Source: Plantactinospora endophytica (GTDB lineage: Bacteria > Actinomycetota > Actinomycetes > Mycobacteriales > Micromonosporaceae). From it: a DNA stretch of 64,000 bases. Where the stretch lies: the NCBI RefSeq assembly GCF_016862915.1, contig NZ_BONW01000004.1, forward strand, positions 248,001 through 312,000, in the 5' to 3' direction. The position numbers were made by a program, and so were the translations under genes. The notes beneath the pieces are model-generated. The model saw nothing but the letters and a program-made list of their open reading frames with translations. It was not told the DNA's origin and did not search any database. Positions 1 through 64,000 of this stretch are shown piece by piece. Numbering within the stretch: position 1 is the stretch's first letter; the number at the start of each line of letters is the position of its first letter.

Positions 1-209
1 TCCGGGCGTACGGGGCGCTCCGCGAGGAGGGCCTGATCGAGCTTCGCCGGGGACGCGGTGCGGTGGTGACCGGGGAGATCCCACACGAGCGGGCCCGGGT
101 GATCGAGTCGGTACGGGAGTTGGTGATGGTGGCCCGCCGCGCTGGCGTCGGCCTGGACGAGGCCGTCGCGCTGGTGCGGCAGCAGTATTCGAGAGAGGTG
201 AGCGCATGA
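1..209 (+). CDS. GntR-family transcriptional regulator, C-terminal fragment
   Basis: The reading frame is open from the window edge to a TGA at 207-209 and encodes the last ~68 residues of a regulator. The visible start, AYGALREEGLIELRRGRGAVV, is the end of a GntR winged helix: recognition helix, then wing. It is followed by a short helical tail with ALVRQQ, as in the small YtrA-type GntR proteins that lack a large effector domain. The gene overlaps the next one by 4 bases (ATGA), so the two are translationally coupled. A short GntR regulator paired with a membrane protein is a common actinobacterial arrangement, and it probably controls its own operon. The 5' part lies outside the window. 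Confidence 0.85.
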   Translation, partial: RAYGALREEGLIELRRGRGAVVTGEIPHERARVIESVRELVMVARRAGVGLDEAVALVRQQYSREVSA

Positions 210-1243
210 GGAGCATCCGCTGGACTGTCGGCACCGGCCTGCTGCCCACCGCCCTGATCGGCGGTACGGTGGCGGTCACCCTGGCCTGGCGGAGCCGGCT
301 GCCGGAAAGCCTGCCCAACTCCGGCGGCGTCGGTGACCGGCCGGTGGTGGCGACCATCGGCGTCGACACCCTGGCCGGAGTGCTGCTCGGCGCGGCGCTC
401 GCCGTCTGGGCGGTCGGGCTGCTGGTGTTCGCGTCGACCCGCCGGCATTCCGGCGCCGGACGGCACTGGCTGCGGCTCGGCGCCCAGGTCGCGGTGAACG
501 CCTTCGCTGCGGCCGCGGCCACGGCGCTGCTGATGCTGTTCGCGGCGGCACTGGACGCGCCGACAGCGGCGGACGTACGCCTGAGCTGGAGCTATCTCGT
601 CGCGGTGACGGTGCTGCCGATGGTGGCCGCGGTGCTGTTCGGCCTGCTGGCGTACCTGCTGGCCGGAACGGCACCCCCGGCGTCGGCCGGCGGCGGACCT
701 GCCGTCCCCGCCCCGGCGGCAGTCGCCGGGCCGGGTGCGCCGGAGCGGGCGGCCGAGGCGGGACCGGTGCTGGCGGCCGGTGCGGACGAGCGGTTGGTCT
801 GGTGGGAGATCCGGCCGCTGCGGCTGATGCTCTGGACCATCGGAGCGCTGGCCCTGACCGGCGTGCTGATGGCCGCCGTGCTGGTGCCGCTGGTCGGCGT
901 CACCGGCTGGGCGGGCGCCGCACCGACGGTGACCGCCCTGGCGATGCTGCCCTTCACCAGCTACCGGCTGACCATCGACGGCGAGGCCGTCCGGGTCGCG
1001 GTCGGCCCGCTGCGGCGGCGGGTGCCGATCTCGGCCATCGCCGCCGCCGAGCCGGACCACCTGGCCCTCGAGGACTGGCTGCTCCGCTCGATCGTGCGCG
1101 GCGCCAACGCCCCCGACGTGCCGCTGCTGCCCGGCCCGGCACTGGCGCTCCGGCTGACCGACGGCAGCCGGCGGCTGGTCACCTGCCGGGACGTGCCGAC
1201 CGCCGTGGCGATGGTGAACACCCTGCGGGCCCGCCGGGCCTGA
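206..1243 (+). CDS. DUF1648-type multi-pass membrane protein
   Basis: The protein has 345 residues and about six hydrophobic segments (roughly residues 7-27, 50-76, 90-115, 125-150, 208-230 and 235-255). An Ala/Gly/Pro-rich loop (about 155-190) divides the two membrane blocks, and the cytoplasmic tail is predicted beta-rich. The N-terminal TM followed by SRLPESLP resembles DUF1648 proteins, which occur next to GntR regulators in Gram-positive bacteria. The start overlaps the stop of the regulator, so the two form one transcription unit. No enzymatic motif is visible. The molecular role is unknown; a sensor or permease-like partner of the regulator is only an inference. Confidence 0.75.
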   Translation: MRSIRWTVGTGLLPTALIGGTVAVTLAWRSRLPESLPNSGGVGDRPVVATIGVDTLAGVLLGAALAVWAVGLLVFASTRRHSGAGRHWLRLGAQVAVNAFAAAAATALLMLFAAALDAPTAADVRLSWSYLVAVTVLPMVAAVLFGLLAYLLAGTAPPASAGGGPAVPAPAAVAGPGAPERAAEAGPVLAAGADERLVWWEIRPLRLMLWTIGALALTGVLMAAVLVPLVGVTGWAGAAPTVTALAMLPFTSYRLTIDGEAVRVAVGPLRRRVPISAIAAAEPDHLALEDWLLRSIVRGANAPDVPLLPGPALALRLTDGSRRLVTCRDVPTAVAMVNTLRARRA

Positions 1244-1302
1244 CGACGACCGGCGGGCGTGGGGTCATCCGGAGACGGGTGGCCCCACGCCCGCCGTCGT
1301 GC

Positions 1303-3150
1303 TCACTCCGGTACGCGCCGGTACGCGCCGTCGCTGGCCGAGGTCGCCATCGAGGCGTACGCGCGCAGTGCGGCGGAGACCGGCCGCTCCCGGTCCACCG
1401 GCGTGTACGGCCGTTCCCGCTTCTCCTGCGCGATCCGGCGTGCCTCCAGCACCTCCGGGGCCACCGCCAGTTCCATGCTCCGGTTCGGGATGTCGATGAC
1501 GATCTCGTCACCGTCCTCGACCAGCGCGATCAGCCCACCGCCGGCCGCCTCCGGGGAGACGTGCCCGATGGAGAGCCCGGAGGTGCCGCCGGAGAACCGG
1601 CCGTCGGTGATCAGCGCACACTCCCGGCCGAGGCCGCGCCCCTTGAGGAACGAGGTCGGGTAGAGCATCTCCTGCATCCCCGGCCCGCCCTTCGGACCCT
1701 CGTAGCGGATCACCACCACGTCACCGGCGACGACCCGCTTGCCGAGGATGGCGTCGACGGCGGCGTCCTGCGACTCGTAGACCTTGGCCGGACCCCGGAA
1801 GGTGAGGCACTCGGCCGGCACACCGGCGGTCTTCACCACCGCGCCGTCCGGGGCGAGGTTGCCGTGCAGGATGGCCAGCCCGCCGTCGGCGGTGTACGCG
1901 TGCTCCCGGTCCCGGATGCAGCCCTCGGCCGCGTCGGTGTCCAGCTTGGACCAGCGGTTGGTGGTGGAGAACGGCTCGGTGGTGCGTACCCCGCCGGGGG
2001 CGGCGTGGAACAGCTCGGTCGCCTCCGGCAGGGCTTTGCCGCCCCGGATGTCCCAGTCGGCCAGCCAGCCGGAAAGGTCGGTCGAGTGCACCGCGTGTAC
2101 GTCCCGACGCAGCAGCCCGGCCCGGTCCAGTTCGCCGAGGATGGCCGGGATGCCGCCGGCCCGGTGCACGTCCTCCATGTGGTACTTCGGCGAGTTCGGG
2201 GCGACCTTGGCCAGGCAGGGCACCCGGCGGGAGATCTCGTCGATGTCGGCCACGCCGAAGTCCAGCTCCGCCTCGCGGGCGGCGGCCAGCAGGTGCAGCA
2301 CGGTGTTGGTGGAGCCGCCCATCGCCACGTCCAGGGCGACCGCGTTCTCGAACGCGGCCCGGGAGGCGATCGCGCGGGGCAGCACCGAGGCGTCGTCGTC
2401 GGCGTACCAGCGGTTGGCGATTTCCACGACGAGCCGGCCGGCCCGCTCGAAGAGGTCCTTGCGGGCGGCGTGGGTGGCCAGCACCGACCCGTTGCCGGGC
2501 AGGGCCAGCCCGATCGCCTCGGTCAGGCAGTTCATCGAGTTGGCGGTGAACATGCCGGAGCAGGAGCCGCAGGTGGGGCAGGCGGACCGCTCGATCGCGC
2601 CGAGCTGCTCGTCGGTGACGGCGTCGTTGGACGAGGCGATCATCGCGTCGATCAGGTCGATCTTGTCGTGCACGATGCCCTCGATCGCCACCGTCTTGCC
2701 GGCCTCCATCGGCCCGCCGGAGACGAAGACGGTCGGGATGTTCAGCCGGAGCGCGGCGAGCAGCATCCCGGGGGTGATCTTGTCGCAGTTCGAGATGCAG
2801 ACCAGGGCGTCCGCGCAGTGCGCGTTGACCATGTATTCGACCGCGTCGGCGATCAGCTCCCGGCTGGGCAGCGAGTAGAGCATCCCGCCGTGGCCCATCG
2901 CGATGCCGTCGTCGACCGCGATGGTGTTGAACTCCCGGCCGACGCCGCCGGCCTCGGCCACCGCGTCGGCGACCAGGCCGCCGAGGTCCTTGAGGTGCAC
3001 GTGCCCGGGTACGAACTGGGTGAAGCTGTTCGCGATGGCGACGATCGGCTTGCCGAAGTCGTCGTCGGTCATCCCGGTGGCCCGCCACAGCGCGCGGGCG
3101 CCGGCCATCGTCCGGCCGTGTGTGGAGGTCTTCGACCGCAGGTCAGGCAT
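1303..3150 (-). CDS. ilvD: Dihydroxy-acid dehydratase IlvD
   Basis: IlvD dehydrates 2,3-dihydroxy-isovalerate and 2,3-dihydroxy-3-methylvalerate to the 2-oxo acids, the third common step of valine and isoleucine synthesis. The 615-residue length is almost the same as E. coli IlvD. The Fe-S motifs NCDKITPGM (Cys122) and [11 protein letters not shown] (Cys191/194/197) are intact. The start ATG at 3148-3150 gives the normal N-terminus [21 protein letters not shown]. The frame stays open much further upstream, but that stretch is antisense to the GGDEF-EAL gene and has no IlvD character. There is no clear Shine-Dalgarno; CACACT lies 6 nt before the ATG, so a leaderless mRNA is possible. The gene is convergent with the DUF1648 gene and separate from ilvBNC. 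Confidence 0.97.
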
Positions 3151-3232
3151 TCGACAAGTGTGGCACTCCCAGCCGGAGTACGCCGGCTCCGACGTCCGCC
3201 GGGTCCAGCCAGCGGGACACGGACCGGTGGCC

Positions 3233-3326
3233 GGGAACCGCCCGACCTGGCCGGGACCGGCCCCCAGCGGCCCCTCCTGCTGCCCGGGGAACCGCCCGAC
3301 CTGGCCGTGACCGGGCCCCAGCGGCC
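3233..3326. repeat. Imperfect 40-bp direct repeat in the ilvD/GGDEF-EAL intergenic region
   Basis: Two copies of a 40-bp sequence beginning GGGAACCGCCCGACCTGG lie at 3233-3272 and 3287-3326. They are offset by 54 bp and differ at 2 positions. They occupy the middle of the 334-bp gap (3151-3484) between two divergent genes. No gene is visible in the rest of the gap; the promoters of both genes must be there. The repeat could be a recent duplication or a double binding site. Confidence 0.75.
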
Positions 3327-3484
3327 TTCCGGCAGGGCTGGTCGGGCCTGCTGCCGCTGTCGCTCCGGCCCGCTCGCTCTGGCCCGATCGTCCCGGAGAC
3401 GCCCGAATGGGCGGTCTGTGCCTCTGATCGAGGAACTCGGCCACGCTCCCCCATGGAATCGGATCGATCCGGCAGAGTGAACGC

Positions 3485-5875
3485 GTGCAACTCGCCTCCG
3501 GTGTGCCGGCCCTCGCCGTGGCGACCGGCCTCGCGTCCAGCTGCGGGCCGGTCATGCTGGCGTTGTCGGCGCAGCGGCACACCGGTGCGCGCCGGTTCGG
3601 GCACTGGCTGCTCGCGATCGGTGGCGGGCTGGCCGCGGCCAGCGCCGGCCTGGGCCTGGTCGCGCTCGTCACCATGGCCGGGCACTGGGACCACGAACAG
3701 GCCCAGCGGACCGGCCTGGCCACCCTGATCGCCGCCGGGATGGCGGCGAGCGGCGTACTGCTCTGCGCCGGCCTGCTCCGGCTGCCCGGCGCCGCCGAGA
3801 GCGGCGGTGCCGCGCTCCGGCTGGTCCTGGACGGGCTGGTGATCGGTGCGGCGCTGTGGTTCGTCGGCTGGGTGCTGCTCTCCGAGCCGACCCGGGTGCT
3901 CGGCGCACACAGCCCGAGCGGGTGCCTGGCGATCCTGGTGGCCACCGTCACGGCGGCGGTGGCGGTCGGGCTGACCTTCATCGTCGGCGCCCGGGCCCGG
4001 GCGCCCCGGCACGGGCTGCTGCTGGCCGGCACCGGGGTCACCCTGGTGACCGGTTGCGGCGTGGCGATCTCCGCCGGGATCTGCCAGGGCGGCCGGGTGG
4101 TCGCGCTGGTCGGCGCGGTGCTGCTGCCGTTCGGCCTGCTGATGGTCGCGCTGGCCGGCCGGGCACCGGGTCCGGCGGGCGGGCCGGACGGGGACGTGAT
4201 CCGGCGCGGCACGTACGCCTTCCTGCCGATGGTGGCGATGGCCGTCTCCGCCGTCTACCACCTGGTGGCCGGCGGCACCTTCACGATCTTCGCGGTGGTG
4301 GCCGGCATCGTGGAGGGGTTCGGCCTGGTCACCCGGCAATACCTGGCCCTCAACGACGTACGCGCCTATGCCGGGCGGCTCGCCGAGCGGGAGGCGCACT
4401 TCCGGGAACTGGCGCACACCGACCCGCTGACCGGGTTGGCCAACCGGCGGGGGCTGCTCCGGGCGGTGCAGCAGCAGGCCGAGTCGGAGACGCCGTGGGT
4501 GCTGCTCGGGCTGGACCTCGACGGCTTCAAGAACGTCAACGACATCCGGGGCCACGACGTCGGCGACGCGGTGCTGATCGAGGTGGGCCGACGGCTGAAG
4601 ACCAACCTGCGCCCGGGTGACCTGGCCGCGCGGCTCGGCGGCGACGAGTTCGCCGTACTGATGCGGGCCCGGCCCGCCGAGGCGCAGCGGATCGCCGAGC
4701 GGCTGCTCGGGGTGGTCGGCTCGGCGTACCAGCACGAGGCCGGGCCGGTCTTCCTGTCGGTGAGCATCGGGGTGGCGGACAGCGCCGACGCCGCCGACGT
4801 GGAGACCCTGCTGCGCAACGCTGACCTCGCCCTGCGGTACGCCAAGCAGCGCGGCAAGAACCGCGTCGAGCGGTACGACGTCGCCTACGACAACCTGCTG
4901 CGCCGCCGTACCACCGTGGAGCACGAGTTGCGCGGCGCGATCGAACGCGACGAGCTGCACCTGGCCTTCCAGCCGGTGGTGGCGGTCCCGTCGGTCCGGC
5001 CGGTCGGCGCGGAGGCGCTGCTCCGCTGGCACCACCCCGAGCTGGGCAGCGTCGGCCCCGACGAGTTCATCCCACTGGCCGAGGAGTGCGGGATGATCGC
5101 CAAGCTCGGCGCCTGGGTGCTGCACCGGGCCTGTCACCAGCTCTCCCTCTGGCTCGCCGCCGGCCACGACGTCTGGCTGTCGGTCAACGTGTCCCCACGG
5201 GAACTGCACGCCCCGGAATACGTGGTCCAGGTCGCCGAGGCGCTGCGCGCGCACCGGGTACCGCCGCAGCGGCTGGTGCTGGAGGTGACCGAGCACGCCG
5301 TGGCGACCGACCTGGACGAGCTGATCCGCCGACTGCGGGCGCTGCGGCTGACCGGGGTACGGATCGCGCTGGACGACTTCGGCGCCGGCTACTCCTCGCT
5401 CGGCCAGCTCCGCCGGCTGCCGATCGACATCCTCAAGATCGACCACAGTCTGGTGGCCGGCCCGGAGCCGATCCGGCCACCGGACGGTCGGGCCTTCGCG
5501 CCGATGGTCGACGTGGTGATGCGGCTCGGCCACCAGCTCGGGCTGGAGGTGATCGCCGAGGGGGTGACCAACCCGACGGAGCTCGCCGCCGTGGTGGAGG
5601 CCGGCTGCCGGTTCGGCCAGGGCCAGCTCTTCGGCTGGGGGGTGCCGGCCGAGCACCTGGAGGCGATGCTGGAGGCGGCCAGCCCGCCCGAGGGGAGCGG
5701 GCCGGAGTCCCGCCCGCCGGGCGGCCGGGGCAGGTCCGCCGCCCGGACCGCCGGCAACACCCGGTCCACTCCCCGGCAGCGCCGGCCGAGCGACGGGCCG
5801 GCGGACGACCAGAAAACCGAGGGTGCCCAAAATGCGGGATCAGTTGACTCATCGCGTGAGATGCGTCAGGCTTAG
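3485..5875 (+). CDS. Membrane-anchored GGDEF-EAL cyclic-di-GMP enzyme
   Basis: The protein has 796 residues. About eight hydrophobic segments occupy residues 1-285. A linker helix leads into a GGDEF domain ([12 protein letters not shown], then GGDEF at 385-389) and an EAL domain (EALLRW from residue 510, then [25 protein letters not shown]). An inhibitory-site RxxD (Arg376-Asp379) lies five residues before GGDEF. Both catalytic cores look intact, so the protein may make and degrade c-di-GMP, with one activity perhaps allosteric. The tail (about 740-796) is disordered, rich in Arg, Pro and Gly. The start GTG at 3485 is 6 nt after CAGAGT, consistent with a leaderless mRNA. The 3' end carries the putative ilvB promoter. 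Confidence 0.93.
5844..5872 (+). promoter_or_regulatory. Putative ilvB promoter inside the end of the GGDEF-EAL gene
   Basis: TTGACT (5844-5849) is followed after 17 bp by CAGGCT (5867-5872), a fair match to a housekeeping -35/-10 pair. It would start transcription at about 5879-5880, which is exactly the A of the leader-peptide ATG. The promoter therefore lies in the last codons of the upstream gene and would give a leaderless leader peptide. Confidence 0.55.
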
Positions 5876-5879
5876 CCAC

Positions 5880-5915
5880 ATGTCTGCGACCAGGTCCTTC
5901 CGAGTACTTATCTGA
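5880..5915 (+). CDS. ilvB leader peptide MSATRSFRVLI
   Basis: An 11-codon ORF, ATG to TGA, encodes MSATRSFRVLI. The last three sense codons are GTA-CTT-ATC (Val-Leu-Ile), the three amino acids whose synthesis the downstream genes serve. The stop codon is followed immediately by a perfect 10-bp stem and then a U-tailed terminator. This is the layout of a ribosome-mediated attenuator, known for actinobacterial ilvB operons (experimentally in Corynebacterium glutamicum ilvBNC). The ATG coincides with the predicted transcription start, and no Shine-Dalgarno is seen. Confidence 0.8.
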   Translation: MSATRSFRVLI

Positions 5916-5976
5916 GCGCACTCTCGACCCAGAGAGTGCGCAGGCCCCGTGCATCAGCACGAGGGCCGTTTTTATT
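5916..5976 (+). promoter_or_regulatory. ilvB attenuator: pause stem plus intrinsic terminator
   Basis: GCGCACTCTC (5916-5925) pairs perfectly with GAGAGTGCGC (5932-5941) around a 6-nt loop, giving the 1:2 stem directly after the leader stop codon. It is followed by GGCCCCGTGC (5943-5952), loop ATCA and GCACGAGGGCC (5957-5967, one bulged A), then a G and TTTTTATT, a classical intrinsic terminator. Premature termination here would be expected when Val, Leu and Ile-tRNAs are charged. About 165 nt of further leader separate the terminator from ilvB. Confidence 0.85.
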
Positions 5977-6140
5977 GGCCACGTACCTCCTGGCAGGGCG
6001 GTCCCGCTGGCGTACCGGGCCCTGCCGGTCCGTGCGGATCGGCCCCGCCCGAGCAGGCCGTCCGGCCCGCGCCGAGGCCCGCCCGCACCGCTCCGTACAT
6101 CTCGACAGATCACTGCTCCGAGCCGAAGGCCTGAATAGCC

Positions 6141-8081
6141 ATGACGAGACCCACACCCGAGACCCTGGCCAACAGCGCGCGCCGGCACCGGCCCGCTGCT
6201 GCCGAGGGGAGCAACGACTCCGCCGACCAGTTCCCCCGCCGGCTCCGCCCCGGCGCCCAGCCGGCCGGCGAGCAGTCCGGTCCGTTCGGCGAGCCGGGCC
6301 GGACCGCCGCCGGAGGCGGCCAGGTGGTAGCACCGGTCCAGGTCTCCGGGGCCGGTTCACTGGTCAAGTCGCTTGAGGCGCTCGGGGTCGAGGTCGCGTT
6401 CGGCATCCCGGGCGGGGCGATCCTGCCGGCGTACGACCCGCTCTACGACTCGTCGGTGCGGCACATCCTGGTCCGGCACGAGCAGGGCGCCGGGCACGCC
6501 GCCACTGGATACGCGCAGGCCACCGGTCGGGTCGGGGTCTGCATCGCCACCTCCGGGCCGGGCGCCACCAACCTGGTCACGCCGATCGCGGACGCGTACA
6601 TGGACTCGGTGCCGATGGTGGCGATCACCGGGCAGGTGGCGCGGCCGGCGATCGGCACGGACGCCTTCCAGGAGGCCGACATCCAGGGCATCACCCTGCC
6701 GATCACCAAGCACAACTTCCTGGTGCAGACCGCCGAGGAGCTCCCGCGGATCCTGGCCGAGGCGTTCCACCTGGCGGCCACCGGCCGGCCCGGTCCGGTG
6801 CTTGTCGACATCCCGAAGGACGTCCTCCAGGCGCAGACCACCTTCTCCTGGCCGCCGACCCTGGACCTGCCGGGCTACCGGCCGACCCTGCACCCGCACG
6901 GCAAGCAGATCCGGGAGGCGGCCCGGCTGATGACCACCGCCCGCCGCCCGGTGCTCTACGTCGGCGGCGGCGTGCTCAAGGCCGGCGCCACCGAGGGCCT
7001 GCGCAAGCTGGCCGAGCTGACCGGCATCCCGGTGGTGACCACGCTGATGGCCCGGGGCGCCTTCCCCGACTCGCACCCGCAGCACCTGGGCATGCCGGGC
7101 ATGCACGGTACGGTCGCCGCCGTCTACGGGTTGCAGAAGTCCGACCTGATCGTGGCGCTGGGGGCCAGGTTCGACGACCGGGTGACCGGCAAGCTGGACT
7201 CGTTCGCCCCGGGGGCGGCGATCGTGCACGCCGACATCGACCCGGCGGAGATCGGCAAGAACCGGGCCGCCGACGTGCCGATCGTCGGCGACGCGAAGTA
7301 CGTCATCGACGAGCTGATCGAGGCGGTCCGGGCGGCCACCGCCGGGCAGACCGCGGCGATCGACCGGACCGACTGGTGGGCGCAGTTGGACGACCTGCGC
7401 GACCGCTACCCGCTCGGCTACGACGAGCCGACCGACGGCACCCTGGCCCCGCAGTACGTGATCGAGCGGCTGGGCGCGATCGCCGGCCCGGAGGCGATCT
7501 ACGTGGCCGGGGTGGGTCAGCACCAGATGTGGGCGGCGCAGTTCGTCTCGTACGAGAAGCCGTACACCTGGCTGAACTCCGGTGGCCTGGGCACGATGGG
7601 TTACGCCGTGCCGGCGGCGATGGGCGCCAAGGTCGGCAAGCCGGACACGGTGGTCTGGGGGATCGACGGCGACGGCTGCTTCCAGATGACCAACCAGGAG
7701 CTGGCGACCTGTGCCCTGGAGGGGATCCCGGTCAAGATCGCGGTGATCAACAACGGCAACCTGGGCATGGTCCGGCAGTGGCAGACGCTCTTCTACGGCG
7801 AGCGCTACTCCAACACCGAGTTGGGCACGCACAAGCACCGGATTCCTGATTTCGTGAAGCTGGCCGAGGCGCTGGGCTGCGTCGGGCTGCGCTGCGAGAG
7901 CAAGGCCGACGTGGACAAGACCATCAAGGCCGCGATGGAGATCAACGACGCGCCGGTGGTGATCGACTTCGTGGTCGGCAAGGACGCCATGGTGTGGCCG
8001 ATGGTGGCCGCCGGCACCAGCAACGACGAGATCATGTTCGCCCGCGGGGTCCGTCCCGCCTTCGACGACGACGAGCTGTGA
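6141..8081 (+). CDS. ilvB: Acetolactate synthase large (catalytic) subunit IlvB
   Basis: IlvB is the thiamine diphosphate enzyme that condenses two pyruvates to acetolactate, or pyruvate with 2-oxobutyrate to acetohydroxybutyrate. The 646 residues comprise a disordered ~70-residue N-terminus, the Pyr domain ([12 protein letters not shown], catalytic Glu in [10 protein letters not shown]), a central FAD-binding domain, and the PP domain with [12 protein letters not shown] and [11 protein letters not shown]. The first gene of ilvBNC, it lies behind the leader-peptide attenuator. The ATG has only a weak purine stretch upstream, so the exact start is uncertain. The catalytic core is complete. Confidence 0.97.
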
Positions 8082-8139
8082 GGCAGTGCAGATGAGCAAG
8101 CGTAGCGAGCGAATCAGTCAACTCAGTGCGATTGAGCCT

Positions 8140-8174
8140 CATGACGGCACGGAGCGAAGCGGAGTGCCGGCATG
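8140..8174 (+). promoter_or_regulatory. Hairpin enclosing the ilvN ribosome site and start codon
   Basis: CATGACGGCAC (8140-8150) and GTGCCGGCATG (8164-8174) form 11-bp arms with one mismatch around a 13-nt loop (GGAGCGAAGCGGA). The 3' arm contains the ilvN ATG, and the loop edge contains its only Shine-Dalgarno-like GGAG. The phrase ATGAGCAAGC also occurs at 8092 and again at 8172. It resembles a dispersed repeat placed between ilvB and ilvN, and it may couple ilvN translation to ilvB. That function is inferred. Confidence 0.5.
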
Positions 8175-8687
8175 AGCAAGCACACGCTGTCCGTGCTGGT
8201 GGAGAACAAGCCCGGGGTGCTGGCCCGGGTGAGCGGACTCTTCTCCCGCCGGGGCTTCAACATCGACTCGCTGGCGGTCGGGGAGACCGAGAACCCGGAC
8301 GTCTCCCGGATCACCATCGTGGTGAACGCCGACTCCTCGCCGCTGGAGCAGGTCACCAAGCAGCTCAACAAGCTGGTGAACGTACTCAAGATCGTGGAGT
8401 TGGATCCGGGCGTCTCGGTCGCCCGGGAGTTGGTGCTGGTCAAGGTCCGGGCCGACCGCTCGCAGCGGGCCCAGGTGCTGGAGACGGTGAACCTGTTCCG
8501 GGCCAGGGTGGTGGACGTCGCCCCGGACACCCTCACGATCGAGGCGACCGGCACCGCTGACAAGCTGGACGCGCTGCTGCGCGACCTCGAACCGTTCGGG
8601 ATCAAGGAAATGGTGCAGTCGGGTCTGGTGGCCATCGGGCGGGGCTCCCGCGCGATCACCACCGGCTCGGCGCTGCGGGCCGCCTGA
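8172..8687 (+). CDS. ilvN: Acetolactate synthase small (regulatory) subunit IlvN
   Basis: IlvN binds IlvB, raises its activity and confers valine feedback inhibition. The 171-residue length is typical of the short actinobacterial form. An N-terminal ACT domain runs from HTLSVLVENKPGVLARVSGLF to about residue 78, and the C-terminal domain ends with the conserved EMVQSGLVAIGRGS. It lies 90 bp after ilvB in the same operon, and its start sits in a hairpin that may couple the two subunits. It is followed directly by ilvC. Confidence 0.97.
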   Translation: MSKHTLSVLVENKPGVLARVSGLFSRRGFNIDSLAVGETENPDVSRITIVVNADSSPLEQVTKQLNKLVNVLKIVELDPGVSVARELVLVKVRADRSQRAQVLETVNLFRARVVDVAPDTLTIEATGTADKLDALLRDLEPFGIKEMVQSGLVAIGRGSRAITTGSALRAA

Positions 8688-9770
<1,083 letters not shown>

Positions 9771-9779
9771 CGCGGCGCC

Positions 9780-9855
9780 CGTCCCGGGCCGGGAAGCGTA
9801 CCGGCCCGGGACGGCACCGGCACGGCGGAAGATCCTTCTCGTTACCGGATCTTCC
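9780..9855 (+). terminator. Tandem hairpins after ilvBNC
   Basis: A perfect 13-bp stem (CGTCCCGGGCCGG at 9780-9792, its complement at 9801-9813, 8-nt loop) is followed by a second perfect 9-bp stem (GGAAGATCC at 9827-9835, GGATCTTCC at 9847-9855). Neither has a long T tract, as is usual for actinobacterial terminators. They separate ilvC from the next gene. Confidence 0.7.
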
Positions 9856-9972
9856 CCCGGCGCGTTACCGGATCATTGCCATTCGACGTCCAATCGGTAC
9901 CCCGACCGTTGTCGTCAGGAAATGGTTGGCGGTTACGGGCGGTTAATGCTTCCGCTCGGGTACTGTCGCCGC

Positions 9973-11217
9973 ATGCGTCTGGAGCAATCGCACCGCACCG
10001 AGCGTTTCGGCGCCGTCCGGATCCACGAACTTCAGCGGGTCATACAGCTGGACTCGGGAGACGCCACAGGGACCACCGGCGAGGGGATCGTCTCGCAGGC
10101 GGCGATGCGCGCCATCGAGCGGCAGATGGTCATCGTCATTCCCTGTATGAATGAGACACGCAGAGTAATCGAAGGTGTGCTCTCGGGGATTCCCCATGAT
10201 TGTTTGATCGTGCTCGTCTCGAACAGCGCCCGAGCGCCGGTCGACCGTTACGAGATGGAAGCGCAGACCCTGGAGCAGTACTGCCGGGCGACCGAGCGGC
10301 CGGCGATCATGGTGCACCAGCGGGACCCGGGGCTGGCCGCCGCGTTCAAGGCCGCCGGCATGCCCGAGCTGATCGACGACGACGGGCTGGTCCGGGCCGG
10401 CAAGGGCGAGGCGATGCTGATCGGCATGGCCGTCGCCGCGCTGACCGGCCGGAAATACCTCGGCTACATCGACGCCGACAACTACGTGCCCGGTGCCGTG
10501 CACGAGTACGTCAAGGTCTACGCCGCCGGCCTGCACCTCGCCGCCAACCCGTACGCGATGGTCCGGATCTCCTGGCACTCGAAGCCGAAACTGCGGGACG
10601 GCCGACTCTTCTTCAGCCGGCGCGGCCGGAGTTCCGAGATCACCAACGAGTTCCTGAACCGGCTGGTGGCGGAGTATTCCGGGTTCGGCACCGAAGTGAT
10701 CGCCACCGGCAATGCCGGCGAACACGCGCTCAGTCTCGATCTCGGGCTGCGGATGCGGCTGGCCGGCGGCTTCGCCGTGGAGCCGTTCGAGTTCGTCGAG
10801 CTGTTCGAACAGTTCGGCGGGCTGCTGGACACCGCGCATCCCGAGGTGATGGCGAGTTCCGTTCCGGTACTCCAGATCGAGACCCGTAACCCGCACTTCC
10901 ACGACAACAAGGGCGAGGACCACGTGCAGGGCATGCGGATGCAGGCGCTGAACGTGCTCTACCACTCGCCGGTGTCGCTGCCCCCGGTACGCGAGGCGAT
11001 CCTCGACTTCATGGTCGCCCAGCGGGCGCTCGCGCCGGGCGAGGAACCGCCCCGGGAACGGATCTACCCGCCGGTCGGCTCGCTCGCGCTGGACCTGCTG
11101 CGCGACGTGCTGGAGACCGAGGCCGGGACCTTTCGCCAGCTCGGCACCCGGTCGCTGGTCGCCCAGCCCGGCCCGCGCCCGGGGCTGCCCGAGCCCGAGG
11201 TGGTCACCTCGGCCTGA
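9973..11217 (+). CDS. mpgS: Mannosyl-3-phosphoglycerate synthase-like glycosyltransferase
   Basis: The protein closely matches the pattern of archaeal and Thermus MpgS, which transfers mannose from GDP-mannose to 3-phosphoglycerate on the way to the compatible solute mannosylglycerate. Visible landmarks are the ERFGAVRIHELQRVIQLD N-terminus, VIPCMNE, VSNSxR, VHQRDPGLAAAFK, RAGKGEAM, the metal-binding DAD (167-169), the TGNAGEHA segment and NPHFHDNKGEDHV. The start ATG at 9973 fits the family and lies 6 nt after TACTGT, suggesting a leaderless mRNA; the longer frame adds 17 unrelated residues. No mannosyl-3-phosphoglycerate phosphatase is in the window. Donor specificity (mannosyl or glucosyl) cannot be read from the sequence. 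Confidence 0.85.
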   Translation: MRLEQSHRTERFGAVRIHELQRVIQLDSGDATGTTGEGIVSQAAMRAIERQMVIVIPCMNETRRVIEGVLSGIPHDCLIVLVSNSARAPVDRYEMEAQTLEQYCRATERPAIMVHQRDPGLAAAFKAAGMPELIDDDGLVRAGKGEAMLIGMAVAALTGRKYLGYIDADNYVPGAVHEYVKVYAAGLHLAANPYAMVRISWHSKPKLRDGRLFFSRRGRSSEITNEFLNRLVAEYSGFGTEVIATGNAGEHALSLDLGLRMRLAGGFAVEPFEFVELFEQFGGLLDTAHPEVMASSVPVLQIETRNPHFHDNKGEDHVQGMRMQALNVLYHSPVSLPPVREAILDFMVAQRALAPGEEPPRERIYPPVGSLALDLLRDVLETEAGTFRQLGTRSLVAQPGPRPGLPEPEVVTSA

Positions 11218-11295
11218 ACCGCCGGTGCGGCCCGCCGTCCGGGTCGGCCGCGCCCCGCCGCCGTGATCAGTGGTTCCGGGGGCGGCGGTCACCGG

Positions 11296-11364
11296 CCGTG
11301 CCGCCATGACCGGGCGAGCCGTGCCGCCACGACCGGGCGGTCCGCGCCGGCATGACCGGGCGGT
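11296..11364. repeat. Three 23-bp tandem repeats upstream of serA
   Basis: GCCGCCATGACCGGGCGA-like units recur at a 23-bp period (ATGAC at 11306, ACGAC at 11329, ATGAC at 11352), with more degenerate relatives on both sides. The 416-bp gap (11218-11633) otherwise holds no gene. Nearer to serA it contains a small palindrome, GTGAG-GGCA-CTCAC (11467-11480), which might be an operator. Confidence 0.6.
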
Positions 11365-11633
11365 CCGGAGGGCGATGGGAACCGGGCCGCGCCGCCGTGA
11401 CCAGTGGCGCCGAAGATCGACGGATGCCGGGCCGCGCCGCCGGGACCGGCCGGGCGGAGGCGGCTTGTGAGGGCACTCACGCGGTTCTGCGCCGCACCGT
11501 GCGCAGCAGGGCGCCTACGATCGGCAGATAGGTGCGTCCGCACCGTTGGGACGACCCGAACGGCGGAAGCGCGGGACGCAGTGCGGCGCCCACGTGGCCG
11601 CAGACCTCGCCCGGACGACATATACGAGGACCA

Positions 11634-13235
11634 ATGACTCCCGTCGTACTGATCGCTGAAGAGCTCGCTCCTGCCGCCATCGACGTGCTCGCGCACGACT
11701 TCGACGTACGCCACGTCGACGGCACCGACCGCCCTGCCCTGCTCAGCGCGCTCGCCGAGGCCGACGCGGTCATCGTACGCAGCGCCACCCAGGTCGACGC
11801 CGAGGCCATCGCCGCGGCGCCCCGGCTCAAGGTGGTCGCCCGGGCCGGAGTCGGGCTGGACAACGTCGAGGTGCCGGCCGCGACCGCCCGGGGCGTGATG
11901 GTGGTCAACGCACCGACCTCCAACATCGTCTCGGCCGCCGAGCAGGCCGTCGCGCTGCTGCTGGCCGTCGCCCGGAACACCGCCAGCGCCAGCGCCGCGC
12001 TGAAGGCGGGGGAGTGGAAGCGGTCGAAGTACACCGGGGTGGAGGTCCAGGGCAAGACCGTCGGGGTGGTCGGGCTGGGCCGGATCGGCGTGCTCTTCGC
12101 CCAGCGCATCGCGGCGTTCGGCACCCGGCTGATCGCGTACGACCCGTACATCCAGCCGGCTCGGGCGGCGCAGCTCGGCGTACGCCTGGTCGGGCTGGAG
12201 GAGCTGCTCCGGGAGAGCGACTTCATCTCGATCCACCTGCCGAAGACCCCGGAGACGGTCGGCCTGATCGGCGAGAAGGAACTCGCCATGGTCAAGCCGG
12301 GCGTCCGGATCGTCAACGCGGCCCGGGGCGGCCTGGTCGACGAGCAGGCGCTGGCCGACGCGATCGCCGAGGGCCGGGTCGGCGGCGCCGGCATCGACGT
12401 GTACTCGAAGGAGCCCTGCACCGCCTCGCCGCTGTTCGCCTTCGACAACGTGGTGGCCACCCCGCACCTGGGCGCCTCCACCGCCGAGGCACAGGACAAG
12501 GCCGGCCTGGCGGTGGCCCGCAGCGTCAAGCTCGCGTTGCAGGGCGAGTTCGTGCCGGACGCGGTGAACGTGCAGGCCGGCGGCGTGGTCGCCGAGGACG
12601 TCCGGCCGCTGCTGCCGCTCGCCGAGAAGCTGGGCAAGGTCTTCACGGCGGTGGCCGGCGGAGTGGCCGCCAGCGTCACCGTCGAGGTACGCGGCGAGAT
12701 CGTCGCCAACGACGTCTCGGTGCTCAAGCTGGCCGCCACCAAGGGCCTCTTCACCTCGGTCGTCGAGGAGCAGGTCAGCTACGTCAACGCCCCGCTGCTC
12801 GCCGCCGACCGGGGCGTCACGGTCGCGCTGACCACGCACGGGGAGACCATCGACCACCCGAACCTGGTCACCGTGCGCGGCGCGCTGCCGGACGGGCGTA
12901 CCGTCTCGGTTTCCGGCACGGCGGTGCACACCGGCACCCGCGACGTGCTCAAGCTGACCGAAGTGGACGGCTTCGACCTGGAACTCGGCGCGGACGGGAT
13001 CCTGCTCTTCTTCCGCTACGTGGACAAGCCCGGCGTGGTCGGCACGATCGGCTCGATCCTCGGCGAGGCCGGCGTCAACATCGCGGCGATGCAGGTGGCC
13101 CGGCGGGAGGCCGGCGGCGAGGCGCTGATGACCCTGACGGTGGACTCGGCGACCGCTGCCGAACTGCTCAGCTCGGCGGCCGACGCGATCGGCGCGGTCG
13201 CGGCGAGCGCCGCCGACCTGCGCGACGAGGTGTGA
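11634..13235 (+). CDS. serA: D-3-phosphoglycerate dehydrogenase SerA
   Basis: SerA oxidises 3-phosphoglycerate to 3-phosphohydroxypyruvate, the entry to serine synthesis. The 533-residue length matches the long actinobacterial form: substrate and NAD domains (GLGRIG at 147-152, NAARGGL, ATPHLGASTAEAQD), then an allosteric-substrate-binding domain and a C-terminal ACT domain (YVDKPGVVGTIGSILGEAGVNIAAMQV) that mediates serine feedback in this type. The ATG at 11634 has an ACGAGGACCA ribosome site, and an upstream extension of 34 codons has no family character. It is monocistronic and ends in a strong hairpin. Confidence 0.97.
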   Translation: MTPVVLIAEELAPAAIDVLAHDFDVRHVDGTDRPALLSALAEADAVIVRSATQVDAEAIAAAPRLKVVARAGVGLDNVEVPAATARGVMVVNAPTSNIVSAAEQAVALLLAVARNTASASAALKAGEWKRSKYTGVEVQGKTVGVVGLGRIGVLFAQRIAAFGTRLIAYDPYIQPARAAQLGVRLVGLEELLRESDFISIHLPKTPETVGLIGEKELAMVKPGVRIVNAARGGLVDEQALADAIAEGRVGGAGIDVYSKEPCTASPLFAFDNVVATPHLGASTAEAQDKAGLAVARSVKLALQGEFVPDAVNVQAGGVVAEDVRPLLPLAEKLGKVFTAVAGGVAASVTVEVRGEIVANDVSVLKLAATKGLFTSVVEEQVSYVNAPLLAADRGVTVALTTHGETIDHPNLVTVRGALPDGRTVSVSGTAVHTGTRDVLKLTEVDGFDLELGADGILLFFRYVDKPGVVGTIGSILGEAGVNIAAMQVARREAGGEALMTLTVDSATAAELLSSAADAIGAVAASAADLRDEV

Positions 13236-13253
13236 CCGGGTCCTGACACCCGG

Positions 13254-13297
13254 GACCCGGACGGGGCGGATCGCTGGTCGGCCGCCCCGTCCGGGTC
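13254..13297 (+). terminator. serA terminator
   Basis: A perfect 16-bp stem, GACCCGGACGGGGCGG (13254-13269) with its complement at 13282-13297 and a 12-nt loop, begins 18 bp after the serA stop. It touches the 3' end of the convergent small gene, so it can serve both strands. There is no T tract. Confidence 0.8.
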
Positions 13298-13649
13298 AAC
13301 CGTTCACCGGAGTCGGTGGCGGATAGACCGAACCGTCCTGCGGGTCCAACAGCATCAGGCCGTGCGCCGCGGCCAACCGTTCGATGTCCAGCAGTACCTC
13401 GTCCGCACAGGACTCGTCCAGGTTCATCTCGACGTGGTCGACGGCGACGTGCAGCGGGGTCACCGCCCACGGCGTACCAGGTCCCGGCCGGTCCGGATAG
13501 CCGGCGGTGATCGCCCGGTAGAACGCCGAGACCCGGGCGTCCGAGCGCCCTCCGACATGGACACCCTGCCGGCACCGGCGGTGCGCCGCGCGTACGTCGT
13601 CGGCGGCGGCGCCGGGCCCGAGCGCCCATACGATCAGATCGAAACTCAC
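13296..13649 (-). CDS. Small conserved hypothetical protein (MSFDLIVWA type)
   Basis: A 117-residue soluble protein with GTG start and a GGGAG ribosome site 6 nt upstream. The N-terminus MSFDLIVWALGPGAAADDVRAAHRRCRQG and the C-terminal helix followed by LLDPQDGSVYPPP are of a type seen in many actinobacteria without known function. An acidic segment (VDHVEMNLDESCADEVLLDIERL) follows the middle. There is no signal peptide, membrane segment or catalytic motif. It is convergent with serA and shares the terminator hairpin. A role as an immunity-type or housekeeping protein cannot be decided from the sequence. Confidence 0.7.
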   Translation of the reverse strand: MSFDLIVWALGPGAAADDVRAAHRRCRQGVHVGGRSDARVSAFYRAITAGYPDRPGPGTPWAVTPLHVAVDHVEMNLDESCADEVLLDIERLAAAHGLMLLDPQDGSVYPPPTPVNG

Positions 13650-14075
13650 ACCGGGCTCCCGTACCCCAAGAGTGTTGACAGATCAGAACTCACGGGGGTA
13701 CAGGGTGCCACCTGAGTCGGTGACCTTCCCCGGATAGCCCGCCGACACGCGGAACGGCAACTCTTGCGGTGACTCACGTCGGGTCGATAGCGTATTGACG
13801 CGGATACCCGGCGAGTTCCTAGGCGTGGACTCGTCTTCGGGTGATGAGGCGTCGCGCCGGCCGGGTAGCCAGCACCCCCGTGTGCGCGAGCCACGCGCAC
13901 TCGTCGCTGATCGGCCCCCGTGATCGTTGCCGAGATCGCGGGGGCCGATCGCGTCAGCCCACCCCGCCGCCGCTCCACAAGGGTGCCCGGATGCCGGCCC
14001 GGCCTGCTAGCTGTCAGCGGGCGGTGCCGCTCTACGGCGTGGCGGATGCCGGCCCGACCTGTGGGCGGGGGTCGG
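13650..14075. other. 426-bp gap with promoter-like boxes and strong inverted repeats
   Basis: No gene is visible. On the + strand there are two good -35 boxes (TTGACA 13675-13680 and TTGACG 13795-13800), each followed after 18-19 bp by TA-containing -10-like sequences. Further on are a 7-bp stem (GTGCGCG 13882-13888 / CGCGCAC 13894-13900) and a perfect 12-bp stem, GATCGGCCCCCG (13909-13920) / complement 13939-13950. The last may terminate the ApbE-like gene, which ends at 14076 on the other strand. A small RNA starting near 13830 is possible but unproven. Confidence 0.4.
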
Positions 14076-14936
14076 TCAGCGGGCGGTGGCGAAGAGGGCG
14101 CGGTATCCGTCCCGGGTGGGGAACCAGTCCAGGCCGGTGCGGCCGGCGGCGAACAGCGCGGTGGCGTAGCCGTCGGCGACCGCCAGGTCCGGACCGGTGA
14201 CGGTGGCCGCGAGCAGCTTGTCGGCCGGCTGGCCGGTGTGCGGGTCCACCACGTGGTCGCGCCGGCCGGCGACCCCGGAGGTGCCGATCGCCCCCGACGT
14301 CATCTCCAGCAGCATCGGCTGGCGGTCGCCCTTGGTCGGGTGGTGCACCGCGACCCGCCAGGGGCCGCCGTGCGGCGCGTGGCCGCGTACGACCAGGTCG
14401 GCGCCGCTGACCACGGCGTAGTCCTCGATGCCGGCGGCGCGTAGCCGCGCGGCGGCCCGCTCCACCGCCCAGCCGACCAGCAGGCCGCCCGGGTCGAAGC
14501 CGCCGGGCACCGCCCAGGCGTCGAACCAGCCGTCCGTGGCGGCCCGCATCGCGGCGCAGCGCGCGACGATGTCGGCCAGCGGCGGGTACGCGTCCGCGGA
14601 GATCTCGCCCCGACGCAGCCGGGAGACCAGGCTGGCCGGCCGGGCCGGGCTGTAGGTCAGGTCGATCGCGCGCAGCTCGGCGACGGCGTCCCGCAGCGCG
14701 TCACCGACCCCGCGCCAGCCGACCGCACCCATGCCGTTGAGCACCAGGGTGTATTCGGCGATCGAGGTCTGCACGGTGTGCCGGGCGACCACCCGGTCGG
14801 TCAGGGTCGCGCCCGGCCGGACGTTGCGCCAGCCGGCGCCCAGCCGCAGGTCCGGCCGTCCCCGGCCCACGGCGGGCGCCGGCGGCAGACTCCGGCTACG
14901 CTGGCCCCGACCCCGGCCGCCACCGGGGATTCGCAT
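14076..14936 (-). CDS. ApbE-family FAD:protein FMN transferase-like protein
   Basis: The protein has 286 residues. The C-terminal half shows the ApbE pattern: FDPGGLLVGWAVERAAARL, DLVVRG, SGAIGTSG, HVVDPHTGQPA and ADGYATALF, where the acidic residues normally bind Mg2+. ApbE proteins attach FMN to target proteins or hydrolyse FAD. The N-terminal Arg-rich ~45 residues lack the usual signal peptide and the MGT motif, so it may be a diverged or cytoplasmic form. The start at 14936 is supported by AGGGGGCG just upstream; later starts cannot be excluded. No flavoprotein target gene is nearby. Confidence 0.7.
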   Translation of the reverse strand: MRIPGGGRGRGQRSRSLPPAPAVGRGRPDLRLGAGWRNVRPGATLTDRVVARHTVQTSIAEYTLVLNGMGAVGWRGVGDALRDAVAELRAIDLTYSPARPASLVSRLRRGEISADAYPPLADIVARCAAMRAATDGWFDAWAVPGGFDPGGLLVGWAVERAAARLRAAGIEDYAVVSGADLVVRGHAPHGGPWRVAVHHPTKGDRQPMLLEMTSGAIGTSGVAGRRDHVVDPHTGQPADKLLAATVTGPDLAVADGYATALFAAGRTGLDWFPTRDGYRALFATAR

Positions 14937-14939
14937 GTT

Positions 14940-14978
14940 CGCCCCCTGGATCCGCACGCTCTCGCCCCCTGGATCCGC
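14940..14978. repeat. Duplicated 16-bp segment carrying the ApbE-like gene's ribosome site
   Basis: CGCCCCCTGGATCCGC occurs at 14940-14955 and again at 14963-14978, offset by 23 bp. The first copy supplies the AGGGGGCG ribosome site (minus strand). The second may be a relic of a local duplication. The remainder of the 240-bp gap to leuB (14937-15176) holds the divergent promoters only. Confidence 0.6.
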
Positions 14979-15176
14979 GTCCTGCACCCCAGCCCCGCAG
15001 GCCGGTCCCGCAGGATGTGCTTCGCGCTCACCATAGGAAGTGAATATGGCTAGAGCATGAGAGCTGGCTGAGAAGCTGCTGTGCAGTTGACTTTCCAGAT
15101 ATTGGGAGCGGCGTACCGGGAGCCGGGACGGTCCCTTAACGTTCCTTAGACACGACGGAGGCAAGGGAGCTGGGAC

Positions 15177-16214
15177 GTGGCGGTGGCGCGGATCGCGGTG
15201 GTGGCTGGCGACGGCATCGGGCCGGAGGTGGTCGCGCAGGCCCGCAAGGTGCTCGACGCCGTACTGCCCGGCATCGAGGCCACCGAATACGATCTTGGTG
15301 CGGCACGTTACCACCGGACCGGCGAGGTGCTGCCCGACTCCGTGCTCGCCGAGCTGGCCGGGCACGACGCGATCCTGCTCGGCGCGGTCGGCGACCCCAC
15401 CGTGCCGCCCGGGGTGCTGGAGCGTGGTCTGCTGCTCAAGCTCCGCTTCGAGTTCGACCAGTACGTCAACCTCCGGCCGTCCCGGCTCTGGCCGGGCACC
15501 ACCGGGCCGCTGGCCAGCGTCAAGCCGAACGAGATCGACCTGGTGGTCGTCCGTGAGGGCACCGAGGGGCTCTACGCCGGGGCCGGCGGCGCGCTGCACC
15601 GGGACACCCCCGCCGAGGTCGCCACCGAGGAGAGCCTGAACACCCGGCACGGCGTCGAGCGGGTGATCCGGGACGCGTTCGCCCGGGCGGGGCGCCGCGA
15701 GCGCCGCAAGGTCACCCTGGTGCACAAGACCAACGTGCTGACCCACGCCGGCTCGCTCTGGGCCCGCGCCTTCGCCGCCGTCGCCGCCGAGCACCCGGAC
15801 ATCGAGACGGAATACCAGCACGTCGACGCCGCCGCGATGTTCCTGGTCACCCAGCCGCAGCGCTACGACGTGGTGGTCACCGACAACCTCTTCGGGGACA
15901 TCCTCACCGACATCGCCGCCGCCGTCACCGGCGGGATCGGGCTGGCCGCCAGCGGCAGCATCAACCCCGAGCGGGCGTACCCGTCGATGTTCGAGCCGGT
16001 GCACGGCTCGGCGCCGGACATCGCCGGCCAGGGCGTGGCCGACCCGGCCGCCGCGGTGCTCTCCACCGCGCTGCTCCTCGACCACCTGGGCCACCCCGAC
16101 GCGGCCCGCCGAGTAACCGAGGCGGTCGCCGCCGAGCTGGCCACCCGCACCTCGGGCTCGCCGCGGCGTACCGCCGACATCGGGGACCGGCTCGCCGCCC
16201 ACGCGGCGTCCTGA
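15177..16214 (+). CDS. leuB: 3-isopropylmalate dehydrogenase LeuB
   Basis: LeuB oxidises and decarboxylates 3-isopropylmalate to 2-oxoisocaproate in leucine synthesis. The 345 residues fit the short actinobacterial Leu[12 protein letters not shown] opens the protein, followed by [35 protein letters not shown], the substrate/NAD region [17 protein letters not shown] and [18 protein letters not shown]. The start is GTG at 15177 with a GGGAGC-type site upstream. It stands alone between the ApbE-like gene and ilvE, far from leuCD, which is usual in this group. Confidence 0.97.
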
Positions 16215-16447
16215 ACCGCGCAGGTGGTCGGTGTCCAGGTCACTGCTGTTGGCCTGGCCCGCCCGCCCGACCCGTCCCGTCCGCAGGCCCGGCCGACGCC
16301 GGTTCTGGGCGAAGGCGCGGGTGGTGCGGCTCGCCGGTCACCCGGAGGGTCGAGGTTGAACGACCGTTCGGGTAAGTTTCAGGCACAACTCCCATGCCCG
16401 GAGCCGTCCGTGCCCGGGCGCCGGTTCACACTCTGGAGGTCAGCACG

Positions 16448-17548
16448 ATGAGCGGTGGTGACAAGCTCGATTTCGAGGTCCGTCCGAATCCTCAGCCGGT
16501 AGCCGCCGCCGAGCGCGCAGCGCTGATGGCCAACCCGGGGTTCGGTCGGGTCTTCACCGACCACATGGTCACGATCCGGTACGCCGAGGGCAAGGGCTGG
16601 TACGACGCCCGGGTGGAGGCCCGCGCGCCGATCCCGATGGACCCGGCGAGCGCAGTACTGCACTACGCCCAGGAGATCTTCGAGGGGCTGAAGGCGTACT
16701 CGGCGGCGGACGGGTCGGTGACCATGTTCCGGCCGGACGCCAACGCCGCCCGGTTCAACGAGTCGGCCCGTCGGATGGCCATGCCCGAGCTGCCGGAAGC
16801 GGTGTTCATCGACTCGCTGCGGCACCTGGTGGAGATCGACCGGGCCTGGCTGCCCACCTCCGAGGAGGCCAGCCTCTACCTGCGGCCGTTCATGTTCGCC
16901 AGCGAGGTCTTCCTCGGCGTGCGCCCGTCCAACGAATACCTCTACGCGGTGATCGGGTCGCCGGTCGGCTCGTACTTCGCCCGGGGCGGGGTGCAGCCGG
17001 TGGACGTCTGGGTCTCGCCCACCTACACCCGGGCCGCACCCGGCGGCACCGGCGAGGCGAAGTTCGGCGGCAACTACGCCTCCTCCCTGGTCGCCCAGGC
17101 GGAGGCGATCGAGCACGGCTGTGACCAGGTGGTCTTCCTCGACGCCGTGCAACGCAGGTACGTCGACGAACTCGGCGGCATGAACATCTTCTTCGTGTAC
17201 GACGACGGCACCCTGGTCACCCCGCCGCTCGGCGGCACCATCCTGCGCGGCATCACCCGGGAGTCGCTGATCACGCTGGTCCGGCAGTCCGGCGGTACGG
17301 TGCTGGAGCAGCCGGTGGCGTTCGACGACTGGCGGGCCGACGCGGCCAGCGGGCGGCTGCGGGAGGTGTTCGCCTGCGGCACCGCTGCGGTGATCACCCC
17401 GATCGGGCAGGTGCGCTACCCCGACGGGGAGTTCACCATCGCCGACGGCAACCCCGGCGAGGTCACCACGCGGCTGCGGCAGACCCTTGTCGACATCCAG
17501 CGGGGTCGGGTCGAGGACACCAACGGCTGGATCCACCGAATCGGCTGA
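16448..17548 (+). CDS. ilvE: Branched-chain amino acid aminotransferase IlvE
   Basis: IlvE is the PLP enzyme for the last transamination to valine, leucine and isoleucine. The 366 residues show the fold-type IV pattern: EIFEGLKAYSAADGSV, FRPDANAARFNESARRM, YLRPFMFAS, the PLP lysine in GEAKFGGNYASS, and DELGGMNIFFVYDDG. The ATG at 16448 has GGAGG 9 nt upstream. An in-frame ATG at 16394 would add 18 residues without a ribosome site. Upstream, TAAGTT (16373-16378) could be the -10 box. A hairpin lies between this gene and the convergent phosphatase. Confidence 0.97.
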   Translation: MSGGDKLDFEVRPNPQPVAAAERAALMANPGFGRVFTDHMVTIRYAEGKGWYDARVEARAPIPMDPASAVLHYAQEIFEGLKAYSAADGSVTMFRPDANAARFNESARRMAMPELPEAVFIDSLRHLVEIDRAWLPTSEEASLYLRPFMFASEVFLGVRPSNEYLYAVIGSPVGSYFARGGVQPVDVWVSPTYTRAAPGGTGEAKFGGNYASSLVAQAEAIEHGCDQVVFLDAVQRRYVDELGGMNIFFVYDDGTLVTPPLGGTILRGITRESLITLVRQSGGTVLEQPVAFDDWRADAASGRLREVFACGTAAVITPIGQVRYPDGEFTIADGNPGEVTTRLRQTLVDIQRGRVEDTNGWIHRIG

Positions 17549-17554
17549 TCAGGA

Positions 17555-17594
17555 CCCGCTCGGACGCCTGGACCGACCGGGTCGGCCGAGCGGG
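17555..17594. terminator. Bidirectional terminator between ilvE and the phosphatase gene
   Basis: CCCGCTCGG (17555-17563) and CCGAGCGGG (17586-17594) form a perfect 9-bp stem whose loop can fold further (GACCGACCGGGTC-like). It lies between two convergent genes. Confidence 0.6.
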
Positions 17595-17637
17595 CCCGTG
17601 CCGTCGGGGCGCCGGTCAGTCCAGGCCGGGGCGCCGG

Positions 17638-18375
17638 TCAGTCCAGCAGGTGGGTCCGGAGGGCGTCCAGCCGGGCCGGGGCCAGTCCGGCGCCGACCAG
17701 GTAGTCCGGCACCGATCCGTGCCGGTCGCGCAGCTCGGCCAGGAACAGGGTCATCGCCTCGGCCGGCGAGGCGAGGAACGGCGCCGGCACCGGTGCCGCG
17801 TCCGGCATGGTGCTGGCCAGCCACTCGCTGAACCGGGCCGAGGCGGCGGTGCTCCGGGCGTAGTCCTCGGCGATGTCGTCGTCGGCGACGCCGAGCACCG
17901 ACAGGGTGAGCGCGCAGACCACCCCGGTCCGGTCCTTGCCGGCGACGCAGTGCACGAGTACCGGCGCGGCCTCGGCGTCGGCGATCACCTCGATCGCCGC
18001 CACCAGCCCGGCCCCGCCGGTGGTGGCCAGGTCGTGGTAGCGGTCGGCCAGGTAGCGGGCCAGGCCGAGTTCCTCGGAGTACGCCGCCTCCTCCCAGAAC
18101 GCGTGCTCCGGATGGATGTGCTGGTAGACCAGGCCGTCGTAGGCGGGCACCCGGCCGTGCCGGCGTACCTCTGAGGGGCGGCGGAGGTCGACCACGGTAC
18201 GGATGCCGAGCGCCTCGAACGCCGCCCGGTCGGTGCCGTCGATCCGGTGCGGCGAGTCCGACCGGTACAGCCGTTGCCGGCGGACGGGCCGGCCGTCGAG
18301 CCCCGGGACGCCGCCGACGTCCCGGAAGTTGAAGAGGGTTTCGAAGACCGTCGCACGCGTCGAGGTTCCATCCAC
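17638..18375 (-). CDS. Tyrosine-specific protein phosphatase (DSP/PtpB-like)
   Basis: The protein has 245 residues with the signature HCVAGKDRTG, catalytic Cys143 and Arg149. The N-terminus ATVFETLFNFRDVGG, followed by LYRSDSPHRI and TVVDLRRPSEV, is typical of the bacterial tyrosine/lipid phosphatase family that includes mycobacterial PtpB. It would hydrolyse phosphotyrosine or phosphoinositide-like substrates; the actual substrate is unknown. The start is GTG at 18375; no ATG is available before the conserved N-terminus. No tyrosine kinase gene is in the window. No signal peptide is visible, so it is probably cytoplasmic. Confidence 0.88.
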   Translation of the reverse strand: MDGTSTRATVFETLFNFRDVGGVPGLDGRPVRRQRLYRSDSPHRIDGTDRAAFEALGIRTVVDLRRPSEVRRHGRVPAYDGLVYQHIHPEHAFWEEAAYSEELGLARYLADRYHDLATTGGAGLVAAIEVIADAEAAPVLVHCVAGKDRTGVVCALTLSVLGVADDDIAEDYARSTAASARFSEWLASTMPDAAPVPAPFLASPAEAMTLFLAELRDRHGSVPDYLVGAGLAPARLDALRTHLLD

Positions 18376-18497
18376 GTGACCACCGTAGTGCCTACCTACG
18401 ACCCGTTCCGGCCGTCGATTCGGCGGGGGAGCCCGGCCCGGAGACGCCACTGGCCGGCAGGGCGGAAACCCCACCGGCCAGTTCGACTCCGGTCGCG

Positions 18498-18974
18498 TCA
18501 CATGGCGCGGCCCGGCGGAATCGTCCAGCCCGACGAGCCGTACGTCCCGCCGTAGTAGCCACCGAGCTTGTCCCGGTAGGCCGGATCCTCGTGCAGGGTG
18601 TCGTCGAGTTCCGGAGCGGCCTTGATCTGGTCCTTGCTCCGGTCGACGTACACCTTCCGGTCGTCGTGGTCGACGTGGTTCACCACGCCGGCCGGCAACA
18701 TGACCTTCTTGCCGAAGATCCACGGGCCGGTGTCGACCACCAGGTAGCTGGAGTTGACCTCGTGGCTGGCACTGTCGATCTTGCCAATGCCGCCGTCGGT
18801 CGCCTCCACCTTGTAGCCCACCAGGTCGGCACCGGTCACCCCGGCGTCGTCCCGGTAGCGCCACGGGTCGAACTCGCCCGAGGGCGTGCCTCCCGCGAAC
18901 GCTCCACCACCGCCATGGATCAGGGGATCCGGCGTCTGCTGCTGCGGGGTCGTCTGAGGATCGAGCCTCTCCAC
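18498..18974 (-). CDS. PRC-barrel domain protein
   Basis: A 158-residue soluble protein with a disordered Gln/Thr/Pro N-terminus and a PRC-barrel core at about residues 45-115 (DLVGYKVEATDGGIGKIDSA, SSYLVVDTGPWIFGKKVMLP, VNHVDHDDRKVYVDRSKDQI), then a Gly/Tyr-rich tail. PRC-barrel proteins are small beta-barrels found alone or in RimM and photosynthetic reaction centres; stand-alone actinobacterial copies have no established function. The start GTG at 18974 is preceded by AGGAG. It is divergent from the cimA leader, and the shared 172-bp region must hold both promoters. Confidence 0.85.
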   Translation of the reverse strand: MERLDPQTTPQQQTPDPLIHGGGGAFAGGTPSGEFDPWRYRDDAGVTGADLVGYKVEATDGGIGKIDSASHEVNSSYLVVDTGPWIFGKKVMLPAGVVNHVDHDDRKVYVDRSKDQIKAAPELDDTLHEDPAYRDKLGGYYGGTYGSSGWTIPPGRAM

Positions 18975-19146
18975 TGGCTATCACTCCTCTTCTCGACTGT
19001 CTCGACGTTATCCGCTGTCCCGGAAACATGTACCCAGGGTGGTCGATCCCTACACCAGGGAAGTTCGCCGGCCGCGTTCCGCCGGCTCGGTCCCGCGATG
19101 TGGATTTTTCCTCCCACATGCTCGACGCCGTGGCAGAGTACGTTCC

Positions 19147-19179
19147 GTGACCTGCTCCGCACTCATTATTGGCAGCTAG
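19147..19179 (+). CDS. Putative cimA leader peptide (V/M)TCSALIIGS
   Basis: A GTG-initiated ORF of 10 codons ending in TAG contains CTC-ATT-ATT (Leu-Ile-Ile); ATT is a very rare isoleucine codon in this genome. The stop is followed at once by a stem and then a U-tailed terminator, the same order as in the ilvB leader. Isoleucine codons fit because citramalate synthase feeds isoleucine synthesis. No Shine-Dalgarno is visible, so a leaderless mRNA is likely. It is too short to be found by ordinary gene callers. Confidence 0.65.
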   Translation: MTCSALIIGS

Positions 19180-19241
19180 CGCGCCGGCATCCTCCCGCCG
19201 AGCGCGCTGACCTCCCGCATTCGCGGGGGGTCATTTTGTTT
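19178..19241 (+). promoter_or_regulatory. cimA attenuator: stem plus intrinsic terminator
   Basis: AGCGCGC (19178-19184) pairs with GCGCGCT (19202-19208), starting inside the leader stop codon. Directly after it, GACCTCCCGC (19209-19218) pairs with GCGGGGGGTC (19223-19232) around ATTC, with one G-U pair, followed by ATTTTGTTTG. The 8-mer CCTCCCGC occurs twice (19191-19198 and 19211-19218), so the G-rich 3' arm can pair with either copy. That gives mutually exclusive structures, as expected of an attenuator. The AAGGAG ribosome site of cimA follows 50 nt later. Confidence 0.7.
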
Positions 19242-19295
19242 GTCGGGCCGGGAGGGCATCGGAACAGGGGCCGCGCCCTTCTCGAAGGAGATCAG

Positions 19296-20885
19296 ATGAC
19301 GTACCAGGTGTTCGACACGACGCTGCGCGACGGCGCGCAGCGCGAGGGGATCAGCTACTCGGTCGTCGACAAGCTGGCCGTGGCCCGGCTGCTCGACGAG
19401 CTCGGTGTCGGCTTCATCGAGGGCGGCTGGCCGGGGGCGATGCCGAAGGACACCGAGTTCTTCCGCCGGGCTCGCACGGAACTGGACCTGAAGCACGCCG
19501 TACTGGTCGCCTTCGGTGCCACCCGCAAGGCCGGCGTGGCCGTCGACGCCGACCCGCAGCTACGCGCGTTGCTGGACGCGGAGACCCCGGCGGTCTGCCT
19601 GGTCGCGAAGTCCGACATCCGGCACGTCGAGCGGGCGCTGCGGACCACCGCGGCGGAGAACCTGGCGATGGTCCGGGACAGCGTGGCGCACCTCGTCGCG
19701 CAGGGCCGGCGGGCGTTCCTGGACTGCGAGCACTTCTTCGACGGCTTCCGGCACGACCCCGGGTACACCTCGGCGGTGGTGGAGACCGCCCTCGAAGCCG
19801 GCGCCGAGGTCGTGGTGATGTGCGACACCAACGGCGGGATGCTGCCCTCCCAGGTGACGGCGGCGATCGGCGAGCTGACCGAGCGGCTCGGCATCTCGCC
19901 GGCCCGGCTCGGCATCCACACCCAGAACGACACCGGCTGCGCGGTGGCGAACACCATCGCCGCCGTCGAGGCCGGGGTACGGCACTTCCAGGGCACCGCC
20001 AACGGCTACGGCGAGCGGCCCGGCAACGCCGACCTGTTCGCGGTGATCGGCAACCTGCAACTCAAGCTCGGGCTACCGGTCCTACCGGACGGGTGCCTGG
20101 CGCAGATGGTGCGCGTCTCGCACGCCATCGCGGAGATCGCCAACATCGCCCCCGACACCCACCAGGCATACGTCGGGGCCGCCGCCTTCGCCCACAAGGC
20201 GGGGCTGCACGCGAGTGCGATCAAGGTGGATCCGCTGCTCTACAACCACGTCGACCCCGCCGTGGTGGGCAACGACATGCGGATCCTGGTGACGGAGATG
20301 GCCGGCCGGGCCAGCATCGAGCTGAAAAGCCGTGAGCTGGGTCTGGACCTGGCCGGCCATCCCGACGCCGCCGCGCGGGTCACCAACCGGGTCAAGGAGC
20401 TGGAGGCCGGCGGCTGGTCCTTCGAGGCCGCCGACGCCTCGTTCGAGCTGCTGGTCCGCGCCGAGCTGCCCGGGATGACCGCGCCCCGGCCGTTCGCGCT
20501 GGAGTCGTACCGGGTGCTGGTCGAGCACCGGGAGGACGGCGCGGTCGTCTCGGAGGCGACGGTGAAGCTCCGGGTACGCGGCGAGCGGGTGATCGCCACC
20601 GCCGAGGGGAACGGGCCGATCAACGCCCTCGACGAGGCGCTGCGGGTGGCGCTGCTGCGGCACTACCCGGAGCTGCGCGGGTTCGAGCTGGCCGACTACA
20701 AGGTACGGATCCTGGAGGGCAGCCACGGCACGGGTGCGATCACCCGGGTACTGGTGGAGACCGCCGACAGCGACGGACGGGACTGGACCACGGTGGGCGT
20801 ACACCCGAACGTGGTGGAGGCGAGCTGGCACGCGCTGGTCGACGCGCTGACGTACGGCGTCGCGCGTACCCCGGCCGAGGTCTGA
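19296..20885 (+). CDS. cimA: (R)-citramalate synthase CimA
   Basis: CimA condenses pyruvate with acetyl-CoA to (R)-citramalate, the first step of the threonine-independent route to 2-oxobutyrate and isoleucine. The 529 residues fit CimA: a DRE-TIM barrel (VFDTTLRDGAQREGISYSV, FIEGGWPGAMPKDTEFF, CDTNGGMLPSQV, HTQNDTGCAVAN, the GTANGYGERPGNADL motif), then HKAGLHASAIKVDPLLYNHVDP and a C-terminal LeuA-type allosteric domain. The FIEGGWPGA segment distinguishes CimA from LeuA-like 2-isopropylmalate synthases. The ATG at 19296 has AAGGAG upstream and lies behind the attenuator. It is monocistronic. Confidence 0.95.
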   Translation: MTYQVFDTTLRDGAQREGISYSVVDKLAVARLLDELGVGFIEGGWPGAMPKDTEFFRRARTELDLKHAVLVAFGATRKAGVAVDADPQLRALLDAETPAVCLVAKSDIRHVERALRTTAAENLAMVRDSVAHLVAQGRRAFLDCEHFFDGFRHDPGYTSAVVETALEAGAEVVVMCDTNGGMLPSQVTAAIGELTERLGISPARLGIHTQNDTGCAVANTIAAVEAGVRHFQGTANGYGERPGNADLFAVIGNLQLKLGLPVLPDGCLAQMVRVSHAIAEIANIAPDTHQAYVGAAAFAHKAGLHASAIKVDPLLYNHVDPAVVGNDMRILVTEMAGRASIELKSRELGLDLAGHPDAAARVTNRVKELEAGGWSFEAADASFELLVRAELPGMTAPRPFALESYRVLVEHREDGAVVSEATVKLRVRGERVIATAEGNGPINALDEALRVALLRHYPELRGFELADYKVRILEGSHGTGAITRVLVETADSDGRDWTTVGVHPNVVEASWHALVDALTYGVARTPAEV

Positions 20886-20904
20886 ACCGACGAGTTCCGT
20901 TACG

Positions 20905-20941
20905 ACGGCCCCGCCGCGGCACCGACCGCGAGCGGGGCCGT
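20905..20941 (+). terminator. cimA terminator
   Basis: ACGGCCCCGC (20905-20914) and GCGGGGCCGT (20932-20941) form a perfect 10-bp stem 20 bp after the cimA stop, followed by a T-containing run (TCCGTTTCCG). Downstream, CCCGTTCTCGTCGG is repeated in tandem (about 20957-20985). Otherwise the gap to the next gene (20886-21449) contains only the leader region described separately. Confidence 0.75.
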
Positions 20942-21132
20942 TCCGTTTCCGTCGACCCGTTCTCGTCGGCCCGTTCTCGTCGGCCCCGTTCGCATTCCGG
21001 TCCGCCATTCAGGAAGGTGCGGAAAGTGAACGTGAATTCCGAGGGCGGTACGCATTTCCGGCCCGGGTGCCCGGTCGGCTGCGACCGGTTTCCCGACGAG
21101 AATCGTCGGTCTCCGGATCGGTGAAACCGCTA

Positions 21133-21330
21133 TTGACCTCCTCCTTTGCTGAATGCTATGTTCGCTCATGGTTGTTGAGTGGACACTCTAAGTAGTATTC
21201 GCTGGTGAACGCGGGGCGACGATCGGCGCCGGTCGGGCGTTCGCCGGGCAACACAATCATGCGTCGAGACTGATGCAGCCCTCGTCATGCGGTGACTCCC
21301 AACGGGAGTGGCCCGGTTGACCGGGCATTC
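21133..21330 (+). promoter_or_regulatory. Promoter and structured leader of a small secreted protein gene
   Basis: TTGACC (21133-21138) and TATGTT (21157-21162) with an 18-bp spacer form one of the best promoter matches in the window. Six bases later comes ATG-GTT-GTT-GAG-TGG-ACA-CTC-TAA (21168-21191), a possible leaderless leader peptide MVVEWTL. Further on are ACTCCC/GGGAGT (21295-21309) and, one base later, GCCCGG-TTGA-CCGGGC (21311-21326), followed by ATTCCTGTTC. The transcript would have a ~280-nt 5' leader before the secreted-protein ATG. I could not match it to a known riboswitch class. Confidence 0.5.
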
Positions 21331-21449
21331 CTGTTCGGTCGTGAGTCGGGCGGGTGGGGGCGTACCCAGAACAGTTAGGTCGACAGTTCGGACCATCTCC
21401 ACCGTCGGTAAGACCATCACCATCCTGGGCAAAAGAAAGAGATGACGTC

Positions 21450-21965
21450 ATGGCCAGAATTTTTGGACGTAAGACGATCCTGCTAGCCGTCGGAGCACTC
21501 GCGCTGACCCTCGTCGGTGGTGGCATCGCCGTCGCCGGCCCGACTTCCCGTACCGACCCCGACGCGGTCCGGGTCAACGGCCGGATGGTCCAGCAGCCAC
21601 CGGTCACCCAGGCCGACATCGACATGGCGAAGGCGGCGCTGCTCAAGGGCGACGCGAGCGTCCAGGCGTCGAGCGCGCAGCTCTTCGCCGTGGTCAGCGC
21701 CAACGGCGGCCTGATCCGGCACAGCCAGGGAGTCTCGGCGACCTCGCTCGGTGTCGGCCTCTACCAGGTGGTCTTCACCGTGCCGGTGGCCAACGGGGCG
21801 TTCCTCGGCACGATCGGGCTGACCGGCAGCGTCGGGACCTCACCCTCCGGCTTCATCTCGGTGGTCGGCCGGACCAACCTGGCCCAGGGTGTCTTCGTGC
21901 AGACCTGGAACGCGGCCAACCAGCCCGCCAACCGCAGCTTCCACCTGTCGGTCCACCTTCCCTGA
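21450..21965 (+). CDS. Small secreted protein, function unknown
   Basis: A 171-residue protein with a clear signal peptide (MARIFGRKTILLAVGALALTLVGGGIAVAG). After a linker and a helix (QADIDMAKAALLKGDASVQAS) comes a beta-rich domain in which SANGGLIRHSQGVSATSLGVGLYQVVF and the ending FVQTWNAANQPANRSFHLSVHLP stand out. Similar C-terminal domains recur in secreted actinobacterial proteins with no known role. The start ATG at 21450 follows a purine-rich AAAGAAAGAGA. It lies behind a long structured leader, suggesting post-transcriptional control. The genes on either side are unrelated. Confidence 0.8.
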   Translation: MARIFGRKTILLAVGALALTLVGGGIAVAGPTSRTDPDAVRVNGRMVQQPPVTQADIDMAKAALLKGDASVQASSAQLFAVVSANGGLIRHSQGVSATSLGVGLYQVVFTVPVANGAFLGTIGLTGSVGTSPSGFISVVGRTNLAQGVFVQTWNAANQPANRSFHLSVHLP

Positions 21966-22058
21966 CCCCCGGTGTCCGTCGGCCTCCGTGTTCCCCCGAA
22001 CGGACACGGGGGCCGACGGCGTGGTGGGGCAGGACCGGAGCACGGCCCGATCGGAGGG

Positions 22059-23084
22059 TCAGCCCGTCGGCAGGGTCAGTTCGGCCAGCACCGGCCGGTG
22101 GTCGGAGCCGGGCAGCCGGGACACCGTCACCCGGTCGACCGCGATCCGCCGGTCCACCAGTACGTGGTCGATGGTCACCGGCGGCAGCGGGTCGCCGTCG
22201 TACGGTCCCCAGGTGCCGGTGAGCCCGGCGCCTACCGCGTCGGCCGCGTCGACGTACCCGGTGTCCAGCAGGTCGCGCAGCGGGGCGTGGTCGAGGGTGG
22301 CGTTGAAGTCCCCGGCCAGGATCCGCAGCGGGCCGTCCGGAGTGGCCGGTGGCTGGGCCCGCAGGTCGGCACGCCAGTCCGCCAGCCAGGCGAGCGTGGC
22401 GGGCGCCATCGGATGCACCGACTCCACCAGCACCGTCGGCCCGCCGGCCGGCTGGATCGTCCCGTACGCCTGGGAGAAGCCGCCCCCGTTGCGCCGGGTG
22501 CCGGTCTGGCTGAGCGGATAGCGGGAGTAGAGCGCCGAGCCGGTGGTCCCCACCTCCGGGTTCACCTGCCGGTGCGGCAGCAGTTCGGCCAGGCCGAGCC
22601 GAGCCAACGCCAGTTCGCTGTCCGGGGTGAACTCCTGGAGGGCGAGCAGGTCGACCCGGGCACTCCGGACCAGCGCGACCAGCGTCTCCGGCTCGGCGGC
22701 CCCGGCGAGCAGGTTGGCGGTCAGCACCCGCAGCGGCGTCCCGTCGGCGGTCGGTCGGCCCTCCGGCAGGGCCCGGGGGACGACCAGCCCGATCAGGGTG
22801 ATCGCGGCGACCGCCGCGACGCCCGCCGCCCACCAGCGCCGGGCGGCCAGCGCCAGCCCGAGCGGGACCAGCGTCCAGGCCGCCACGTACGGCGTGAACG
22901 CCAGCAGTTGCACCAGCGGCCCGCGCTCCAGCCCGCCGACCCGCACCGCCGCCCAGCCGAGCCCGGGTACGGCCAGCGTCCAGCAGAGCGTGCTCAGCAG
23001 TCGTCGGCGCCGGTACGGCCGCGCTGGGGCGGCCGGCGTGATCGGCGTGATCGGCGTCGGTTCCGGATCGAGATCGACATCCAC
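22059..23084 (-). CDS. Membrane-anchored endonuclease/exonuclease/phosphatase family protein
   Basis: The protein has 341 residues. Three N-terminal hydrophobic segments (about 30-50, 60-80, 85-105) are followed by an extracytoplasmic EEP domain: LRVLTANLLAG, the metal-binding Glu in LLALQEF, NGGGFSQAYG, GDFNATLDHAPLRD, TIDHVLVD and SDHRPVLAEL. EEP domains hydrolyse phosphodiesters or phosphomonoesters (nucleases, sphingomyelinases, phosphoinositide phosphatases); this membrane-tethered form is widespread in actinobacteria with unknown substrate. The GTG start at 23084 is 6 nt after TAGCGT, indicating a leaderless mRNA. Confidence 0.88.
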   Translation of the reverse strand: MDVDLDPEPTPITPITPAAPARPYRRRRLLSTLCWTLAVPGLGWAAVRVGGLERGPLVQLLAFTPYVAAWTLVPLGLALAARRWWAAGVAAVAAITLIGLVVPRALPEGRPTADGTPLRVLTANLLAGAAEPETLVALVRSARVDLLALQEFTPDSELALARLGLAELLPHRQVNPEVGTTGSALYSRYPLSQTGTRRNGGGFSQAYGTIQPAGGPTVLVESVHPMAPATLAWLADWRADLRAQPPATPDGPLRILAGDFNATLDHAPLRDLLDTGYVDAADAVGAGLTGTWGPYDGDPLPPVTIDHVLVDRRIAVDRVTVSRLPGSDHRPVLAELTLPTG

Positions 23085-23153
23085 GCCAGCACGCTAACCG
23101 TCGGTTGTGGAGAGACGGTGAAGAAGCGGTGCCGGCGCGGGCCTGGTCGGGGC

Positions 23154-24290
23154 CTAGTTCGGGCTGGGCCAGGTGTTGTTCAGCACCCCGGTCAGCGCGT
23201 CGTACTGGTAGACCGTGGTCCGGTGCGGCCGGTTCGCCGGGTGCTCCTTGACCTGGGTGACCAGTACGCCGATCTTGACGTGGTCCCGGCTGACCACCGA
23301 GCGCCACGGCACGCCGTCCCGGGAGACGTCGACCTGGTGCGAGAAGTTCCCGTCCGGCGCGGTGATCGAGTATCGGGGCCCGGCCGGCGGGTCGATGTCG
23401 AGCCCGCCGTCGGCCCGGATGGTGAGGGTGACGACCAGGTTGTTGTCGAGGTCGTGGATCTGCGCCGGATCCCCGGCGTAGAAGCGGCTGCGGCCCTGGC
23501 CCTGGATGTCCATCCCGTTGTAGTAGGTCTTGCCCTGCGCGTCGACCCAGAAGTGCGGCACGTGCGCCTTGGGCGCCCCGTAGGTGAGGCCGGGGTAGTA
23601 GGCGAGGTGCCAGTGCGGCGGGTTGTCCGGGTGCAGCACGTTGTTGGTCTCGAAGCCCATCAGCGAGAAGAAGTGGCCCTTGCGGCGGGCCTCGGCGACC
23701 AGCCCGGAGTCCTGGAGCACCGCCTCGCTGGCGATCATGTAGTTGATCACCGAGGCGGCCTGTGTCGCGGGCCAGGCGACGCTGGTCCACGGCCCGGCCA
23801 CCCGGTCCGGGTCGTTGTGTTCGATCCGCCAGTGCAGCCCGCTCGACGTGTCCGGCTGGAGCATGCTCCAGACCTGCACGGTCGCCTGGTTGGCGTTCAC
23901 CGTCGACCAGGTCACCGGCAGGGTGAAGCTGATCCGGTACGGCGCACCGGCGTGCCGGCGGATCGGCAGGCGGGTGTCGGTGGCGACGACCGAGCCGACC
24001 CAGGTGCCGGGCCAGTCGACGGTGACCGTCACCGCCTCGCTGCGCGGACCCCGGACGAAGGAGTAGTACTCCGCCCGGCTGGCCACCTGGGTCGAGGCGC
24101 CGGGAACCAGTTCGTAGCCGGCGGGCAGGGTGATCTGCGGGGTGCCGGGCTCCCCGGGGATCGCCTTGACCAGCCGGAATCCGGCGTAGTTCGGCGCGGG
24201 AACCGGATCGGGGGCCGCCGCCGCTGGTGCCGCGAACGCCAGCACCGAGGCCGCCGCCAGCAGTATCGCGCCGCACCGTCGCAGCAACAC
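23154..24290 (-). CDS. Secreted protein of unknown function
   Basis: A 378-residue protein with a signal peptide (LLRRCGAILLAAASVLAFAAPAAAA). The mature part has no recognised catalytic motif. It contains aromatic- and His-rich stretches (HPDNPPHWHLAYYPGLTYGAPKA, HFWVDAQGKTYYNGMDI) and several beta-strand blocks. The start is taken at GTG 24290, which has GGGAGG four bases upstream; the open frame begins 11 codons earlier at 24323. It might be a carbohydrate-binding or surface protein, but nothing in the sequence settles this. It is divergent from the MoxR operon. Confidence 0.7.
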   Translation of the reverse strand: MLLRRCGAILLAAASVLAFAAPAAAAPDPVPAPNYAGFRLVKAIPGEPGTPQITLPAGYELVPGASTQVASRAEYYSFVRGPRSEAVTVTVDWPGTWVGSVVATDTRLPIRRHAGAPYRISFTLPVTWSTVNANQATVQVWSMLQPDTSSGLHWRIEHNDPDRVAGPWTSVAWPATQAASVINYMIASEAVLQDSGLVAEARRKGHFFSLMGFETNNVLHPDNPPHWHLAYYPGLTYGAPKAHVPHFWVDAQGKTYYNGMDIQGQGRSRFYAGDPAQIHDLDNNLVVTLTIRADGGLDIDPPAGPRYSITAPDGNFSHQVDVSRDGVPWRSVVSRDHVKIGVLVTQVKEHPANRPHRTTVYQYDALTGVLNNTWPSPN

Positions 24291-24458
24291 AATGCCTCCC
24301 CGTTCGTCCCGTCCCGGCATCACTGACGGATTCGTGTGCCGCCGATTTTATTGGTACGACGGAGATTTCCGGCACCCCGAGTTGCTCCTGTGACGGAACT
24401 TGTCATGACGGTGCGGTAACCGTGGGTTTGCCGGGGGTGAGGTCGGGAAGCCCGCACC

Positions 24459-25508
24459 GTGACGGACATGTCAGACACCGTGGCCACCCGCCCCAGGCCG
24501 GTCGAGACGCCTTCGGCCGGCCCGGAACTGGAGCAGGCCCTGTTCGAGGTCAAGCGGGTGATCGTCGGGCAGGACAGGTTGGTGGAGCGGCTCTTCACCG
24601 CGTTGCTGGCCGACGGGCACTGCCTGCTCGAAGGCGTACCGGGGGTGGCGAAGACCCTGGCCGCGCAGACCCTGGCGACGGCGGTGGGTGGGGACTTCTC
24701 CCGGATCCAGTTCACTCCGGACCTGGTGCCGTCGGACATCGTCGGTACCCGGATCTACCGGGCGTCGGCGGAGAGTTTCGACGTGGAACTGGGTCCGGTG
24801 ATGGCGAACCTGGTGCTGGCCGACGAGATCAACCGGGCACCGGCGAAGGTGCAGTCGGCGCTGCTGGAGGCGATGGCCGAGCGGCAGGTCTCGATCGGCG
24901 GGCGGAGTTATCCGGTACCGGCGCCGTTCCTGGTACTGGCCACCCAGAACCCGATCGAGTCCGAAGGGGTGTACCAACTCCCGGAGGCACAACGCGACCG
25001 GTTCCTGTTGAAGGTCATCGTCGACTACCCCACCGACGTCGACGAACTGGCCATCCTCTACCGGATGAGCGCCGAGCGGCCGACCGCCCGCGCCGTGCTC
25101 GACCCGCAGCGGCTGCGCGAACTCCAGGACCGCGCCTCCCGGGTCTTCGTGCACCACGCCCTGGCCGAGTACGTCGTACGGCTGATCCTGGCCACCCGGG
25201 ATCCGGCGCGGTTCGGGGTGCCGGAGGTGGCGCCGCTGCTCGCGTACGGGGCGAGTCCCCGGGCCACCCTCGGGCTGGTCGCCGCCGCCCGGGCCCAGGC
25301 CCTGTTGCGGGGCCGGGACTACGTACTCCCCGACGACGTACGCGAACTCGCCCCGGACGTGATCGCGCACCGGTTGGTGCTCTCGTTCGACGCGATCGCC
25401 GACGGGGTGCCGGCCGAGTCCGTGGTACGCCGGCTCGTCGAAGCCGTTCCACCGCCCCGGATCGCACCGAGCCGCGAGGAGCAGCGGCGCGGCGTGGCGG
25501 TCGCGTGA
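24459..25508 (+). CDS. MoxR-family AAA+ ATPase
   Basis: The 349-residue protein has Walker A (LLEGVPGVAKT), Walker B (LVLADEINRAPAKVQSALLEAM), sensor 1 (LVLATQNPIESEGVYQLPEAQRDRFL) and sensor 2 (GASPRATLGLVAAARAQAL), the standard MoxR layout. MoxR ATPases act as chaperones that mature or activate partner complexes and are nearly always encoded with DUF58 and VWA proteins, as here. The start may be GTG 24459 or ATG 24468. The stop overlaps the next start by 4 bases (GTGA). It is the first gene of a MoxR-DUF58-VWA operon. Confidence 0.93.
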   Translation: MTDMSDTVATRPRPVETPSAGPELEQALFEVKRVIVGQDRLVERLFTALLADGHCLLEGVPGVAKTLAAQTLATAVGGDFSRIQFTPDLVPSDIVGTRIYRASAESFDVELGPVMANLVLADEINRAPAKVQSALLEAMAERQVSIGGRSYPVPAPFLVLATQNPIESEGVYQLPEAQRDRFLLKVIVDYPTDVDELAILYRMSAERPTARAVLDPQRLRELQDRASRVFVHHALAEYVVRLILATRDPARFGVPEVAPLLAYGASPRATLGLVAAARAQALLRGRDYVLPDDVRELAPDVIAHRLVLSFDAIADGVPAESVVRRLVEAVPPPRIAPSREEQRRGVAVA

Positions 25509-26683
25509 GCCGGGTCAGCCGGGCGGGTCGGCCCGGCCGGGCCAGCCGGCTCGACGACCACCGGGCGGGCAGCGAACCGACCCTGGGCCAGCTCGCCCCC
25601 GAACACCGGCTGCGCCGCCTCGAACTGCTGGTCACCCGGCGGCTCGACGGACTGCTGCACGGCCAGCACCTCGGCCTGCTGCCGGGGCCGGGCAGCGAGT
25701 TCACCGGCGCCCGCGAATACCGGCCCGGCGAGGACGAGGTACGCCGGATGGACTGGGCGGTGACCGCCCGGACCACGCTGCCGCACGTCCGGGAGGTCGA
25801 CGCCGACCGGGAACTCACCACCTGGCTGCTGGTCGACGCCACGCCGAGCATGGACTTCGGCACCGCGGAGCTGGACAAGCGGGAACTCGCCGTGGCGGCG
25901 GTGGCCGCGGTCGGCTTCCTCACCGCCGGGGTCGGCAACCGGCTCGGCGCGCACCTGCTGGCCGGTACCGGAATCCGCCGGTTTCCGGCCCGCACCGGCC
26001 GGGCCCACCTGCTCGGCCTGCTCCGCCTGCTGCTCACGGCCCGCCGCGCCGACACCTCCGCCGACACCTCCGCCGGCACCGGGTCGCCGTCCGGCAGACC
26101 GTCGCTCTTCGGAAGACCGTCACCTGTCGGGAGGCCGCCGTCACCCGCCGGGAGGCCGTCAGCCACCGACGTCCCGTCAGCCGCCGACATCCCGTCGCCG
26201 GCGGGCCGGCCGTCGCTGGCCGATGCGATCACCACGCTGCACCGGGCCGCCGCCGGCCGGGGCCTGGCGGTGCTGGTCTCCGACTTCCTCGACGGGCTGC
26301 CCGACGGCGAGGGCGGCACGCCGGCCTGGGAGCGGGCCGTCCGCCGGCTCGCCGTACGCCACCAGGTGCTCGCGGTCGAGGTGGTCGACCCGCGCGAACT
26401 GGAGTTGCCGGACGTCGGGCTGGTCACCCTGGTCGATCCGGAGACCGGCCGGCGGCGCGAGGTGTCCACGGCGGACCGGCGGCTCCGGGAACGGTACGCC
26501 GCGGCGGCGGCCGGGCAGCGTGAACTGGTCCGCCAGGCGTTGCGCCGGGCGGGCGCCACGCACCTGCCGCTGCGTACCGACTCGGACTGGGTCGCGGAGA
26601 TCGTCCGACACGTACACACCCAGCGGCGGCTGGCCGGCGCGGCCCGTCCGCCCGTTGCAGCGGTACGGGGAGGCGCGGCATGA
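25505..26683 (+). CDS. DUF58 domain protein with repetitive Pro/Ser/Arg insertion
   Basis: The 392-residue protein carries the DUF58 signature FTGAREYRPGEDEVRRMDWAVTART, followed by a VWA-like fold with a degenerate MIDAS (VDATPSMDFG). DUF58 proteins partner MoxR ATPases. Residues about 182-238 are a low-complexity stretch with repeated GRPS units and two ADTS repeats that breaks the VWA-like fold; ordinary DUF58 proteins have a short loop there. The start is GTG 25505 overlapping the MoxR stop, and the end overlaps the VWA gene by 4 bases (ATGA), so the three genes are translationally coupled. Confidence 0.9.
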   Translation: MSRVSRAGRPGRASRLDDHRAGSEPTLGQLAPEHRLRRLELLVTRRLDGLLHGQHLGLLPGPGSEFTGAREYRPGEDEVRRMDWAVTARTTLPHVREVDADRELTTWLLVDATPSMDFGTAELDKRELAVAAVAAVGFLTAGVGNRLGAHLLAGTGIRRFPARTGRAHLLGLLRLLLTARRADTSADTSAGTGSPSGRPSLFGRPSPVGRPPSPAGRPSATDVPSAADIPSPAGRPSLADAITTLHRAAAGRGLAVLVSDFLDGLPDGEGGTPAWERAVRRLAVRHQVLAVEVVDPRELELPDVGLVTLVDPETGRRREVSTADRRLRERYAAAAAGQRELVRQALRRAGATHLPLRTDSDWVAEIVRHVHTQRRLAGAARPPVAAVRGGAA

Positions 26684-27639
26684 CGTGGCAGTCTCCGGAG
26701 CGGCTGTTGCTGCTGCTCGGCGTACTCGGGCTCGGCATCTGGTACGTCGTGCTGCAACGGCGCCGCAGCCGGTACGCCGTCCGCTTCACCAACCTGCGAC
26801 TGCTGGACCGGGTCGCCCCGGACCGGCCGTCCTGGCGCCGGCACGTGCCGGCCGGACTCTTCCTGGGCATGCTGGCGCTGCTGGTCGTCGGCTTCGCCCG
26901 GCCGGAGGCGGAGGTCCGGGTGCCCCGGGAACGGGCCACCGTGATGGTCGCGGTGGACGTCTCGACGTCGATGCTGGCCACCGACATCGAACCGGACCGG
27001 CTGGCGGCGGCGAAGTCGGCGGCGCACCGGTTCGCCGAGACGCTGCCGGACGAGTTCAACGTCGGACTGGTCGCCTTCGCCGGCAGTGCGGCGGTACTCG
27101 TGCCGCCCGGCACCGACCGTTCGGCGCTGCACTCCGGGATCAGGCGGCTCGCCGAGGGCAGCACCGGGGTGCAGGGCACCGCCATCGGGGAGGCGATCGG
27201 CACCTCCCTGGAGGCGATAAAGACCTTCGACGCGCAGGCCGCGAAGAACCCGCCGCCGGCCCGGATCGTGCTGCTCTCCGACGGGGCGAACACCTCCGGC
27301 CGCGATCCGCTGGCGGCGGCGGACGAGGCGGTGCAGGTGGGCGTACCGGTGCACACCATCTCGTTCGGCACCGCCTCGGGGTACGTCGCCCGGGGCGGCC
27401 GGCCGATCCGGGTACCGGTCGACGGCCAGACCCTGCGGGCGGTCGCCGAGCAGACCAAGGGCGGCTACCACGAGGCCGGTACCAGTGCCGAGCTGCGGGC
27501 CGTCTACGAGGACATCGGCACCTCGGTCGGGTACCGCACGGAGAAGCAGGACATCTCCGCCCGGTTCATCGGCATCGGGCTGCTGTTCGCCCTGGCGGCG
27601 GCGGGCGGCTCGATGGCCTGGTTCTCCCGGCTGCCGTAG
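26680..27639 (+). CDS. VWA domain membrane protein
   Basis: A 319-residue protein with an N-terminal TM (about 8-26), a second TM (about 58-73), an extracytoplasmic von Willebrand A domain with intact MIDAS (DVSTSM, later SDGANTSG) and a C-terminal TM (about 294-315). This BatA-like layout is standard for the third member of MoxR-DUF58-VWA operons, which are linked to envelope integrity and stress in other bacteria. The start overlaps the DUF58 stop. Its ligand is unknown. Confidence 0.92.
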   Translation: MTWQSPERLLLLLGVLGLGIWYVVLQRRRSRYAVRFTNLRLLDRVAPDRPSWRRHVPAGLFLGMLALLVVGFARPEAEVRVPRERATVMVAVDVSTSMLATDIEPDRLAAAKSAAHRFAETLPDEFNVGLVAFAGSAAVLVPPGTDRSALHSGIRRLAEGSTGVQGTAIGEAIGTSLEAIKTFDAQAAKNPPPARIVLLSDGANTSGRDPLAAADEAVQVGVPVHTISFGTASGYVARGGRPIRVPVDGQTLRAVAEQTKGGYHEAGTSAELRAVYEDIGTSVGYRTEKQDISARFIGIGLLFALAAAGGSMAWFSRLP

Positions 27640-27713
27640 GCCGGGCCGCCCGCCGGGGCGCGACCGGCAGCTACCTGCCCTGATCCGACGAGTGGACTGA
27701 CGAGGAGTGAGCT

Positions 27714-28589
27714 ATGGCAACGCAGACCGGGCTCGGCGAACCCCGCGGCCCATGGTTCATCTCACCGGAACTTGAACCGGACGGGCGCGGCGTGCCAGGC
27801 GTACCCGGTGAGGTGCTGGCGGCCGACCGGGCCACCCGGCGGCGGCGCGCGCTGCTCGCCGCGCTCGCGGTGGTCGCGCTCTCCATCGGTTCCGGCGGCC
27901 TGGCCGGCGGCTGGGTGGCCAGTCAGGAGACGTCGGGGGAGCGGGGCAAGGCGGCGCAGGCCGCGCTGCCGGCCGACCTGGTGGCCGCCGCCGCCCAGGT
28001 GGTGCCCGGGGTGGTGTCGGTGACGGTGGCCGGCGGGGACAAGTCGGCCAGCGGCTCCGGCTTCGCCATCGACGACATGCAGCACATCGTCACCAACGAC
28101 CACATCGTGGCCCGGGGCGGCGGCGGGGAGCCCGGCAGTGCGGTGATGGTGGAGACCTCGGACGGCCGGCAGTTCCCGGCCCGGCTCGTCGGCCGGGACT
28201 CCAGCAGCGACATCGCGGTGCTCCGGGTGCCGCCGTCGGCGGGGCTGACGGCGCTGCCGCTGGCCAAGCCCGGCGCCACCCGGGTCGGTGAGCCGGTGCT
28301 CGCGGTCGGTTCGCCGCTGGGGCTCGCCGGCACGGTGACCGCCGGGATCGTCAGCGCGCTGGACCGCCAGGTCAAGCTGGGCGACAATCGGCACAGCGCG
28401 GTGCAGACCGACGCCTCCATCAACCCCGGCAACTCGGGTGGTCCGCTGGTCAACGCCCGGGGCGAGGTGGTCGGGGTGAACACCGCGATCGCCACCATCG
28501 ACGGCAGCGGGTCGATCGGGATCGGCTTCGCCATCCCGATCGAACAGGTGCAGCAGACGGCGGACACCATCATCGGCAAGGGCGGCTGA
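27714..28589 (+). CDS. Membrane-anchored trypsin-like (HtrA-type) serine protease lacking PDZ
   Basis: The protein has 291 residues: a cytoplasmic N-terminus, one TM (about 45-69), then a complete chymotrypsin-fold protease domain with His130 (VTNDHIV), Asp166 (SSSDIAVL) and Ser241 (NPGNSGGPL). It stops directly after the protease domain; the C-terminal PDZ of HtrA/DegP-like proteins is absent. It should act on envelope proteins. The ATG at 27714 has GAGGAG upstream. Its position 74 bp after the VWA gene suggests a link with the MoxR operon, but it may have its own promoter. Confidence 0.92.
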   Translation: MATQTGLGEPRGPWFISPELEPDGRGVPGVPGEVLAADRATRRRRALLAALAVVALSIGSGGLAGGWVASQETSGERGKAAQAALPADLVAAAAQVVPGVVSVTVAGGDKSASGSGFAIDDMQHIVTNDHIVARGGGGEPGSAVMVETSDGRQFPARLVGRDSSSDIAVLRVPPSAGLTALPLAKPGATRVGEPVLAVGSPLGLAGTVTAGIVSALDRQVKLGDNRHSAVQTDASINPGNSGGPLVNARGEVVGVNTAIATIDGSGSIGIGFAIPIEQVQQTADTIIGKGG

Positions 28590-28606
28590 GCCGTACGGTT
28601 GACGCC

Positions 28607-29029
28607 ATGGCACCCCTGACCATCCGACCGGGACTCGTCATCCCGGAGGCGGAACTGAACTGGCGGTTCTCCCGGTCCAGCGGCCCGGGTGGGCAGGGCG
28701 TGAACACCACCGACTCGCGGGCCGAACTCTCCTTCGACCTGGCCAACTCGACCGCACTGCCGGAGCGGCTCAAGGCCCGGGCGCTGGACCGGCTGGCCGG
28801 CCGGCTCACCGACGGCGTACTCACCGTCTCGGCGTCGGAGCACCGGGCCCAGTTACGCAACCGGGAGGCGGCGCAGGCCCGGCTCGCCGCGCTGCTGGCC
28901 GACGCGATCGCGCCACCGCCGCCGCCGAGACGGGCGACGAAGCCGAGCCGGGGCGCGAAGGAGCGGCGGCTCGCCGAGAAGAAGCGCCGGGGCCAGCTCA
29001 AGCAGTCGCGGCGCCCGGACGTGGAATGA
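28607..29029 (+). CDS. arfB: Alternative ribosome-rescue factor ArfB (YaeJ-type hydrolase)
   Basis: ArfB releases peptides from ribosomes stalled without a stop codon. The 140 residues contain the release-factor motif SGPGGQGVNTTDSRAEL (GGQ 28-30), followed by the basic C-terminal tail (RRLAEKKRRGQLKQSRRP) that inserts in the mRNA channel. The length and tail distinguish it from true release factors. The ATG at 28607 lies 7 nt after TACGGT, so it is probably transcribed as a leaderless mRNA, independent of the protease gene 17 bp upstream. Confidence 0.92.
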   Translation: MAPLTIRPGLVIPEAELNWRFSRSSGPGGQGVNTTDSRAELSFDLANSTALPERLKARALDRLAGRLTDGVLTVSASEHRAQLRNREAAQARLAALLADAIAPPPPPRRATKPSRGAKERRLAEKKRRGQLKQSRRPDVE

Positions 29030-29081
29030 CGGTACGTGGAGCGGTGCGTCGCCCCCGGCCAGGTCTACCGCCGAGGTCGCC

Positions 29082-30119
29082 TCAGGAGGTCAGGGCGGTG
29101 AGTGCGAGGTCCACGTCGTGTTCGGTGGTGTAGAGGTGGAACGAGGCGCGTACCCGGCCCGCCCGGACCGCCGCCCGTACCCCGGCCGCCGCCAGCTTCT
29201 CCGCCGCACTGGGTACGTCGACGGTGACGATCGCGCTGTCCCGGGGCGGCTGGCCGAGGCCGGTCAGGAACCGGTTGGCCAGCCCGACGTTGTGCTCGCG
29301 GATCGCCGGCAGCCCCACCTCGGCGAGGAGTTCCAGGGCCGGTGCCGCGCCGACGAAGCAGAACCAGGCGGGGGAGAGGTCGAACCGGCGGGCGTCGTCG
29401 GCCAGGCGTAGCGGCGGGCCGTAGTAGGACGTGTGCGGGTCGGACCCGGCGTACCAGTTGGCGGCCAGCGGGGTGAGCCGGTCCCGCACCCGGGGACCGA
29501 GGACGCCGAACGCGGCTCCGCGTGGCGCCATCAGCCACTTGTACGCCCCGACCGCCACCACGTCCGCCCGGCCCGCGTCGAACGGCAGCCAGCCGCAGCC
29601 CTGGGTGGCGTCGACCACGACCAGTGCGTCGTACGCCTCGGCGGCGGCGAGGATCTCGTCGTACCGGGCGACGGTGCCGTCCGCCGACTGGACCAGGCTG
29701 AACGCGACGACGTCGGTGTCGGCGTCGACCGCCTCGGCGAGCCGGTCCTGCGGCACGGTGCGGACCCGTACGCCCCGCTCGGCGTGCGCCAGCCACGGGA
29801 AGAGGTTGGAGGTGAACTCGACCTCCGGCACCAGCACGGTGGCGCCGGCCGGCAGGGCCGCCCCGACCGGAGCGAGCAGTTGGGAGACGGTCGCCCCGAC
29901 GGTCACGTCCGACACCGGTACGCCGACCAGCCGGGCGAAGGCGGCCCGGGACCGGGCGGTCGAGTCGTCCCAGCCCTCCCAGGACGTACGCCCGGTGCGC
30001 CAGTCGGCGAGGGCGGCCTGGAGCGCCTCCCAGGCCGGGTCCGGCGGTAGCCCGTAGCTGGCGGTGTTCAGCCAGCCCGGCTCCGGCTTCCACAACTGCT
30101 GCGCACCTGCTAGATCCAC
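29082..30119 (-). CDS. Class V aminotransferase / cysteine desulfurase-like PLP enzyme
   Basis: A 345-residue fold-type I PLP protein. WLNTASYGLPP opens it; VGATVSQLLAPV, VVVDATQGCGWLPFD and the Schiff-base lysine in VVAVGAYKWLMAPRG follow, then ANWYAGSDP and a C-terminal VRASFHLYTTEHDVD. This pattern fits the class V group that includes isopenicillin-N-epimerase-like and kynureninase-like enzymes. The substrate is unknown, and there is no IscS-type catalytic Cys loop. The GTG start at 30119 is 6 nt after TACGCT (leaderless). It is divergent from a TetR regulator whose operator-like boxes lie between them. Confidence 0.85.
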   Translation of the reverse strand: MDLAGAQQLWKPEPGWLNTASYGLPPDPAWEALQAALADWRTGRTSWEGWDDSTARSRAAFARLVGVPVSDVTVGATVSQLLAPVGAALPAGATVLVPEVEFTSNLFPWLAHAERGVRVRTVPQDRLAEAVDADTDVVAFSLVQSADGTVARYDEILAAAEAYDALVVVDATQGCGWLPFDAGRADVVAVGAYKWLMAPRGAAFGVLGPRVRDRLTPLAANWYAGSDPHTSYYGPPLRLADDARRFDLSPAWFCFVGAAPALELLAEVGLPAIREHNVGLANRFLTGLGQPPRDSAIVTVDVPSAAEKLAAAGVRAAVRAGRVRASFHLYTTEHDVDLALTALTS

Positions 30120-30151
30120 TCGGCCAGCGTAGTACCGGGGTCCAGCAGTGG

Positions 30152-30212
30152 TGTAACGACGATTACATCCCGGCGGTAGCGACGCTACGACAAAGGTGTT
30201 ATCGTCGTTTAC
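30152..30212. promoter_or_regulatory. Two TetR operator-like palindromic boxes
   Basis: TGTAACGACGATTACA (30152-30167) is a near-palindrome. TGTTATCGTCGTTTAC (30197-30212) carries the same AACGACGAT core in inverted orientation. The second box covers the tetR -10-like TATCGT (30200-30205) and abuts its GTG start; the first lies just upstream of the aminotransferase promoter. This suggests autorepression and control of both genes. Confidence 0.6.
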
Positions 30213-30929
30213 GTGGATACGAGAACACGGATACTGCACGCCGCGGCGGACCTGCTGGCCCGGTCCCCGGAGGCCGACGTCTCGACCCGGGCGGTCTGCG
30301 AGGCGGCCGGGGTCGGTGCCCCCGTGCTCTACCGGCAGTTCGGCGACAAGGAGGGCCTGCTCGCGGCGGTGGTCGACTTCGGCTTCGAGCAGTACCTGGC
30401 CGGCAAGCGGGCGGCGGTCCCCTCCGACGACCCGGTCCGGGACCTGCGCGACGGCTGGGACAACCACGTCGCCTTCGCGCTGGAGAACCCGAACTTCTAC
30501 CGACTGATGTACTCGCCGGGCCTGTCCACCCCGCCGGCCGCCGCCACCGAGGCGCACCAGTTGCTGCTGGCCGTACTCGAACGCTGCGCCGCGGCCGGCC
30601 GACTCCGGGTCACCCCGCAGTTGGCGGCCCAGATGGTGATGCCGGCGAACGCCGGTGTGGCCCTGCTGCTGATCACCCGCCCGACCGTCTACACCGACGC
30701 CGCCCAGGTCTCCACCCGGGTACGCGAGGCGGTCGTCACCGCCGTCGTCACCCCGCAGGCGCCGGCCCGGCCGGACCGCGCCGTCGTACCCGGCGGCGAG
30801 GTCGCGGTGGCCGCCGCCAATCTCGGTGCCCTGCTGTCGACCCTCTCGGACAGTCCACTCTCGACGGCCGAAACCGGTCTGCTGCTGGAGTGGCTGACCC
30901 GCCTCGCCGACCGCCCGACCACCGGCTGA
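30213..30929 (+). CDS. TetR-family transcriptional regulator
   Basis: A 238-residue regulator. The N-terminal helix-turn-helix reads RILHAAADLLARSPEADVSTRAVCEAAGVGAPVLYRQFGDKEGLLAAVV. The C-terminal domain (FALENPNFYRLMYSPGL) is of the type that binds small hydrophobic ligands. The start GTG at 30213 sits 7 nt after TATCGT (leaderless), inside an operator-like box. It is followed 39 bp later by an SDR gene, which is probably co-transcribed and regulated by it. The effector is unknown. Confidence 0.92.
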   Translation: MDTRTRILHAAADLLARSPEADVSTRAVCEAAGVGAPVLYRQFGDKEGLLAAVVDFGFEQYLAGKRAAVPSDDPVRDLRDGWDNHVAFALENPNFYRLMYSPGLSTPPAAATEAHQLLLAVLERCAAAGRLRVTPQLAAQMVMPANAGVALLLITRPTVYTDAAQVSTRVREAVVTAVVTPQAPARPDRAVVPGGEVAVAAANLGALLSTLSDSPLSTAETGLLLEWLTRLADRPTTG

Positions 30930-30968
30930 CCCCTCCCGGAACCCCTCGGAGAAGCAAGGAGAAGAACA

Positions 30969-31727
30969 GTGTCCACCCCGAACACCCCTGACACCCCGAA
31001 CACCCGTACCGCCGTGGTCACCGGTGGCTCGCGCGGCATCGGCCGCCGGGTCGTCACCCGGCTGGCCGCCGACGGTCTCGCCGTGGTCGTCGGCTACGCC
31101 GGCAACCAGGTCGAGGCCGAGGCCGCCGTCAAGGAGGTCGAGGCGATCGGCGGGCGGGCGATCGCCGTACGGGCCGACGTGGCCGACGAGCACGCGATGG
31201 CCGCGCTCTTCGACACCGCCGAGCAGACCTTCGGTGGCGTCGACGTCGTCGTGCACGCGGCTGCCCGGATGCCGCTGGCGCCGCTGGCCGAACTCGACCT
31301 GGCCGACCTGGACGACCTGCACCGGACCAACATCCGGGGCACCTTCGTCGTCGACCAGCAGGCGGTACGCCGGCTCCGCCCCGGCGGCGCACTGGTCAAC
31401 TTCTCCTCCTCGGTGGTCGGTCTCGCCTTCCCGAACTACAGCGCCTACGCCGCCAGCAAGGGCGCGGTCGAGGCGATGACCCTGGTGCTGGCCCGGGAGA
31501 TGCGCGGCCGGGACGTCACGGTCAACGTCGTCGCACCCGGCCCGACCGCCACCGACCTGTTCCTCGGGGCCAACGACGAGCAGCGGGTCGCCCAGTTGGC
31601 GGCCCAGCCGCCGCTGCAACGGCTCGGCACCCCCGACGACATCGCCGAGGTGGTGGCCTTCCTGGCCAGCCCGGCCGGGCACTGGGTCAACGGCCAGGTG
31701 CTGCGGGCCAACGGCGGCATCATCTGA
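30969..31727 (+). CDS. Short-chain dehydrogenase/reductase (3-oxoacyl reductase-like)
   Basis: A 252-residue classical SDR: the cofactor motif TGGSRGIG near residue 18, a GYAGN segment typical of NADPH-preferring members, catalytic Ser in NFSSSVVG, and the YAASKGA Tyr/Lys motif. It would reduce a ketone or oxidise an alcohol of unknown identity. The start is GTG 30969 with GGAGAAG upstream. It lies directly downstream of the TetR gene, so it is the likely regulated enzyme, perhaps in detoxification. Confidence 0.93.
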   Translation: MSTPNTPDTPNTRTAVVTGGSRGIGRRVVTRLAADGLAVVVGYAGNQVEAEAAVKEVEAIGGRAIAVRADVADEHAMAALFDTAEQTFGGVDVVVHAAARMPLAPLAELDLADLDDLHRTNIRGTFVVDQQAVRRLRPGGALVNFSSSVVGLAFPNYSAYAASKGAVEAMTLVLAREMRGRDVTVNVVAPGPTATDLFLGANDEQRVAQLAAQPPLQRLGTPDDIAEVVAFLASPAGHWVNGQVLRANGGII

Positions 31728-31752
31728 GCCGGGTCCGCCACCACCCCGTCCG

Positions 31753-32634
31753 TCAGCCGGGCACGGCTGCCGCCAGCGCGGCGAGCAGCCGGGAACGGAG
31801 CGGGGCGGCCCGGTCGGCGAAGCCGCGCTGCGCGGCGGCGTACTCGGCGCGGCCCTCCGGGGTCTCCACCCGGACCGGCGGATGACCGAGTGCGGCCAGG
31901 TCGTACGGGCTGGCCCGCATGTCCAGGGTACGGATCTCCCGGGCCAGCGCGAACGCGTCGGCGACCAGTTCGCTCGGCACCAGCGGAGAGAGCTTGTAGG
32001 CCCACTTGTAGAGGTCCATGTTCGCGTGCAGACAGCCCGGCTGCTCGTTGTCGTGCTGCGTCTCCCGGGTCGGGGCGAGCAGGTTCAGTGGCCGGGCCGG
32101 CGCGGTGAAGAACCGGTACGCGTCGAAGTGGCTGCACCGGATCCGGTTGTCCTCCACCACCCGGGCGGTCTGCTCGGGGTCCAGCCGCAGCGGCCAGGCG
32201 TCGTGCCGTACCTCCGCCTGGGTCTGCCGGTAGACCATGGCCCACTCGTGCATCCCGAAGCAGCCGAACTGACCGGCCCGGCCGGCGGTACGGGTCAGCA
32301 GGGTGCGGATCCACTCGACGGAGTCGCCCCGGCGCGCGCGTACCGCCTCGGTGTCGAGGGTGAGGCCGGGGTCCTCGACGCGGTAGTCCCGACCGAACTC
32401 GGCCGGTTCGGCGTCCCGCAGCACCACGCCCGCGCCCGGGTGCCAGCGGCGGAGCTGGGCCGGCCGGTGCGAGTAGTAGGTGAAGAGGAAGTCCTGCACC
32501 GGATGCCGGGTGCCGGTGCCGCGCCGGGCCAGGTGCGGCGCCAGCCACTCGTCCACCCGCTCCTGGTGGGCCTGCCGCCGGGCGCGCCAGTCCGCCGCGT
32601 CGAGCACGACGGTACGGGCGAGGGCGGCGGTCAC
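31753..32634 (-). CDS. Conserved hypothetical protein (often labelled 3-methyladenine DNA glycosylase)
   Basis: A 293-residue soluble protein. Conserved-looking segments are HPVQDFLFTYYSHRPAQLRRWHPG, GCFGMHEWAMVYRQ, CSHFDAYRFFTAPARPLN, QPGCLHANMDLYKWAYKLSP and REIRTLDMRASPYDL. Related actinobacterial proteins often carry the name '3-methyladenine DNA glycosylase', but I see no helix-hairpin-helix or AAG-type catalytic pattern to justify that. The many His, Asp and Cys in the conserved blocks suggest a metal-dependent enzyme; this is inference. The start is GTG 32634. It is convergent with the SDR gene. Confidence 0.75.
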   Translation of the reverse strand: MTAALARTVVLDAADWRARRQAHQERVDEWLAPHLARRGTGTRHPVQDFLFTYYSHRPAQLRRWHPGAGVVLRDAEPAEFGRDYRVEDPGLTLDTEAVRARRGDSVEWIRTLLTRTAGRAGQFGCFGMHEWAMVYRQTQAEVRHDAWPLRLDPEQTARVVEDNRIRCSHFDAYRFFTAPARPLNLLAPTRETQHDNEQPGCLHANMDLYKWAYKLSPLVPSELVADAFALAREIRTLDMRASPYDLAALGHPPVRVETPEGRAEYAAAQRGFADRAAPLRSRLLAALAAAVPG

Positions 32635-32708
32635 CGCTCCAGGGTACGGCGCCGCCGTGCCGACCCCGCCGAGGCGCTGCGGTCACCCCGGGGCGGCGGG
32701 TCGGCGGG

Positions 32709-34529
32709 CTAGTGCGGCACGTCGACGCTGACCCCGGCGGAGAAGACCGCGCTGCGCAACTCGATCCGGGTCGGTTCCGCCGCACCGGTCGAGGCGAACA
32801 CCAGCGGCATGATCAGGCGTTGGCCGGCCGGTACCGGTTCGGCGAACGGGTCCTTCCCGGCGTTGGCGACCTGGGTCGCCGTTACGTCGGCACCGACCCA
32901 GTCCCCGCTGGGCAGGTACGCCCGTTGCAGGGTGCCGTGCCACTGCTGGCTCTTGTCGGTCAGGTTGCGTACCCCGAGGATCGCCTGGCAGCCGCCGGGT
33001 GCCGGCGGGCACGCCAACCGGTAGACGGTGAACTCGAAGGCGCTCTCCCGCAGGCTCGTGCCGACCGGCCCGGCCACGGTCTTGCCCACCCACGCCCCGC
33101 TCGACGGCTGCCGGTCGGCGTTGATCGCGCTCACCTGGCTCGACCCGGTCCACGCGGTGAGCGCGGCCAGTGCGGCGGCCAGCAGGGCTGCGGTGCCGAC
33201 CGTGAGCCAGGCCGGCGGCCGGGGGCGGCGTCGGGGCGGCCGGTAGGTGGTGGCCGGATGTGGCGCGGGGCGGGCCCGACCGACCGCCGGGGACAGCTCC
33301 TCGGCGCTCGGCTCCGGCAACTGCTCCGGTACGTCGGGTTCGGCCGGCTCGTCGGGCTCCGGCGCGGGTGTCCGGGGCGGTACGGGCGCCTGGCCGACGT
33401 ACCGGGCGCCGCCGGCGATGCCCACCAGACCACCCGCCTCGACACCGTCCGCCTCGACACCATCCACTTCGACCGGTTCCATCCCCGCCGCGTCGGCCGG
33501 TTCGTCGGGGCGGGCCAGGCCACCCTCCCTGAGCAGCCCTCCGCCCTCCGCACCCCGGGCCTGGTACCCGACCGGAGTGGCGCCGGTGGCGGGAGCGGCC
33601 CCGGTGGCCGGGGCGTCGGGCCTCGTCGAGGCGGCCTGCTCCGCCGCGCCGCCGATCCGGCGATGGCCGGTGGCCAGCCGTACGCTCTCCGGTACCGGGA
33701 TCTTGTGGTCTCCGCGTACCCGGGCCCGGGCCCGGGCGATCGGACTGCCGGACCTGCGTACCCGCCGGGCCGCCGCCTCGGCCTGCTTCTCGGCGGCACG
33801 CTGCTCCGCCGCACGCCGCTTCGCGGCCCGTTTCGCCGCCCGCCTGTCGGTGTCGCCCACCGGCGTGCTGTTGACCCGGTTCGCGGCCCGCCGTCGGCGC
33901 AGCCGGCGCCACCAGAGCGCGCCACCGCCGGCCGCGAGCAGCACCAGCGCCGCGATCGCGGTACCCAGCAGCGGGGCCCGGCGCCACCACGGCGGAGCGG
34001 TCGCCGCCTCGGCCTGTACCGGGTCGTCCGGGCCGGGGGCAGCAGCGGCTGCCTTCGTCCGGTCCCAGGTCGCGGTGGCGCAGTCGTACGGCATGTTGCC
34101 GCCCGCGACGAAGGCGCAGGCCGGGGCGGTGACGTTCGTCCCGGACGGCGGCGGTACGAGGGTCGTGCTCAGCAGCGCGGCGCTGCGGGCACCGAGCTGG
34201 ACCTGCCAGACCACCTCGGTACCGAGCTGCCCCGGCATGGTGCCGGGCGCGCTGGCCGCGCCACCCTGGCTGATCATCGACGGGGTGGTACCCGGTGGCA
34301 GCTCCTGCCGGACGGTCGTCTTCACCATGCCGTCGGTACCGTTGCGCACCCGGATGTCGTAGCGGGGCGCGGGATTGCCGGAGCTGGTCATCGCGACGGT
34401 GATCAGCGGACCGGTGGTCGGTACGGGGGCGCCGGCCGCCTGGCCGGGTGCTACGGGCGCAACGGCGGCCAGCAGGCAACCCCCGATCACCGCCCCCGCC
34501 GCACGTAGTCGGATCGATGCAGGCATCAC
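32709..34529 (-). CDS. Two-TM envelope protein with charged cytoplasmic loop
   Basis: The 606-residue architecture is unusual. A signal peptide leads to an extracytoplasmic domain (about 35-180, two Cys). A TM at about 190-208 follows. Next is a long cytoplasmic region, first strongly basic (RRAAKRAAKRRAAEQRAAEKQAEAAARR), then acidic and Pro-rich (about 300-430). A second TM (about 445-465) precedes an extracytoplasmic C-terminal beta domain resembling DUF4352 (ESAFEFTVYRLACPP, ILGVRNLTDKSQQW). GTG 34529 is 7 nt after GGAGG; ATG 34526 is the alternative. It may link both faces of the membrane. The function is unknown. Confidence 0.75.
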   Translation of the reverse strand: MMPASIRLRAAGAVIGGCLLAAVAPVAPGQAAGAPVPTTGPLITVAMTSSGNPAPRYDIRVRNGTDGMVKTTVRQELPPGTTPSMISQGGAASAPGTMPGQLGTEVVWQVQLGARSAALLSTTLVPPPSGTNVTAPACAFVAGGNMPYDCATATWDRTKAAAAAPGPDDPVQAEAATAPPWWRRAPLLGTAIAALVLLAAGGGALWWRRLRRRRAANRVNSTPVGDTDRRAAKRAAKRRAAEQRAAEKQAEAAARRVRRSGSPIARARARVRGDHKIPVPESVRLATGHRRIGGAAEQAASTRPDAPATGAAPATGATPVGYQARGAEGGGLLREGGLARPDEPADAAGMEPVEVDGVEADGVEAGGLVGIAGGARYVGQAPVPPRTPAPEPDEPAEPDVPEQLPEPSAEELSPAVGRARPAPHPATTYRPPRRRPRPPAWLTVGTAALLAAALAALTAWTGSSQVSAINADRQPSSGAWVGKTVAGPVGTSLRESAFEFTVYRLACPPAPGGCQAILGVRNLTDKSQQWHGTLQRAYLPSGDWVGADVTATQVANAGKDPFAEPVPAGQRLIMPLVFASTGAAEPTRIELRSAVFSAGVSVDVPH

Positions 34530-34677
34530 GAAGTGTCCTCCCGACCCGACGCTAAGCCGGACGGGTGGCCGGCCGACGGGGAAGGATCGAACGCCTGCCG
34601 GCGGCCTCGGCGCCGGGGTATCGTGCCCCGCCGCAGGCCGCGCCGGCAGCCGCCGCCGGTGGGGATAGATTGGCGGC

Positions 34678-35481
34678 GTGCGTATCGCTCGTTTCGCTCA
34701 TGCAAAGGGAATGTCGTTCGGCGTCGTCGAGGGTGACCCGGAGGCCGGTCCCGAGGGGCTGACGGTGGCCGAGATCGAGGGCCACCCGTTCGGCGAGATC
34801 CGGTTCACCACCGCCCGGTGGGCGCTGGCGGACGTCCGGCTGCTCTCACCCATCCTGCCGAGCAAGGTGGTGTGTGTCGGCCGCAACTACGCCGAGCACG
34901 CCGCCGAACTCGGCAACGACGTACCGGCCGAGCCGCTGCTCTTCCTCAAGCCGTCCACCTCGGTGATCGGCCCCCGGGACGCGATCCGGCTGCCGGCCCA
35001 GTCCAAGCGGGTCGAGCACGAGGCCGAACTGGCCGTGGTGATCGGGCCGCCCGGTGCGCGCCGGGCCGACCGGGCCGCCGCCGCCCAGGCGATCTTCGGC
35101 TACACCTGTGCCAACGACGTGACCGCGCGGGACCTGCAACGTTCGGACGGCCAGTGGACCCGGGCCAAGGGCTTCGACTCGTTCTGCCCGCTCGGCCCGT
35201 GGATCTCGACCGGGCTGGACGTCAGCGACGTCGAGGTCCGCTGCGAGGTGGGCCGGGGCACGGACGAGCCGGAGGTACGCCAGCTCGGCCGGACCAGGGA
35301 CATGGTCTTCGACGTTCCGACCCTGGTGTCCTACGTCTCACACGTGATGACGCTGCTCCCCGGCGACGTGGTGCTGACCGGTACCCCGGCCGGGGTTAGC
35401 CCGATCGTCGACGGGGATACCGTCACCGTCCGCGTCGGCGGTATCGGCGACCTGTCGAATCCGGTGGTGACCCTCGACTGA
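34678..35481 (+). CDS. Fumarylacetoacetate hydrolase (FAH) family protein
   Basis: A 267-residue protein with the FAH fold: SKVVCVGRNYAEHAAELGN, LFLKPSTSVIGP, metal-binding EHEAELAVVIG, GYTCANDVTARDLQ, KGFDSFCPLGPW and GDVVLTGTPAGVSPI. Members act as 2-hydroxyhepta-2,4-diene-1,7-dioate isomerases, acylpyruvate hydrolases or oxaloacetate tautomerases and decarboxylases; the sequence does not say which. The start GTG at 34678 lies 6 nt after TAGATT (leaderless). It stands alone before two tRNA genes; in many actinobacteria this FAH gene precedes gltX. Confidence 0.9.
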   Translation: MRIARFAHAKGMSFGVVEGDPEAGPEGLTVAEIEGHPFGEIRFTTARWALADVRLLSPILPSKVVCVGRNYAEHAAELGNDVPAEPLLFLKPSTSVIGPRDAIRLPAQSKRVEHEAELAVVIGPPGARRADRAAAAQAIFGYTCANDVTARDLQRSDGQWTRAKGFDSFCPLGPWISTGLDVSDVEVRCEVGRGTDEPEVRQLGRTRDMVFDVPTLVSYVSHVMTLLPGDVVLTGTPAGVSPIVDGDTVTVRVGGIGDLSNPVVTLD

Positions 35482-35582
35482 GGGGCGGTGTGGTCCGGGC
35501 GTCCCCCGACGCCCGGTACCGACCCGATTTGGTCTCCACCACCGGGTCCGGTAAAGTTCGCTTTCGGTGCGACGAGCACCGA

Positions 35583-35654
35583 TGGGGTATGGGGTAATTG
35601 GCAGCCCGACTGATTCTGGTTCAGTTAGTCTAGGTTCGAGTCCTGGTACCCCAG
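35583..35654 (+). tRNA. tRNA-Gln (anticodon CTG)
   Basis: A 72-nt cloverleaf. The acceptor arm TGGGGTA pairs with TACCCCA, the anticodon stem ACTGA/TCAGT encloses TTCTGGT (anticodon CTG), and the T loop is GGTTCGAGTCC. CCA is not encoded. It is followed 84 bp later by tRNA-Glu, a pairing typical of actinobacteria. Confidence 0.95.
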
Positions 35655-35738
35655 CAACCGAAGCCCGAAAGGGCGAAGGTAGCTGGTCTCTGATAGAGTT
35701 CAGCAGCGTTGATCGCAAGGTCAACAAAGGAAAGTCCT

Positions 35739-35811
35739 GGCCCCGTCGTCTAGCGGCCTAGGACGCCGCCCTCTCAAGGCGGTAGCGCCGGTTCGAATCC
35801 GGTCGGGGCTA
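35739..35811 (+). tRNA. tRNA-Glu (anticodon CTC)
   Basis: A 73-nt cloverleaf. The acceptor arm GGCCCCG pairs with CGGGGCT (one G-U pair), the anticodon stem CCGCC/GGCGG encloses CTCTCAA (anticodon CTC), and the T arm is CCGGTTCGAATCCGG. CCA is not encoded. It is followed by a strong terminator. Confidence 0.95.
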
Positions 35812-35817
35812 CGACTG

Positions 35818-35852
35818 ACGGCCCGCGTCACTCCGGTGGCGCGGGCCGTTTC
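35818..35852 (+). terminator. Terminator of the tRNA-Gln/tRNA-Glu unit
   Basis: ACGGCCCGCG (35818-35827) and CGCGGGCCGT (35840-35849) form a perfect 10-bp stem 6 bp after tRNA-Glu, followed by TTCC. Confidence 0.8.
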
Positions 35853-36173
35853 CGTCGGTACGCACGCCACTCGGGAAGGCCCGCTGTCCCGCACGCCTGC
35901 GGCCGTTTCGCCACGCCTGCGGCCGTTCCGCACGGTCCGCGACAGACGCCGTCGACAGTCGCCCCGCCGCCAGGTCCTCGGCCGGAGGGTTTCTCCTCGG
36001 TCGACCGGGCCCGTGGGCCAGTTCCCGATGTCGAGCATGGCACACCGGCCCCGACCTGGTACCCGAAACGAGCCACTTGGCGGCACCGACATCCCGGACG
36101 CAGAGACGGGCGGTACCGGCCGAGGAACGGCGGTACCGCCCGACGGGCGGGAGTGAAGGTCGGAGTGGGTTGT
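35853..36173. repeat. Non-coding gap with a 20-bp tandem duplication
   Basis: CACGCCTGCGGCCGTT is present twice at a 20-bp period (35892 and 35912). The rest of the ~320 bp up to the ndgR stop shows small palindromes (for example GGCGGTACCGCC near 36129) but no gene, RNA fold or promoter I can support. Confidence 0.5.
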
Positions 36174-36872
36174 CTAGAGGCCGCTCAGGCGTTGACCGGC
36201 CCGGACGACGGCCATCGCGTGCCGGTCGCCGGGACGTCGGCCGAGCCGCTCGATCGGCCCGGAGATGCTGATCGCGGCGATCACCCGACCGGTCCGGTCC
36301 CGGATCGGCGACGAGACGCTCGCCACCCCGGCCTCGCGTTCGGCGACGCTCTGCGCCCAGCCCCGGCGGCGTACCTCGGCGAGGGTGCGGCCGGTGAACT
36401 TGCACCGGGGGAGCAGCGGCATGACCGCCTCCGGCGGCTCCCAGGCGAGCAGGATCTGTGCGGCGGAGCCGGCGGTCATCGGCAGCACCGAGCCGACCGG
36501 TACGGTGTCACGCAGCCCGCTGGCCCGTTCGGCGGCGGCGACGCAGATCCGCTCGTCGGCCCGACGCAGATAGAGCTGGGCGCTCTCGCCGGTCGCGTCG
36601 CGCAGTGCCGAGAGCAGCGGCTCGGCCGCGGTCAGCAGTACGTCGGGGGCGGCGTTGGCCAGCTCGCCCAGGCGGGGCCCCGGACGCCACCGTCCCTGGG
36701 TGTCCCGGACCAGCATTCGATGGATCTCCAGGGCCTGGGCCAGGCGGTGCGCCGTGGCCCGGGGCAGCTTGGTGCGATCGACGAGTTCGGCCAGGCTGGC
36801 GCCGTCGACGCAGGCGGCCAGGATGACGACCGCCTTGTCGAGAACGCCGACACCGCTCATACTGTGTCCCAC
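36174..36872 (-). CDS. ndgR: IclR-family regulator NdgR (regulator of leuCD)
   Basis: The 232-residue IclR protein has an N-terminal winged helix (VLDKAVVILAACVDGASLAELVDRTKLPRATAHRLAQALE) and a C-terminal effector domain (DATGESAQLYLRRADERICVAAAERASGLRDTVPVGSVLPMTAGSAAQILLAW). Sequence and position, divergent from leuCD, match NdgR/AreB of Streptomyces, which controls leucine biosynthesis and is linked to amino-acid-dependent metabolism. GTG 36872 is 7 nt after TAGGTT, with TGGACA 17 bp further upstream, indicating a leaderless mRNA. An ATG four codons later is the alternative start. Confidence 0.93.
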   Translation of the reverse strand: MGHSMSGVGVLDKAVVILAACVDGASLAELVDRTKLPRATAHRLAQALEIHRMLVRDTQGRWRPGPRLGELANAAPDVLLTAAEPLLSALRDATGESAQLYLRRADERICVAAAERASGLRDTVPVGSVLPMTAGSAAQILLAWEPPEAVMPLLPRCKFTGRTLAEVRRRGWAQSVAEREAGVASVSSPIRDRTGRVIAAISISGPIERLGRRPGDRHAMAVVRAGQRLSGL

Positions 36873-36909
36873 AAGCCGAAACCTACCTCCCAGAATTTAG
36901 GATGTCCAG
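36873..36909. promoter_or_regulatory. 37-bp divergent ndgR/leuC promoter region
   Basis: For ndgR (minus strand) there is TGGACA (36908-36903), a 17-bp spacer and TAGGTT (36885-36880), then 7 nt to GTG. For leuC (plus strand), TAGGAT (36898-36903) lies 6 nt before the ATG; no clear -35 is seen. Neither gene has room for a Shine-Dalgarno. The two promoters overlap, so NdgR bound here would act on both at once. Confidence 0.7.
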
Positions 36910-38364
36910 ATGGTGGGAGTCACTCCAGAGCCGTCCTCGCCCAGGACCCTGGCCGAGAAGGTCTGGGATGCTCACGTGGTGCGATCCGCTGACGGTGAGC
37001 CGGATCTGCTCTACATCGACCTGCACCTGCTGCACGAGGTGACCAGTCCGCAGGCCTTCGACGGGCTGCGGATGGCGAACCGCAAGGTCCGCCGCCCCGA
37101 CCTCACGCTCGCGACCGAGGACCACAACACCCCGACCGGGTACGACGATCCGTCGTTCCGGTCCCGGCGCGGCGACCTGCTCACCATCGCCGACCCGACC
37201 TCCCGGACCCAGATCGAGACGCTGCGCCGCAACTGTGCCGAGTTCGGGCTCAAGCTGCACCCGCTCGGCGACGACAACCAGGGCATCGTGCACGTGATCG
37301 GGCCGCAGCTCGGGCTGACCCAGCCGGGCCTGACGATCGTGTGCGGCGACTCACACACGGCCACCCACGGCGCGTTCGGCGCCCTGGCGTTCGGCATCGG
37401 GACGAGTGAGGTCGAGCACGTCCTGGCGACCCAGACCCTGCCGCAGATCCGCCCCAGGACGATGGCGGTGACCGTGACCGGTGAGCTGGCCCCCGGGGTC
37501 ACCGCCAAGGACCTGGTGCTGGCGTTGATCGCCCAGGTCGGCACCGGCGGCGGGCGCGGCCACATCGTGGAGTACCGGGGCGAGGCGATCAGCCGGCTCT
37601 CCATGGAGGGCCGGATGACCATCGCCAACATGTCGATCGAGTGGGGCGCCAAGGCCGGGATGATCGCGCCGGACGAGACCACCTTCGCCTACCTCAAGGG
37701 GCGGCCGAACGCCCCGCAGGGCGCCGACTGGGACGCCGCCCTCGAATACTGGCGGACCCTGCCGACCGACGAGGGCGCGACCTTCGACAGCGAGGTGGTG
37801 CTGGACGCGAGCCGGATCAGCCCGTTCGTCACCTGGGGCACCAACCCCGGCCAGGGCACCGCGCTGAACGCCGCCGTACCGGATCCCGAGGACTTCGTCA
37901 GCGACGCCGAGCAGACCGCTGCCCGGCGGGCGCTGGAATACATGGACCTCAAGCCCGGCACCCGGCTCCGGGACGTACCGGTGGACGTGGTCTTCGTCGG
38001 CTCCTGCACCAACGGGCGGCTGGAGGACCTCCGGGCCGCCGCCGACGTACTGCGTGGGCACAAGGTGGCCGACAGCGTGCGGATGCTCGTCGTACCCGGG
38101 TCGGCGGCGGTTCGTGAGGCAGCCGAACACGAGGGGCTGGACAAGGTGTTCACCGAGGCCGGCGCGGAGTGGCGGTTCGCCGGCTGCTCGATGTGCCTCG
38201 GCATGAACCCGGACACCCTCAAGCCGGGCCAGCGCTCGGCCTCGACCTCCAACCGTAACTTCGAGGGCCGGCAGGGCCGGGGCGGGCGTACCCACCTGGT
38301 CTCGCCACCGGTCGCCGCCGCCACCGCCGTGGTCGGCCGGCTGGCCGCGCCGGCCGACCTGTGA
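36910..38364 (+). CDS. leuC: 3-isopropylmalate dehydratase large subunit LeuC
   Basis: LeuC carries the [4Fe-4S] cluster of isopropylmalate isomerase, which converts 2- to 3-isopropylmalate with LeuD. The 484-residue protein shows [62 protein letters not shown] and the cluster cysteines in FVGSCTNGR and [10 protein letters not shown]. The start ATG is only 37 bp from the divergent ndgR start and appears leaderless. leuD follows 15 bp later. Confidence 0.97.
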
Positions 38365-38379
38365 AGGGGCTGACCTGAG

Positions 38380-38967
38380 ATGGACAAGTTCACCGTGCAC
38401 ACCGGTACGGCGGTCCCGCTGCGCCGGTCCAACGTGGATACCGACCAGATCATCCCCGCCGTGTACCTCAAGCGGGTGACCCGGAGTGGGTTCGAGGACG
38501 GGCTCTTCAGCGCCTGGCGGGAGGACCCGGCATTCGTACTCAACGATTCCTCATATTCCGGGGCGTCGATTCTGGTGGCCGGCCCCGAGTTCGGTACGGG
38601 CTCCTCGCGGGAGCACGCCGTCTGGGCGCTGCGCGACTGGGGGTTCCGGGTCGTGATCGCCCCCGGCTTCGGCGACATCTTCCGGGGGAACTCGCTCAAG
38701 GAAGGTCTCCTGCCGGTCGAGCTTGAATTGAAGGCCGTCGAGGCGTTGTGGGAGTTGGCCGAGTCCGAGCCCGGCACGCGGATCACCGTCGACCTGACCG
38801 CCCGGGAGGTCCGGGCCGGGGACGACACCTGGTCCTTCCCACTCGACGACTTCAGCCGCTGGCGGCTCATGGAGGGCTTGGACGACATTGGACTGACCCT
38901 CCGGCACGAGGCGGACATCACCGCGTACGAGGGCGGGCGATCCCCCTTCCGGCCCGTGGTGGCATAG
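38380..38967 (+). CDS. leuD: 3-isopropylmalate dehydratase small subunit LeuD
   Basis: LeuD completes the active site of isopropylmalate isomerase. The 195 residues contain [75 protein letters not shown] and the usual C-terminal domain. It follows leuC in an operon with 15-bp spacing and ends before a strong hairpin. Confidence 0.97.
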
Positions 38968-38993
38968 GCCGAACCGCCGCCCGCACAGTCGTT

Positions 38994-39026
38994 TTCGCCC
39001 CCACCGGTTCGCCCGGTGGGGGCGAA
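38994..39026 (+). terminator. leuCD terminator
   Basis: A perfect 14-bp stem, TTCGCCCCCACCGG (38994-39007) with its complement at 39013-39026, closes a 5-nt loop. It has a T run on the 5' side and AATCCGTT after it. It separates leuCD from hupB. Confidence 0.85.
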
Positions 39027-39141
39027 TCCGTTGCGACACAATGGGTTTTTTCCAGCAGATGTTTGTGTCCCGGTGGCACAGGGCATACCGTGCGCGCAGA
39101 ATGGCTCGCGTTGAGTCCAGTTGCACATTGGGAGGGAAGTC

Positions 39142-39720
39142 GTGAACAAGGCCGAGCTCATCGAGGCTCTCGCCGCTCGTCTGGGGGACCGGAAAGCGGC
39201 GACGTCGGCGCTCGACGCGGTCCTCGCAGAGGTCCAGGCGGCGGTCACCAAGGGCGATCGGGTTGCCATCACCGGGTTCGGGGTGTTCGAAAAGCGCGTG
39301 CGCGGTGCTCGAACAGCCCGCAACCCCCGGACCGGCGAATCGGTGAAGGTGAAGAAGACATCCGTTCCGGCCTTCCGGCCGGGCGCGGGGTTCAAGGAGA
39401 TGGTGGCCAGCGGCAAGGCCCCGAAGAACACGGTGGCGGCGAAGAAGGCCGCCACGGGGACGGCGGCCAAGTCGACCGTCGCCAAGAAGACGACGACGAC
39501 CAAGAAGGCGGCACCCGCGAAGAAGACCGCCACCAAGGCGGCGGCGAAGAAGACGGCTCCGGCGAAGAAGGCCACCGGCGTCAAGAAGGCCGCCACGGCC
39601 AAGAAGACGACGACGGCGGCGAAGAAGACGACGGCAGCCAAGAGCACGACCACCCGCGCCACGGCGACCAAGAAGGCCACCGCCAAGAAGGCTCCGGCCA
39701 AGAAGGCCGCCAAGCGCTGA
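39142..39720 (+). CDS. hupB: HU-family nucleoid protein with histone-like lysine-rich tail
   Basis: A 192-residue protein. Residues 1-90 are a normal HU domain ([67 protein letters not shown]) that bends and compacts DNA. The remaining ~100 residues are Ala/Lys/Thr-rich with repeated KKA and KKT units, like histone H1 and mycobacterial HupB, and are likely acetylated and able to bind DNA or RNA. The start GTG at 39142 has GGGAGGG upstream. The position after leuCD is conserved in actinobacteria. Confidence 0.95.
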
Positions 39721-39733
39721 GCTGGGCACCGCC

Positions 39734-39764
39734 AGGGCGCCTCCGGCTGGTCCGGGGGCGCCCT
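39734..39764. terminator. Terminator between hupB and the Nudix gene
   Basis: AGGGCGCCTCCGG (39734-39746) pairs with CCGGGGGCGCCCT (39752-39764) with a single G-U pair around a 5-nt loop. It is followed by TCACGTTG and lies 14 bp after hupB. The remaining ~250 bp up to the convergent gene show nothing further. Confidence 0.75.
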
Positions 39765-40012
39765 TCACGTTGTCCCGGGCCGGTGACCGGGGTCGCGGAG
39801 CGGCGGTTGCCGCTGCCAGCAGGGCGTTAACGCCGCTCAGCGCCGCCTGGAGCGCCCGGAACCGGCGGGCGGGACTTCCGGGGTACCCGTCGACGGAACG
39901 CGCCGGCAGAGTGGCCGCCACCCGGCGCGAACGACGACAGCAGGTCTGCGAACCGGCCGTGCGGGTCGAGCGTCGGCGGTAACCCGTCCCCGCCCCACGA
40001 CCCCGTGCCGGG

Positions 40013-41026
40013 TCAGGGGGCGATCGCGGCGAGCCGGTCCGCGCCGTCCAGCCGACTGGCGGCGACCAACCGGTCACCGGAGAAGGCGAGCAGCCAGCCG
40101 GTGCCCTTCCTGGTCCGGAAGTCCTCCGGCGACCGGGAAAGCCGACCCGGCCCGGTGGTGACCGGCACGGCGGCGGATTCGGCGGTGACCGTCGGCACGG
40201 CGGCCGAATCCGGCGCCTCGACCGGTTCGGCCACGCCGGCCAGTCGGACCAACGCCCGCGGAATCACCTTGCCCTGGCTGCACACCACCGCCGGCAGGCC
40301 CGCCCGGGCCAGTTCGAGCAGGGCCCCGGCGGCGGCCAACGCGTTCTCCTCGACGTCCTGCCCCGGCTTCGGCTCGTCGTAGCTGGAGTCCACCTCGACC
40401 GGCCGGTCGAGCAGTTCGGCGAGCGGGAGCAGCGTCTGTACGCAGCGCCGAGGCGCCGCCGAGAGCAGGCGTACCGGGCGGAGCAGGGCGAGCAGTCCGG
40501 CAAGTTCCCGGGACTTCGCCACACCGGCGTCGTCCAGCGGACGGGCGGTGTCCGGCCCCGACCAGGTACCCCGGCTGCCGGCCGGGGCGTGCCGGACCAG
40601 TCCCAGCAGCACGCTCACCGGTGGCAGGGCGGCGAAGTCCTCCAGCACCCGTACGTCGTGCGGATAGCTGACCAGCCGGACCGCCTCGGACAGCGGCAGC
40701 CAGCGTACGTCGTCGACCTCGGTCTCCGGCTGAAAGCCGCCACTGCCGGCCGCCCGCATGGACCAGAAGTCGACGGTCTTCGGGGTGCCGTCCCGCATCA
40801 GGTAGTGCACCGGCGGCAGCCGCACCTCCGGTACCCCGTGCACGTCGGCCTCCTCGGCCACCTCGCGTACGGCGGCGGTCAGCGGATGTTCGCCCGGATC
40901 GAGCTTGCCCTTCGGCAGCGACCAGTCGTCGTAGCGTGGGCGGTGCACCAGGCACACCTGCACGGTGTCGCCGGAGCGGCGCCAGACCACGCCACCCGCC
41001 GCGCGGATCGGGGTCAGCCCAGCCAT
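40013..41026 (-). CDS. mutT1: Nudix hydrolase fused to histidine phosphatase domain (MutT1-like)
   Basis: A 337-residue two-domain protein. The N-terminal Nudix domain has box GKLDPGEHPLTAAVREVAEEADV. The C-terminal histidine-phosphatase-like domain begins LLGLVRHAPAGSRGTWSGPDTARPLDDAG. This is the layout of mycobacterial MutT1, which hydrolyses 8-oxo-(d)GTP and diadenosine polyphosphates. The C-terminal domain keeps the RH motif. The ATG at 41026 overlaps the end of the CYTH-CHAD gene by 13 bp, so it is translationally coupled and belongs to the ppk operon. Confidence 0.9.
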   Translation of the reverse strand: MAGLTPIRAAGGVVWRRSGDTVQVCLVHRPRYDDWSLPKGKLDPGEHPLTAAVREVAEEADVHGVPEVRLPPVHYLMRDGTPKTVDFWSMRAAGSGGFQPETEVDDVRWLPLSEAVRLVSYPHDVRVLEDFAALPPVSVLLGLVRHAPAGSRGTWSGPDTARPLDDAGVAKSRELAGLLALLRPVRLLSAAPRRCVQTLLPLAELLDRPVEVDSSYDEPKPGQDVEENALAAAGALLELARAGLPAVVCSQGKVIPRALVRLAGVAEPVEAPDSAAVPTVTAESAAVPVTTGPGRLSRSPEDFRTRKGTGWLLAFSGDRLVAASRLDGADRLAAIAP

Positions 41027-42543
41027 GCCGTCCGACGTCTCCGGCTCGCCCGGCGCCACGCGTCGGGAAAGGCCGCCCGGACGGTGCGGACGGCGGCCCG
41101 TTCCCGTTCCACCAGCCGGCCGGCGGCGACCGCGACGGCATGGTCGGACGGGTCCTGCGCGGCGATCGACAGCCAGGTCTCCGCTGCCACCGCCGCGTCC
41201 TGGTGCTCGCCGAGCAGGTCCTGCACCTTCGCCAGCGCCTTGGCCAGCTTCGCCGCGTCGCCGCCGAGCACCCCGGCGACGGCGTCGACGGCGTACCGGG
41301 CGCGCTTGCCGTTTATCCGGACCGCGTGCCAGCGCTCGTCCGGGGCGTACGGGTCGAGGTCGGCGGCGCCGTCGACCTCGTCGTCCCCGTCGGTCAGCCG
41401 GTGCCACGGCCGGGCCACCAGCCGGGGCAGCACCTCGTCGGCCGGCCCGCCGGCCCGGGCGGTCAGTTGTGGCGTACGGGCGGCGTCGACCAGCGCCTCG
41501 ACCAGGGCGTGGTAGCGCGTCGAACTCAGCGCCTCGTCGACGGCTTCCAACGCCGCGGAATGCCGGGCGGCGAGCACCCGGTCGATCCGGTCCACCGCCG
41601 CCGAATCGAGCGGGCTGAGCGGGTCGGTGGCGGCGGTACGGGCCAGCCTGGCCCGCAGCACCTCGGCGTCCCGGGCCTGCCCCAGCACTCCCGCCAGCCA
41701 CTTCAGTTCGTCGCGCAGCGGCTGTGCCCACGCCCTGCGGACCAGCGGCCCGAACGTCCGCAGGTCGCTGCGGAGCCGCCGGCAGCCGACCCGCATCTGG
41801 TGTACGGCGGTGTCGTCGTCGCCGACCGGTGCCCGCAACCGGACCAGCGGATCGTGCGCGAGCAGTCGGCCGACGCTGCGCCGGACGGCGAAGGTCACCA
41901 CGTCACCGGCGCTGGGCCGCTCGGGCAGCGTGCCCGGTGGCACCAGTTCGGGCGGTGCCCCGGCGGCCGGGCCGAGCGCCCGGACGTGTTTCGGCGTGAA
42001 GTCGCCGGCCCGCGCGCCGGCTCCGGTCAGCGCCGACTCCACCGTGTCGAGCAGGTCCCGTCCGCCGTCCTTGCGTTCCACCTCGATCTCGCGGAACGTC
42101 GAGCGGACCTGCTTGCCGTCCCGCACCTGCACCGCGTCGTCGGCGAGTTCCGCCAGCACCCGGTCGGTGTCGTCGCGCAGCTCGTACGCCCGCCGGACGG
42201 TCCGGACCACCACGGCCGGCCGCAGTTCCACATTCCGCGAGTACGCGGTCACCAGGGCCACCAGTTCGGCCGGCGCGTTCTTCGGGCGGCCGGGCCGGGA
42301 GATCTCGTGCCGGACCCCCGGGCTGTCGGCCGGTAGCTTGACCGTCCAGGGCAGCTCGTCACCCTTGCGGTGCCGCAGCGACACCCCGGCCCGGGCCAGC
42401 CGTAGGTCGGTGGTGTCGAAGTAGGTCGCGGTGAGCGTCACCGGCGGCAACTCGACCACCCGTACGCCGTCCGGCAGCACGCCGGACAACTCGGGCAGGG
42501 TGAAGTCGGGGTCGACGTCGTACTTCCGTTCCTCCTCCAACAT
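41014..42543 (-). CDS. CYTH-CHAD domain protein, polyphosphate-associated
   Basis: A 509-residue protein. The N-terminal CYTH (triphosphate tunnel) domain starts with the ExExK-type motif (LEEERKYDV), followed by ATYFDTTDLRLARAGVSLRHRKG and TFREIEVERKDGG. The C-terminal CHAD domain (about 205-509) carries the basic helices AVHQMRVGCRRLRSDLRTF, HAVRINGKRARYAVDAVAG and LGEHQDA that bind inorganic polyphosphate. The gene lies between ppk and mutT1 in one operon, consistent with polyphosphate hydrolysis or targeting to granules. Confidence 0.93.
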   Translation of the reverse strand: MLEEERKYDVDPDFTLPELSGVLPDGVRVVELPPVTLTATYFDTTDLRLARAGVSLRHRKGDELPWTVKLPADSPGVRHEISRPGRPKNAPAELVALVTAYSRNVELRPAVVVRTVRRAYELRDDTDRVLAELADDAVQVRDGKQVRSTFREIEVERKDGGRDLLDTVESALTGAGARAGDFTPKHVRALGPAAGAPPELVPPGTLPERPSAGDVVTFAVRRSVGRLLAHDPLVRLRAPVGDDDTAVHQMRVGCRRLRSDLRTFGPLVRRAWAQPLRDELKWLAGVLGQARDAEVLRARLARTAATDPLSPLDSAAVDRIDRVLAARHSAALEAVDEALSSTRYHALVEALVDAARTPQLTARAGGPADEVLPRLVARPWHRLTDGDDEVDGAADLDPYAPDERWHAVRINGKRARYAVDAVAGVLGGDAAKLAKALAKVQDLLGEHQDAAVAAETWLSIAAQDPSDHAVAVAAGRLVERERAAVRTVRAAFPDAWRRASRRRRTAWLG

Positions 42544-42611
42544 CCGCCAAGCCTAGTCCGCCATCCCGGACCCAGCGGTCGTGCGCCGATCTGCGGGCCC
42601 GCTCCTCCGGT

Positions 42612-45197
42612 TCACTTGGCGTTCCCGGCGACCCGGCGCAGCAGCGCCTCCTGGAGGTTCACCAGCGGCGCGTCCAGGCTGCCCCGGCGCCGGGTCCAGC
42701 AGCCGTCCCCGGCCAGCTCGAACGCCTCCACCTGCGGGCTCATCGCGGCGGTCAGCAACTCGTCCAGCTCGGTCCGGGCGACCGGGTCGGTGACCTGCAC
42801 CAGGGCCTCCACCCGGCGGTCCAGGTTGCGGTGCATCAGGTCGGCGGAGCCGATCCAGAACTCGACCGCGCCGTCCGACCCGCCACCCTCGGCGGCCGGC
42901 GTGGCGACACCGCTGCCGAACCGGAACACCCGGGAGTGTTCGAGGAACCGGCCGAGGATCGACCGGACCCGGATGTTCTCCGACAGCCCCGGTACGCCGG
43001 GTCGCAGCGTGCACATGCCCCGGATCAGCAGGTCGACGTGCACCCCGGCCCGGGAGGCCCGGTAGAGCGCGTCCACGATCGCTTCGTCGACCAGCGAGTT
43101 GACCTTGAACTGGACCAGTCCCGGCAGGCCCCTGCGGACCTTTTCGATCTCGCCCTCGATCCGCTCGATCAGGCCGCGCCGGATGCCCTGCGGTGCCACC
43201 AGCAGCCGCCGGTACGACGTCTGCCGGCTGTACCCGGTGAGCACGTTGAACAGGTCGGTGAGGTCGGCGCCGATCTCCGGGTCGGCGGTGAGCATCCCGA
43301 AGTCCTCGTAGAGCCGGGCCGTCTTCGGGTGGTAGTTGCCGGTGCCGATGTGGCAGTACCGCCGGATCTGGTTGCCCTCCTGCCGGACCACCAGCGCGGT
43401 CTTGCAGTGCGTCTTGAGCCCGACCAGGCCGTAGACCACGTGGCAGCCGGCCCGCTCCAGCACCCGGGCCCAGCCGATGTTGGCCACCTCGTCGAACCGC
43501 GCCTTGATCTCGACCAGCACCACCACCTGCTTGCCGGCGGCGGCGGCGTCGATCAGCGCGTCGACGATCGGCGAGTCCCCGCTGGTGCGGTAGAGGGTCT
43601 GCTTGATGGCCAGCACGTTCGGGTCGGCGGCGGCCTGCTCGATGAACCGCTGCACGCTGGTGGAGAACGAGTGGTACGGGTGGTGCACCAGGATGTCGCC
43701 GTCCCGCAGGGTGGCGAAGACGCTGCGCGGTACCTCGCCCTCGGCCAGCCGGGGATGGGTGGCCGGGACGAACGGCGGGTCCTTCAGCTCGGGCCGGTTG
43801 GACTCGTTGTAGACCTGCCAGAGCGCGGTCAGGTCGAGCAGCCCGGGCACCCGCAGTACGTCCTGACTGTCCATGTCGAGTTCCCGGACCAGCAGGTCGA
43901 GGACGTGGTCGGAGACGGAGGCGGCCACCTCCAGGCGTACCGGCGGACCGAACCGGCGCCGGGCCAGCTCCCGTTCCAGGGCTTGCAGCAGGTCCTCGTC
44001 CCGGTCCTCGTCGACCTCCACCTCGGCGTTGCGGGTGACCCGGAACAGGTGGCACTCGACCACCTGCATCCCGGAGAAGAGCTGGTCGAGGTGGGCCGCG
44101 ATCAGGTCCTCCACCGGCAGGAACCGGTAGCCGGGCGCCTCCCGTTCGACCCGGACGAACCGGGGTACGTTGTTCGGCACCTTCACCCGGGCGAAGAGTT
44201 CCGAACCGTGGTCGGAGTCCCGGACCACCACCGCCAGGTTCAGCGACCGGCTGGAGATGTACGGAAACGGGTGCGCCGGATCGACGGCGAGCGGGGTGAG
44301 CACCGGGAAGATCTGTTCCCGGAAGTACGTCCGCAGCCGCTGCCGCTCCGGGGCGGCCAGCTCGGTCCAGTGCAGCAGGGCGATGTTCTCGGCGGCCAGC
44401 TTCGGCATCACCTCGTCGACGAAGCACGCCGAGTGCCGGGCGACGAGTTCGGCGGCGCGCTCGGAGACCAGTTCGAGTTGGGTGGTCAGCGGCATCTGGT
44501 CGCCGCCCCGGACCGGCAGTCCGGCCTGCAACCGGCGCTTCAGCCCGGCGACCCGGACCATGTAGAACTCGTCCAGGTTGTTGGCGAAGATGGCGAGGAA
44601 CTTGGCCCGCTCCAGCAGCGGCGTGTCCGGATCCTCGGCCAGGGAGAGCACCCGGGCGTTGAAATCCAGCCAGGACAGCTCCCGGTTGAGGAACCGGTCC
44701 GGCGGCAGCGGCTCGAACGGCTCGGGGTCCGGCTCGGCCTTCGGCTCGGTCGTCTCGGGCCGGGCGCCGAGGCCACTGTCCGGGGTGGGACTGCCGGGGC
44801 CGGTCGCCGGCCCGCCACGCCGGACCCGCGACGGGTTGTCGGCCAGGCCGGTCGCCGGGGTCCGGTCCGGTCCGCCGGCCGCACCCCGCGCCGCGTCGGC
44901 GGCCTGGTCCTGCCCAGCCGCCCGGTCCGGCTCCGCCGTCCCGTCCGGCTCGACGGTGCCGTCCGGCTCGGCGGCCGGCTCGCGGTCGGCGGGCACGGAG
45001 GCCCGGCCGGCCCTGGGGGTACGCGTCGCGCGGCCCGCGCCCGTCGTCGACGAGGGTGTCGCGGTGCGCCGGGATCGTCCTGTCTGCCGGGATTCGTCCG
45101 CGCCGTCCGTTGCCGGATCCGGCGTCGACCGTTCGGTGGCGCGGGACCGCGCCTGTCGCGAGGAAAGGGGGCGGCGGGACGGCGGGGTGCTCACCAC
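42612..45197 (-). CDS. ppk: Polyphosphate kinase PPK1
   Basis: PPK1 polymerises ATP gamma-phosphate into polyphosphate, reversibly. The core begins at residue 167 ([18 protein letters not shown]). It contains [46 protein letters not shown], and the two HxK catalytic motifs in [13 protein letters not shown] (autophosphorylated His) and [15 protein letters not shown]. The first ~166 residues are a disordered Arg/Ser/Pro/Asp-rich extension absent from E. coli PPK, with two PDGT/AEPD-like repeats. The start is ATG 45197; a later one is possible. It is the first gene of the ppk-CHAD-mutT1 operon. Confidence 0.96.
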
Positions 45198-45247
45198 CCC
45201 ATCATTCCCCGGCGGCGGTTAACGGAAAATGAACTTGACCGACCGGG

Positions 45248-45445
45248 TCAGGGGAAGGTCGGCAGCGTGATCCTGACGAGGGTGCCGGTGTCGTCGTGCT
45301 CCAGTCGGACCCGTTGACCCAACCGGAGAAGGCGCAGGCCCGAGGCGTCGAACGCGGTCGCCGGAAAGCCGACCCGGGTGCCGTCGTCGAGCAGCAGCGT
45401 GCCGGTCCGGGTCTGCGGGTCGTAGTCCGCCACCGTGCCCTGCAT
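45248..45445 (-). CDS. Cold-shock-like small beta-barrel protein
   Basis: A 65-residue protein. MQGTVADYDPQTRTGTLLLDDGTRVGFPATAFDASGLRLLRLGQRVRLEHDDTG resembles a cold-shock domain (GxVxxYDxxxxxGxLxxDDG), but the RNP1 and RNP2 aromatic residues are largely missing. Nucleic-acid binding is therefore unproven. The ATG at 45445 is 7 nt after TACGGT (leaderless); a GTG three codons earlier (45454) is the alternative. It is encoded just upstream of ppk on the same strand. Confidence 0.8.
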   Translation of the reverse strand: MQGTVADYDPQTRTGTLLLDDGTRVGFPATAFDASGLRLLRLGQRVRLEHDDTGTLVRITLPTFP

Positions 45446-45525
45446 GCCCAGCACCGTACACCGGTCGCCCGGGTGACGGGTCCGGCCGAGTGGGTGGCGC
45501 AGCGCCGACGACGGCAGTTCGGTGC

Positions 45526-45557
45526 GGGTCAGCGGGTCAGCGGGTCAGCGGGTCAGC
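45526..45557. repeat. Four 8-bp tandem repeats
   Basis: GGGTCAGC is repeated four times without change from 45526 to 45557, overlapping the stop codon of cofC. It is a simple sequence prone to slippage. Confidence 0.8.
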
Positions 45558-46200
45558 GGTCCGCGCCGGCCGGTGCCGCTCGTCTCGTCACCGCAGTGGT
45601 GTGCCGGCCGAGACCGAGTACGGCCGCCGCCCGCAGGTCGGCCGGGGTGTCGACGTCCCGGCGCAGGGTGGGCCAGGCGCCGGTGAGCGGACGGGCGCCG
45701 GAGGACGCGTGCGCCGCCGCCGAGTGCGGGCCGAACCGGGGGTCCAGGGCGGCGCCGGTGGCGGCGGTGAGCAGTACCGTGCCGGTGCCGGGGGCGTCCG
45801 CGACGAACCGGCGTACCCCGGGCGGCCCGGCCTCGGCGGCCCGCAGCGCCTCGGCCAGCTCGTTCGGGCGCAGCGCCGGCAGGTCGGCGGTGAGTGCCGC
45901 CACCGGGCCGCCGGAGACGAGTCCCGCACCCCGGGCGAAGGCGGGATTGAGCCCGGCCGTCGACGGCTCCGGCACGATCCGGACACCGGGCCGGCCCAGC
46001 GTCCGGGCGGCCTGCGGGTCGCCGGTCACCACCAGCAGTTCCCGAACCGCCGCACAGGCCAGTACGGCCTCGACGGTGTCCTCGGCCAGCGCCAGGGCGA
46101 GCAGTTCGTGCGGTACCCCGTGCACCGCGCCGCGCAGCCGGCTCTTCGCCGCGCCGAGGCGCTTGACCGGCACCACCACGGTCCAGTTCCGCTCTCCCAC
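45553..46200 (-). CDS. cofC: Phospho(enol)pyruvate/2-phospho-L-lactate guanylyltransferase CofC/FbiD
   Basis: A 215-residue MobA-like nucleotidyltransferase: WTVVVPVKRLGAAKSRL (nucleotide-binding start), ALAEDTVEAVLAC, ELLVVTGDP, VALTADLPALRPNELAEAL (metal-binding Asp) and FVADAPGTGTVLLTA. It makes the guanylated pyruvate/lactate precursor of coenzyme F420; in actinobacteria the preferred substrate is phosphoenolpyruvate. The other F420 genes are not in the window. GTG 46200 is 6 nt after CAGGAT, so it may be leaderless. It is divergent from plsC. Confidence 0.92.
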   Translation of the reverse strand: MGERNWTVVVPVKRLGAAKSRLRGAVHGVPHELLALALAEDTVEAVLACAAVRELLVVTGDPQAARTLGRPGVRIVPEPSTAGLNPAFARGAGLVSGGPVAALTADLPALRPNELAEALRAAEAGPPGVRRFVADAPGTGTVLLTAATGAALDPRFGPHSAAAHASSGARPLTGAWPTLRRDVDTPADLRAAAVLGLGRHTTAVTRRAAPAGADR

Positions 46201-46355
46201 ACGACAATCCTGCCAGCCCTGCGCCGCCGGCCGGGATGTGGCGTTCCCCGATCCGGGGGCACCCCTGGCTGGCCGTACCCGGGGCGAGCAGGCATGATTT
46301 CGCTGCGGGCGGACCCCGGTCGGGCCGCGCCAGGATGGGACGACGAGGAGGCAGA

Positions 46356-47198
46356 GTGGCACGGCGCAGGCTGGGATTCTGGCGACGGTTCGCCGTGTCG
46401 GTGGTGAAGCCGACGCTGACCGTCTGGACCCGCCGCGACTGGCGGGGCATGGAGCACATCCCGTCGTCCGGCGGTGTGATCCTGGTGCCGAACCACCTCT
46501 CCCACTTCGACCCGCTCGTCTCGGCGCACTACATCTACGACGCCGGCCGCTGGCCCAGCTACCTGGGCAAGGCGAGCGTCTTCAAGGTGCCGGTGATCGG
46601 GAAGATCCTGCTCAAGTGCCGGCAGATTCCGGTGGAGCGCGGCACCGTCGACGCGGCCCGGTCGCTGGACGCGTTGGACCGGGCGGTCCGGTCCGGTGCG
46701 GCAGTGGTGATCTATCCGGAGGGCACCACCACCCGGGAGCCCGAGCTGTGGCCGATGCGCGGCAAGACCGGCGCCGCCCGGCTCGCCCTGGCCACCGGTG
46801 CCCCGGTGGTCCCGATCGCGATGTGGGGCCCGCAGCGGATCTTCGACCCGCGCACCAAGAAGTTCAGCCTCCGGCCGCGTACCCCGGTGACGGTGGTCGC
46901 CGGCCCGCCGGTGGACCTGAGCCGGTGGGCCGGAGCGGCGCCCGGCAAGGCGGTGCTGGACGAGATGACCGACGCGATCATGCTGCGGCTGCGGGACATG
47001 CTGGCCGAGATCCGCGACGAGACGCCGCCGCCGATCTGGTCGCCGCAGCAGAACCGCCGTGTCGAGGAGCAGCAGAACCCCGGTGCCGACGGGCAGCAGA
47101 ACCTCGGTGCCGACGGGCAGCAGAACCTCGGTGCCGACGGGCAGCCGGGCGGGCGGACCGAGGAGCAGCCGGAGCGGCGTACCGGGGACCGGGCATGA
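46356..47198 (+). CDS. plsC: 1-acyl-sn-glycerol-3-phosphate acyltransferase (PlsC family)
   Basis: The 280-residue protein has the acyltransferase motifs [10 protein letters not shown] (H-x4-D), [22 protein letters not shown] and [11 protein letters not shown]. It acylates lysophosphatidate in phospholipid synthesis at the inner membrane. The C-terminus ends in a hydrophilic tail with three 8-residue repeats (QQNPGADG, then QQNLGADG twice), which is not part of the catalytic fold. GTG 46356 is preceded by GAGGAGG. The stop overlaps gpsA by 4 bases, so phosphatidate and glycerol-3-phosphate synthesis are coupled. Confidence 0.93.
47070..47141 (+). repeat. Three in-frame 24-bp repeats in the plsC tail
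   Basis: Units start at 47070, 47094 and 47118 (CAGCAGAACCCCGGTGCC, then two with CTC in place of CCC). Each encodes QQN(P/L)GADG. Near-identity at DNA level indicates recent expansion. Confidence 0.9.
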
Positions 47199-48190
47199 GC
47201 CACGCCGTGGTGCTCGGCGCCGGCTCCTGGGGTACGGCCTTCGCCAAGGTGCTCGCCGACGCCGGCCGGGACGTGGTGATTTGGGCCCGTCGACCGGCGG
47301 TGGCCGAGGCGATCCGCAGCACCCGGACCAATCCCGACTACCTGCCCCAACTGCGGCTGCCGACGGCGGTACGCGCCACCTCCGACGCCGCCGAGGCGAT
47401 CACCGGCGCCGACCTCGTGGTGCTGGCGGTACCGGCGCAGACCCTGCGCGGCAACCTGGCCGAATGGGCCCCGCACCTCGACCCCGACTCGACGCTGGTC
47501 TCCCTGATGAAGGGCATCGAGCTGGGCACCACCAAGCGGATGAGCGAGGTGATCGTGGAGACCGCCGGGGTGGCGGCGGACCGGGTGGCGGTGGTCTCCG
47601 GTCCCAACCTGGCCGCCGAGATCGCCGCCGAACAGCCCGCCGCGACCGTGGTCGCCTGCACCGACACCGAGCGGGCGAACCTGGTGCAGGCGTCGGTCAC
47701 CACGCCGTACTTCCGGCCGTACACCAACGACGACGTGATCGGCTGCGAGTTGGGCGGTGCGGTCAAGAACGTGATCGCCCTCGCGTACGGCATGATCACG
47801 GCGATGGGGTTGGGCGACAACACCCGGGCGACCCTGATCACCCGAGGGCTGGCCGAGACGGCCCGGCTCGGGGTGGCGCTCGGCGCCGACCCGCTCACCT
47901 TCGCTGGCCTGGCCGGCCTCGGCGACCTGGTCGCCACCTGCTCGTCGCCGCTGTCCCGGAACCGGACCTTCGGCGAGCACCTGGGCCGGGGCGAAACCCT
48001 GGAGGAGGCGCAGGCGGCGACCCGGCAGACCGCCGAGGGCGTGAAGAGCTGCCTCGCGATCCGCGACCTGTCCCGGGCGCACGGGGTGGAGATGCCGATC
48101 ACCGAGCAGGTCGAGCGGGTCTGCCACGAGGGCGCCGACCTGAGTTCCGCGATGGCCGTGCTGATGAGCCGCAAGCCGAGGCCCGAGTGA
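47195..48190 (+). CDS. gpsA: NAD(P)H-dependent glycerol-3-phosphate dehydrogenase GpsA
   Basis: GpsA reduces dihydroxyacetone phosphate to sn-glycerol-3-phosphate for phospholipids. The 331 residues show the Rossmann motif [32 protein letters not shown], the catalytic lysine in [17 protein letters not shown], and [24 protein letters not shown]. It begins inside the plsC stop (ATGA). Confidence 0.97.
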
Positions 48191-48222
48191 CCGGGGTCGG
48201 TGCCGACCGAGGGGAGAAGACG

Positions 48223-49353
48223 GTGTCCGACCGCTCCGACTACGGCGACGGCACCCGGGTCGTCCACGCCGGGCTGCCGGAGCCGGTGCCAGGGCAGCCC
48301 TTCCTGCCCGGTCCGGTCTTCGCCGCCCCCTACCATCTCGACCCGGCGATCGGCCCGGAGGCGACCCCGAACGGGTACGGCCGGCCGGACAACCCGACCC
48401 GGCGCGGGCTGGAGTCGGCGATCGGCGAACTGGAGGGCGGCAACTGTCTCGCCTTCTCCAGCGGACAGGCGGCGATCACCGCCGTACTGCTCTCGGTGCT
48501 CCGGCCCGGTGACACCGTGCTGCTGCCCACCGACGGCTACTTCCCGGTACGGGCGTTCGCGGCCGAGACGCTGCGCGGGATCGGAGTACGGGTCGACTTC
48601 GTACCGACCGCCGGGCCCTATCCGGCGTTCGACGGCGTACGTCTGGTGCTGGTCGAGACGCCGGCCAACCCGGGCCTGGACGTCTGCGACATCGCCGACC
48701 TGGCAGCTCGGGCGCACGCCGCCGGGGCACTGCTCGCGGTCGACAACACCACCGCGACGCCGCTCGGCCAGCGTCCCCTCGACCTCGGCGCCGACCTGGT
48801 CGTCGCGTCCGGCACCAAGGCGCTGACCGGCCACTCCGACCTGCTGCTCGGTTACGTGGCCAGCCGGACCGCCGGGCTGCTCGACACGATCCGGGGCTGG
48901 CGGACCACCACCGGCTCGATCCCGGGCGCCTTCGACGCGTGGCTGGCGCACCGTTCACTGGCCACCCTGGACCTGCGGCTGGCTCGGCAGAGCGCCAACG
49001 CGGCGGCGGTGGCGGCAGCACTCCGGGCCCGGCCGGACGTCTCCGCCGTGCGCTGGCCGGGGCTGGCCGACGACCCGGCGTACCCGATCGCCAGCCGGCA
49101 GCTCCGGCGGATTCCCGGGATCGTCGCCTTCGACCTCGGCGACGCCGACCGGGTGGCCCGGTTCCTCACCGCCAGCCGGCTGGTCTTCGCGGCCACCTCG
49201 TTCGGCGGCCTGCACACCAGCGCCGACCGGCGGGCGCAGTGGGGGGACGACGTCTCCGCCGGCTTCGTCCGGCTCTCCTGCGGCGTGGAGGACACCGCCG
49301 ACCTGGTCGCCGACCTGGTCGCCGCGCTCGACGCCGCCGGTGGTGGCGCGTAG
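48223..49353 (+). CDS. Cystathionine gamma-lyase-like PLP enzyme
   Basis: A 376-residue Cys/Met-metabolism PLP protein: TRVVHAGLPEPVPGQPFLPGPVFAAPYH, YGRPDNPTRRGLE, SSGQAAITAVLLSVL, VETPANPGLDVCDI, and the PLP lysine in VVASGTKALTGHSDLLLGYV. This family cleaves cystathionine to cysteine, 2-oxobutyrate and ammonia, or makes cystathionine; the direction cannot be told from sequence. The released 2-oxobutyrate would feed isoleucine synthesis. The start is GTG 48223 after GGGGAGAAG; a GTG at 48187 overlapping gpsA is less likely. It follows gpsA by 32 bp. Confidence 0.88.
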   Translation: MSDRSDYGDGTRVVHAGLPEPVPGQPFLPGPVFAAPYHLDPAIGPEATPNGYGRPDNPTRRGLESAIGELEGGNCLAFSSGQAAITAVLLSVLRPGDTVLLPTDGYFPVRAFAAETLRGIGVRVDFVPTAGPYPAFDGVRLVLVETPANPGLDVCDIADLAARAHAAGALLAVDNTTATPLGQRPLDLGADLVVASGTKALTGHSDLLLGYVASRTAGLLDTIRGWRTTTGSIPGAFDAWLAHRSLATLDLRLARQSANAAAVAAALRARPDVSAVRWPGLADDPAYPIASRQLRRIPGIVAFDLGDADRVARFLTASRLVFAATSFGGLHTSADRRAQWGDDVSAGFVRLSCGVEDTADLVADLVAALDAAGGGA

Positions 49354-49402
49354 CGCCGCGACCCGTCCGGGCGGGCCGCGCCCGGAACCCGGGTGCGGCG
49401 CG

Positions 49403-50098
49403 GTGACTCGACCCGGCGTGAGGACAGCGCTGCGGATCCTGCCCGCCCTCGTCGCCACCGGCCTGCTGGCCGCCGGCTGCACCGACCCGGCCCCCGACAC
49501 TCCGCCCGGCCCGACCGCGACCGTCAACCCCGGTTCCGGCCCGGCAGCGGGCGGCACCCCGGAGTCTGGCCAGCATGGTCCGGCGGCGAGCGGCAATCCG
49601 GGGTCCGGCCGGGATGGTCCGGCGGCGAGCGGTCCGGTACCGGCCGGTGCCGGGACGACGATCTCCTGCGCGCACGTGATCGACCGGTCCGAGGCGCCAC
49701 CGGAGGGCTGGACGGTACTGGCCGACGCGGTGGCGCTCACCCCGGACCGACTCCAACCGTCCTCGACCGGTGGGAGCGACCCGGCCCGACTCTTCGCCAA
49801 GACCGGCCTGCTCGTACGCGCCGACGCCCGCGTCGACCTGATCGTGCCGGCGACCTCTGCTGGCCGGCCCTGGATCGGCTGGGGCAGCCCGGCCCGCCCC
49901 GCCCGTACCCTGCACTTTCCGGGCTGCGCCGCCGAGTCCGGCTGGCTCGCCTTCGCCGGTGGCTTCTGGGTCGACGCGCCGGCCTGCGTGCCGCTGACGA
50001 TCCGCTCCACCGGACGCGAGCAGCAGTCCCGGCCCGAGGAGCTGACCCCGATCGAGGAGGTGGCCCGGATCGAGGTCGGCGTCGACTGTCCGGGGTGA
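49403..50098 (+). CDS. Putative lipoprotein, function unknown
   Basis: A 231-residue protein. The N-terminal signal peptide ends in a lipobox (VATGLLAAGC), so the mature protein is probably lipid-anchored. A linker with repeated GPAASG/NPGSG units (about residues 30-75) follows, then a domain with three or four Cys (ISCAHVID, FPGCAAESGW, APACVPLTI, VGVDCPG). No catalytic motif is recognised. The start GTG at 49403 is chosen because it gives the shortest complete signal peptide; GTG 49418 and ATG 49340 are in frame too. Confidence 0.72.
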   Translation: MTRPGVRTALRILPALVATGLLAAGCTDPAPDTPPGPTATVNPGSGPAAGGTPESGQHGPAASGNPGSGRDGPAASGPVPAGAGTTISCAHVIDRSEAPPEGWTVLADAVALTPDRLQPSSTGGSDPARLFAKTGLLVRADARVDLIVPATSAGRPWIGWGSPARPARTLHFPGCAAESGWLAFAGGFWVDAPACVPLTIRSTGREQQSRPEELTPIEEVARIEVGVDCPG

Positions 50099-50439
50099 CC
50101 GAGCGGCTGCGGTCCGGCGCGGTGTGCCGGCGGGATCGGCCGGACGATGCGGTCGGCACGGACGTGACCAGGGTCGGCTGGGGCGGCGACGTCGACTGTC
50201 CCGGGTGAGCGAGCACGATGCGGTCACACCCGGGCGACGGGGCAGGCGGTCGGCGTTGCCGGAACCGGGCGAATGTCCCGTTTCCGGCGACGGTGAGCCG
50301 GCAACCGGCAGCCGACCGTGACGTCCCGGCGGGCGGGCAGGGGGGTGCGGGACTACCCCGGGTACGGCAGGGTATGGACATCGGTCGGCTGGCGGTCGGA
50401 ACCCGGCCCCGGCTCGGCCGTCGTACCGGGAGGCACACC
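50099..50439. other. 341-bp gap with a duplicated gene-end sequence
   Basis: The last bases of the lipoprotein gene (GTCGACTGTCCGGGGTGACCGAGC-like, about 50085-50105) recur at about 50191-50212 with two changes. This suggests that a fragment of the gene's 3' end was duplicated. The rest contains no gene; GGGAGG before the ROK start is the only signal I can place. Confidence 0.5.
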
Positions 50440-51483
50440 ATGGCGAACTCGGAAGTACCGGTCGTGGTCGGGCTCGACAACGGCGGCAACAGCAACAACG
50501 CCACCGTGCTGGACGCGACCGGGCGGTTCCTGGTCGACCAGTTGGTCGAGAACCCGTGCCGGGTGCTGGAGGGGCCGGAGGCGGCGGTCGAGGCGCTCGC
50601 GGCGGCGATGGAGCAGGTGCTGGCGCGTACCGGTACCCGACCGGAACTGGTCCGGGCCGTCGGGCTGGACACTCCGGGGCCGGCCAGCGCCTCCGGGGTC
50701 ATCTCCTCGAAGGGCTCGACGAACTTCTCCCAGCCGGCCTGGCGCGGCTACGACATCCGCAGTGCCCTCGAACGCCGGCTCGGGCTGCCGGTGGTCTACC
50801 ACAACGACGGCAACGCGGCGGCGCTCTACGCCCACCACTCCTACTTCGGCGCCGACGCGCCGGAACGCTCGTCGGTCTCGGCCATCGTCGGCACCGGGCT
50901 CGGCGGCGGCGTGGTCGAGCGGGGGCAGGTGGTCACCGGCACCGCCGGGATGGCCGGCGAACTCGGGCACGTGCACATCCCGATGTTCGGCCTGCTCGCC
51001 GAGGGGCAGCCGGTACCGGCCTGCAACTGCGGGTTCGTCGCGGACGTGGAGAGCGTCGCCTCGCTCACCGGCATCCGGCGCAACCTGCTGCCGTACTGGC
51101 TGACCCGGTTCGCCGGGCACCCGCTCGGCGAACTCGATCCGGTACGCGCCGCCAAGCAGGTCCGGTCGTACGGGGTGGACGGCGACCCGATGGCGTTGCG
51201 GATCTTCGAGCAGCAGGCGATGGCGCTGGGCCGGCTCTTCACCATCGTGGCCAACTTCACCGACCCGGACGGGTACTTCGTCGGCGGCGGGGTGGTGGAG
51301 GCGACGCCGGAGTTCCGGGACTGGTTCCTGGCCACCGTCCGGGAACACACCACACTGCGGGCCGAACAGGCGGCGCGGGCCCGGTTCGCGCTGGTGCCCG
51401 ATCTCGACATGGCGGGTGCCCGGGGCTCCGCGATCGCCGCGTTGAAGCTGCTCGACGGGGCGGTCACCCCGGCACTCCGCTAG
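50440..51483 (+). CDS. ROK-family sugar kinase-like protein with altered zinc motif
   Basis: A 347-residue ROK protein: phosphate motif VGLDNGGNSNNATVLD, catalytic Asp123 in YHNDGNAAALYAH, and GTGLGGGVVERG. Most ROK kinases bind zinc with CxCGxxGCxE after a GH motif; here GHVHI (His177) is present but the loop reads CNCGFVADVE, with Asp202 in place of the third Cys. Metal binding may be altered or lost. The substrate is probably a sugar such as glucose, but this is open. ATG 50440 has GGGAGG upstream. Confidence 0.88.
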   Translation: MANSEVPVVVGLDNGGNSNNATVLDATGRFLVDQLVENPCRVLEGPEAAVEALAAAMEQVLARTGTRPELVRAVGLDTPGPASASGVISSKGSTNFSQPAWRGYDIRSALERRLGLPVVYHNDGNAAALYAHHSYFGADAPERSSVSAIVGTGLGGGVVERGQVVTGTAGMAGELGHVHIPMFGLLAEGQPVPACNCGFVADVESVASLTGIRRNLLPYWLTRFAGHPLGELDPVRAAKQVRSYGVDGDPMALRIFEQQAMALGRLFTIVANFTDPDGYFVGGGVVEATPEFRDWFLATVREHTTLRAEQAARARFALVPDLDMAGARGSAIAALKLLDGAVTPALR

Positions 51484-51625
51484 CTACCGTACGTGTCGAT
51501 GGTGCTGGGGGTAGTCGGCGCGGTAGGGCCTACCCCACCCTGATCCGCTCAGGGTCGCGGAACCCGGGGATCGGTCCGGGATCGCGCCGGATCCGTTGCC
51601 GTGCCGGCGCGACCACGCTGGTCAC

Positions 51626-52345
51626 ATGATGTCCGGATCCCATCCCCAGCCGTGGACCGCCCGCCCGCTCACCCTGGTCGCGGCGCTCGGTCTGTCCCTT
51701 ACGGCGGCCCTGGGCGTCGCGGCGCACCTCGCCCCCGACCCCGGGATGAGTCCGCTGTCCCTGACCATCAGCGACTACGCCGTGTCGAACAACGGCTGGC
51801 CGATGAACCTCGCGATCCTGGTCCTCGGCGTGACCTCGTTGGCCGTACCGCTGGCGTTGCGGGCCGCCCGGGTCGGCGTGGGACGTCTCGCCGAGGCGCT
51901 GCTGTTGGTCTGGTGCCTGGGGCTGATCGCCTCGGCGCTGATCCCGACCGACCCGATCGGGGTCGTCGAGCTGAGTACCCAGGGCTACGTGCACCGGTAC
52001 GTCTCGGTGGCCGCCTTCGTCGCCCTGCCGGTCGCGACGCTGCTGGCGATCCGGCGACTCGCCGCCGACGCGCGCTGGCGGGACGCCGTACGCCGGTTGC
52101 GGGCGCTCGCGGTGACCAGCGTGCTCGCCCTGCTCGCGCTCTACTACGTCGCGTTTCCCGGCGGCCGGGTGATGATGGGTCTGGTCGAGCGGATCCTGGT
52201 GGTGGTCGAGCTGGCGCTGCTGGCGGTCCTGGTCGGCCGGCTGTACCGCTGCACGGGTTCGCGGACGCGCTCGACGCCGAGCCGGCCGCCGAGGGTTGCC
52301 GGTGACCGGGCCGGGCAGGTTTCACACCTCACCTCCGCCCGGTGA
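51626..52345 (+). CDS. DUF998-type membrane protein
   Basis: A 239-residue protein with six hydrophobic segments. HPQPWTARPLTLVAALGLSLTAAL, SLTISDYAVSNNGWPMNLAILVLG, ASALIPTDPIG and STQGYVHRYVSVAAFVALP fit the DUF998 family of integral membrane proteins of unknown function. ATG 51626 or 51629 may be used; CACGCT lies 6 nt before the first. The C-terminal ~40 residues are hydrophilic and Arg-rich. It is convergent with the Thg1-like gene. Confidence 0.8.
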   Translation: MMSGSHPQPWTARPLTLVAALGLSLTAALGVAAHLAPDPGMSPLSLTISDYAVSNNGWPMNLAILVLGVTSLAVPLALRAARVGVGRLAEALLLVWCLGLIASALIPTDPIGVVELSTQGYVHRYVSVAAFVALPVATLLAIRRLAADARWRDAVRRLRALAVTSVLALLALYYVAFPGGRVMMGLVERILVVVELALLAVLVGRLYRCTGSRTRSTPSRPPRVAGDRAGQVSHLTSAR

Positions 52346-52352
52346 CGCCCAC

Positions 52353-53108
52353 TCAGGACCGGGTGGTGGCGATCCGTTCGACCAGGTCGCGGTAGTCGGC
52401 CTTCATCGGCAGCTCGCGCTCGATCCGCAGCCGGCGGCGGGTGGTGACCGCCTCGGTGCCGCGCACCGGGTCGTGGCCGGGGCGCTGCTGGCTCTCCCAC
52501 CAGAGGCCGACTCCCCGGCGCTGCCAGGCGGGCAGCTCGGCGAAGTTGATCCCGTGCTGGAACAGCAGCTCGTTCTTCTCCGACGTGCTTGCCCCGTCGA
52601 GGGTCCGAGTGGCGTCCCGGGCGGAGTGGCCGGCCTGGCGCAGCGTCCAGTAGCACCAGCCGTTCAACGCGCAGCGGGCCGCGTCGGACTGCCGCCAGGA
52701 GAAGTAGTCGACCACGTCGCCGACGTCGACGCCCAGCCAGAGCCGGGAGTCGAAGTGCGCCGACTCGCCGGCGGCCCGGGTGAACTCGGCGCTGGCGATC
52801 CCGGCCGAGATCGACACCAGCTTCTCCACCCCGCCGCCGAACAGGCCGTGGTCGGGGGCAAGCAGCACCGAGATCTCGTCGCTCTCGGTGTACGCGTACC
52901 GCGCGCCCAGCTCGGTCAGCAGCGTCCGGGCGGTGTCGACCATCAGCTCCCCGAACCGGGGGTCGAACGGCTTGTCGAAGTGTTCCTCGGTGAACCGGGT
53001 GAAGCCCCGGCCGTCCAGCCGGAGCACCGTCCAGGCGCCGGGCAGCACCCGCAGCGAGTGGAAGTACTCCCGGGCCCGCTGTCGCGACTCGAACTCGTCG
53101 TCCCGCAT
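52353..53108 (-). CDS. Thg1-like 3'-5' nucleotide-adding enzyme
   Basis: The 251-residue protein has the tRNA(His) guanylyltransferase fold. VLRLDGRGFTRFTEEHFDKPFDPRF holds the metal-binding Asp32, and YAYTESDEISVL holds Asp77 and Glu78, equivalent to the two-metal catalytic set of eukaryotic Thg1. The C-terminal signature STSEKNELLFQHGINFAELPAWQRRGVGLWW is also present. Thg1-like proteins add nucleotides to the 5' end of RNA in the 3'-5' direction; bacterial and archaeal members can repair truncated tRNAs. It lies 15 bp downstream of an HD gene in the same operon. Confidence 0.9.
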   Translation of the reverse strand: MRDDEFESRQRAREYFHSLRVLPGAWTVLRLDGRGFTRFTEEHFDKPFDPRFGELMVDTARTLLTELGARYAYTESDEISVLLAPDHGLFGGGVEKLVSISAGIASAEFTRAAGESAHFDSRLWLGVDVGDVVDYFSWRQSDAARCALNGWCYWTLRQAGHSARDATRTLDGASTSEKNELLFQHGINFAELPAWQRRGVGLWWESQQRPGHDPVRGTEAVTTRRRLRIERELPMKADYRDLVERIATTRS

Positions 53109-53123
53109 CGTCGCTCGCTCCGG

Positions 53124-53714
53124 TCAGTCGGTCGGGTAGCGGGCCTGGAAGTCGAGGCGCGCGTCGGCCTGCTCGGCGATCCGGCTCAGGACGTCGTCGA
53201 GTTCCAGGAACGCCGCCCAGCGCTGCTGGTCGCCGACGACGGCCAGCCGGTCCACGACCCGGTTCTCCAGGTCGGTTTCGCGCCGCCCCTTCCAGACCTT
53301 GTCGGCGAGGCTGACCAGCAATTCCTCGATCGTCACGTCCGGGGAATCCCAACTGGCGTGGGTGGCGGCGAACCGGGCCAGGTCCGGATGGACGCCGTAC
53401 CCGAGCAGGATCTCCTCCCCGGCGGGCTCGTGCCGGGAGCCCGGTCCGGAGAGTTCCTCGGGGTGGCGGGTCTTGCCGATGTCGTGGGTGGCCGCGCCGA
53501 ACAGCACCGCCCGGTGGTCGACGGGAAGGTCGGGGTGGCGCTGCCCGAGCCACTCCAGGAGTTGCGCCGCGACGTCGTGCACCGCCCGCAGGTGCGCGGC
53601 CAACCGGGCCGGGGCGTGCAACGCGAGAAGCAGTTCGGCGGCCTCCGCCGGCAGTGGCCGCAGCGGCGGCGTACCGGGATCGGCGAGGGCGCGGTGCAGT
53701 GGGGTGGCGGTCAC
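53124..53714 (-). CDS. HD-domain phosphohydrolase
   Basis: A 196-residue HD protein. His in LRAVHDVAAQLLEWL, the HD pair in GAATHDIGKTRHPEEL, RHEPAGEEIL and LADKVWKGRRETDLE supply the metal ligands. HD enzymes hydrolyse phosphomono- or diesters (nucleotides, 2',3'-cyclic phosphates). The start is taken as GTG 53714, 8 nt after TAATGT; ATG 53726 is four codons longer. It is the first gene of a two-gene operon with the Thg1-like gene, which suggests processing of RNA ends before or after 5' addition. That link is inference. Confidence 0.85.
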   Translation of the reverse strand: MTATPLHRALADPGTPPLRPLPAEAAELLLALHAPARLAAHLRAVHDVAAQLLEWLGQRHPDLPVDHRAVLFGAATHDIGKTRHPEELSGPGSRHEPAGEEILLGYGVHPDLARFAATHASWDSPDVTIEELLVSLADKVWKGRRETDLENRVVDRLAVVGDQQRWAAFLELDDVLSRIAEQADARLDFQARYPTD

Positions 53715-53896
53715 GACGATCAACATTAGCGACGCGGCCGGGAGCCGTCGGCCGAGTTTTTCCCGGGGTCCTTGGACCGCCACACCCCCTGCCCGCCGAC
53801 CCGGACCGGCGGAACAGGGGGCGTGGGGCACCGGAGCTGGGCGGGCCGAGCCTTGCCGGGGGGACGCAGCTCGGTGACCGCCTGACCTCCCCCCGG

Positions 53897-54121
53897 TCAG
53901 GGGAGAATGGGGGAGGCGTCCAGCGCGGTGGTGAATGCGGTCCAGGCGGCCGGTGTGAAGAGCAGCACCGGTCCGGCGGTGTCCTTGGAGTCGCGGATGG
54001 CCACGGCGTCGTCGGCGGCCCCGGCGAGCAGGGCGAACTCGACGCAGGCGCCCTGGTCTCCGCTGTGGCTGCTCTTGCGCCAGGGGGCCCGGCCGAGCAG
54101 GTCGGTCGTCTCCGGTGACAT
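53897..54121 (-). CDS. DUF397 protein
   Basis: A 74-residue protein with the DUF397 pattern WRKSSHSGDQGACVEFA, VAIRDSKDTAGPVLLFTPAAWTAF. Such proteins accompany XRE/DUF5753 regulators in actinobacteria, often in many paralogous pairs, and behave as partners with antitoxin-like or signalling roles. It starts one base after the stop of the XRE gene, so the two are co-translated. Confidence 0.93.
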   Translation of the reverse strand: MSPETTDLLGRAPWRKSSHSGDQGACVEFALLAGAADDAVAIRDSKDTAGPVLLFTPAAWTAFTTALDASPILP

Positions 54122-54122
54122 C

Positions 54123-54968
54123 TCACAGTCCTTTCAGGAGGCGGTTGATGGTGTCGCGGCTTTCCGCGGGACTCAGCGCGACGGCCCGCAGGTGTTCCAT
54201 GATCTTCGCGCAGGTCCGCAGGTCGTGCGGCCGGTCGAGGATCAGTTGTCCGGCGACCGTCTCCACCGAGGCGAGGGTCGGATCCTCCGGGTCCTCGAAT
54301 TCGAGGATGTGCAGTGACCCACGGGTGCCTCGGTGGTAACCGGCCTTGAGCGGGATGACCTGGATGGTCACGTTCGGCAGCTCGGACATCTTGAGCAGGC
54401 TCTTCAGTTGCGCCGCCATCACCGCGTCGCCGCCGACCGGGCGGAGCAGCGCGCCCTCGTCGACGATGGCGTCGAAGATCGGCGGGTCGGTCTCCTTCAG
54501 TCGTTCCTGCCGGCCGATCCGGATCTGCACCCGCTGCTCCACCTCCTCGTCCCCGAGGGTGTGCGGCCCGCCCCGCATGATCGCCCGGATGTACTCCGTG
54601 GTCTGGAGCAGGCCGGGCACCACCGACGGCTCGAAGTTGGCGATGGCGGTGGCCTCGGCCTCGACCGCGATGAAGTCGATCGTGCGGCGGTCCAGGATGT
54701 ACGAGTAGGAGACCCACCAGCCAGGCTTCCGGGCCTCCTTGGCGAGCGCCACCATGTCCTCCAGCTCGCTCTCCGGCCGCTTGTAGAGCGTGAGCAGGGC
54801 GCGTACCGAGGCCGGGCTGACCATCGTCTGCGCGTTCTCGTACCTGGAGAGCGTGCTGCGGGTGCTGTTGATCTCGTCGGCGGCCTGTTCGAGGGTGAGC
54901 CCGGCCGCCTCGCGGGCGTGACGCAGGGCGATCCCGAGGCGGCGGGCACGGAACGACTTCGGAGCCAT
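54123..54968 (-). CDS. XRE-family regulator with DUF5753 domain
   Basis: A 281-residue protein. The N-terminal helix-turn-helix (LGIALRHAREAAGLTLEQAADEINSTRSTLSRYENAQTMVSP) is followed by a DUF5753 effector domain (YSYILDRRTIDFIAVEAEATAIANFEPSVVPGLLQTTEYIRAIM, VTIQVIPLKAGYHRGTRGSLHILEF). It pairs with the DUF397 gene directly downstream, as in Streptomyces WhiJ/BldB-like systems linked to development. It is divergent from two very small genes. Confidence 0.94.
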   Translation of the reverse strand: MAPKSFRARRLGIALRHAREAAGLTLEQAADEINSTRSTLSRYENAQTMVSPASVRALLTLYKRPESELEDMVALAKEARKPGWWVSYSYILDRRTIDFIAVEAEATAIANFEPSVVPGLLQTTEYIRAIMRGGPHTLGDEEVEQRVQIRIGRQERLKETDPPIFDAIVDEGALLRPVGGDAVMAAQLKSLLKMSELPNVTIQVIPLKAGYHRGTRGSLHILEFEDPEDPTLASVETVAGQLILDRPHDLRTCAKIMEHLRAVALSPAESRDTINRLLKGL

Positions 54969-55194
54969 GCATCGATCCTGTCACATGGAACCGGGAATGT
55001 GTGCATGAGAGAAGGTACGTGAGAGTTGCATTCACGCGTTCACAACTGGCAATCTGTCATCACGTCCTCACCGCCGGTGGTCGTGTCGACGGTGGCTGTG
55101 GGTGACCGAAGGGGAATGAGGCGCACGGCGATCGGACCTTCCCGTACCCGATCGCCGTGTCCCTCCCGCCGGCAAGCGGACCTGGAGGTGACAG

Positions 55195-55371
55195 ATGACC
55201 GCGACCCCGTGCTGGCCTCGGGTTTCCCGATGCCGGTGGTGTGCGCGACCCGTGTTGCGGGACAACGAGGGGGCGTGGATCCACACCGACCTGGCCTACG
55301 TGTGCCGGGACCGGTGGGGTGGGCTGGCCGGCACGACGGCCCAGCCGGAGGCGGCCCGCCGTGGCCGCTGA
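55195..55371 (+). CDS. 58-residue protein with CxxC, possible zinc binder
   Basis: ATG 55195 has a near-perfect ribosome site (GGAGGTGACAG) and encodes 58 residues ending in TGA. The middle reads SRCRWCARPVLRDNEGAWIH, then DLAYVCRDRWGG. A CxxC knuckle and a later Cys/His may bind one metal. It lies upstream of, and divergent from, the XRE/DUF397 pair, where tiny proteins of this kind are common in Micromonosporaceae. The function is unknown. Confidence 0.75.
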   Translation: MTATPCWPRVSRCRWCARPVLRDNEGAWIHTDLAYVCRDRWGGLAGTTAQPEAARRGR

Positions 55372-55437
55372 CCGGCACGGACATCGGAGTGACCGCGGGT
55401 GGGGAGACCACCCGCGGTGTCGGCCGGGGCGGTCACG

Positions 55438-55659
55438 GTGACCCGGTTCCTGGTGGTGCTCACCGACGTGCGCCCGCTGACCAAGGAGGGCCGGGACGAG
55501 CGGATCGAGCCGGAGCGGCGCCGTCAGGTGGTGGGCGCCACCAGCCGGGAGGCCGCCGACCGGATCGCCAGCGCCTTCACGGCACTGGGCATGGTGCGGG
55601 CGGGGCGGCAGCGGGTCAAGGTGCTCGCCGTCGGCCGGAAGAGGTCACTGGCCGCCTGA
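55438..55659 (+). CDS. Small basic protein of unknown function
   Basis: A 73-residue protein: VTRFLVVLTDVRPLTKEGRDERIEPERRRQVVGATSREAADRIASAF and a basic C-terminus. The start may be GTG 55438, or GTG 55399 in the same frame. The pattern of a beta strand, a charged loop and a helix is seen, but no known motif. It follows the CxxC gene by 66 bp and is probably co-transcribed. Confidence 0.65.
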   Translation: MTRFLVVLTDVRPLTKEGRDERIEPERRRQVVGATSREAADRIASAFTALGMVRAGRQRVKVLAVGRKRSLAA

Positions 55660-55801
55660 CCACCGACCCCGCCAGCCGGGCCGACCGGCCGGGTCGAGCC
55701 GGTGCGGCCGAAAGTCAGCCAGGTTGGCCGGCCCGAGTTGGGCCGCTGCGGCCGGGAATCCGCCAGTCGGTCGCCCGAACGAGGCCGGTGCGGCCGGAGG
55801 A

Positions 55802-57022
55802 TCAGTCGGGCCGACTGCCGGAACGGAGCCGGTGCAGCCGGAACCAGGCCCGGCGGACCAGCAGGCCCACCTCGACCGCAGCTCGGCTGCGCCACCTGAC
55901 GATCAGGGTGAGCAGCGGAACGACCAGCGCCGTCGTGCCGACGACCACGACGGCAACCGGCGGGTACGGGCCGACCGTGAACAGCAGCATGCCGAGCAGG
56001 ATCGCGGCGAGCCGGAGCGGCGCGGTGACGAACGAGAACCGGTACCGGTTGGCCCGCACCAGCGCGCGGGTCGGCGCGGACAGCCGGCGGAACCGCCAGC
56101 GCAGCAGCGCGAACACCGCCGCCGCGCCGGCCAGTGCCACCAGCACCCCGACGGCCGCCGCGACCGGCCGGGACGCGATCGCCTCCTGCGACATTCCCAC
56201 CAGGAAGGCGACCAGTAGGAGCACGACGCAGCCGAGATCGGTCAGCAGCCAGATCGCCCGCCCGGCGTTGACCGTGCCGGCCCGGATGGCCGCCGGATCG
56301 TCGGGCACCGTCTGGAGCACTCCGGCCATCGCCGGCGAGGCGCGTACCGCCCGGCCCCGGTCGCTGTCCAGGCTGGCCAGGCCGTACAGCGCCGACACGT
56401 CGTCGGGGGCGAGCCGCAGCGCCTCCAGGTAGGCGGCCCGGGCCCGCCCGAACTCGGCCATCCGGCGCTGCACCCTGCCCTCGGCGACGTGCGCCCAGAC
56501 ACTTGCCGGGTCGAGTTCCCGGGCCCGCCGGGTCGCGGCCAGGGCGGCGAGCACCTTCCGGGTACCCCGGCCGCGCAGCAGCGCCTCGGCCCGGGCGAGT
56601 TCGTTGCGGGCGTCGTCCGGATCGAGGGTACGGGCCAGTTCGGCGGCTGCCAGCGCCTCGGGGATCCGGCCCAGGTGGCGCAGTGCCAACGACCTGTTGC
56701 GCTGCAACTGCGGGTTGTCCGGGGTACGTCGGGCCGCGATGTCGAGCACCGTGATCATGTCGCTCCAGCGGCCCTCCCGCTGGTAGCAGTGGCCGAGTAC
56801 CTGGAGGGTGTGGCTGTCGCCCGGGTCGGGGCGCAGCGCCTCGGTGACCAACGGGTACGCCGCCTTGACCCGGCCGACCGCGGCGAGCTGCAACGCCCGC
56901 TCCAGCAGTGACGCCTTGACGTCCGTGGCCGGGCCGGCGGCCGGTGCGTCCCCGTCGGCGGTCGAGCCGGTCCCGGTCCCATCGCCGCCTCCTCCGGCCC
57001 CGGCTCCGACTCCGGCGGTCAT
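55802..57022 (-). CDS. TPR-repeat membrane protein
   Basis: A 406-residue protein. After a Gly-rich linker, residues about 40-240 form TPR-like helix pairs (LLERALQLAAVGRVKAAYPLVTEALRPDPGD, TLQVLGHCYQREGRWSDMI, LALRHLGRIPEALAAAELARTLDPDDA, YLEALRLAPDDVSALYGLASLD). Four hydrophobic segments follow (about 260-285, 290-310, 335-360, 365-385). It would present a protein-binding TPR on the membrane. Its ATG overlaps the stop of the AAA+ gene (TGATG), so the two act together. Confidence 0.82.
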   Translation of the reverse strand: MTAGVGAGAGGGGDGTGTGSTADGDAPAAGPATDVKASLLERALQLAAVGRVKAAYPLVTEALRPDPGDSHTLQVLGHCYQREGRWSDMITVLDIAARRTPDNPQLQRNRSLALRHLGRIPEALAAAELARTLDPDDARNELARAEALLRGRGTRKVLAALAATRRARELDPASVWAHVAEGRVQRRMAEFGRARAAYLEALRLAPDDVSALYGLASLDSDRGRAVRASPAMAGVLQTVPDDPAAIRAGTVNAGRAIWLLTDLGCVVLLLVAFLVGMSQEAIASRPVAAAVGVLVALAGAAAVFALLRWRFRRLSAPTRALVRANRYRFSFVTAPLRLAAILLGMLLFTVGPYPPVAVVVVGTTALVVPLLTLIVRWRSRAAVEVGLLVRRAWFRLHRLRSGSRPD

Positions 57023-58380
57023 CAGAGCAGCTTTCGCCGCTTGAGGTAGCTGACCAGGTCGTCGTACACGCCGCCCTCGTTGGCGAACATCGCGACGTTG
57101 CGGGCGGTGGCGAACCACGGCTTGGTGGACGGGCGCACGTCCTTGAGAGCCCGGTCGAAGTCGCGCTGCTCGATCATCCGTACCTCGCCGCGCCGGATCG
57201 AGTCCGCCATCGCGTACTCGGCGGCGGACTCGCAGAGGTGCGCCAGGTCGGCGCCGGAGAAGTCCTCGGTGGCGCCGACGATCCGGCGTACGTCGATGTT
57301 GGCGATCGGCCGGTCCCGGAGGTGGTACTCCAGGATCGAGGTGCGGGCCGGCGCGTCCGGCGGCAGCACCAGGACCACCCGGTCGAGGCGGCCCGGCCGG
57401 CGCAGTGCGGGGTCGACGTCCCACGGGGTGTTGGTGGCGGCCAACACGAAGACGCCCTCGTTGTTGCCCTCCACACCGTCGAGTTCGGCGAGCAGTTGGT
57501 TGCCGATCGTCCGCATCCCGCTGGAGGTGACCTTGGAACGCTTGTGCCCGAGCGCGTCGACCTCGTCGAGGAAGAGTACGCACGGCGCGCTGCGCCGGGC
57601 CGTCTGGAACAGCTCGTGCAGGTTGCGCTCGGAGTTGCCGATCCACATGTCCAGCACGTCCACGATGGACAGTGAGATGAACTTGGCGCCCATTTCCCCG
57701 GCGATCGCCTTGGCCAGGAACGTCTTGCCGCAGCCGGGCGGGCCGTAGAGCATCAGGCCGCCGCGCAGGCTCTTGCCGTACAGCTTGCGCAGTTCGGGGT
57801 TGCGCAGCGGGCCGAGGAAGGCCAGTTCGAGCCGTTCCTTGACGTCGGTCATCCCGCCGACGTCGCCGAGCCGGACGGTGGAGATCTCGACGTCGAACAT
57901 CCGGTCGGCGTCCCCGGTCACCGGTTCCGGCTGGTCACCGGCGGGCGAGAAGCGCGGCGGTACCACGTCCGCGAGTTCCTGCTCGTAGGCGGCGAGCGGA
58001 TCGTCGCCGGGCAGCCCCGGGCCGGGGTGCGGCCGGGCCGGGCGCTCCGGTCCGGTGCCGGTGCCGCCGGCCGCCGGTCCGGTCGGTACGCCGGTCGCTG
58101 CGCCGGATGCAGCAGTGCCCGATGCGGGAGTGCTCGGTGCGGAAGTGCCCGGTGCGCCGGTGCCCGGTGCCGGCGTGCCGCCGCCGAGGGCGCGTTGCAT
58201 CAGCGTCTGCGCCTGCGGGTCGGCCGGATTCCGGGCGAGTGCCTGCCCGACGTGCGCGATCGCCTCGGCGGCGCGGCCGGCGTCGAGCAGCAGCCCGGCC
58301 AGATGCAACCGCAGCGGGACGTCGTCCGGGTTCGCGTCGACCGCGGTGGTCAGGCTGTCGATGACCGAATCGGAACTCAC
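57022..58380 (-). CDS. AAA+ ATPase with N-terminal TPR
   Basis: A 452-residue protein. Residues 1-65 form a TPR-like region (LRLHLAGLLLDAGRAAEAIAHVGQALARNPADPQAQ). A Pro/Gly/Thr/Ala-rich linker extends to about 130. The AAA+ domain has Walker A GPPGCGKT (about 213-220), Walker B FLDEVD (about 268), sensor 1 and second region of homology VLAATNTPWDVDPALRRPGRLDRVV. This is the classical (FtsH/Vps4/Cdc48-like) AAA clade, but there is no protease domain. It is coupled to a TPR membrane protein, so it may remodel a membrane-bound target. Confidence 0.88.
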   Translation of the reverse strand: MSSDSVIDSLTTAVDANPDDVPLRLHLAGLLLDAGRAAEAIAHVGQALARNPADPQAQTLMQRALGGGTPAPGTGAPGTSAPSTPASGTAASGAATGVPTGPAAGGTGTGPERPARPHPGPGLPGDDPLAAYEQELADVVPPRFSPAGDQPEPVTGDADRMFDVEISTVRLGDVGGMTDVKERLELAFLGPLRNPELRKLYGKSLRGGLMLYGPPGCGKTFLAKAIAGEMGAKFISLSIVDVLDMWIGNSERNLHELFQTARRSAPCVLFLDEVDALGHKRSKVTSSGMRTIGNQLLAELDGVEGNNEGVFVLAATNTPWDVDPALRRPGRLDRVVLVLPPDAPARTSILEYHLRDRPIANIDVRRIVGATEDFSGADLAHLCESAAEYAMADSIRRGEVRMIEQRDFDRALKDVRPSTKPWFATARNVAMFANEGGVYDDLVSYLKRRKLL

Positions 58381-58682
58381 AAGACGAGCAGCCTAGACGG
58401 CGCCGCCGACGGGGGCGACACACCGGTAACACGGTTCGCTCCGATCCCTCGGATGCCCGTCCGCCACCGGTTACCCGTTGTGCTCGCGTCGCTTCCTCCG
58501 GTGGAGGTTTCCCGGCGCTGAAAAGGGGTGTAGGTCCGGAAGTTCGCCACGCAGAGTAGGGTCACCCGGTGAGCGCCGGCCACCGGCGGCGGCCGGGGGC
58601 CCGGGCGGACCGACCGGCCATAGTGACGCGAACGATCAGCGGTGACGCCGACCAGCGGTGACGCGAACGAAAGGTGACCGGA

Positions 58683-59777
58683 GTGACCACCCCAGGCAAG
58701 ACCCGCGTGGCCGTCGTCTTCGGCGGCCGCAGTACGGAGCATGCGATCTCCTGCGTCAGTGCGGGCAGCATCCTCGCCGCCCTGGACCCGGACGAGTACG
58801 ACGTGGTTCCGGTGGGCATCACCCGGGCGGGTCAGTGGGTGCTGACCGACGGTGACCCGGCCCGGTTCGCCATCACCGACCGTCGACTGCCGGAGATCAC
58901 CGCCGCTGCCGGCGCCACCGTCGTGCTGCCGGCCGACCCGACCGGCGACGGCCTGATGGTGCTGGACCCGGCCTCGGGGCCGCAGGCGCTGGCCGGGGTC
59001 GACGTGGTCTTCCCGGCCCTGCACGGCGCCTACGGTGAGGACGGCACCATCCAGGGGCTGCTGGAGATGGCCGGCATCCCGTACGTCGGCGCGAACGTCT
59101 TCGCCTCGGCGGCGGCGATGGACAAGGAGTTCACCAAGAAGCTGGCGGTCGCCGAGGGCATCCCGGTGGGGCCGTACGTGGTGCTGCGCAGCGGGGTGAG
59201 CCTCACCGAGGAGGACAAGGAGCGGCTCGGGCTGCCGGTCTTCGTCAAGCCGTCCCGAGCGGGTTCGTCGGTCGGGATCAGCAAGGTCACCGACTGGGCG
59301 GCTCTCGACGCCGCCGTCGCGCTGGCCCGGCAGGTCGACCCGAAGGTGCTGGTCGAGGCGGCGATCATCGGCCGCGAGATCGAGTGCGGGGTGCTGGAGG
59401 CCGAGGCCGGTGGCGGCCCCGAGGCGTCGCTGCTGGCCGAGATCCGGGTCGCCGAGCACGACTTCTACGACTTCGAGGCCAAGTATCTCGACGCGAGCGA
59501 CTTCGACATCCCGGCCGACCTGCCGGACCGGGTGACCCGGCAGGTGCAGGACTACGCCTGTCGTACGTTCACCGCGCTGGACTGCGCCGGTCTGGCCCGG
59601 GTCGACTTCTTCGTCACCCCGGAGCTGGACGTCTACCTCAACGAGATCAACACGATGCCGGGGTTCACCCCCACCTCGATGTTTCCGCAGATGTGGTCGG
59701 CGACCGGACTGGAGTACCCCAAGCTGGTGAACCGGCTGATCCGGACCGCGCTGCGTCGAGGCACCGGTCTGCATTGA
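58683..59777 (+). CDS. ddl: D-alanine--D-alanine ligase Ddl
   Basis: Ddl makes D-Ala-D-Ala for peptidoglycan. The 364-residue protein shows [83 protein letters not shown] and [21 protein letters not shown]. Two GTG starts are close together: 58683 has AAAGG 8 nt upstream and is preferred; 58674 is in frame. A DUF3515 gene, a lone RAM domain and thiL follow, a conserved actinobacterial order. Confidence 0.96.
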
Positions 59778-59904
59778 CGAACGTCCGTACGCCGCTCGTC
59801 CGGGGGCGGTCGGCCGGGCCGGGGACGGTACGGCGTGCCGGATCCGCGCCGGTCCGGAGATGTTCCCCCGTCGTGGGTGCTGGTCAGCCGGCGCTGGGTG
59901 CCGG

Positions 59905-60582
59905 TCAGCCGGCGCAGCCGGACGGCACGTCCGGCACCGAGGGTACCGAGGCGACCAGGGTTTCCGACACCGGTGCCGCCCACTGCACCGTCTGCTCCTG
60001 CTTCGCCGGCACGGTGAGCCGGACCGGCACCTCACGGTCCACAGTGGTCAGTACCAGGCCGTCGGTGCCGTGTTCGGTGAACCAGCAGACCCCGTTGACC
60101 ATCCAGAGGTCGGCGACCGCCGGAACACTCGGCCGGGCGACGCCGCAGGCCAGCGTGACGGCCGGGTCGCCGTACGCGGCGTTCTGCTCGGGACCGGCGG
60201 TGACCGGCCGCTGGCCGAGGTCGCGGAGCGTGGCGGGCAGCCGGGACAGCAGAGCCCGACAGACGGTGGCCGGTCGCTCGGCCAGCGCCGGGGCGGCCAT
60301 CTGCACCGGAGTGGTCGCCTGCGGGGCGGCCGAGGTCGGCGTCGGGGCGGGCCGATCGGCCGGGTCCGGGTTGAGCTGGCCGAAGACCAGTACCGCGACG
60401 AGGGCGGTCAGCGGCAGGGCGACCACCGTGGCCCAGAGCGCCGCCTGTCGGGTGGTCCGGTCCGGCCCGTTCGGGGTCGGTGAATCCACCGCACCGGCCA
60501 CCGCCGCCCCCGGCCCGGTCCGTGCCGTCCCCGGCGTGGTCTGCGCTGCCTCCGGCTGCTCTGGCCTCGTCGCCCGCTCCAC
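59905..60582 (-). CDS. DUF3515 membrane protein
   Basis: A 225-residue protein with a cytoplasmic N-terminus, one TM (about 49-68) and an extracytoplasmic domain with four Cys (VCRALLSRL, TLACGVARP, VNGVCWFTEH, SGCAG). It fits DUF3515, an actinobacterial family of unknown function encoded next to ddl and thiL. The GTG start directly follows the stop of the RAM gene, so they are coupled. Confidence 0.88.
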   Translation of the reverse strand: MERATRPEQPEAAQTTPGTARTGPGAAVAGAVDSPTPNGPDRTTRQAALWATVVALPLTALVAVLVFGQLNPDPADRPAPTPTSAAPQATTPVQMAAPALAERPATVCRALLSRLPATLRDLGQRPVTAGPEQNAAYGDPAVTLACGVARPSVPAVADLWMVNGVCWFTEHGTDGLVLTTVDREVPVRLTVPAKQEQTVQWAAPVSETLVASVPSVPDVPSGCAG

Positions 60583-60816
60583 TTACAACCGCACCACGGA
60601 GCAGGTGAGCGTGCGGGTGATGCCGGGCACCAACTGCACCTTGCTGACGATCATCTTGCCCAGCTCGTCGACGGTGTGTGCCTCGGTGAGCACGACCACG
60701 TCGTACGGCCCGGTGACCGCGTCGACCCGGACGACTCCGGCAATATCCGAGATGTGCGCGGCCACGTCACGTGCCCTTCCGACCTCAGTCTGGATGAGGA
60801 TGTACGCCTGGACCAC
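60583..60816 (-). CDS. Stand-alone Lrp/AsnC RAM (ligand-binding) domain protein
   Basis: The 77 residues consist only of the RAM domain: QAYILIQTEVGRARDVAAHISDIAGVVRVDAVTGPYDVVVLTEAHTVDELGKMIVSKVQLVPGITRTLTCSVV. There is no DNA-binding part. Such proteins form oligomers that bind amino acids and may modulate full-length Lrp regulators. Its stop codon is immediately followed by the DUF3515 start. Confidence 0.9.
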   Translation of the reverse strand: MVQAYILIQTEVGRARDVAAHISDIAGVVRVDAVTGPYDVVVLTEAHTVDELGKMIVSKVQLVPGITRTLTCSVVRL

Positions 60817-61058
60817 GACCCGCCTCCCGTCCGCCGCCGAGCGGCTAGACCGTGAAAATACCGTACGGAGCAGGTCGGATCCCGATCGGTGGTCGGAGGA
60901 GACACGATGAGCGATCGAATCGGCCGGCCCGGTGCGGTTGCGGTACCGGGCCGGGGAGTGGCTGGCGGTAGCTGGCCGCAGGCCCGGCCCGAGCCAGAGT
61001 TAGTACAGACCGGGGCGGATCGGGTCGGACCGGGCGACGAGTGTGCGCGGAGGTCGAT

Positions 61059-61997
61059 GTGAGCGTCGCGCGGGCCGGTGAGTTCGGCCTGATCGCCCGG
61101 GTCACCGCCCGGCTGGGCACCGGCCACGCCACCCTGCTCGGTCCAGGCGACGACGCGGCGGTGGTACACGCCCCCGACGGCCGGGTGGTCGCCTCCACGG
61201 ACGTACTGGTCGAGGGCCGGCACTTCCGTCGGGACTGGGCGAGCGCGGTGGACATCGGGCATCGGGCGGCGGCGGCGAACCTGGCCGACGTGGCCGCGAT
61301 GGGCGCGGTGCCGACCGCGCTGCTCGTCGCGCTCTGCATGCCGCCGGACCTGGAGGCGCAGTGGGCCGAGGAGCTTGCCGACGGGCTGGCCGCCGAGGCG
61401 GCCCGGGTCGGCGCGAGCGTGGTCGGCGGGGACATGTCGGCCAGTCCCACCCTCACCATCGCGGTCACCGCCCTCGGTGACCTGGGCGGCCAGGCCCCGG
61501 TGGTGCGCAGCGGGGCACGGGCCGGCGACGTCGTCGCGCTGGCCGGCCGGCTCGGGTACGCCGCCGCCGGCTACACGGTGCTGTCCCGAGGGTTCCGCAC
61601 CCCGAAGGTACTGGTCGAGGCGTACCGGCGGCCCGAGGTGCCGTACGGGGCGGGTCCGGCGGCGGCCCGGTTCGGCGCCACCGCGATGATCGACGTCTCG
61701 GACGGGCTCCTCGCCGACCTCGGACACGTGGCTACGGCGAGCCGGGTCGCCATCGACCTGCTCGGCAGCGCCTTCGAGGTGCCGGAGCAGATGCGGGACG
61801 CGGCGCACGCGCTCGGGGTGGATCCGCTGGCCTGGGTACTCGGCGGCGGCGACGACCACGCACTGGTGGCGACGTTTCCGGAGGACCTGCCGCTGCCCGG
61901 CGGGTTCCGGCTGATCGGCCACGTGGTGCACGGTGCCGGGGTGACCGTGGACGGGCGGGCGTACAAGGGACCGGGCGGCTGGGACCACTTCCGCTGA
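61059..61997 (+). CDS. thiL: Thiamine-monophosphate kinase ThiL
   Basis: ThiL phosphorylates thiamine monophosphate to the active diphosphate, the cofactor of IlvB. The 312-residue protein has EFGLIARV, LLGPGDDAAVV, STDVLVEGRHFRRDWASAVDIGHRAAAANLADVAAMGAVPTALLVAL, GGDMSAS, MIDVSDGLLADLGH and LGGGDDHALVAT. GTG 61059 has GCGGAGG five bases upstream and is preferred over GTG 61041. It is divergent from the RAM gene. Confidence 0.95.
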   Translation: MSVARAGEFGLIARVTARLGTGHATLLGPGDDAAVVHAPDGRVVASTDVLVEGRHFRRDWASAVDIGHRAAAANLADVAAMGAVPTALLVALCMPPDLEAQWAEELADGLAAEAARVGASVVGGDMSASPTLTIAVTALGDLGGQAPVVRSGARAGDVVALAGRLGYAAAGYTVLSRGFRTPKVLVEAYRRPEVPYGAGPAAARFGATAMIDVSDGLLADLGHVATASRVAIDLLGSAFEVPEQMRDAAHALGVDPLAWVLGGGDDHALVATFPEDLPLPGGFRLIGHVVHGAGVTVDGRAYKGPGGWDHFR

Positions 61998-62102
61998 CCT
62001 GACCTGACCTGCCCGGCCCGGCCCGTTGAGCGGGTGTGCCGGACCGGCGCGGACGGCACCCGAGATCCGTAAGGTGCGGTCACGGGTCGTACCCTTTACC
62101 GC

Positions 62103-62570
62103 GTGACCGAGCTGGATATCCGCGTCGTCCCCTACGACTTTCCTGACGCGCGGGAGTTGGTCGTCGCCGCGCTCGCCGACCTGGCCCAGCGGTACGGCGG
62201 TGTGGGCGACGAGACCCCGGTGGCGGTGAGCGAGTTCGCGCCGCCGGCCGGCGCCTTCCTGGTGGCGTACCTCGACGGGCTGCCGGTGGGCTGCGCGGGG
62301 TGGCGCAGCCACGGTGACACCGGCGAGATCGCCGAACTCAAGCGGATGTACGTCTCCCCGGTGGCGCGGGGGCGCGGCGTGGCCCGCCGGGTGTTGGCGG
62401 CGGTCGAGGACTCGGCCCGGGAGTACGGGCGTCGCCGGCTGATCCTGGAGTGCGGCGACCGGCAGCCGGAGGCGATCGCGCTCTACAAGGGCAGCGGCTA
62501 CGAGCGCATCCCGGACTTCGGCTACTACCGCGACCAGCCGGACGTCCTCTCCTTCGGCCGCTCGCTCTGA
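62103..62570 (+). CDS. GNAT-family N-acetyltransferase
   Basis: A 155-residue acyl-CoA-dependent acetyltransferase. The acetyl-CoA motif is LKRMYVSPVARGRGVARRVLAAVE, with ALYKGSGYERIPDFGYYRDQPDVLSF after it. The acceptor is unknown. GTG 62103 lies 7 nt after TACCCT, so it is probably leaderless. It is convergent with rpmB. Confidence 0.92.
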   Translation: MTELDIRVVPYDFPDARELVVAALADLAQRYGGVGDETPVAVSEFAPPAGAFLVAYLDGLPVGCAGWRSHGDTGEIAELKRMYVSPVARGRGVARRVLAAVEDSAREYGRRRLILECGDRQPEAIALYKGSGYERIPDFGYYRDQPDVLSFGRSL

Positions 62571-62652
62571 GCAACCCGACCCGACCAGCCCCGTACGGCA
62601 TCCGGAAGCCGAATACGGCCCACCCGGACGGCGCGGCGTACCCGGACGGGGT

Positions 62653-62709
62653 CTGACGCGCACAGCGACAGCCGCCGGAGCGGTTGCTCCGGCGGCTGTC
62701 GCGCGTCAG
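62653..62709. terminator. Long bidirectional terminator between GNAT and rpmB genes
   Basis: A perfect 17-bp stem, GCGACAGCCGCCGGAGC (62665-62681) with complement at 62686-62702 and loop GGTT, is extended by CTGACGCG (62653-62660) pairing with CGCGTCAG (62702-62709) across a short bulge. It is the longest inverted repeat seen in the window. Confidence 0.85.
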
Positions 62710-62722
62710 GTTGTGCCCAGGC

Positions 62723-62914
62723 TCAGGCGCGGGCGACCTTGCCGGCCTTGATGCACGAGGTGCAGACCTTGAGCTTGCGGGTCGTGCCGCCACCCGCCGG
62801 GGTACGCACCGACTGGATGTTCGGGTTCCAGCGACGGTTGGTCCGCCGGTGCGAGTGGGACACGTTGTGGCCGAAGCCAGGCCCCTTGCCACAGATGTCG
62901 CACACGCTAGCCAC
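62723..62914 (-). CDS. rpmB: 50S ribosomal protein L28
   Basis: The 63 residues [36 protein letters not shown], followed by [13 protein letters not shown], are L28. The two CxxC pairs show the zinc-binding form, whereas many actinobacteria also have a Cys-less paralogue. GTG 62914 has AGGAG upstream. The 356 bp upstream hold only the repeat described next and the flanking promoters. Confidence 0.95.
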
Positions 62915-63093
62915 GGGATACTCCTGGGAATTGATCGTCGTCAGGTCGCCGGGCAGGGTACTGACCGGGCAACCTGGTCAGGTTACCCGATGCCCTGGCC
63001 GCCGGGCGAATCGGCTCCGCCGGTCCCGGCGAACCGGTGACCGCGCCGGCCCGCCACAGGACCGCCCGCCGGGCGCCAGCGGTGACAGGAGAC

Positions 63094-63235
63094 GGCTGGC
63101 GGGACGCCGCCGGCCCGCCATCGGGTGATTCGCAGGGTGGCAGCGATGGCCGGAGCCGGCTGGCGGGACCGCGCCGGCCCGCCATCGGGTGATCCGCAGG
63201 GCGGCAGCGGCGGCCGGTGCCGGCTGGCAGCGCCA
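63094..63235. repeat. 64-bp tandem repeats upstream of the DhaL-type gene
   Basis: Two 64-bp units (63094-63157 and 63158-63221) begin GGCTGGCGGGAC and share CGGCCCGCCATCGGGTGAT and CGCAGGG(T/C)GGCAGCG. A third, partial unit starts at 63222. About 90% of positions agree between the full units. They fill most of the gap between rpmB and the next gene. Confidence 0.8.
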
Positions 63236-63270
63236 GCGCGGCGTCAGAGTACGCCAGTAGGCTTCTCGCC

Positions 63271-64000
63271 GTGCTGGAGACCCTCGACGCCACGGCCCTG
63301 CACCGGTGGTGTGCCGGCGGGTTGGCCGCGCTCAAGCGGCACCAGGACGAGATCAACCAGCTCAACGTCTATCCGGTTCCCGACGGTGACACCGGCACCA
63401 ACCTGGTGCTGACGATGAGCTCGGCCGAGCAGGCGCTGCGGCTCGAACGGGACGATCCGGGCGTCGACGGACAGCCGGCACACGCCCGGGTGCTGCGGCT
63501 GCTGGCCCGGGGTGCGCTGCTGGGCGCCCGGGGCAACTCGGGCGTGATCGTCTCGCAGCTCCTGCGCGGCCTGGCCGACGCCCTCGGCGACATCCCCGTG
63601 GTCCGGGGCCGGGCCCTTGCGGTGGCGCTGCGGGCGGCCAGCACGGCGGCGTACTCGGCGGTGGCCGAGCCGGTGGAGGGGACCGTGCTCAGTGTCGCCG
63701 CGGCTGCGGCGACCGCCGCCGGGCGGGCCGACACCGACGATCTTCCGGTGGTGATCCGGGCCGCCGCGACCGCCGCCGACGAGGCGCTGGCGCGTACCCC
63801 GGAGCAGTTGCCGGCGCTGGCCCGGGCCGGTGTCGTCGACGCGGGCGGGCGTGGTCTCTGCGTACTGCTGGACGCGCTGGTCGAGGTGGTCACCGGTGCC
63901 GCTCCGGTTCGGCCGGCGTCCGCCCCGGCACCGCCGCGCCGGCCCCTGGCCGCCGCCCGGGAGACCGGTTCGACGGAGTACGCCTACGAGGTGCAGTTCC
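63271..64000 (+). CDS. DhaL-type kinase (DAK2/FakA-like), N-terminal part
   Basis: The frame is open from GTG 63271 to the window end (243 codons). NVYPVPDGDTGTNLVLTM is the phosphate- and metal-binding start of a DhaL (DAK2) domain; LLGARGNSGVIVSQLLRGLA, EGTVLSVAAAAATAA and DAGGRGLCVLLDALVEVV complete it. The longer proteins of this kind (YloV/FakA) phosphorylate fatty acids bound to FakB. In actinobacteria the gene sits between rpmB and recG, as it seems to here. TAGGCT lies 7 nt before the GTG (leaderless). Confidence 0.93.
   Translation, partial: MLETLDATALHRWCAGGLAALKRHQDEINQLNVYPVPDGDTGTNLVLTMSSAEQALRLERDDPGVDGQPAHARVLRLLARGALLGARGNSGVIVSQLLRGLADALGDIPVVRGRALAVALRAASTAAYSAVAEPVEGTVLSVAAAAATAAGRADTDDLPVVIRAAATAADEALARTPEQLPALARAGVVDAGGRGLCVLLDALVEVVTGAAPVRPASAPAPPRRPLAAARETGSTEYAYEVQF

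Follow-up and report, generated by a model that had tools for sequence, protein, structure and literature searches.

A candidate isoleucine-codon attenuator in front of the citramalate synthase gene cimA in actinobacteria

In Plantactinospora endophytica, the citramalate synthase gene cimA is preceded by a putative leader that has two of the parts expected of leader-peptide attenuators, namely a short open reading frame (ORF) rich in codons for the pathway product and a predicted intrinsic terminator between this ORF and the gene. It is very probable that cimA is subject to attenuation at these isoleucine codons as such. The full explanation that we favour, a ribosome-mediated attenuator that places cimA under Ile-tRNA control and uses a hairpin directly before the terminator (stem A) as its switch, is likely to be correct, and the particular role of stem A in it, as an antiterminator acting by abutment or by competition at the boundary, has about an even chance. 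An isoleucine leader-peptide attenuator upstream of citramalate synthase had been proposed in an initial annotation of this DNA and is supported here as far as sequence goes. Ribosome-mediated attenuation of actinobacterial ilvB, leuS and other genes is already published; what our comparison suggests to be new is cimA as a target of branched-chain attenuation, together with a switching step unlike that of the classical three-strand scheme.

The window is the whole stretch of 64,000 nucleotides that was analysed. Around cimA it contains the following features.

19134..19139, + strand: -10-like hexamer CAGAGT, 7 nt upstream of the GTG (comparative hexamer count)
19147..19179, + strand: leader ORF, GTG to TAG, peptide VTCSALIIGS (sequence)
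19165..19170, + strand: tandem Ile control codons ATT ATT (sequence; Ile runs in relatives)
19178..19208, + strand: stem A, proposed antiterminator (MFE fold; pair changes in relatives)
19191..19198, + strand: first copy of CCTCCCGC, in the loop region of stem A (repeat search)
19208..19233, + strand: intrinsic terminator hairpin, abutting stem A (terminator scan; pair changes in relatives)
19234..19241, + strand: U-tract TTTTGTTT, predicted 3' end of a short transcript (sequence, terminator scan)
19296..20885, + strand: cimA, citramalate synthase (TIGR00977)

The GTG ORF with tandem ATT codons is present as had been annotated (GTG ACC TGC TCC GCA CTC ATT ATT GGC AGC TAG). It had been said to end where a stem begins, and in the fold its stop TAG indeed shares the first paired base of stem A; the U-tailed terminator expected immediately after the stem was located by the terminator scan with a spacer of 0 nt. 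In the MFE fold, stem A consists of a 5' arm (19178-19188), a loop (19189-19196) and a 3' arm (19197-19208) with a bulged A19201. The terminator has 11 pairs and the loop ATTC, with the U-tail directly after it, and T19208 is able to close either stem A or the terminator. The sequence CCTCCCGC occurs twice in the leader, at 19191-19198 and 19211-19218. The annotated rarity of ATT was confirmed, with 2 of 121 Ile codons in six coding sequences (CDS) of the window, and in-frame ATTATT is absent from the same six CDS. The downstream protein scores 599.6 bits against TIGR00977 (NCBIfam), for which the cut-off is 450. The 5' arm of the terminator (19205-19217) can also pair with 19249-19261, downstream of the U-tract, to which it is 85% complementary.

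The segment 19147-19246 folds at -48.4 kcal/mol, compared with -34.9 +/- 3.2 for its shuffles (z -4.3; 0/200 as low). The terminator scan alone is no evidence, because 3.5 +/- 2.3 terminator-like sites are found in shuffles and 2 in positions 1-20000 of the window. It is conservation that raises this predicted leader above chance. In a search of the window with Rfam, only two tRNAs reached gathering scores and no family matched the cimA leader; by E-value, two matches were found near cimA, both at chance level, and no Rfam T-box covariance match indicative of a T-box riboswitch was obtained at the leader.

A covariance model, R1, was built from cimA leaders only. The protein search gave 80 named cimA loci, 60 of which were used in building R1, and the model matched 75 of the 80, including 15 of the 20 loci outside training. 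Four named loci (L060, L065, L073, and L088; 4/80) gave no R1 match, and the fifth negative locus, L045, has only 27 nt of upstream sequence. At the MAG loci L073 and L088, without R1 match, the DNA directly before cimA resembles the end of ilvE; L073 and L080 are labelled Bifidobacterium breve, a doubtful label. R1 matched 60 of 61 genomes of the family at E <= 0.01 and 223 of 296 genomes of the class at E <= 0.1, a permissive threshold at which some matches are due to chance; cimA was found at E <= 1e-120 in 234 of 296 class genomes. Among the matches listed, at least 66 of the first 100 cimA genes have an R1 match 32-162 nt upstream. The same order of parts was observed in Micromonosporaceae, Geodermatophilaceae, Pseudonocardiaceae, Glycomycetaceae, Streptomyces, Thermobifida, and several uncultured lineages. 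The initial annotation had proposed aligning the leaders of relatives, and in such an alignment the Ile codons, the stem and the U-tail are kept and the flanks drift, the stretch from the terminator to the cimA start ranging from 24 to 176 nt across 77 loci.

Counts by leader refer to 139 distinct cimA leaders, for which entry required an in-frame start within 75 nt, or to the 136 that remain without L013, L015, and L062, where the ORF was mis-set. L075 was left out of the 139 because the wrong terminator had been chosen (the element is present and R1 finds it), and so were L095, L117, L125, L132, L133 (no terminator found), and L135. Stem A was positioned in the 139 leaders by folding without the terminator, and its overlap with the terminator was measured separately. 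In the Streptomyces cimA leaders L064, L075, L076, L079, L082, L083, L085-L087, and L089, stem A is enlarged by a long additional insert, and the ORF extends into its 5' arm.

Covariation was analysed in an alignment of 65 leaders, including the window and four members of the genus, with the two stems set as structure. Paired cells amount to 92.4%, compared with 33-61% for slid structures, and 12 of 21 pairs changed on both sides. The number of cells changed on both sides was 80, versus 23 +/- 3.8 in shuffles (0/500 had as many), values that serve as a guide and not as a probability because the shuffles ignore relatedness. Further pair types (28, versus 25.4 in shuffles; 47/500) did not go beyond the shuffles as the both-side changes did. 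In stem A, 7 of 10 pairs changed on both sides and 87% of the cells are paired, with the upper pairs misaligned in the rows that carry the bulged A; in the terminator, 5 of 11 pairs changed on both sides and 97% of the cells are paired. Both stems covary. The GCGCGC base is the best-kept part of stem A, its loop drifts, and no conserved third structure was seen in the cimA leader alignment.

The two stems stand directly against each other, with a spacer of 0 nt in 119 of 139 leaders, 1 nt in 17 and 2 nt in 3. In 120 of 139 leaders, a helix of 8 or more pairs comes to within 1 nt of the terminator; among 28 other terminators, drawn from 400 kb of sequence in two family genomes, the same holds for 2. 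In a smaller control, 8 of 18 other terminators had an abutting helix; these 8 lie in loci recruited by R1 matches and are read as leaders outside the set, and without those loci the count is 0 of 10.

The Ile run is two codons long in 97 of the 139 leaders, three in 35 and one in 7 as parsed. An in-frame codon starts 11 nt before stem A in 110 leaders and is ATT in 94, ATC in 15, and CTC in 1; the third base of the control codon drifts and the amino acid is kept. All Ile runs pooled contain 199 ATT, 106 ATC, and 1 ATA; the rarity of ATT is therefore not in itself the signal, ATC being used in other clades. Among in-frame starts placed 3 or more codons upstream, the nearest one precedes the Ile run by 4-8 codons (136 leaders). 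The first base of the leader stop is at -2 from the base of stem A in 85 of 139 leaders and at least 10 bases inside stem A in 38.

In 113 of 136 leaders, a hexamer of the form xAxxxT precedes the leader start codon by 6, 7, or 8 nt, and control three-offset windows clear of this peak (centres 1-4 and 10-18) score 2-22. The spacing is that between a -10 box and a transcription start, and a leaderless transcript is therefore predicted; in the window it would start at G 19147. This position rests on the comparative hexamer test because a strict sigma-70 scan of positions 1-20000 of the window found no promoter. The predicted start, at the GTG, is not downstream of 19179, in keeping with the initial annotation. 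A minus-strand ORF starts at 18974, so that cimA is downstream of a stretch separating divergent genes. The block ATGTGGATTnnnCCTCCCA at 19098-19119, upstream of the -10 hexamer and near the expected -35 position, recurs in Micromonospora relatives and is possibly an activator site.

The initial annotation had drawn a parallel with the leader of ilvB in the same window, and this parallel is borne out by R1, which finds that leader at 5904-5976 although the model was built from cimA leaders only (35 bits, genome-wide E 1.6e-6).

5880..5976, + strand: ilvB leader, ORF MSATRSFRVLI* (R1 match, fold, NCBIfam)

It is the sole further R1 match in the genome up to E 10. Its ten-pair stem A (5916-5941) is followed one base on by the terminator (5943-5967) and then by a U-tract; the fold has a z of -4.5, and the downstream gene, at 6141, is an acetolactate synthase gene according to NCBIfam. 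In the upstream part of this region (5844-5976) we observed TTGACT, 17 nt, CAGGCT, 7 nt, and then the ATG of the leader ORF, and this leader also looks leaderless.

Thirty further R1 matches, the window ilvB leader included, were examined; 16 stand before ilvB, 6 before leuS, 1 before leuA, and 1 before cimA, and the rest are one of leuS type at a contig end and five chance matches or plain terminators. Nine downstream genes and the window ilvB were checked with NCBIfam, and the leuS calls for L157 and L159 were made by ORF reading. At the level of the phylum, R1 matched in 55 of 198 genomes at E <= 0.001, ten of them within the class. Twenty stronger out-of-class matches, which are not the strict top twenty, comprise 13 before ilvB, 2 before leuA, 1 before cimA, and 1 before leuB (with a VIII leader), the remainder being 1 before a prephenate dehydratase-like gene, 1 at a contig end that is unclear, and 1 chance match. 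R1 leaders with branched-chain codons were found at leuS (L147, L155, L157, L159, L144, L145), leuA (L153, L213, L231), and leuB (L220). L218, a similarly shaped leader whose codons are Leu-Leu-Ile, stands before a prephenate dehydratase-like ORF that scores below the NCBIfam cut-offs. The control codons track the gene, with Ile for cimA and Leu-Leu for leuS and leuA, and most ilvB leaders have Val-Leu or Leu-Val-Leu, with or without Ile. The distance from control codon to stem A is looser in ilvB leaders, at 4-10 nt (23 of 24 ilvB, leuS, and leuA leaders were measurable). One sequence-structure model thus recognises the leaders of cimA, ilvB, leuS, and leuA, and because those of ilvB, leuS, and leuA have matching codons, we regard the cimA leader as a new target of a known kind of attenuator.

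Counted from the first P-site base, the mRNA channel of the ribosome holds 11 nt on the downstream side according to the available text of PMC7282821, and base counts inside the channel are good to about 1 nt since its length comes from this source. The last Ile codon lies 8 or 11 nt before stem A in 109 of 136 leaders, the spacing in the window and in most Micromonosporaceae being 11 and not 8. If the last Ile codon occupies the A site, stem A is wholly outside the channel in 126 of 136 leaders, has one base in it in 8, and has two in 2. If the stop codon occupies the A site, six bases of stem A are inside the channel in 85 of 136, and never fewer than four in any of the 136. Overlap of an Ile codon with stem A does not occur (0/136).

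The anatomy, its conservation, the covariation, the spacing, and the control codon that follows the gene are the observed part of our model; we infer the start site, the ribosome positions, the termination, and the blocking by stem A as follows. The mRNA would begin at or beside the leader start codon. When Ile-tRNA is plentiful, the ribosome would pass the Ile codons and reach the stop that overlaps the base of stem A, where it would hold about six bases of the 5' arm; the GCGCGC base would be melted and stem A left unclosed, the abutting terminator could fold, and transcription would end near 19241. Under shortage of Ile-tRNA, the ribosome would wait on the Ile codons with the first pair of stem A just outside the channel, stem A would close, and the terminator would be unable to complete inside RNA polymerase because the base of stem A is directly against its own base, so that cimA would be transcribed. 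For starvation to raise expression, the intact stem A must favour readthrough. In the RNA exit channel there would presumably be no room for the abutting helix of stem A next to the closing base of the terminator, an exclusion that relies on a steric argument because stem A and the terminator fold together in free RNA. As the arrangement recurs across actinobacteria, the cell probably senses shortage of Ile by slow translation of the leader.

In folds where the ribosome waits on the last Ile codon and the terminator 3' arm has yet to be transcribed, the 5' arm of the terminator pairs upstream over 0 nt in 126 of 136 leaders, 1 nt in 4, and 2 nt in 6. On this result (0-2 nt of pairing with the ribosome on the Ile codons), pairing of the stem A 3' arm with the terminator 5' arm was rejected as a classical antiterminator, and an antiterminator that excludes the terminator by sharing one of its strands was not found in the 136 folded cimA leaders. 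The lack of a shared strand lowers the probability of a classical three-strand attenuator, not that of a leader that works like an attenuator. When the ribosome is placed on the stop instead, the released part of stem A is paired to 3-8 nt of the terminator 5' arm in 90 of 136 folds of incomplete transcripts; this pairing is weak, but it would counteract termination under Ile-replete conditions.

The initial annotation had favoured a classical partner switch, in which the C-rich loop of stem A (CCTCCCGC) pairs with the terminator 3' arm and so serves as the antiterminator. The repeat behind this proposal exists, fragments of the window that start at 19187-19193 and end at 19226-19229 do fold loop-to-arm, and a model of this type is drawn for Corynebacterium ilvB-II in the available text of PMC10272879. 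Once the terminator arm is complete (19232 or 19241), however, the terminator wins from every 5' end tried; the loop-to-arm duplex of the window has -16.7 kcal/mol (z -1.2), compared with -21.4 kcal/mol for the terminator. Over 136 leaders, duplex energies compared with those of shuffled loops gave a mean z of -0.27, with z >= 1 in 15 leaders, and L078, L084, and L126 are almost without such pairing. Fourteen leaders, at least five of them from Geodermatophilaceae (L046, L048, L050, L051, L063), have z <= -2, and the pairing may therefore contribute in some clades; as a general mechanism the switch is not conserved and was rejected. The geometry also gives it the wrong sign, since the loop would be freed with the ribosome at the stop, which is the Ile-replete state. 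We consider this explanation improbable.

Slightly less probable still is that stem A acts as a pause hairpin that synchronises the ribosome with RNA polymerase, the terminator being controlled otherwise. Stem A is strong and would form behind RNA polymerase, and pausing at the upper hairpin is among the proposals made for C. glutamicum ilvBNC in the available text of PMC11857589, but such a role leaves both the abutment at 0 nt (119/139) and the readthrough under starvation without a reason, and no conserved third structure was seen in the alignment.

A protein or a small molecule could instead read stem A, as in a riboswitch or a protein-binding leader, with the ORF being secondary. Changes of leader codons in S. 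coelicolor ilvB were without effect on regulation, as reported in the available text of PMC1262725, a result that would fit this possibility and counts against our own model; the variation of the control codons with the gene (Ile at cimA, Leu at leuS and leuA), the drifting loop of stem A, and the lack of an Rfam riboswitch match in the window make it unlikely. That the terminator is constitutive, placed after a divergent promoter region with a chance ORF and without regulation, would agree with the minus-strand ORF from 18974 and with terminator-like sites being no rarer in shuffles, but this is very hard to reconcile with Ile codons conserved at a near-fixed distance, a control codon whose changes are mostly ATT/ATC exchanges, covariation in both stems, and wide presence in the class.

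Among the titles and abstract starts listed for open-licence PubMed Central, none was on the subject of cimA attenuation; PMC13158618, in its available text, mentions the terms for both together, with the words unrelated to each other. Ile-codon attenuation at cimA, which remains our preferred reading, may belong to a branched-chain attenuator design that extends over the phylum and in which the antiterminator does not compete for the bases of the terminator, a generalisation to which we give somewhat less than an even chance. In such a design, stem A might be a sensor of ribosome position at the mRNA entry that blocks the terminator only by abutment in the exit channel, and cimA might be the Ile-specific version, both on the same tentative footing. 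If the model is true, citramalate synthase, the entry step used for Ile only, is under Ile-tRNA control in many actinobacteria, a group rich in antibiotic producers, and cimA, ilvB, leuS, and leuA form a single regulon of common architecture at the RNA level. The narrow spacing and the zero-nucleotide abutment make switching without an overlapping antiterminator directly testable.

In the E. coli trp attenuator, a ribosome stalled on end-product codons decides termination, the codons lying in strand 1 and strand 2 pairing with strand 3. A stall on end-product codons is likewise proposed here to decide termination, but in contrast to trp, the Ile codons of the 136 cimA leaders never overlap stem A. 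An attenuator of ilvBNC was reportedly described in Corynebacterium glutamicum by Morbach in 2000. Like the cimA leader, that of ilvBNC combines a leader peptide with branched-chain codons, which there begins one base from the transcription start, with a candidate antiterminator hairpin adjoining the terminator. In the available text of Ryabchenko 2025 (PMC11857589), the antiterminator role is given to the hairpin with its base next to the terminator, and the function of the terminator is shown by mutation; mutations only in the antiterminator or the anti-antiterminator had moderate to weak effects, and most of the variation tracked terminator stability, which counts against our reading. According to the same text, the ilvBNC hairpins share a GCC trinucleotide, whereas the terminator arm of cimA leaders pairs upstream over 0 nt in 126 of 136; ilvBNC has a third, anti-antiterminator hairpin, whereas none was seen in cimA leaders; and the target there is ilvBNC with Ile, Val, and Leu codons, whereas here it is cimA with Ile alone. 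The adjoining hairpins of ilvBNC fit the logic of abutment, and this system is thus a partial precedent.

The actinobacterial ilvB and leuS candidates of Seliverstov 2005 share with the cimA leader the phylum, the amino-acid family, and a short ORF with a terminator; no cimA leader was found in the available text of that study (PMC1262725), and the Ile-specific run is particular to the cimA leader. In the available text of PMC8079986, several leader peptides of S. lividans are mapped as leaderless, IlvL and LeuL2 being leaderless with a short ORF and a terminator, as is predicted for the cimA leader, and the eight leader peptides of that text do not include one for cimA. The Corynebacterium ilvB-II element (Narunsky 2023, PMC10272879, available text) stands before ilvB, and its antiterminator is drawn between the P1 loop and the P2 arm, a pairing that is not general in cimA leaders. 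It has otherwise the same succession of parts as the cimA leader, with an upstream ORF, a P1 stem, a P2 terminator, and a U-run.
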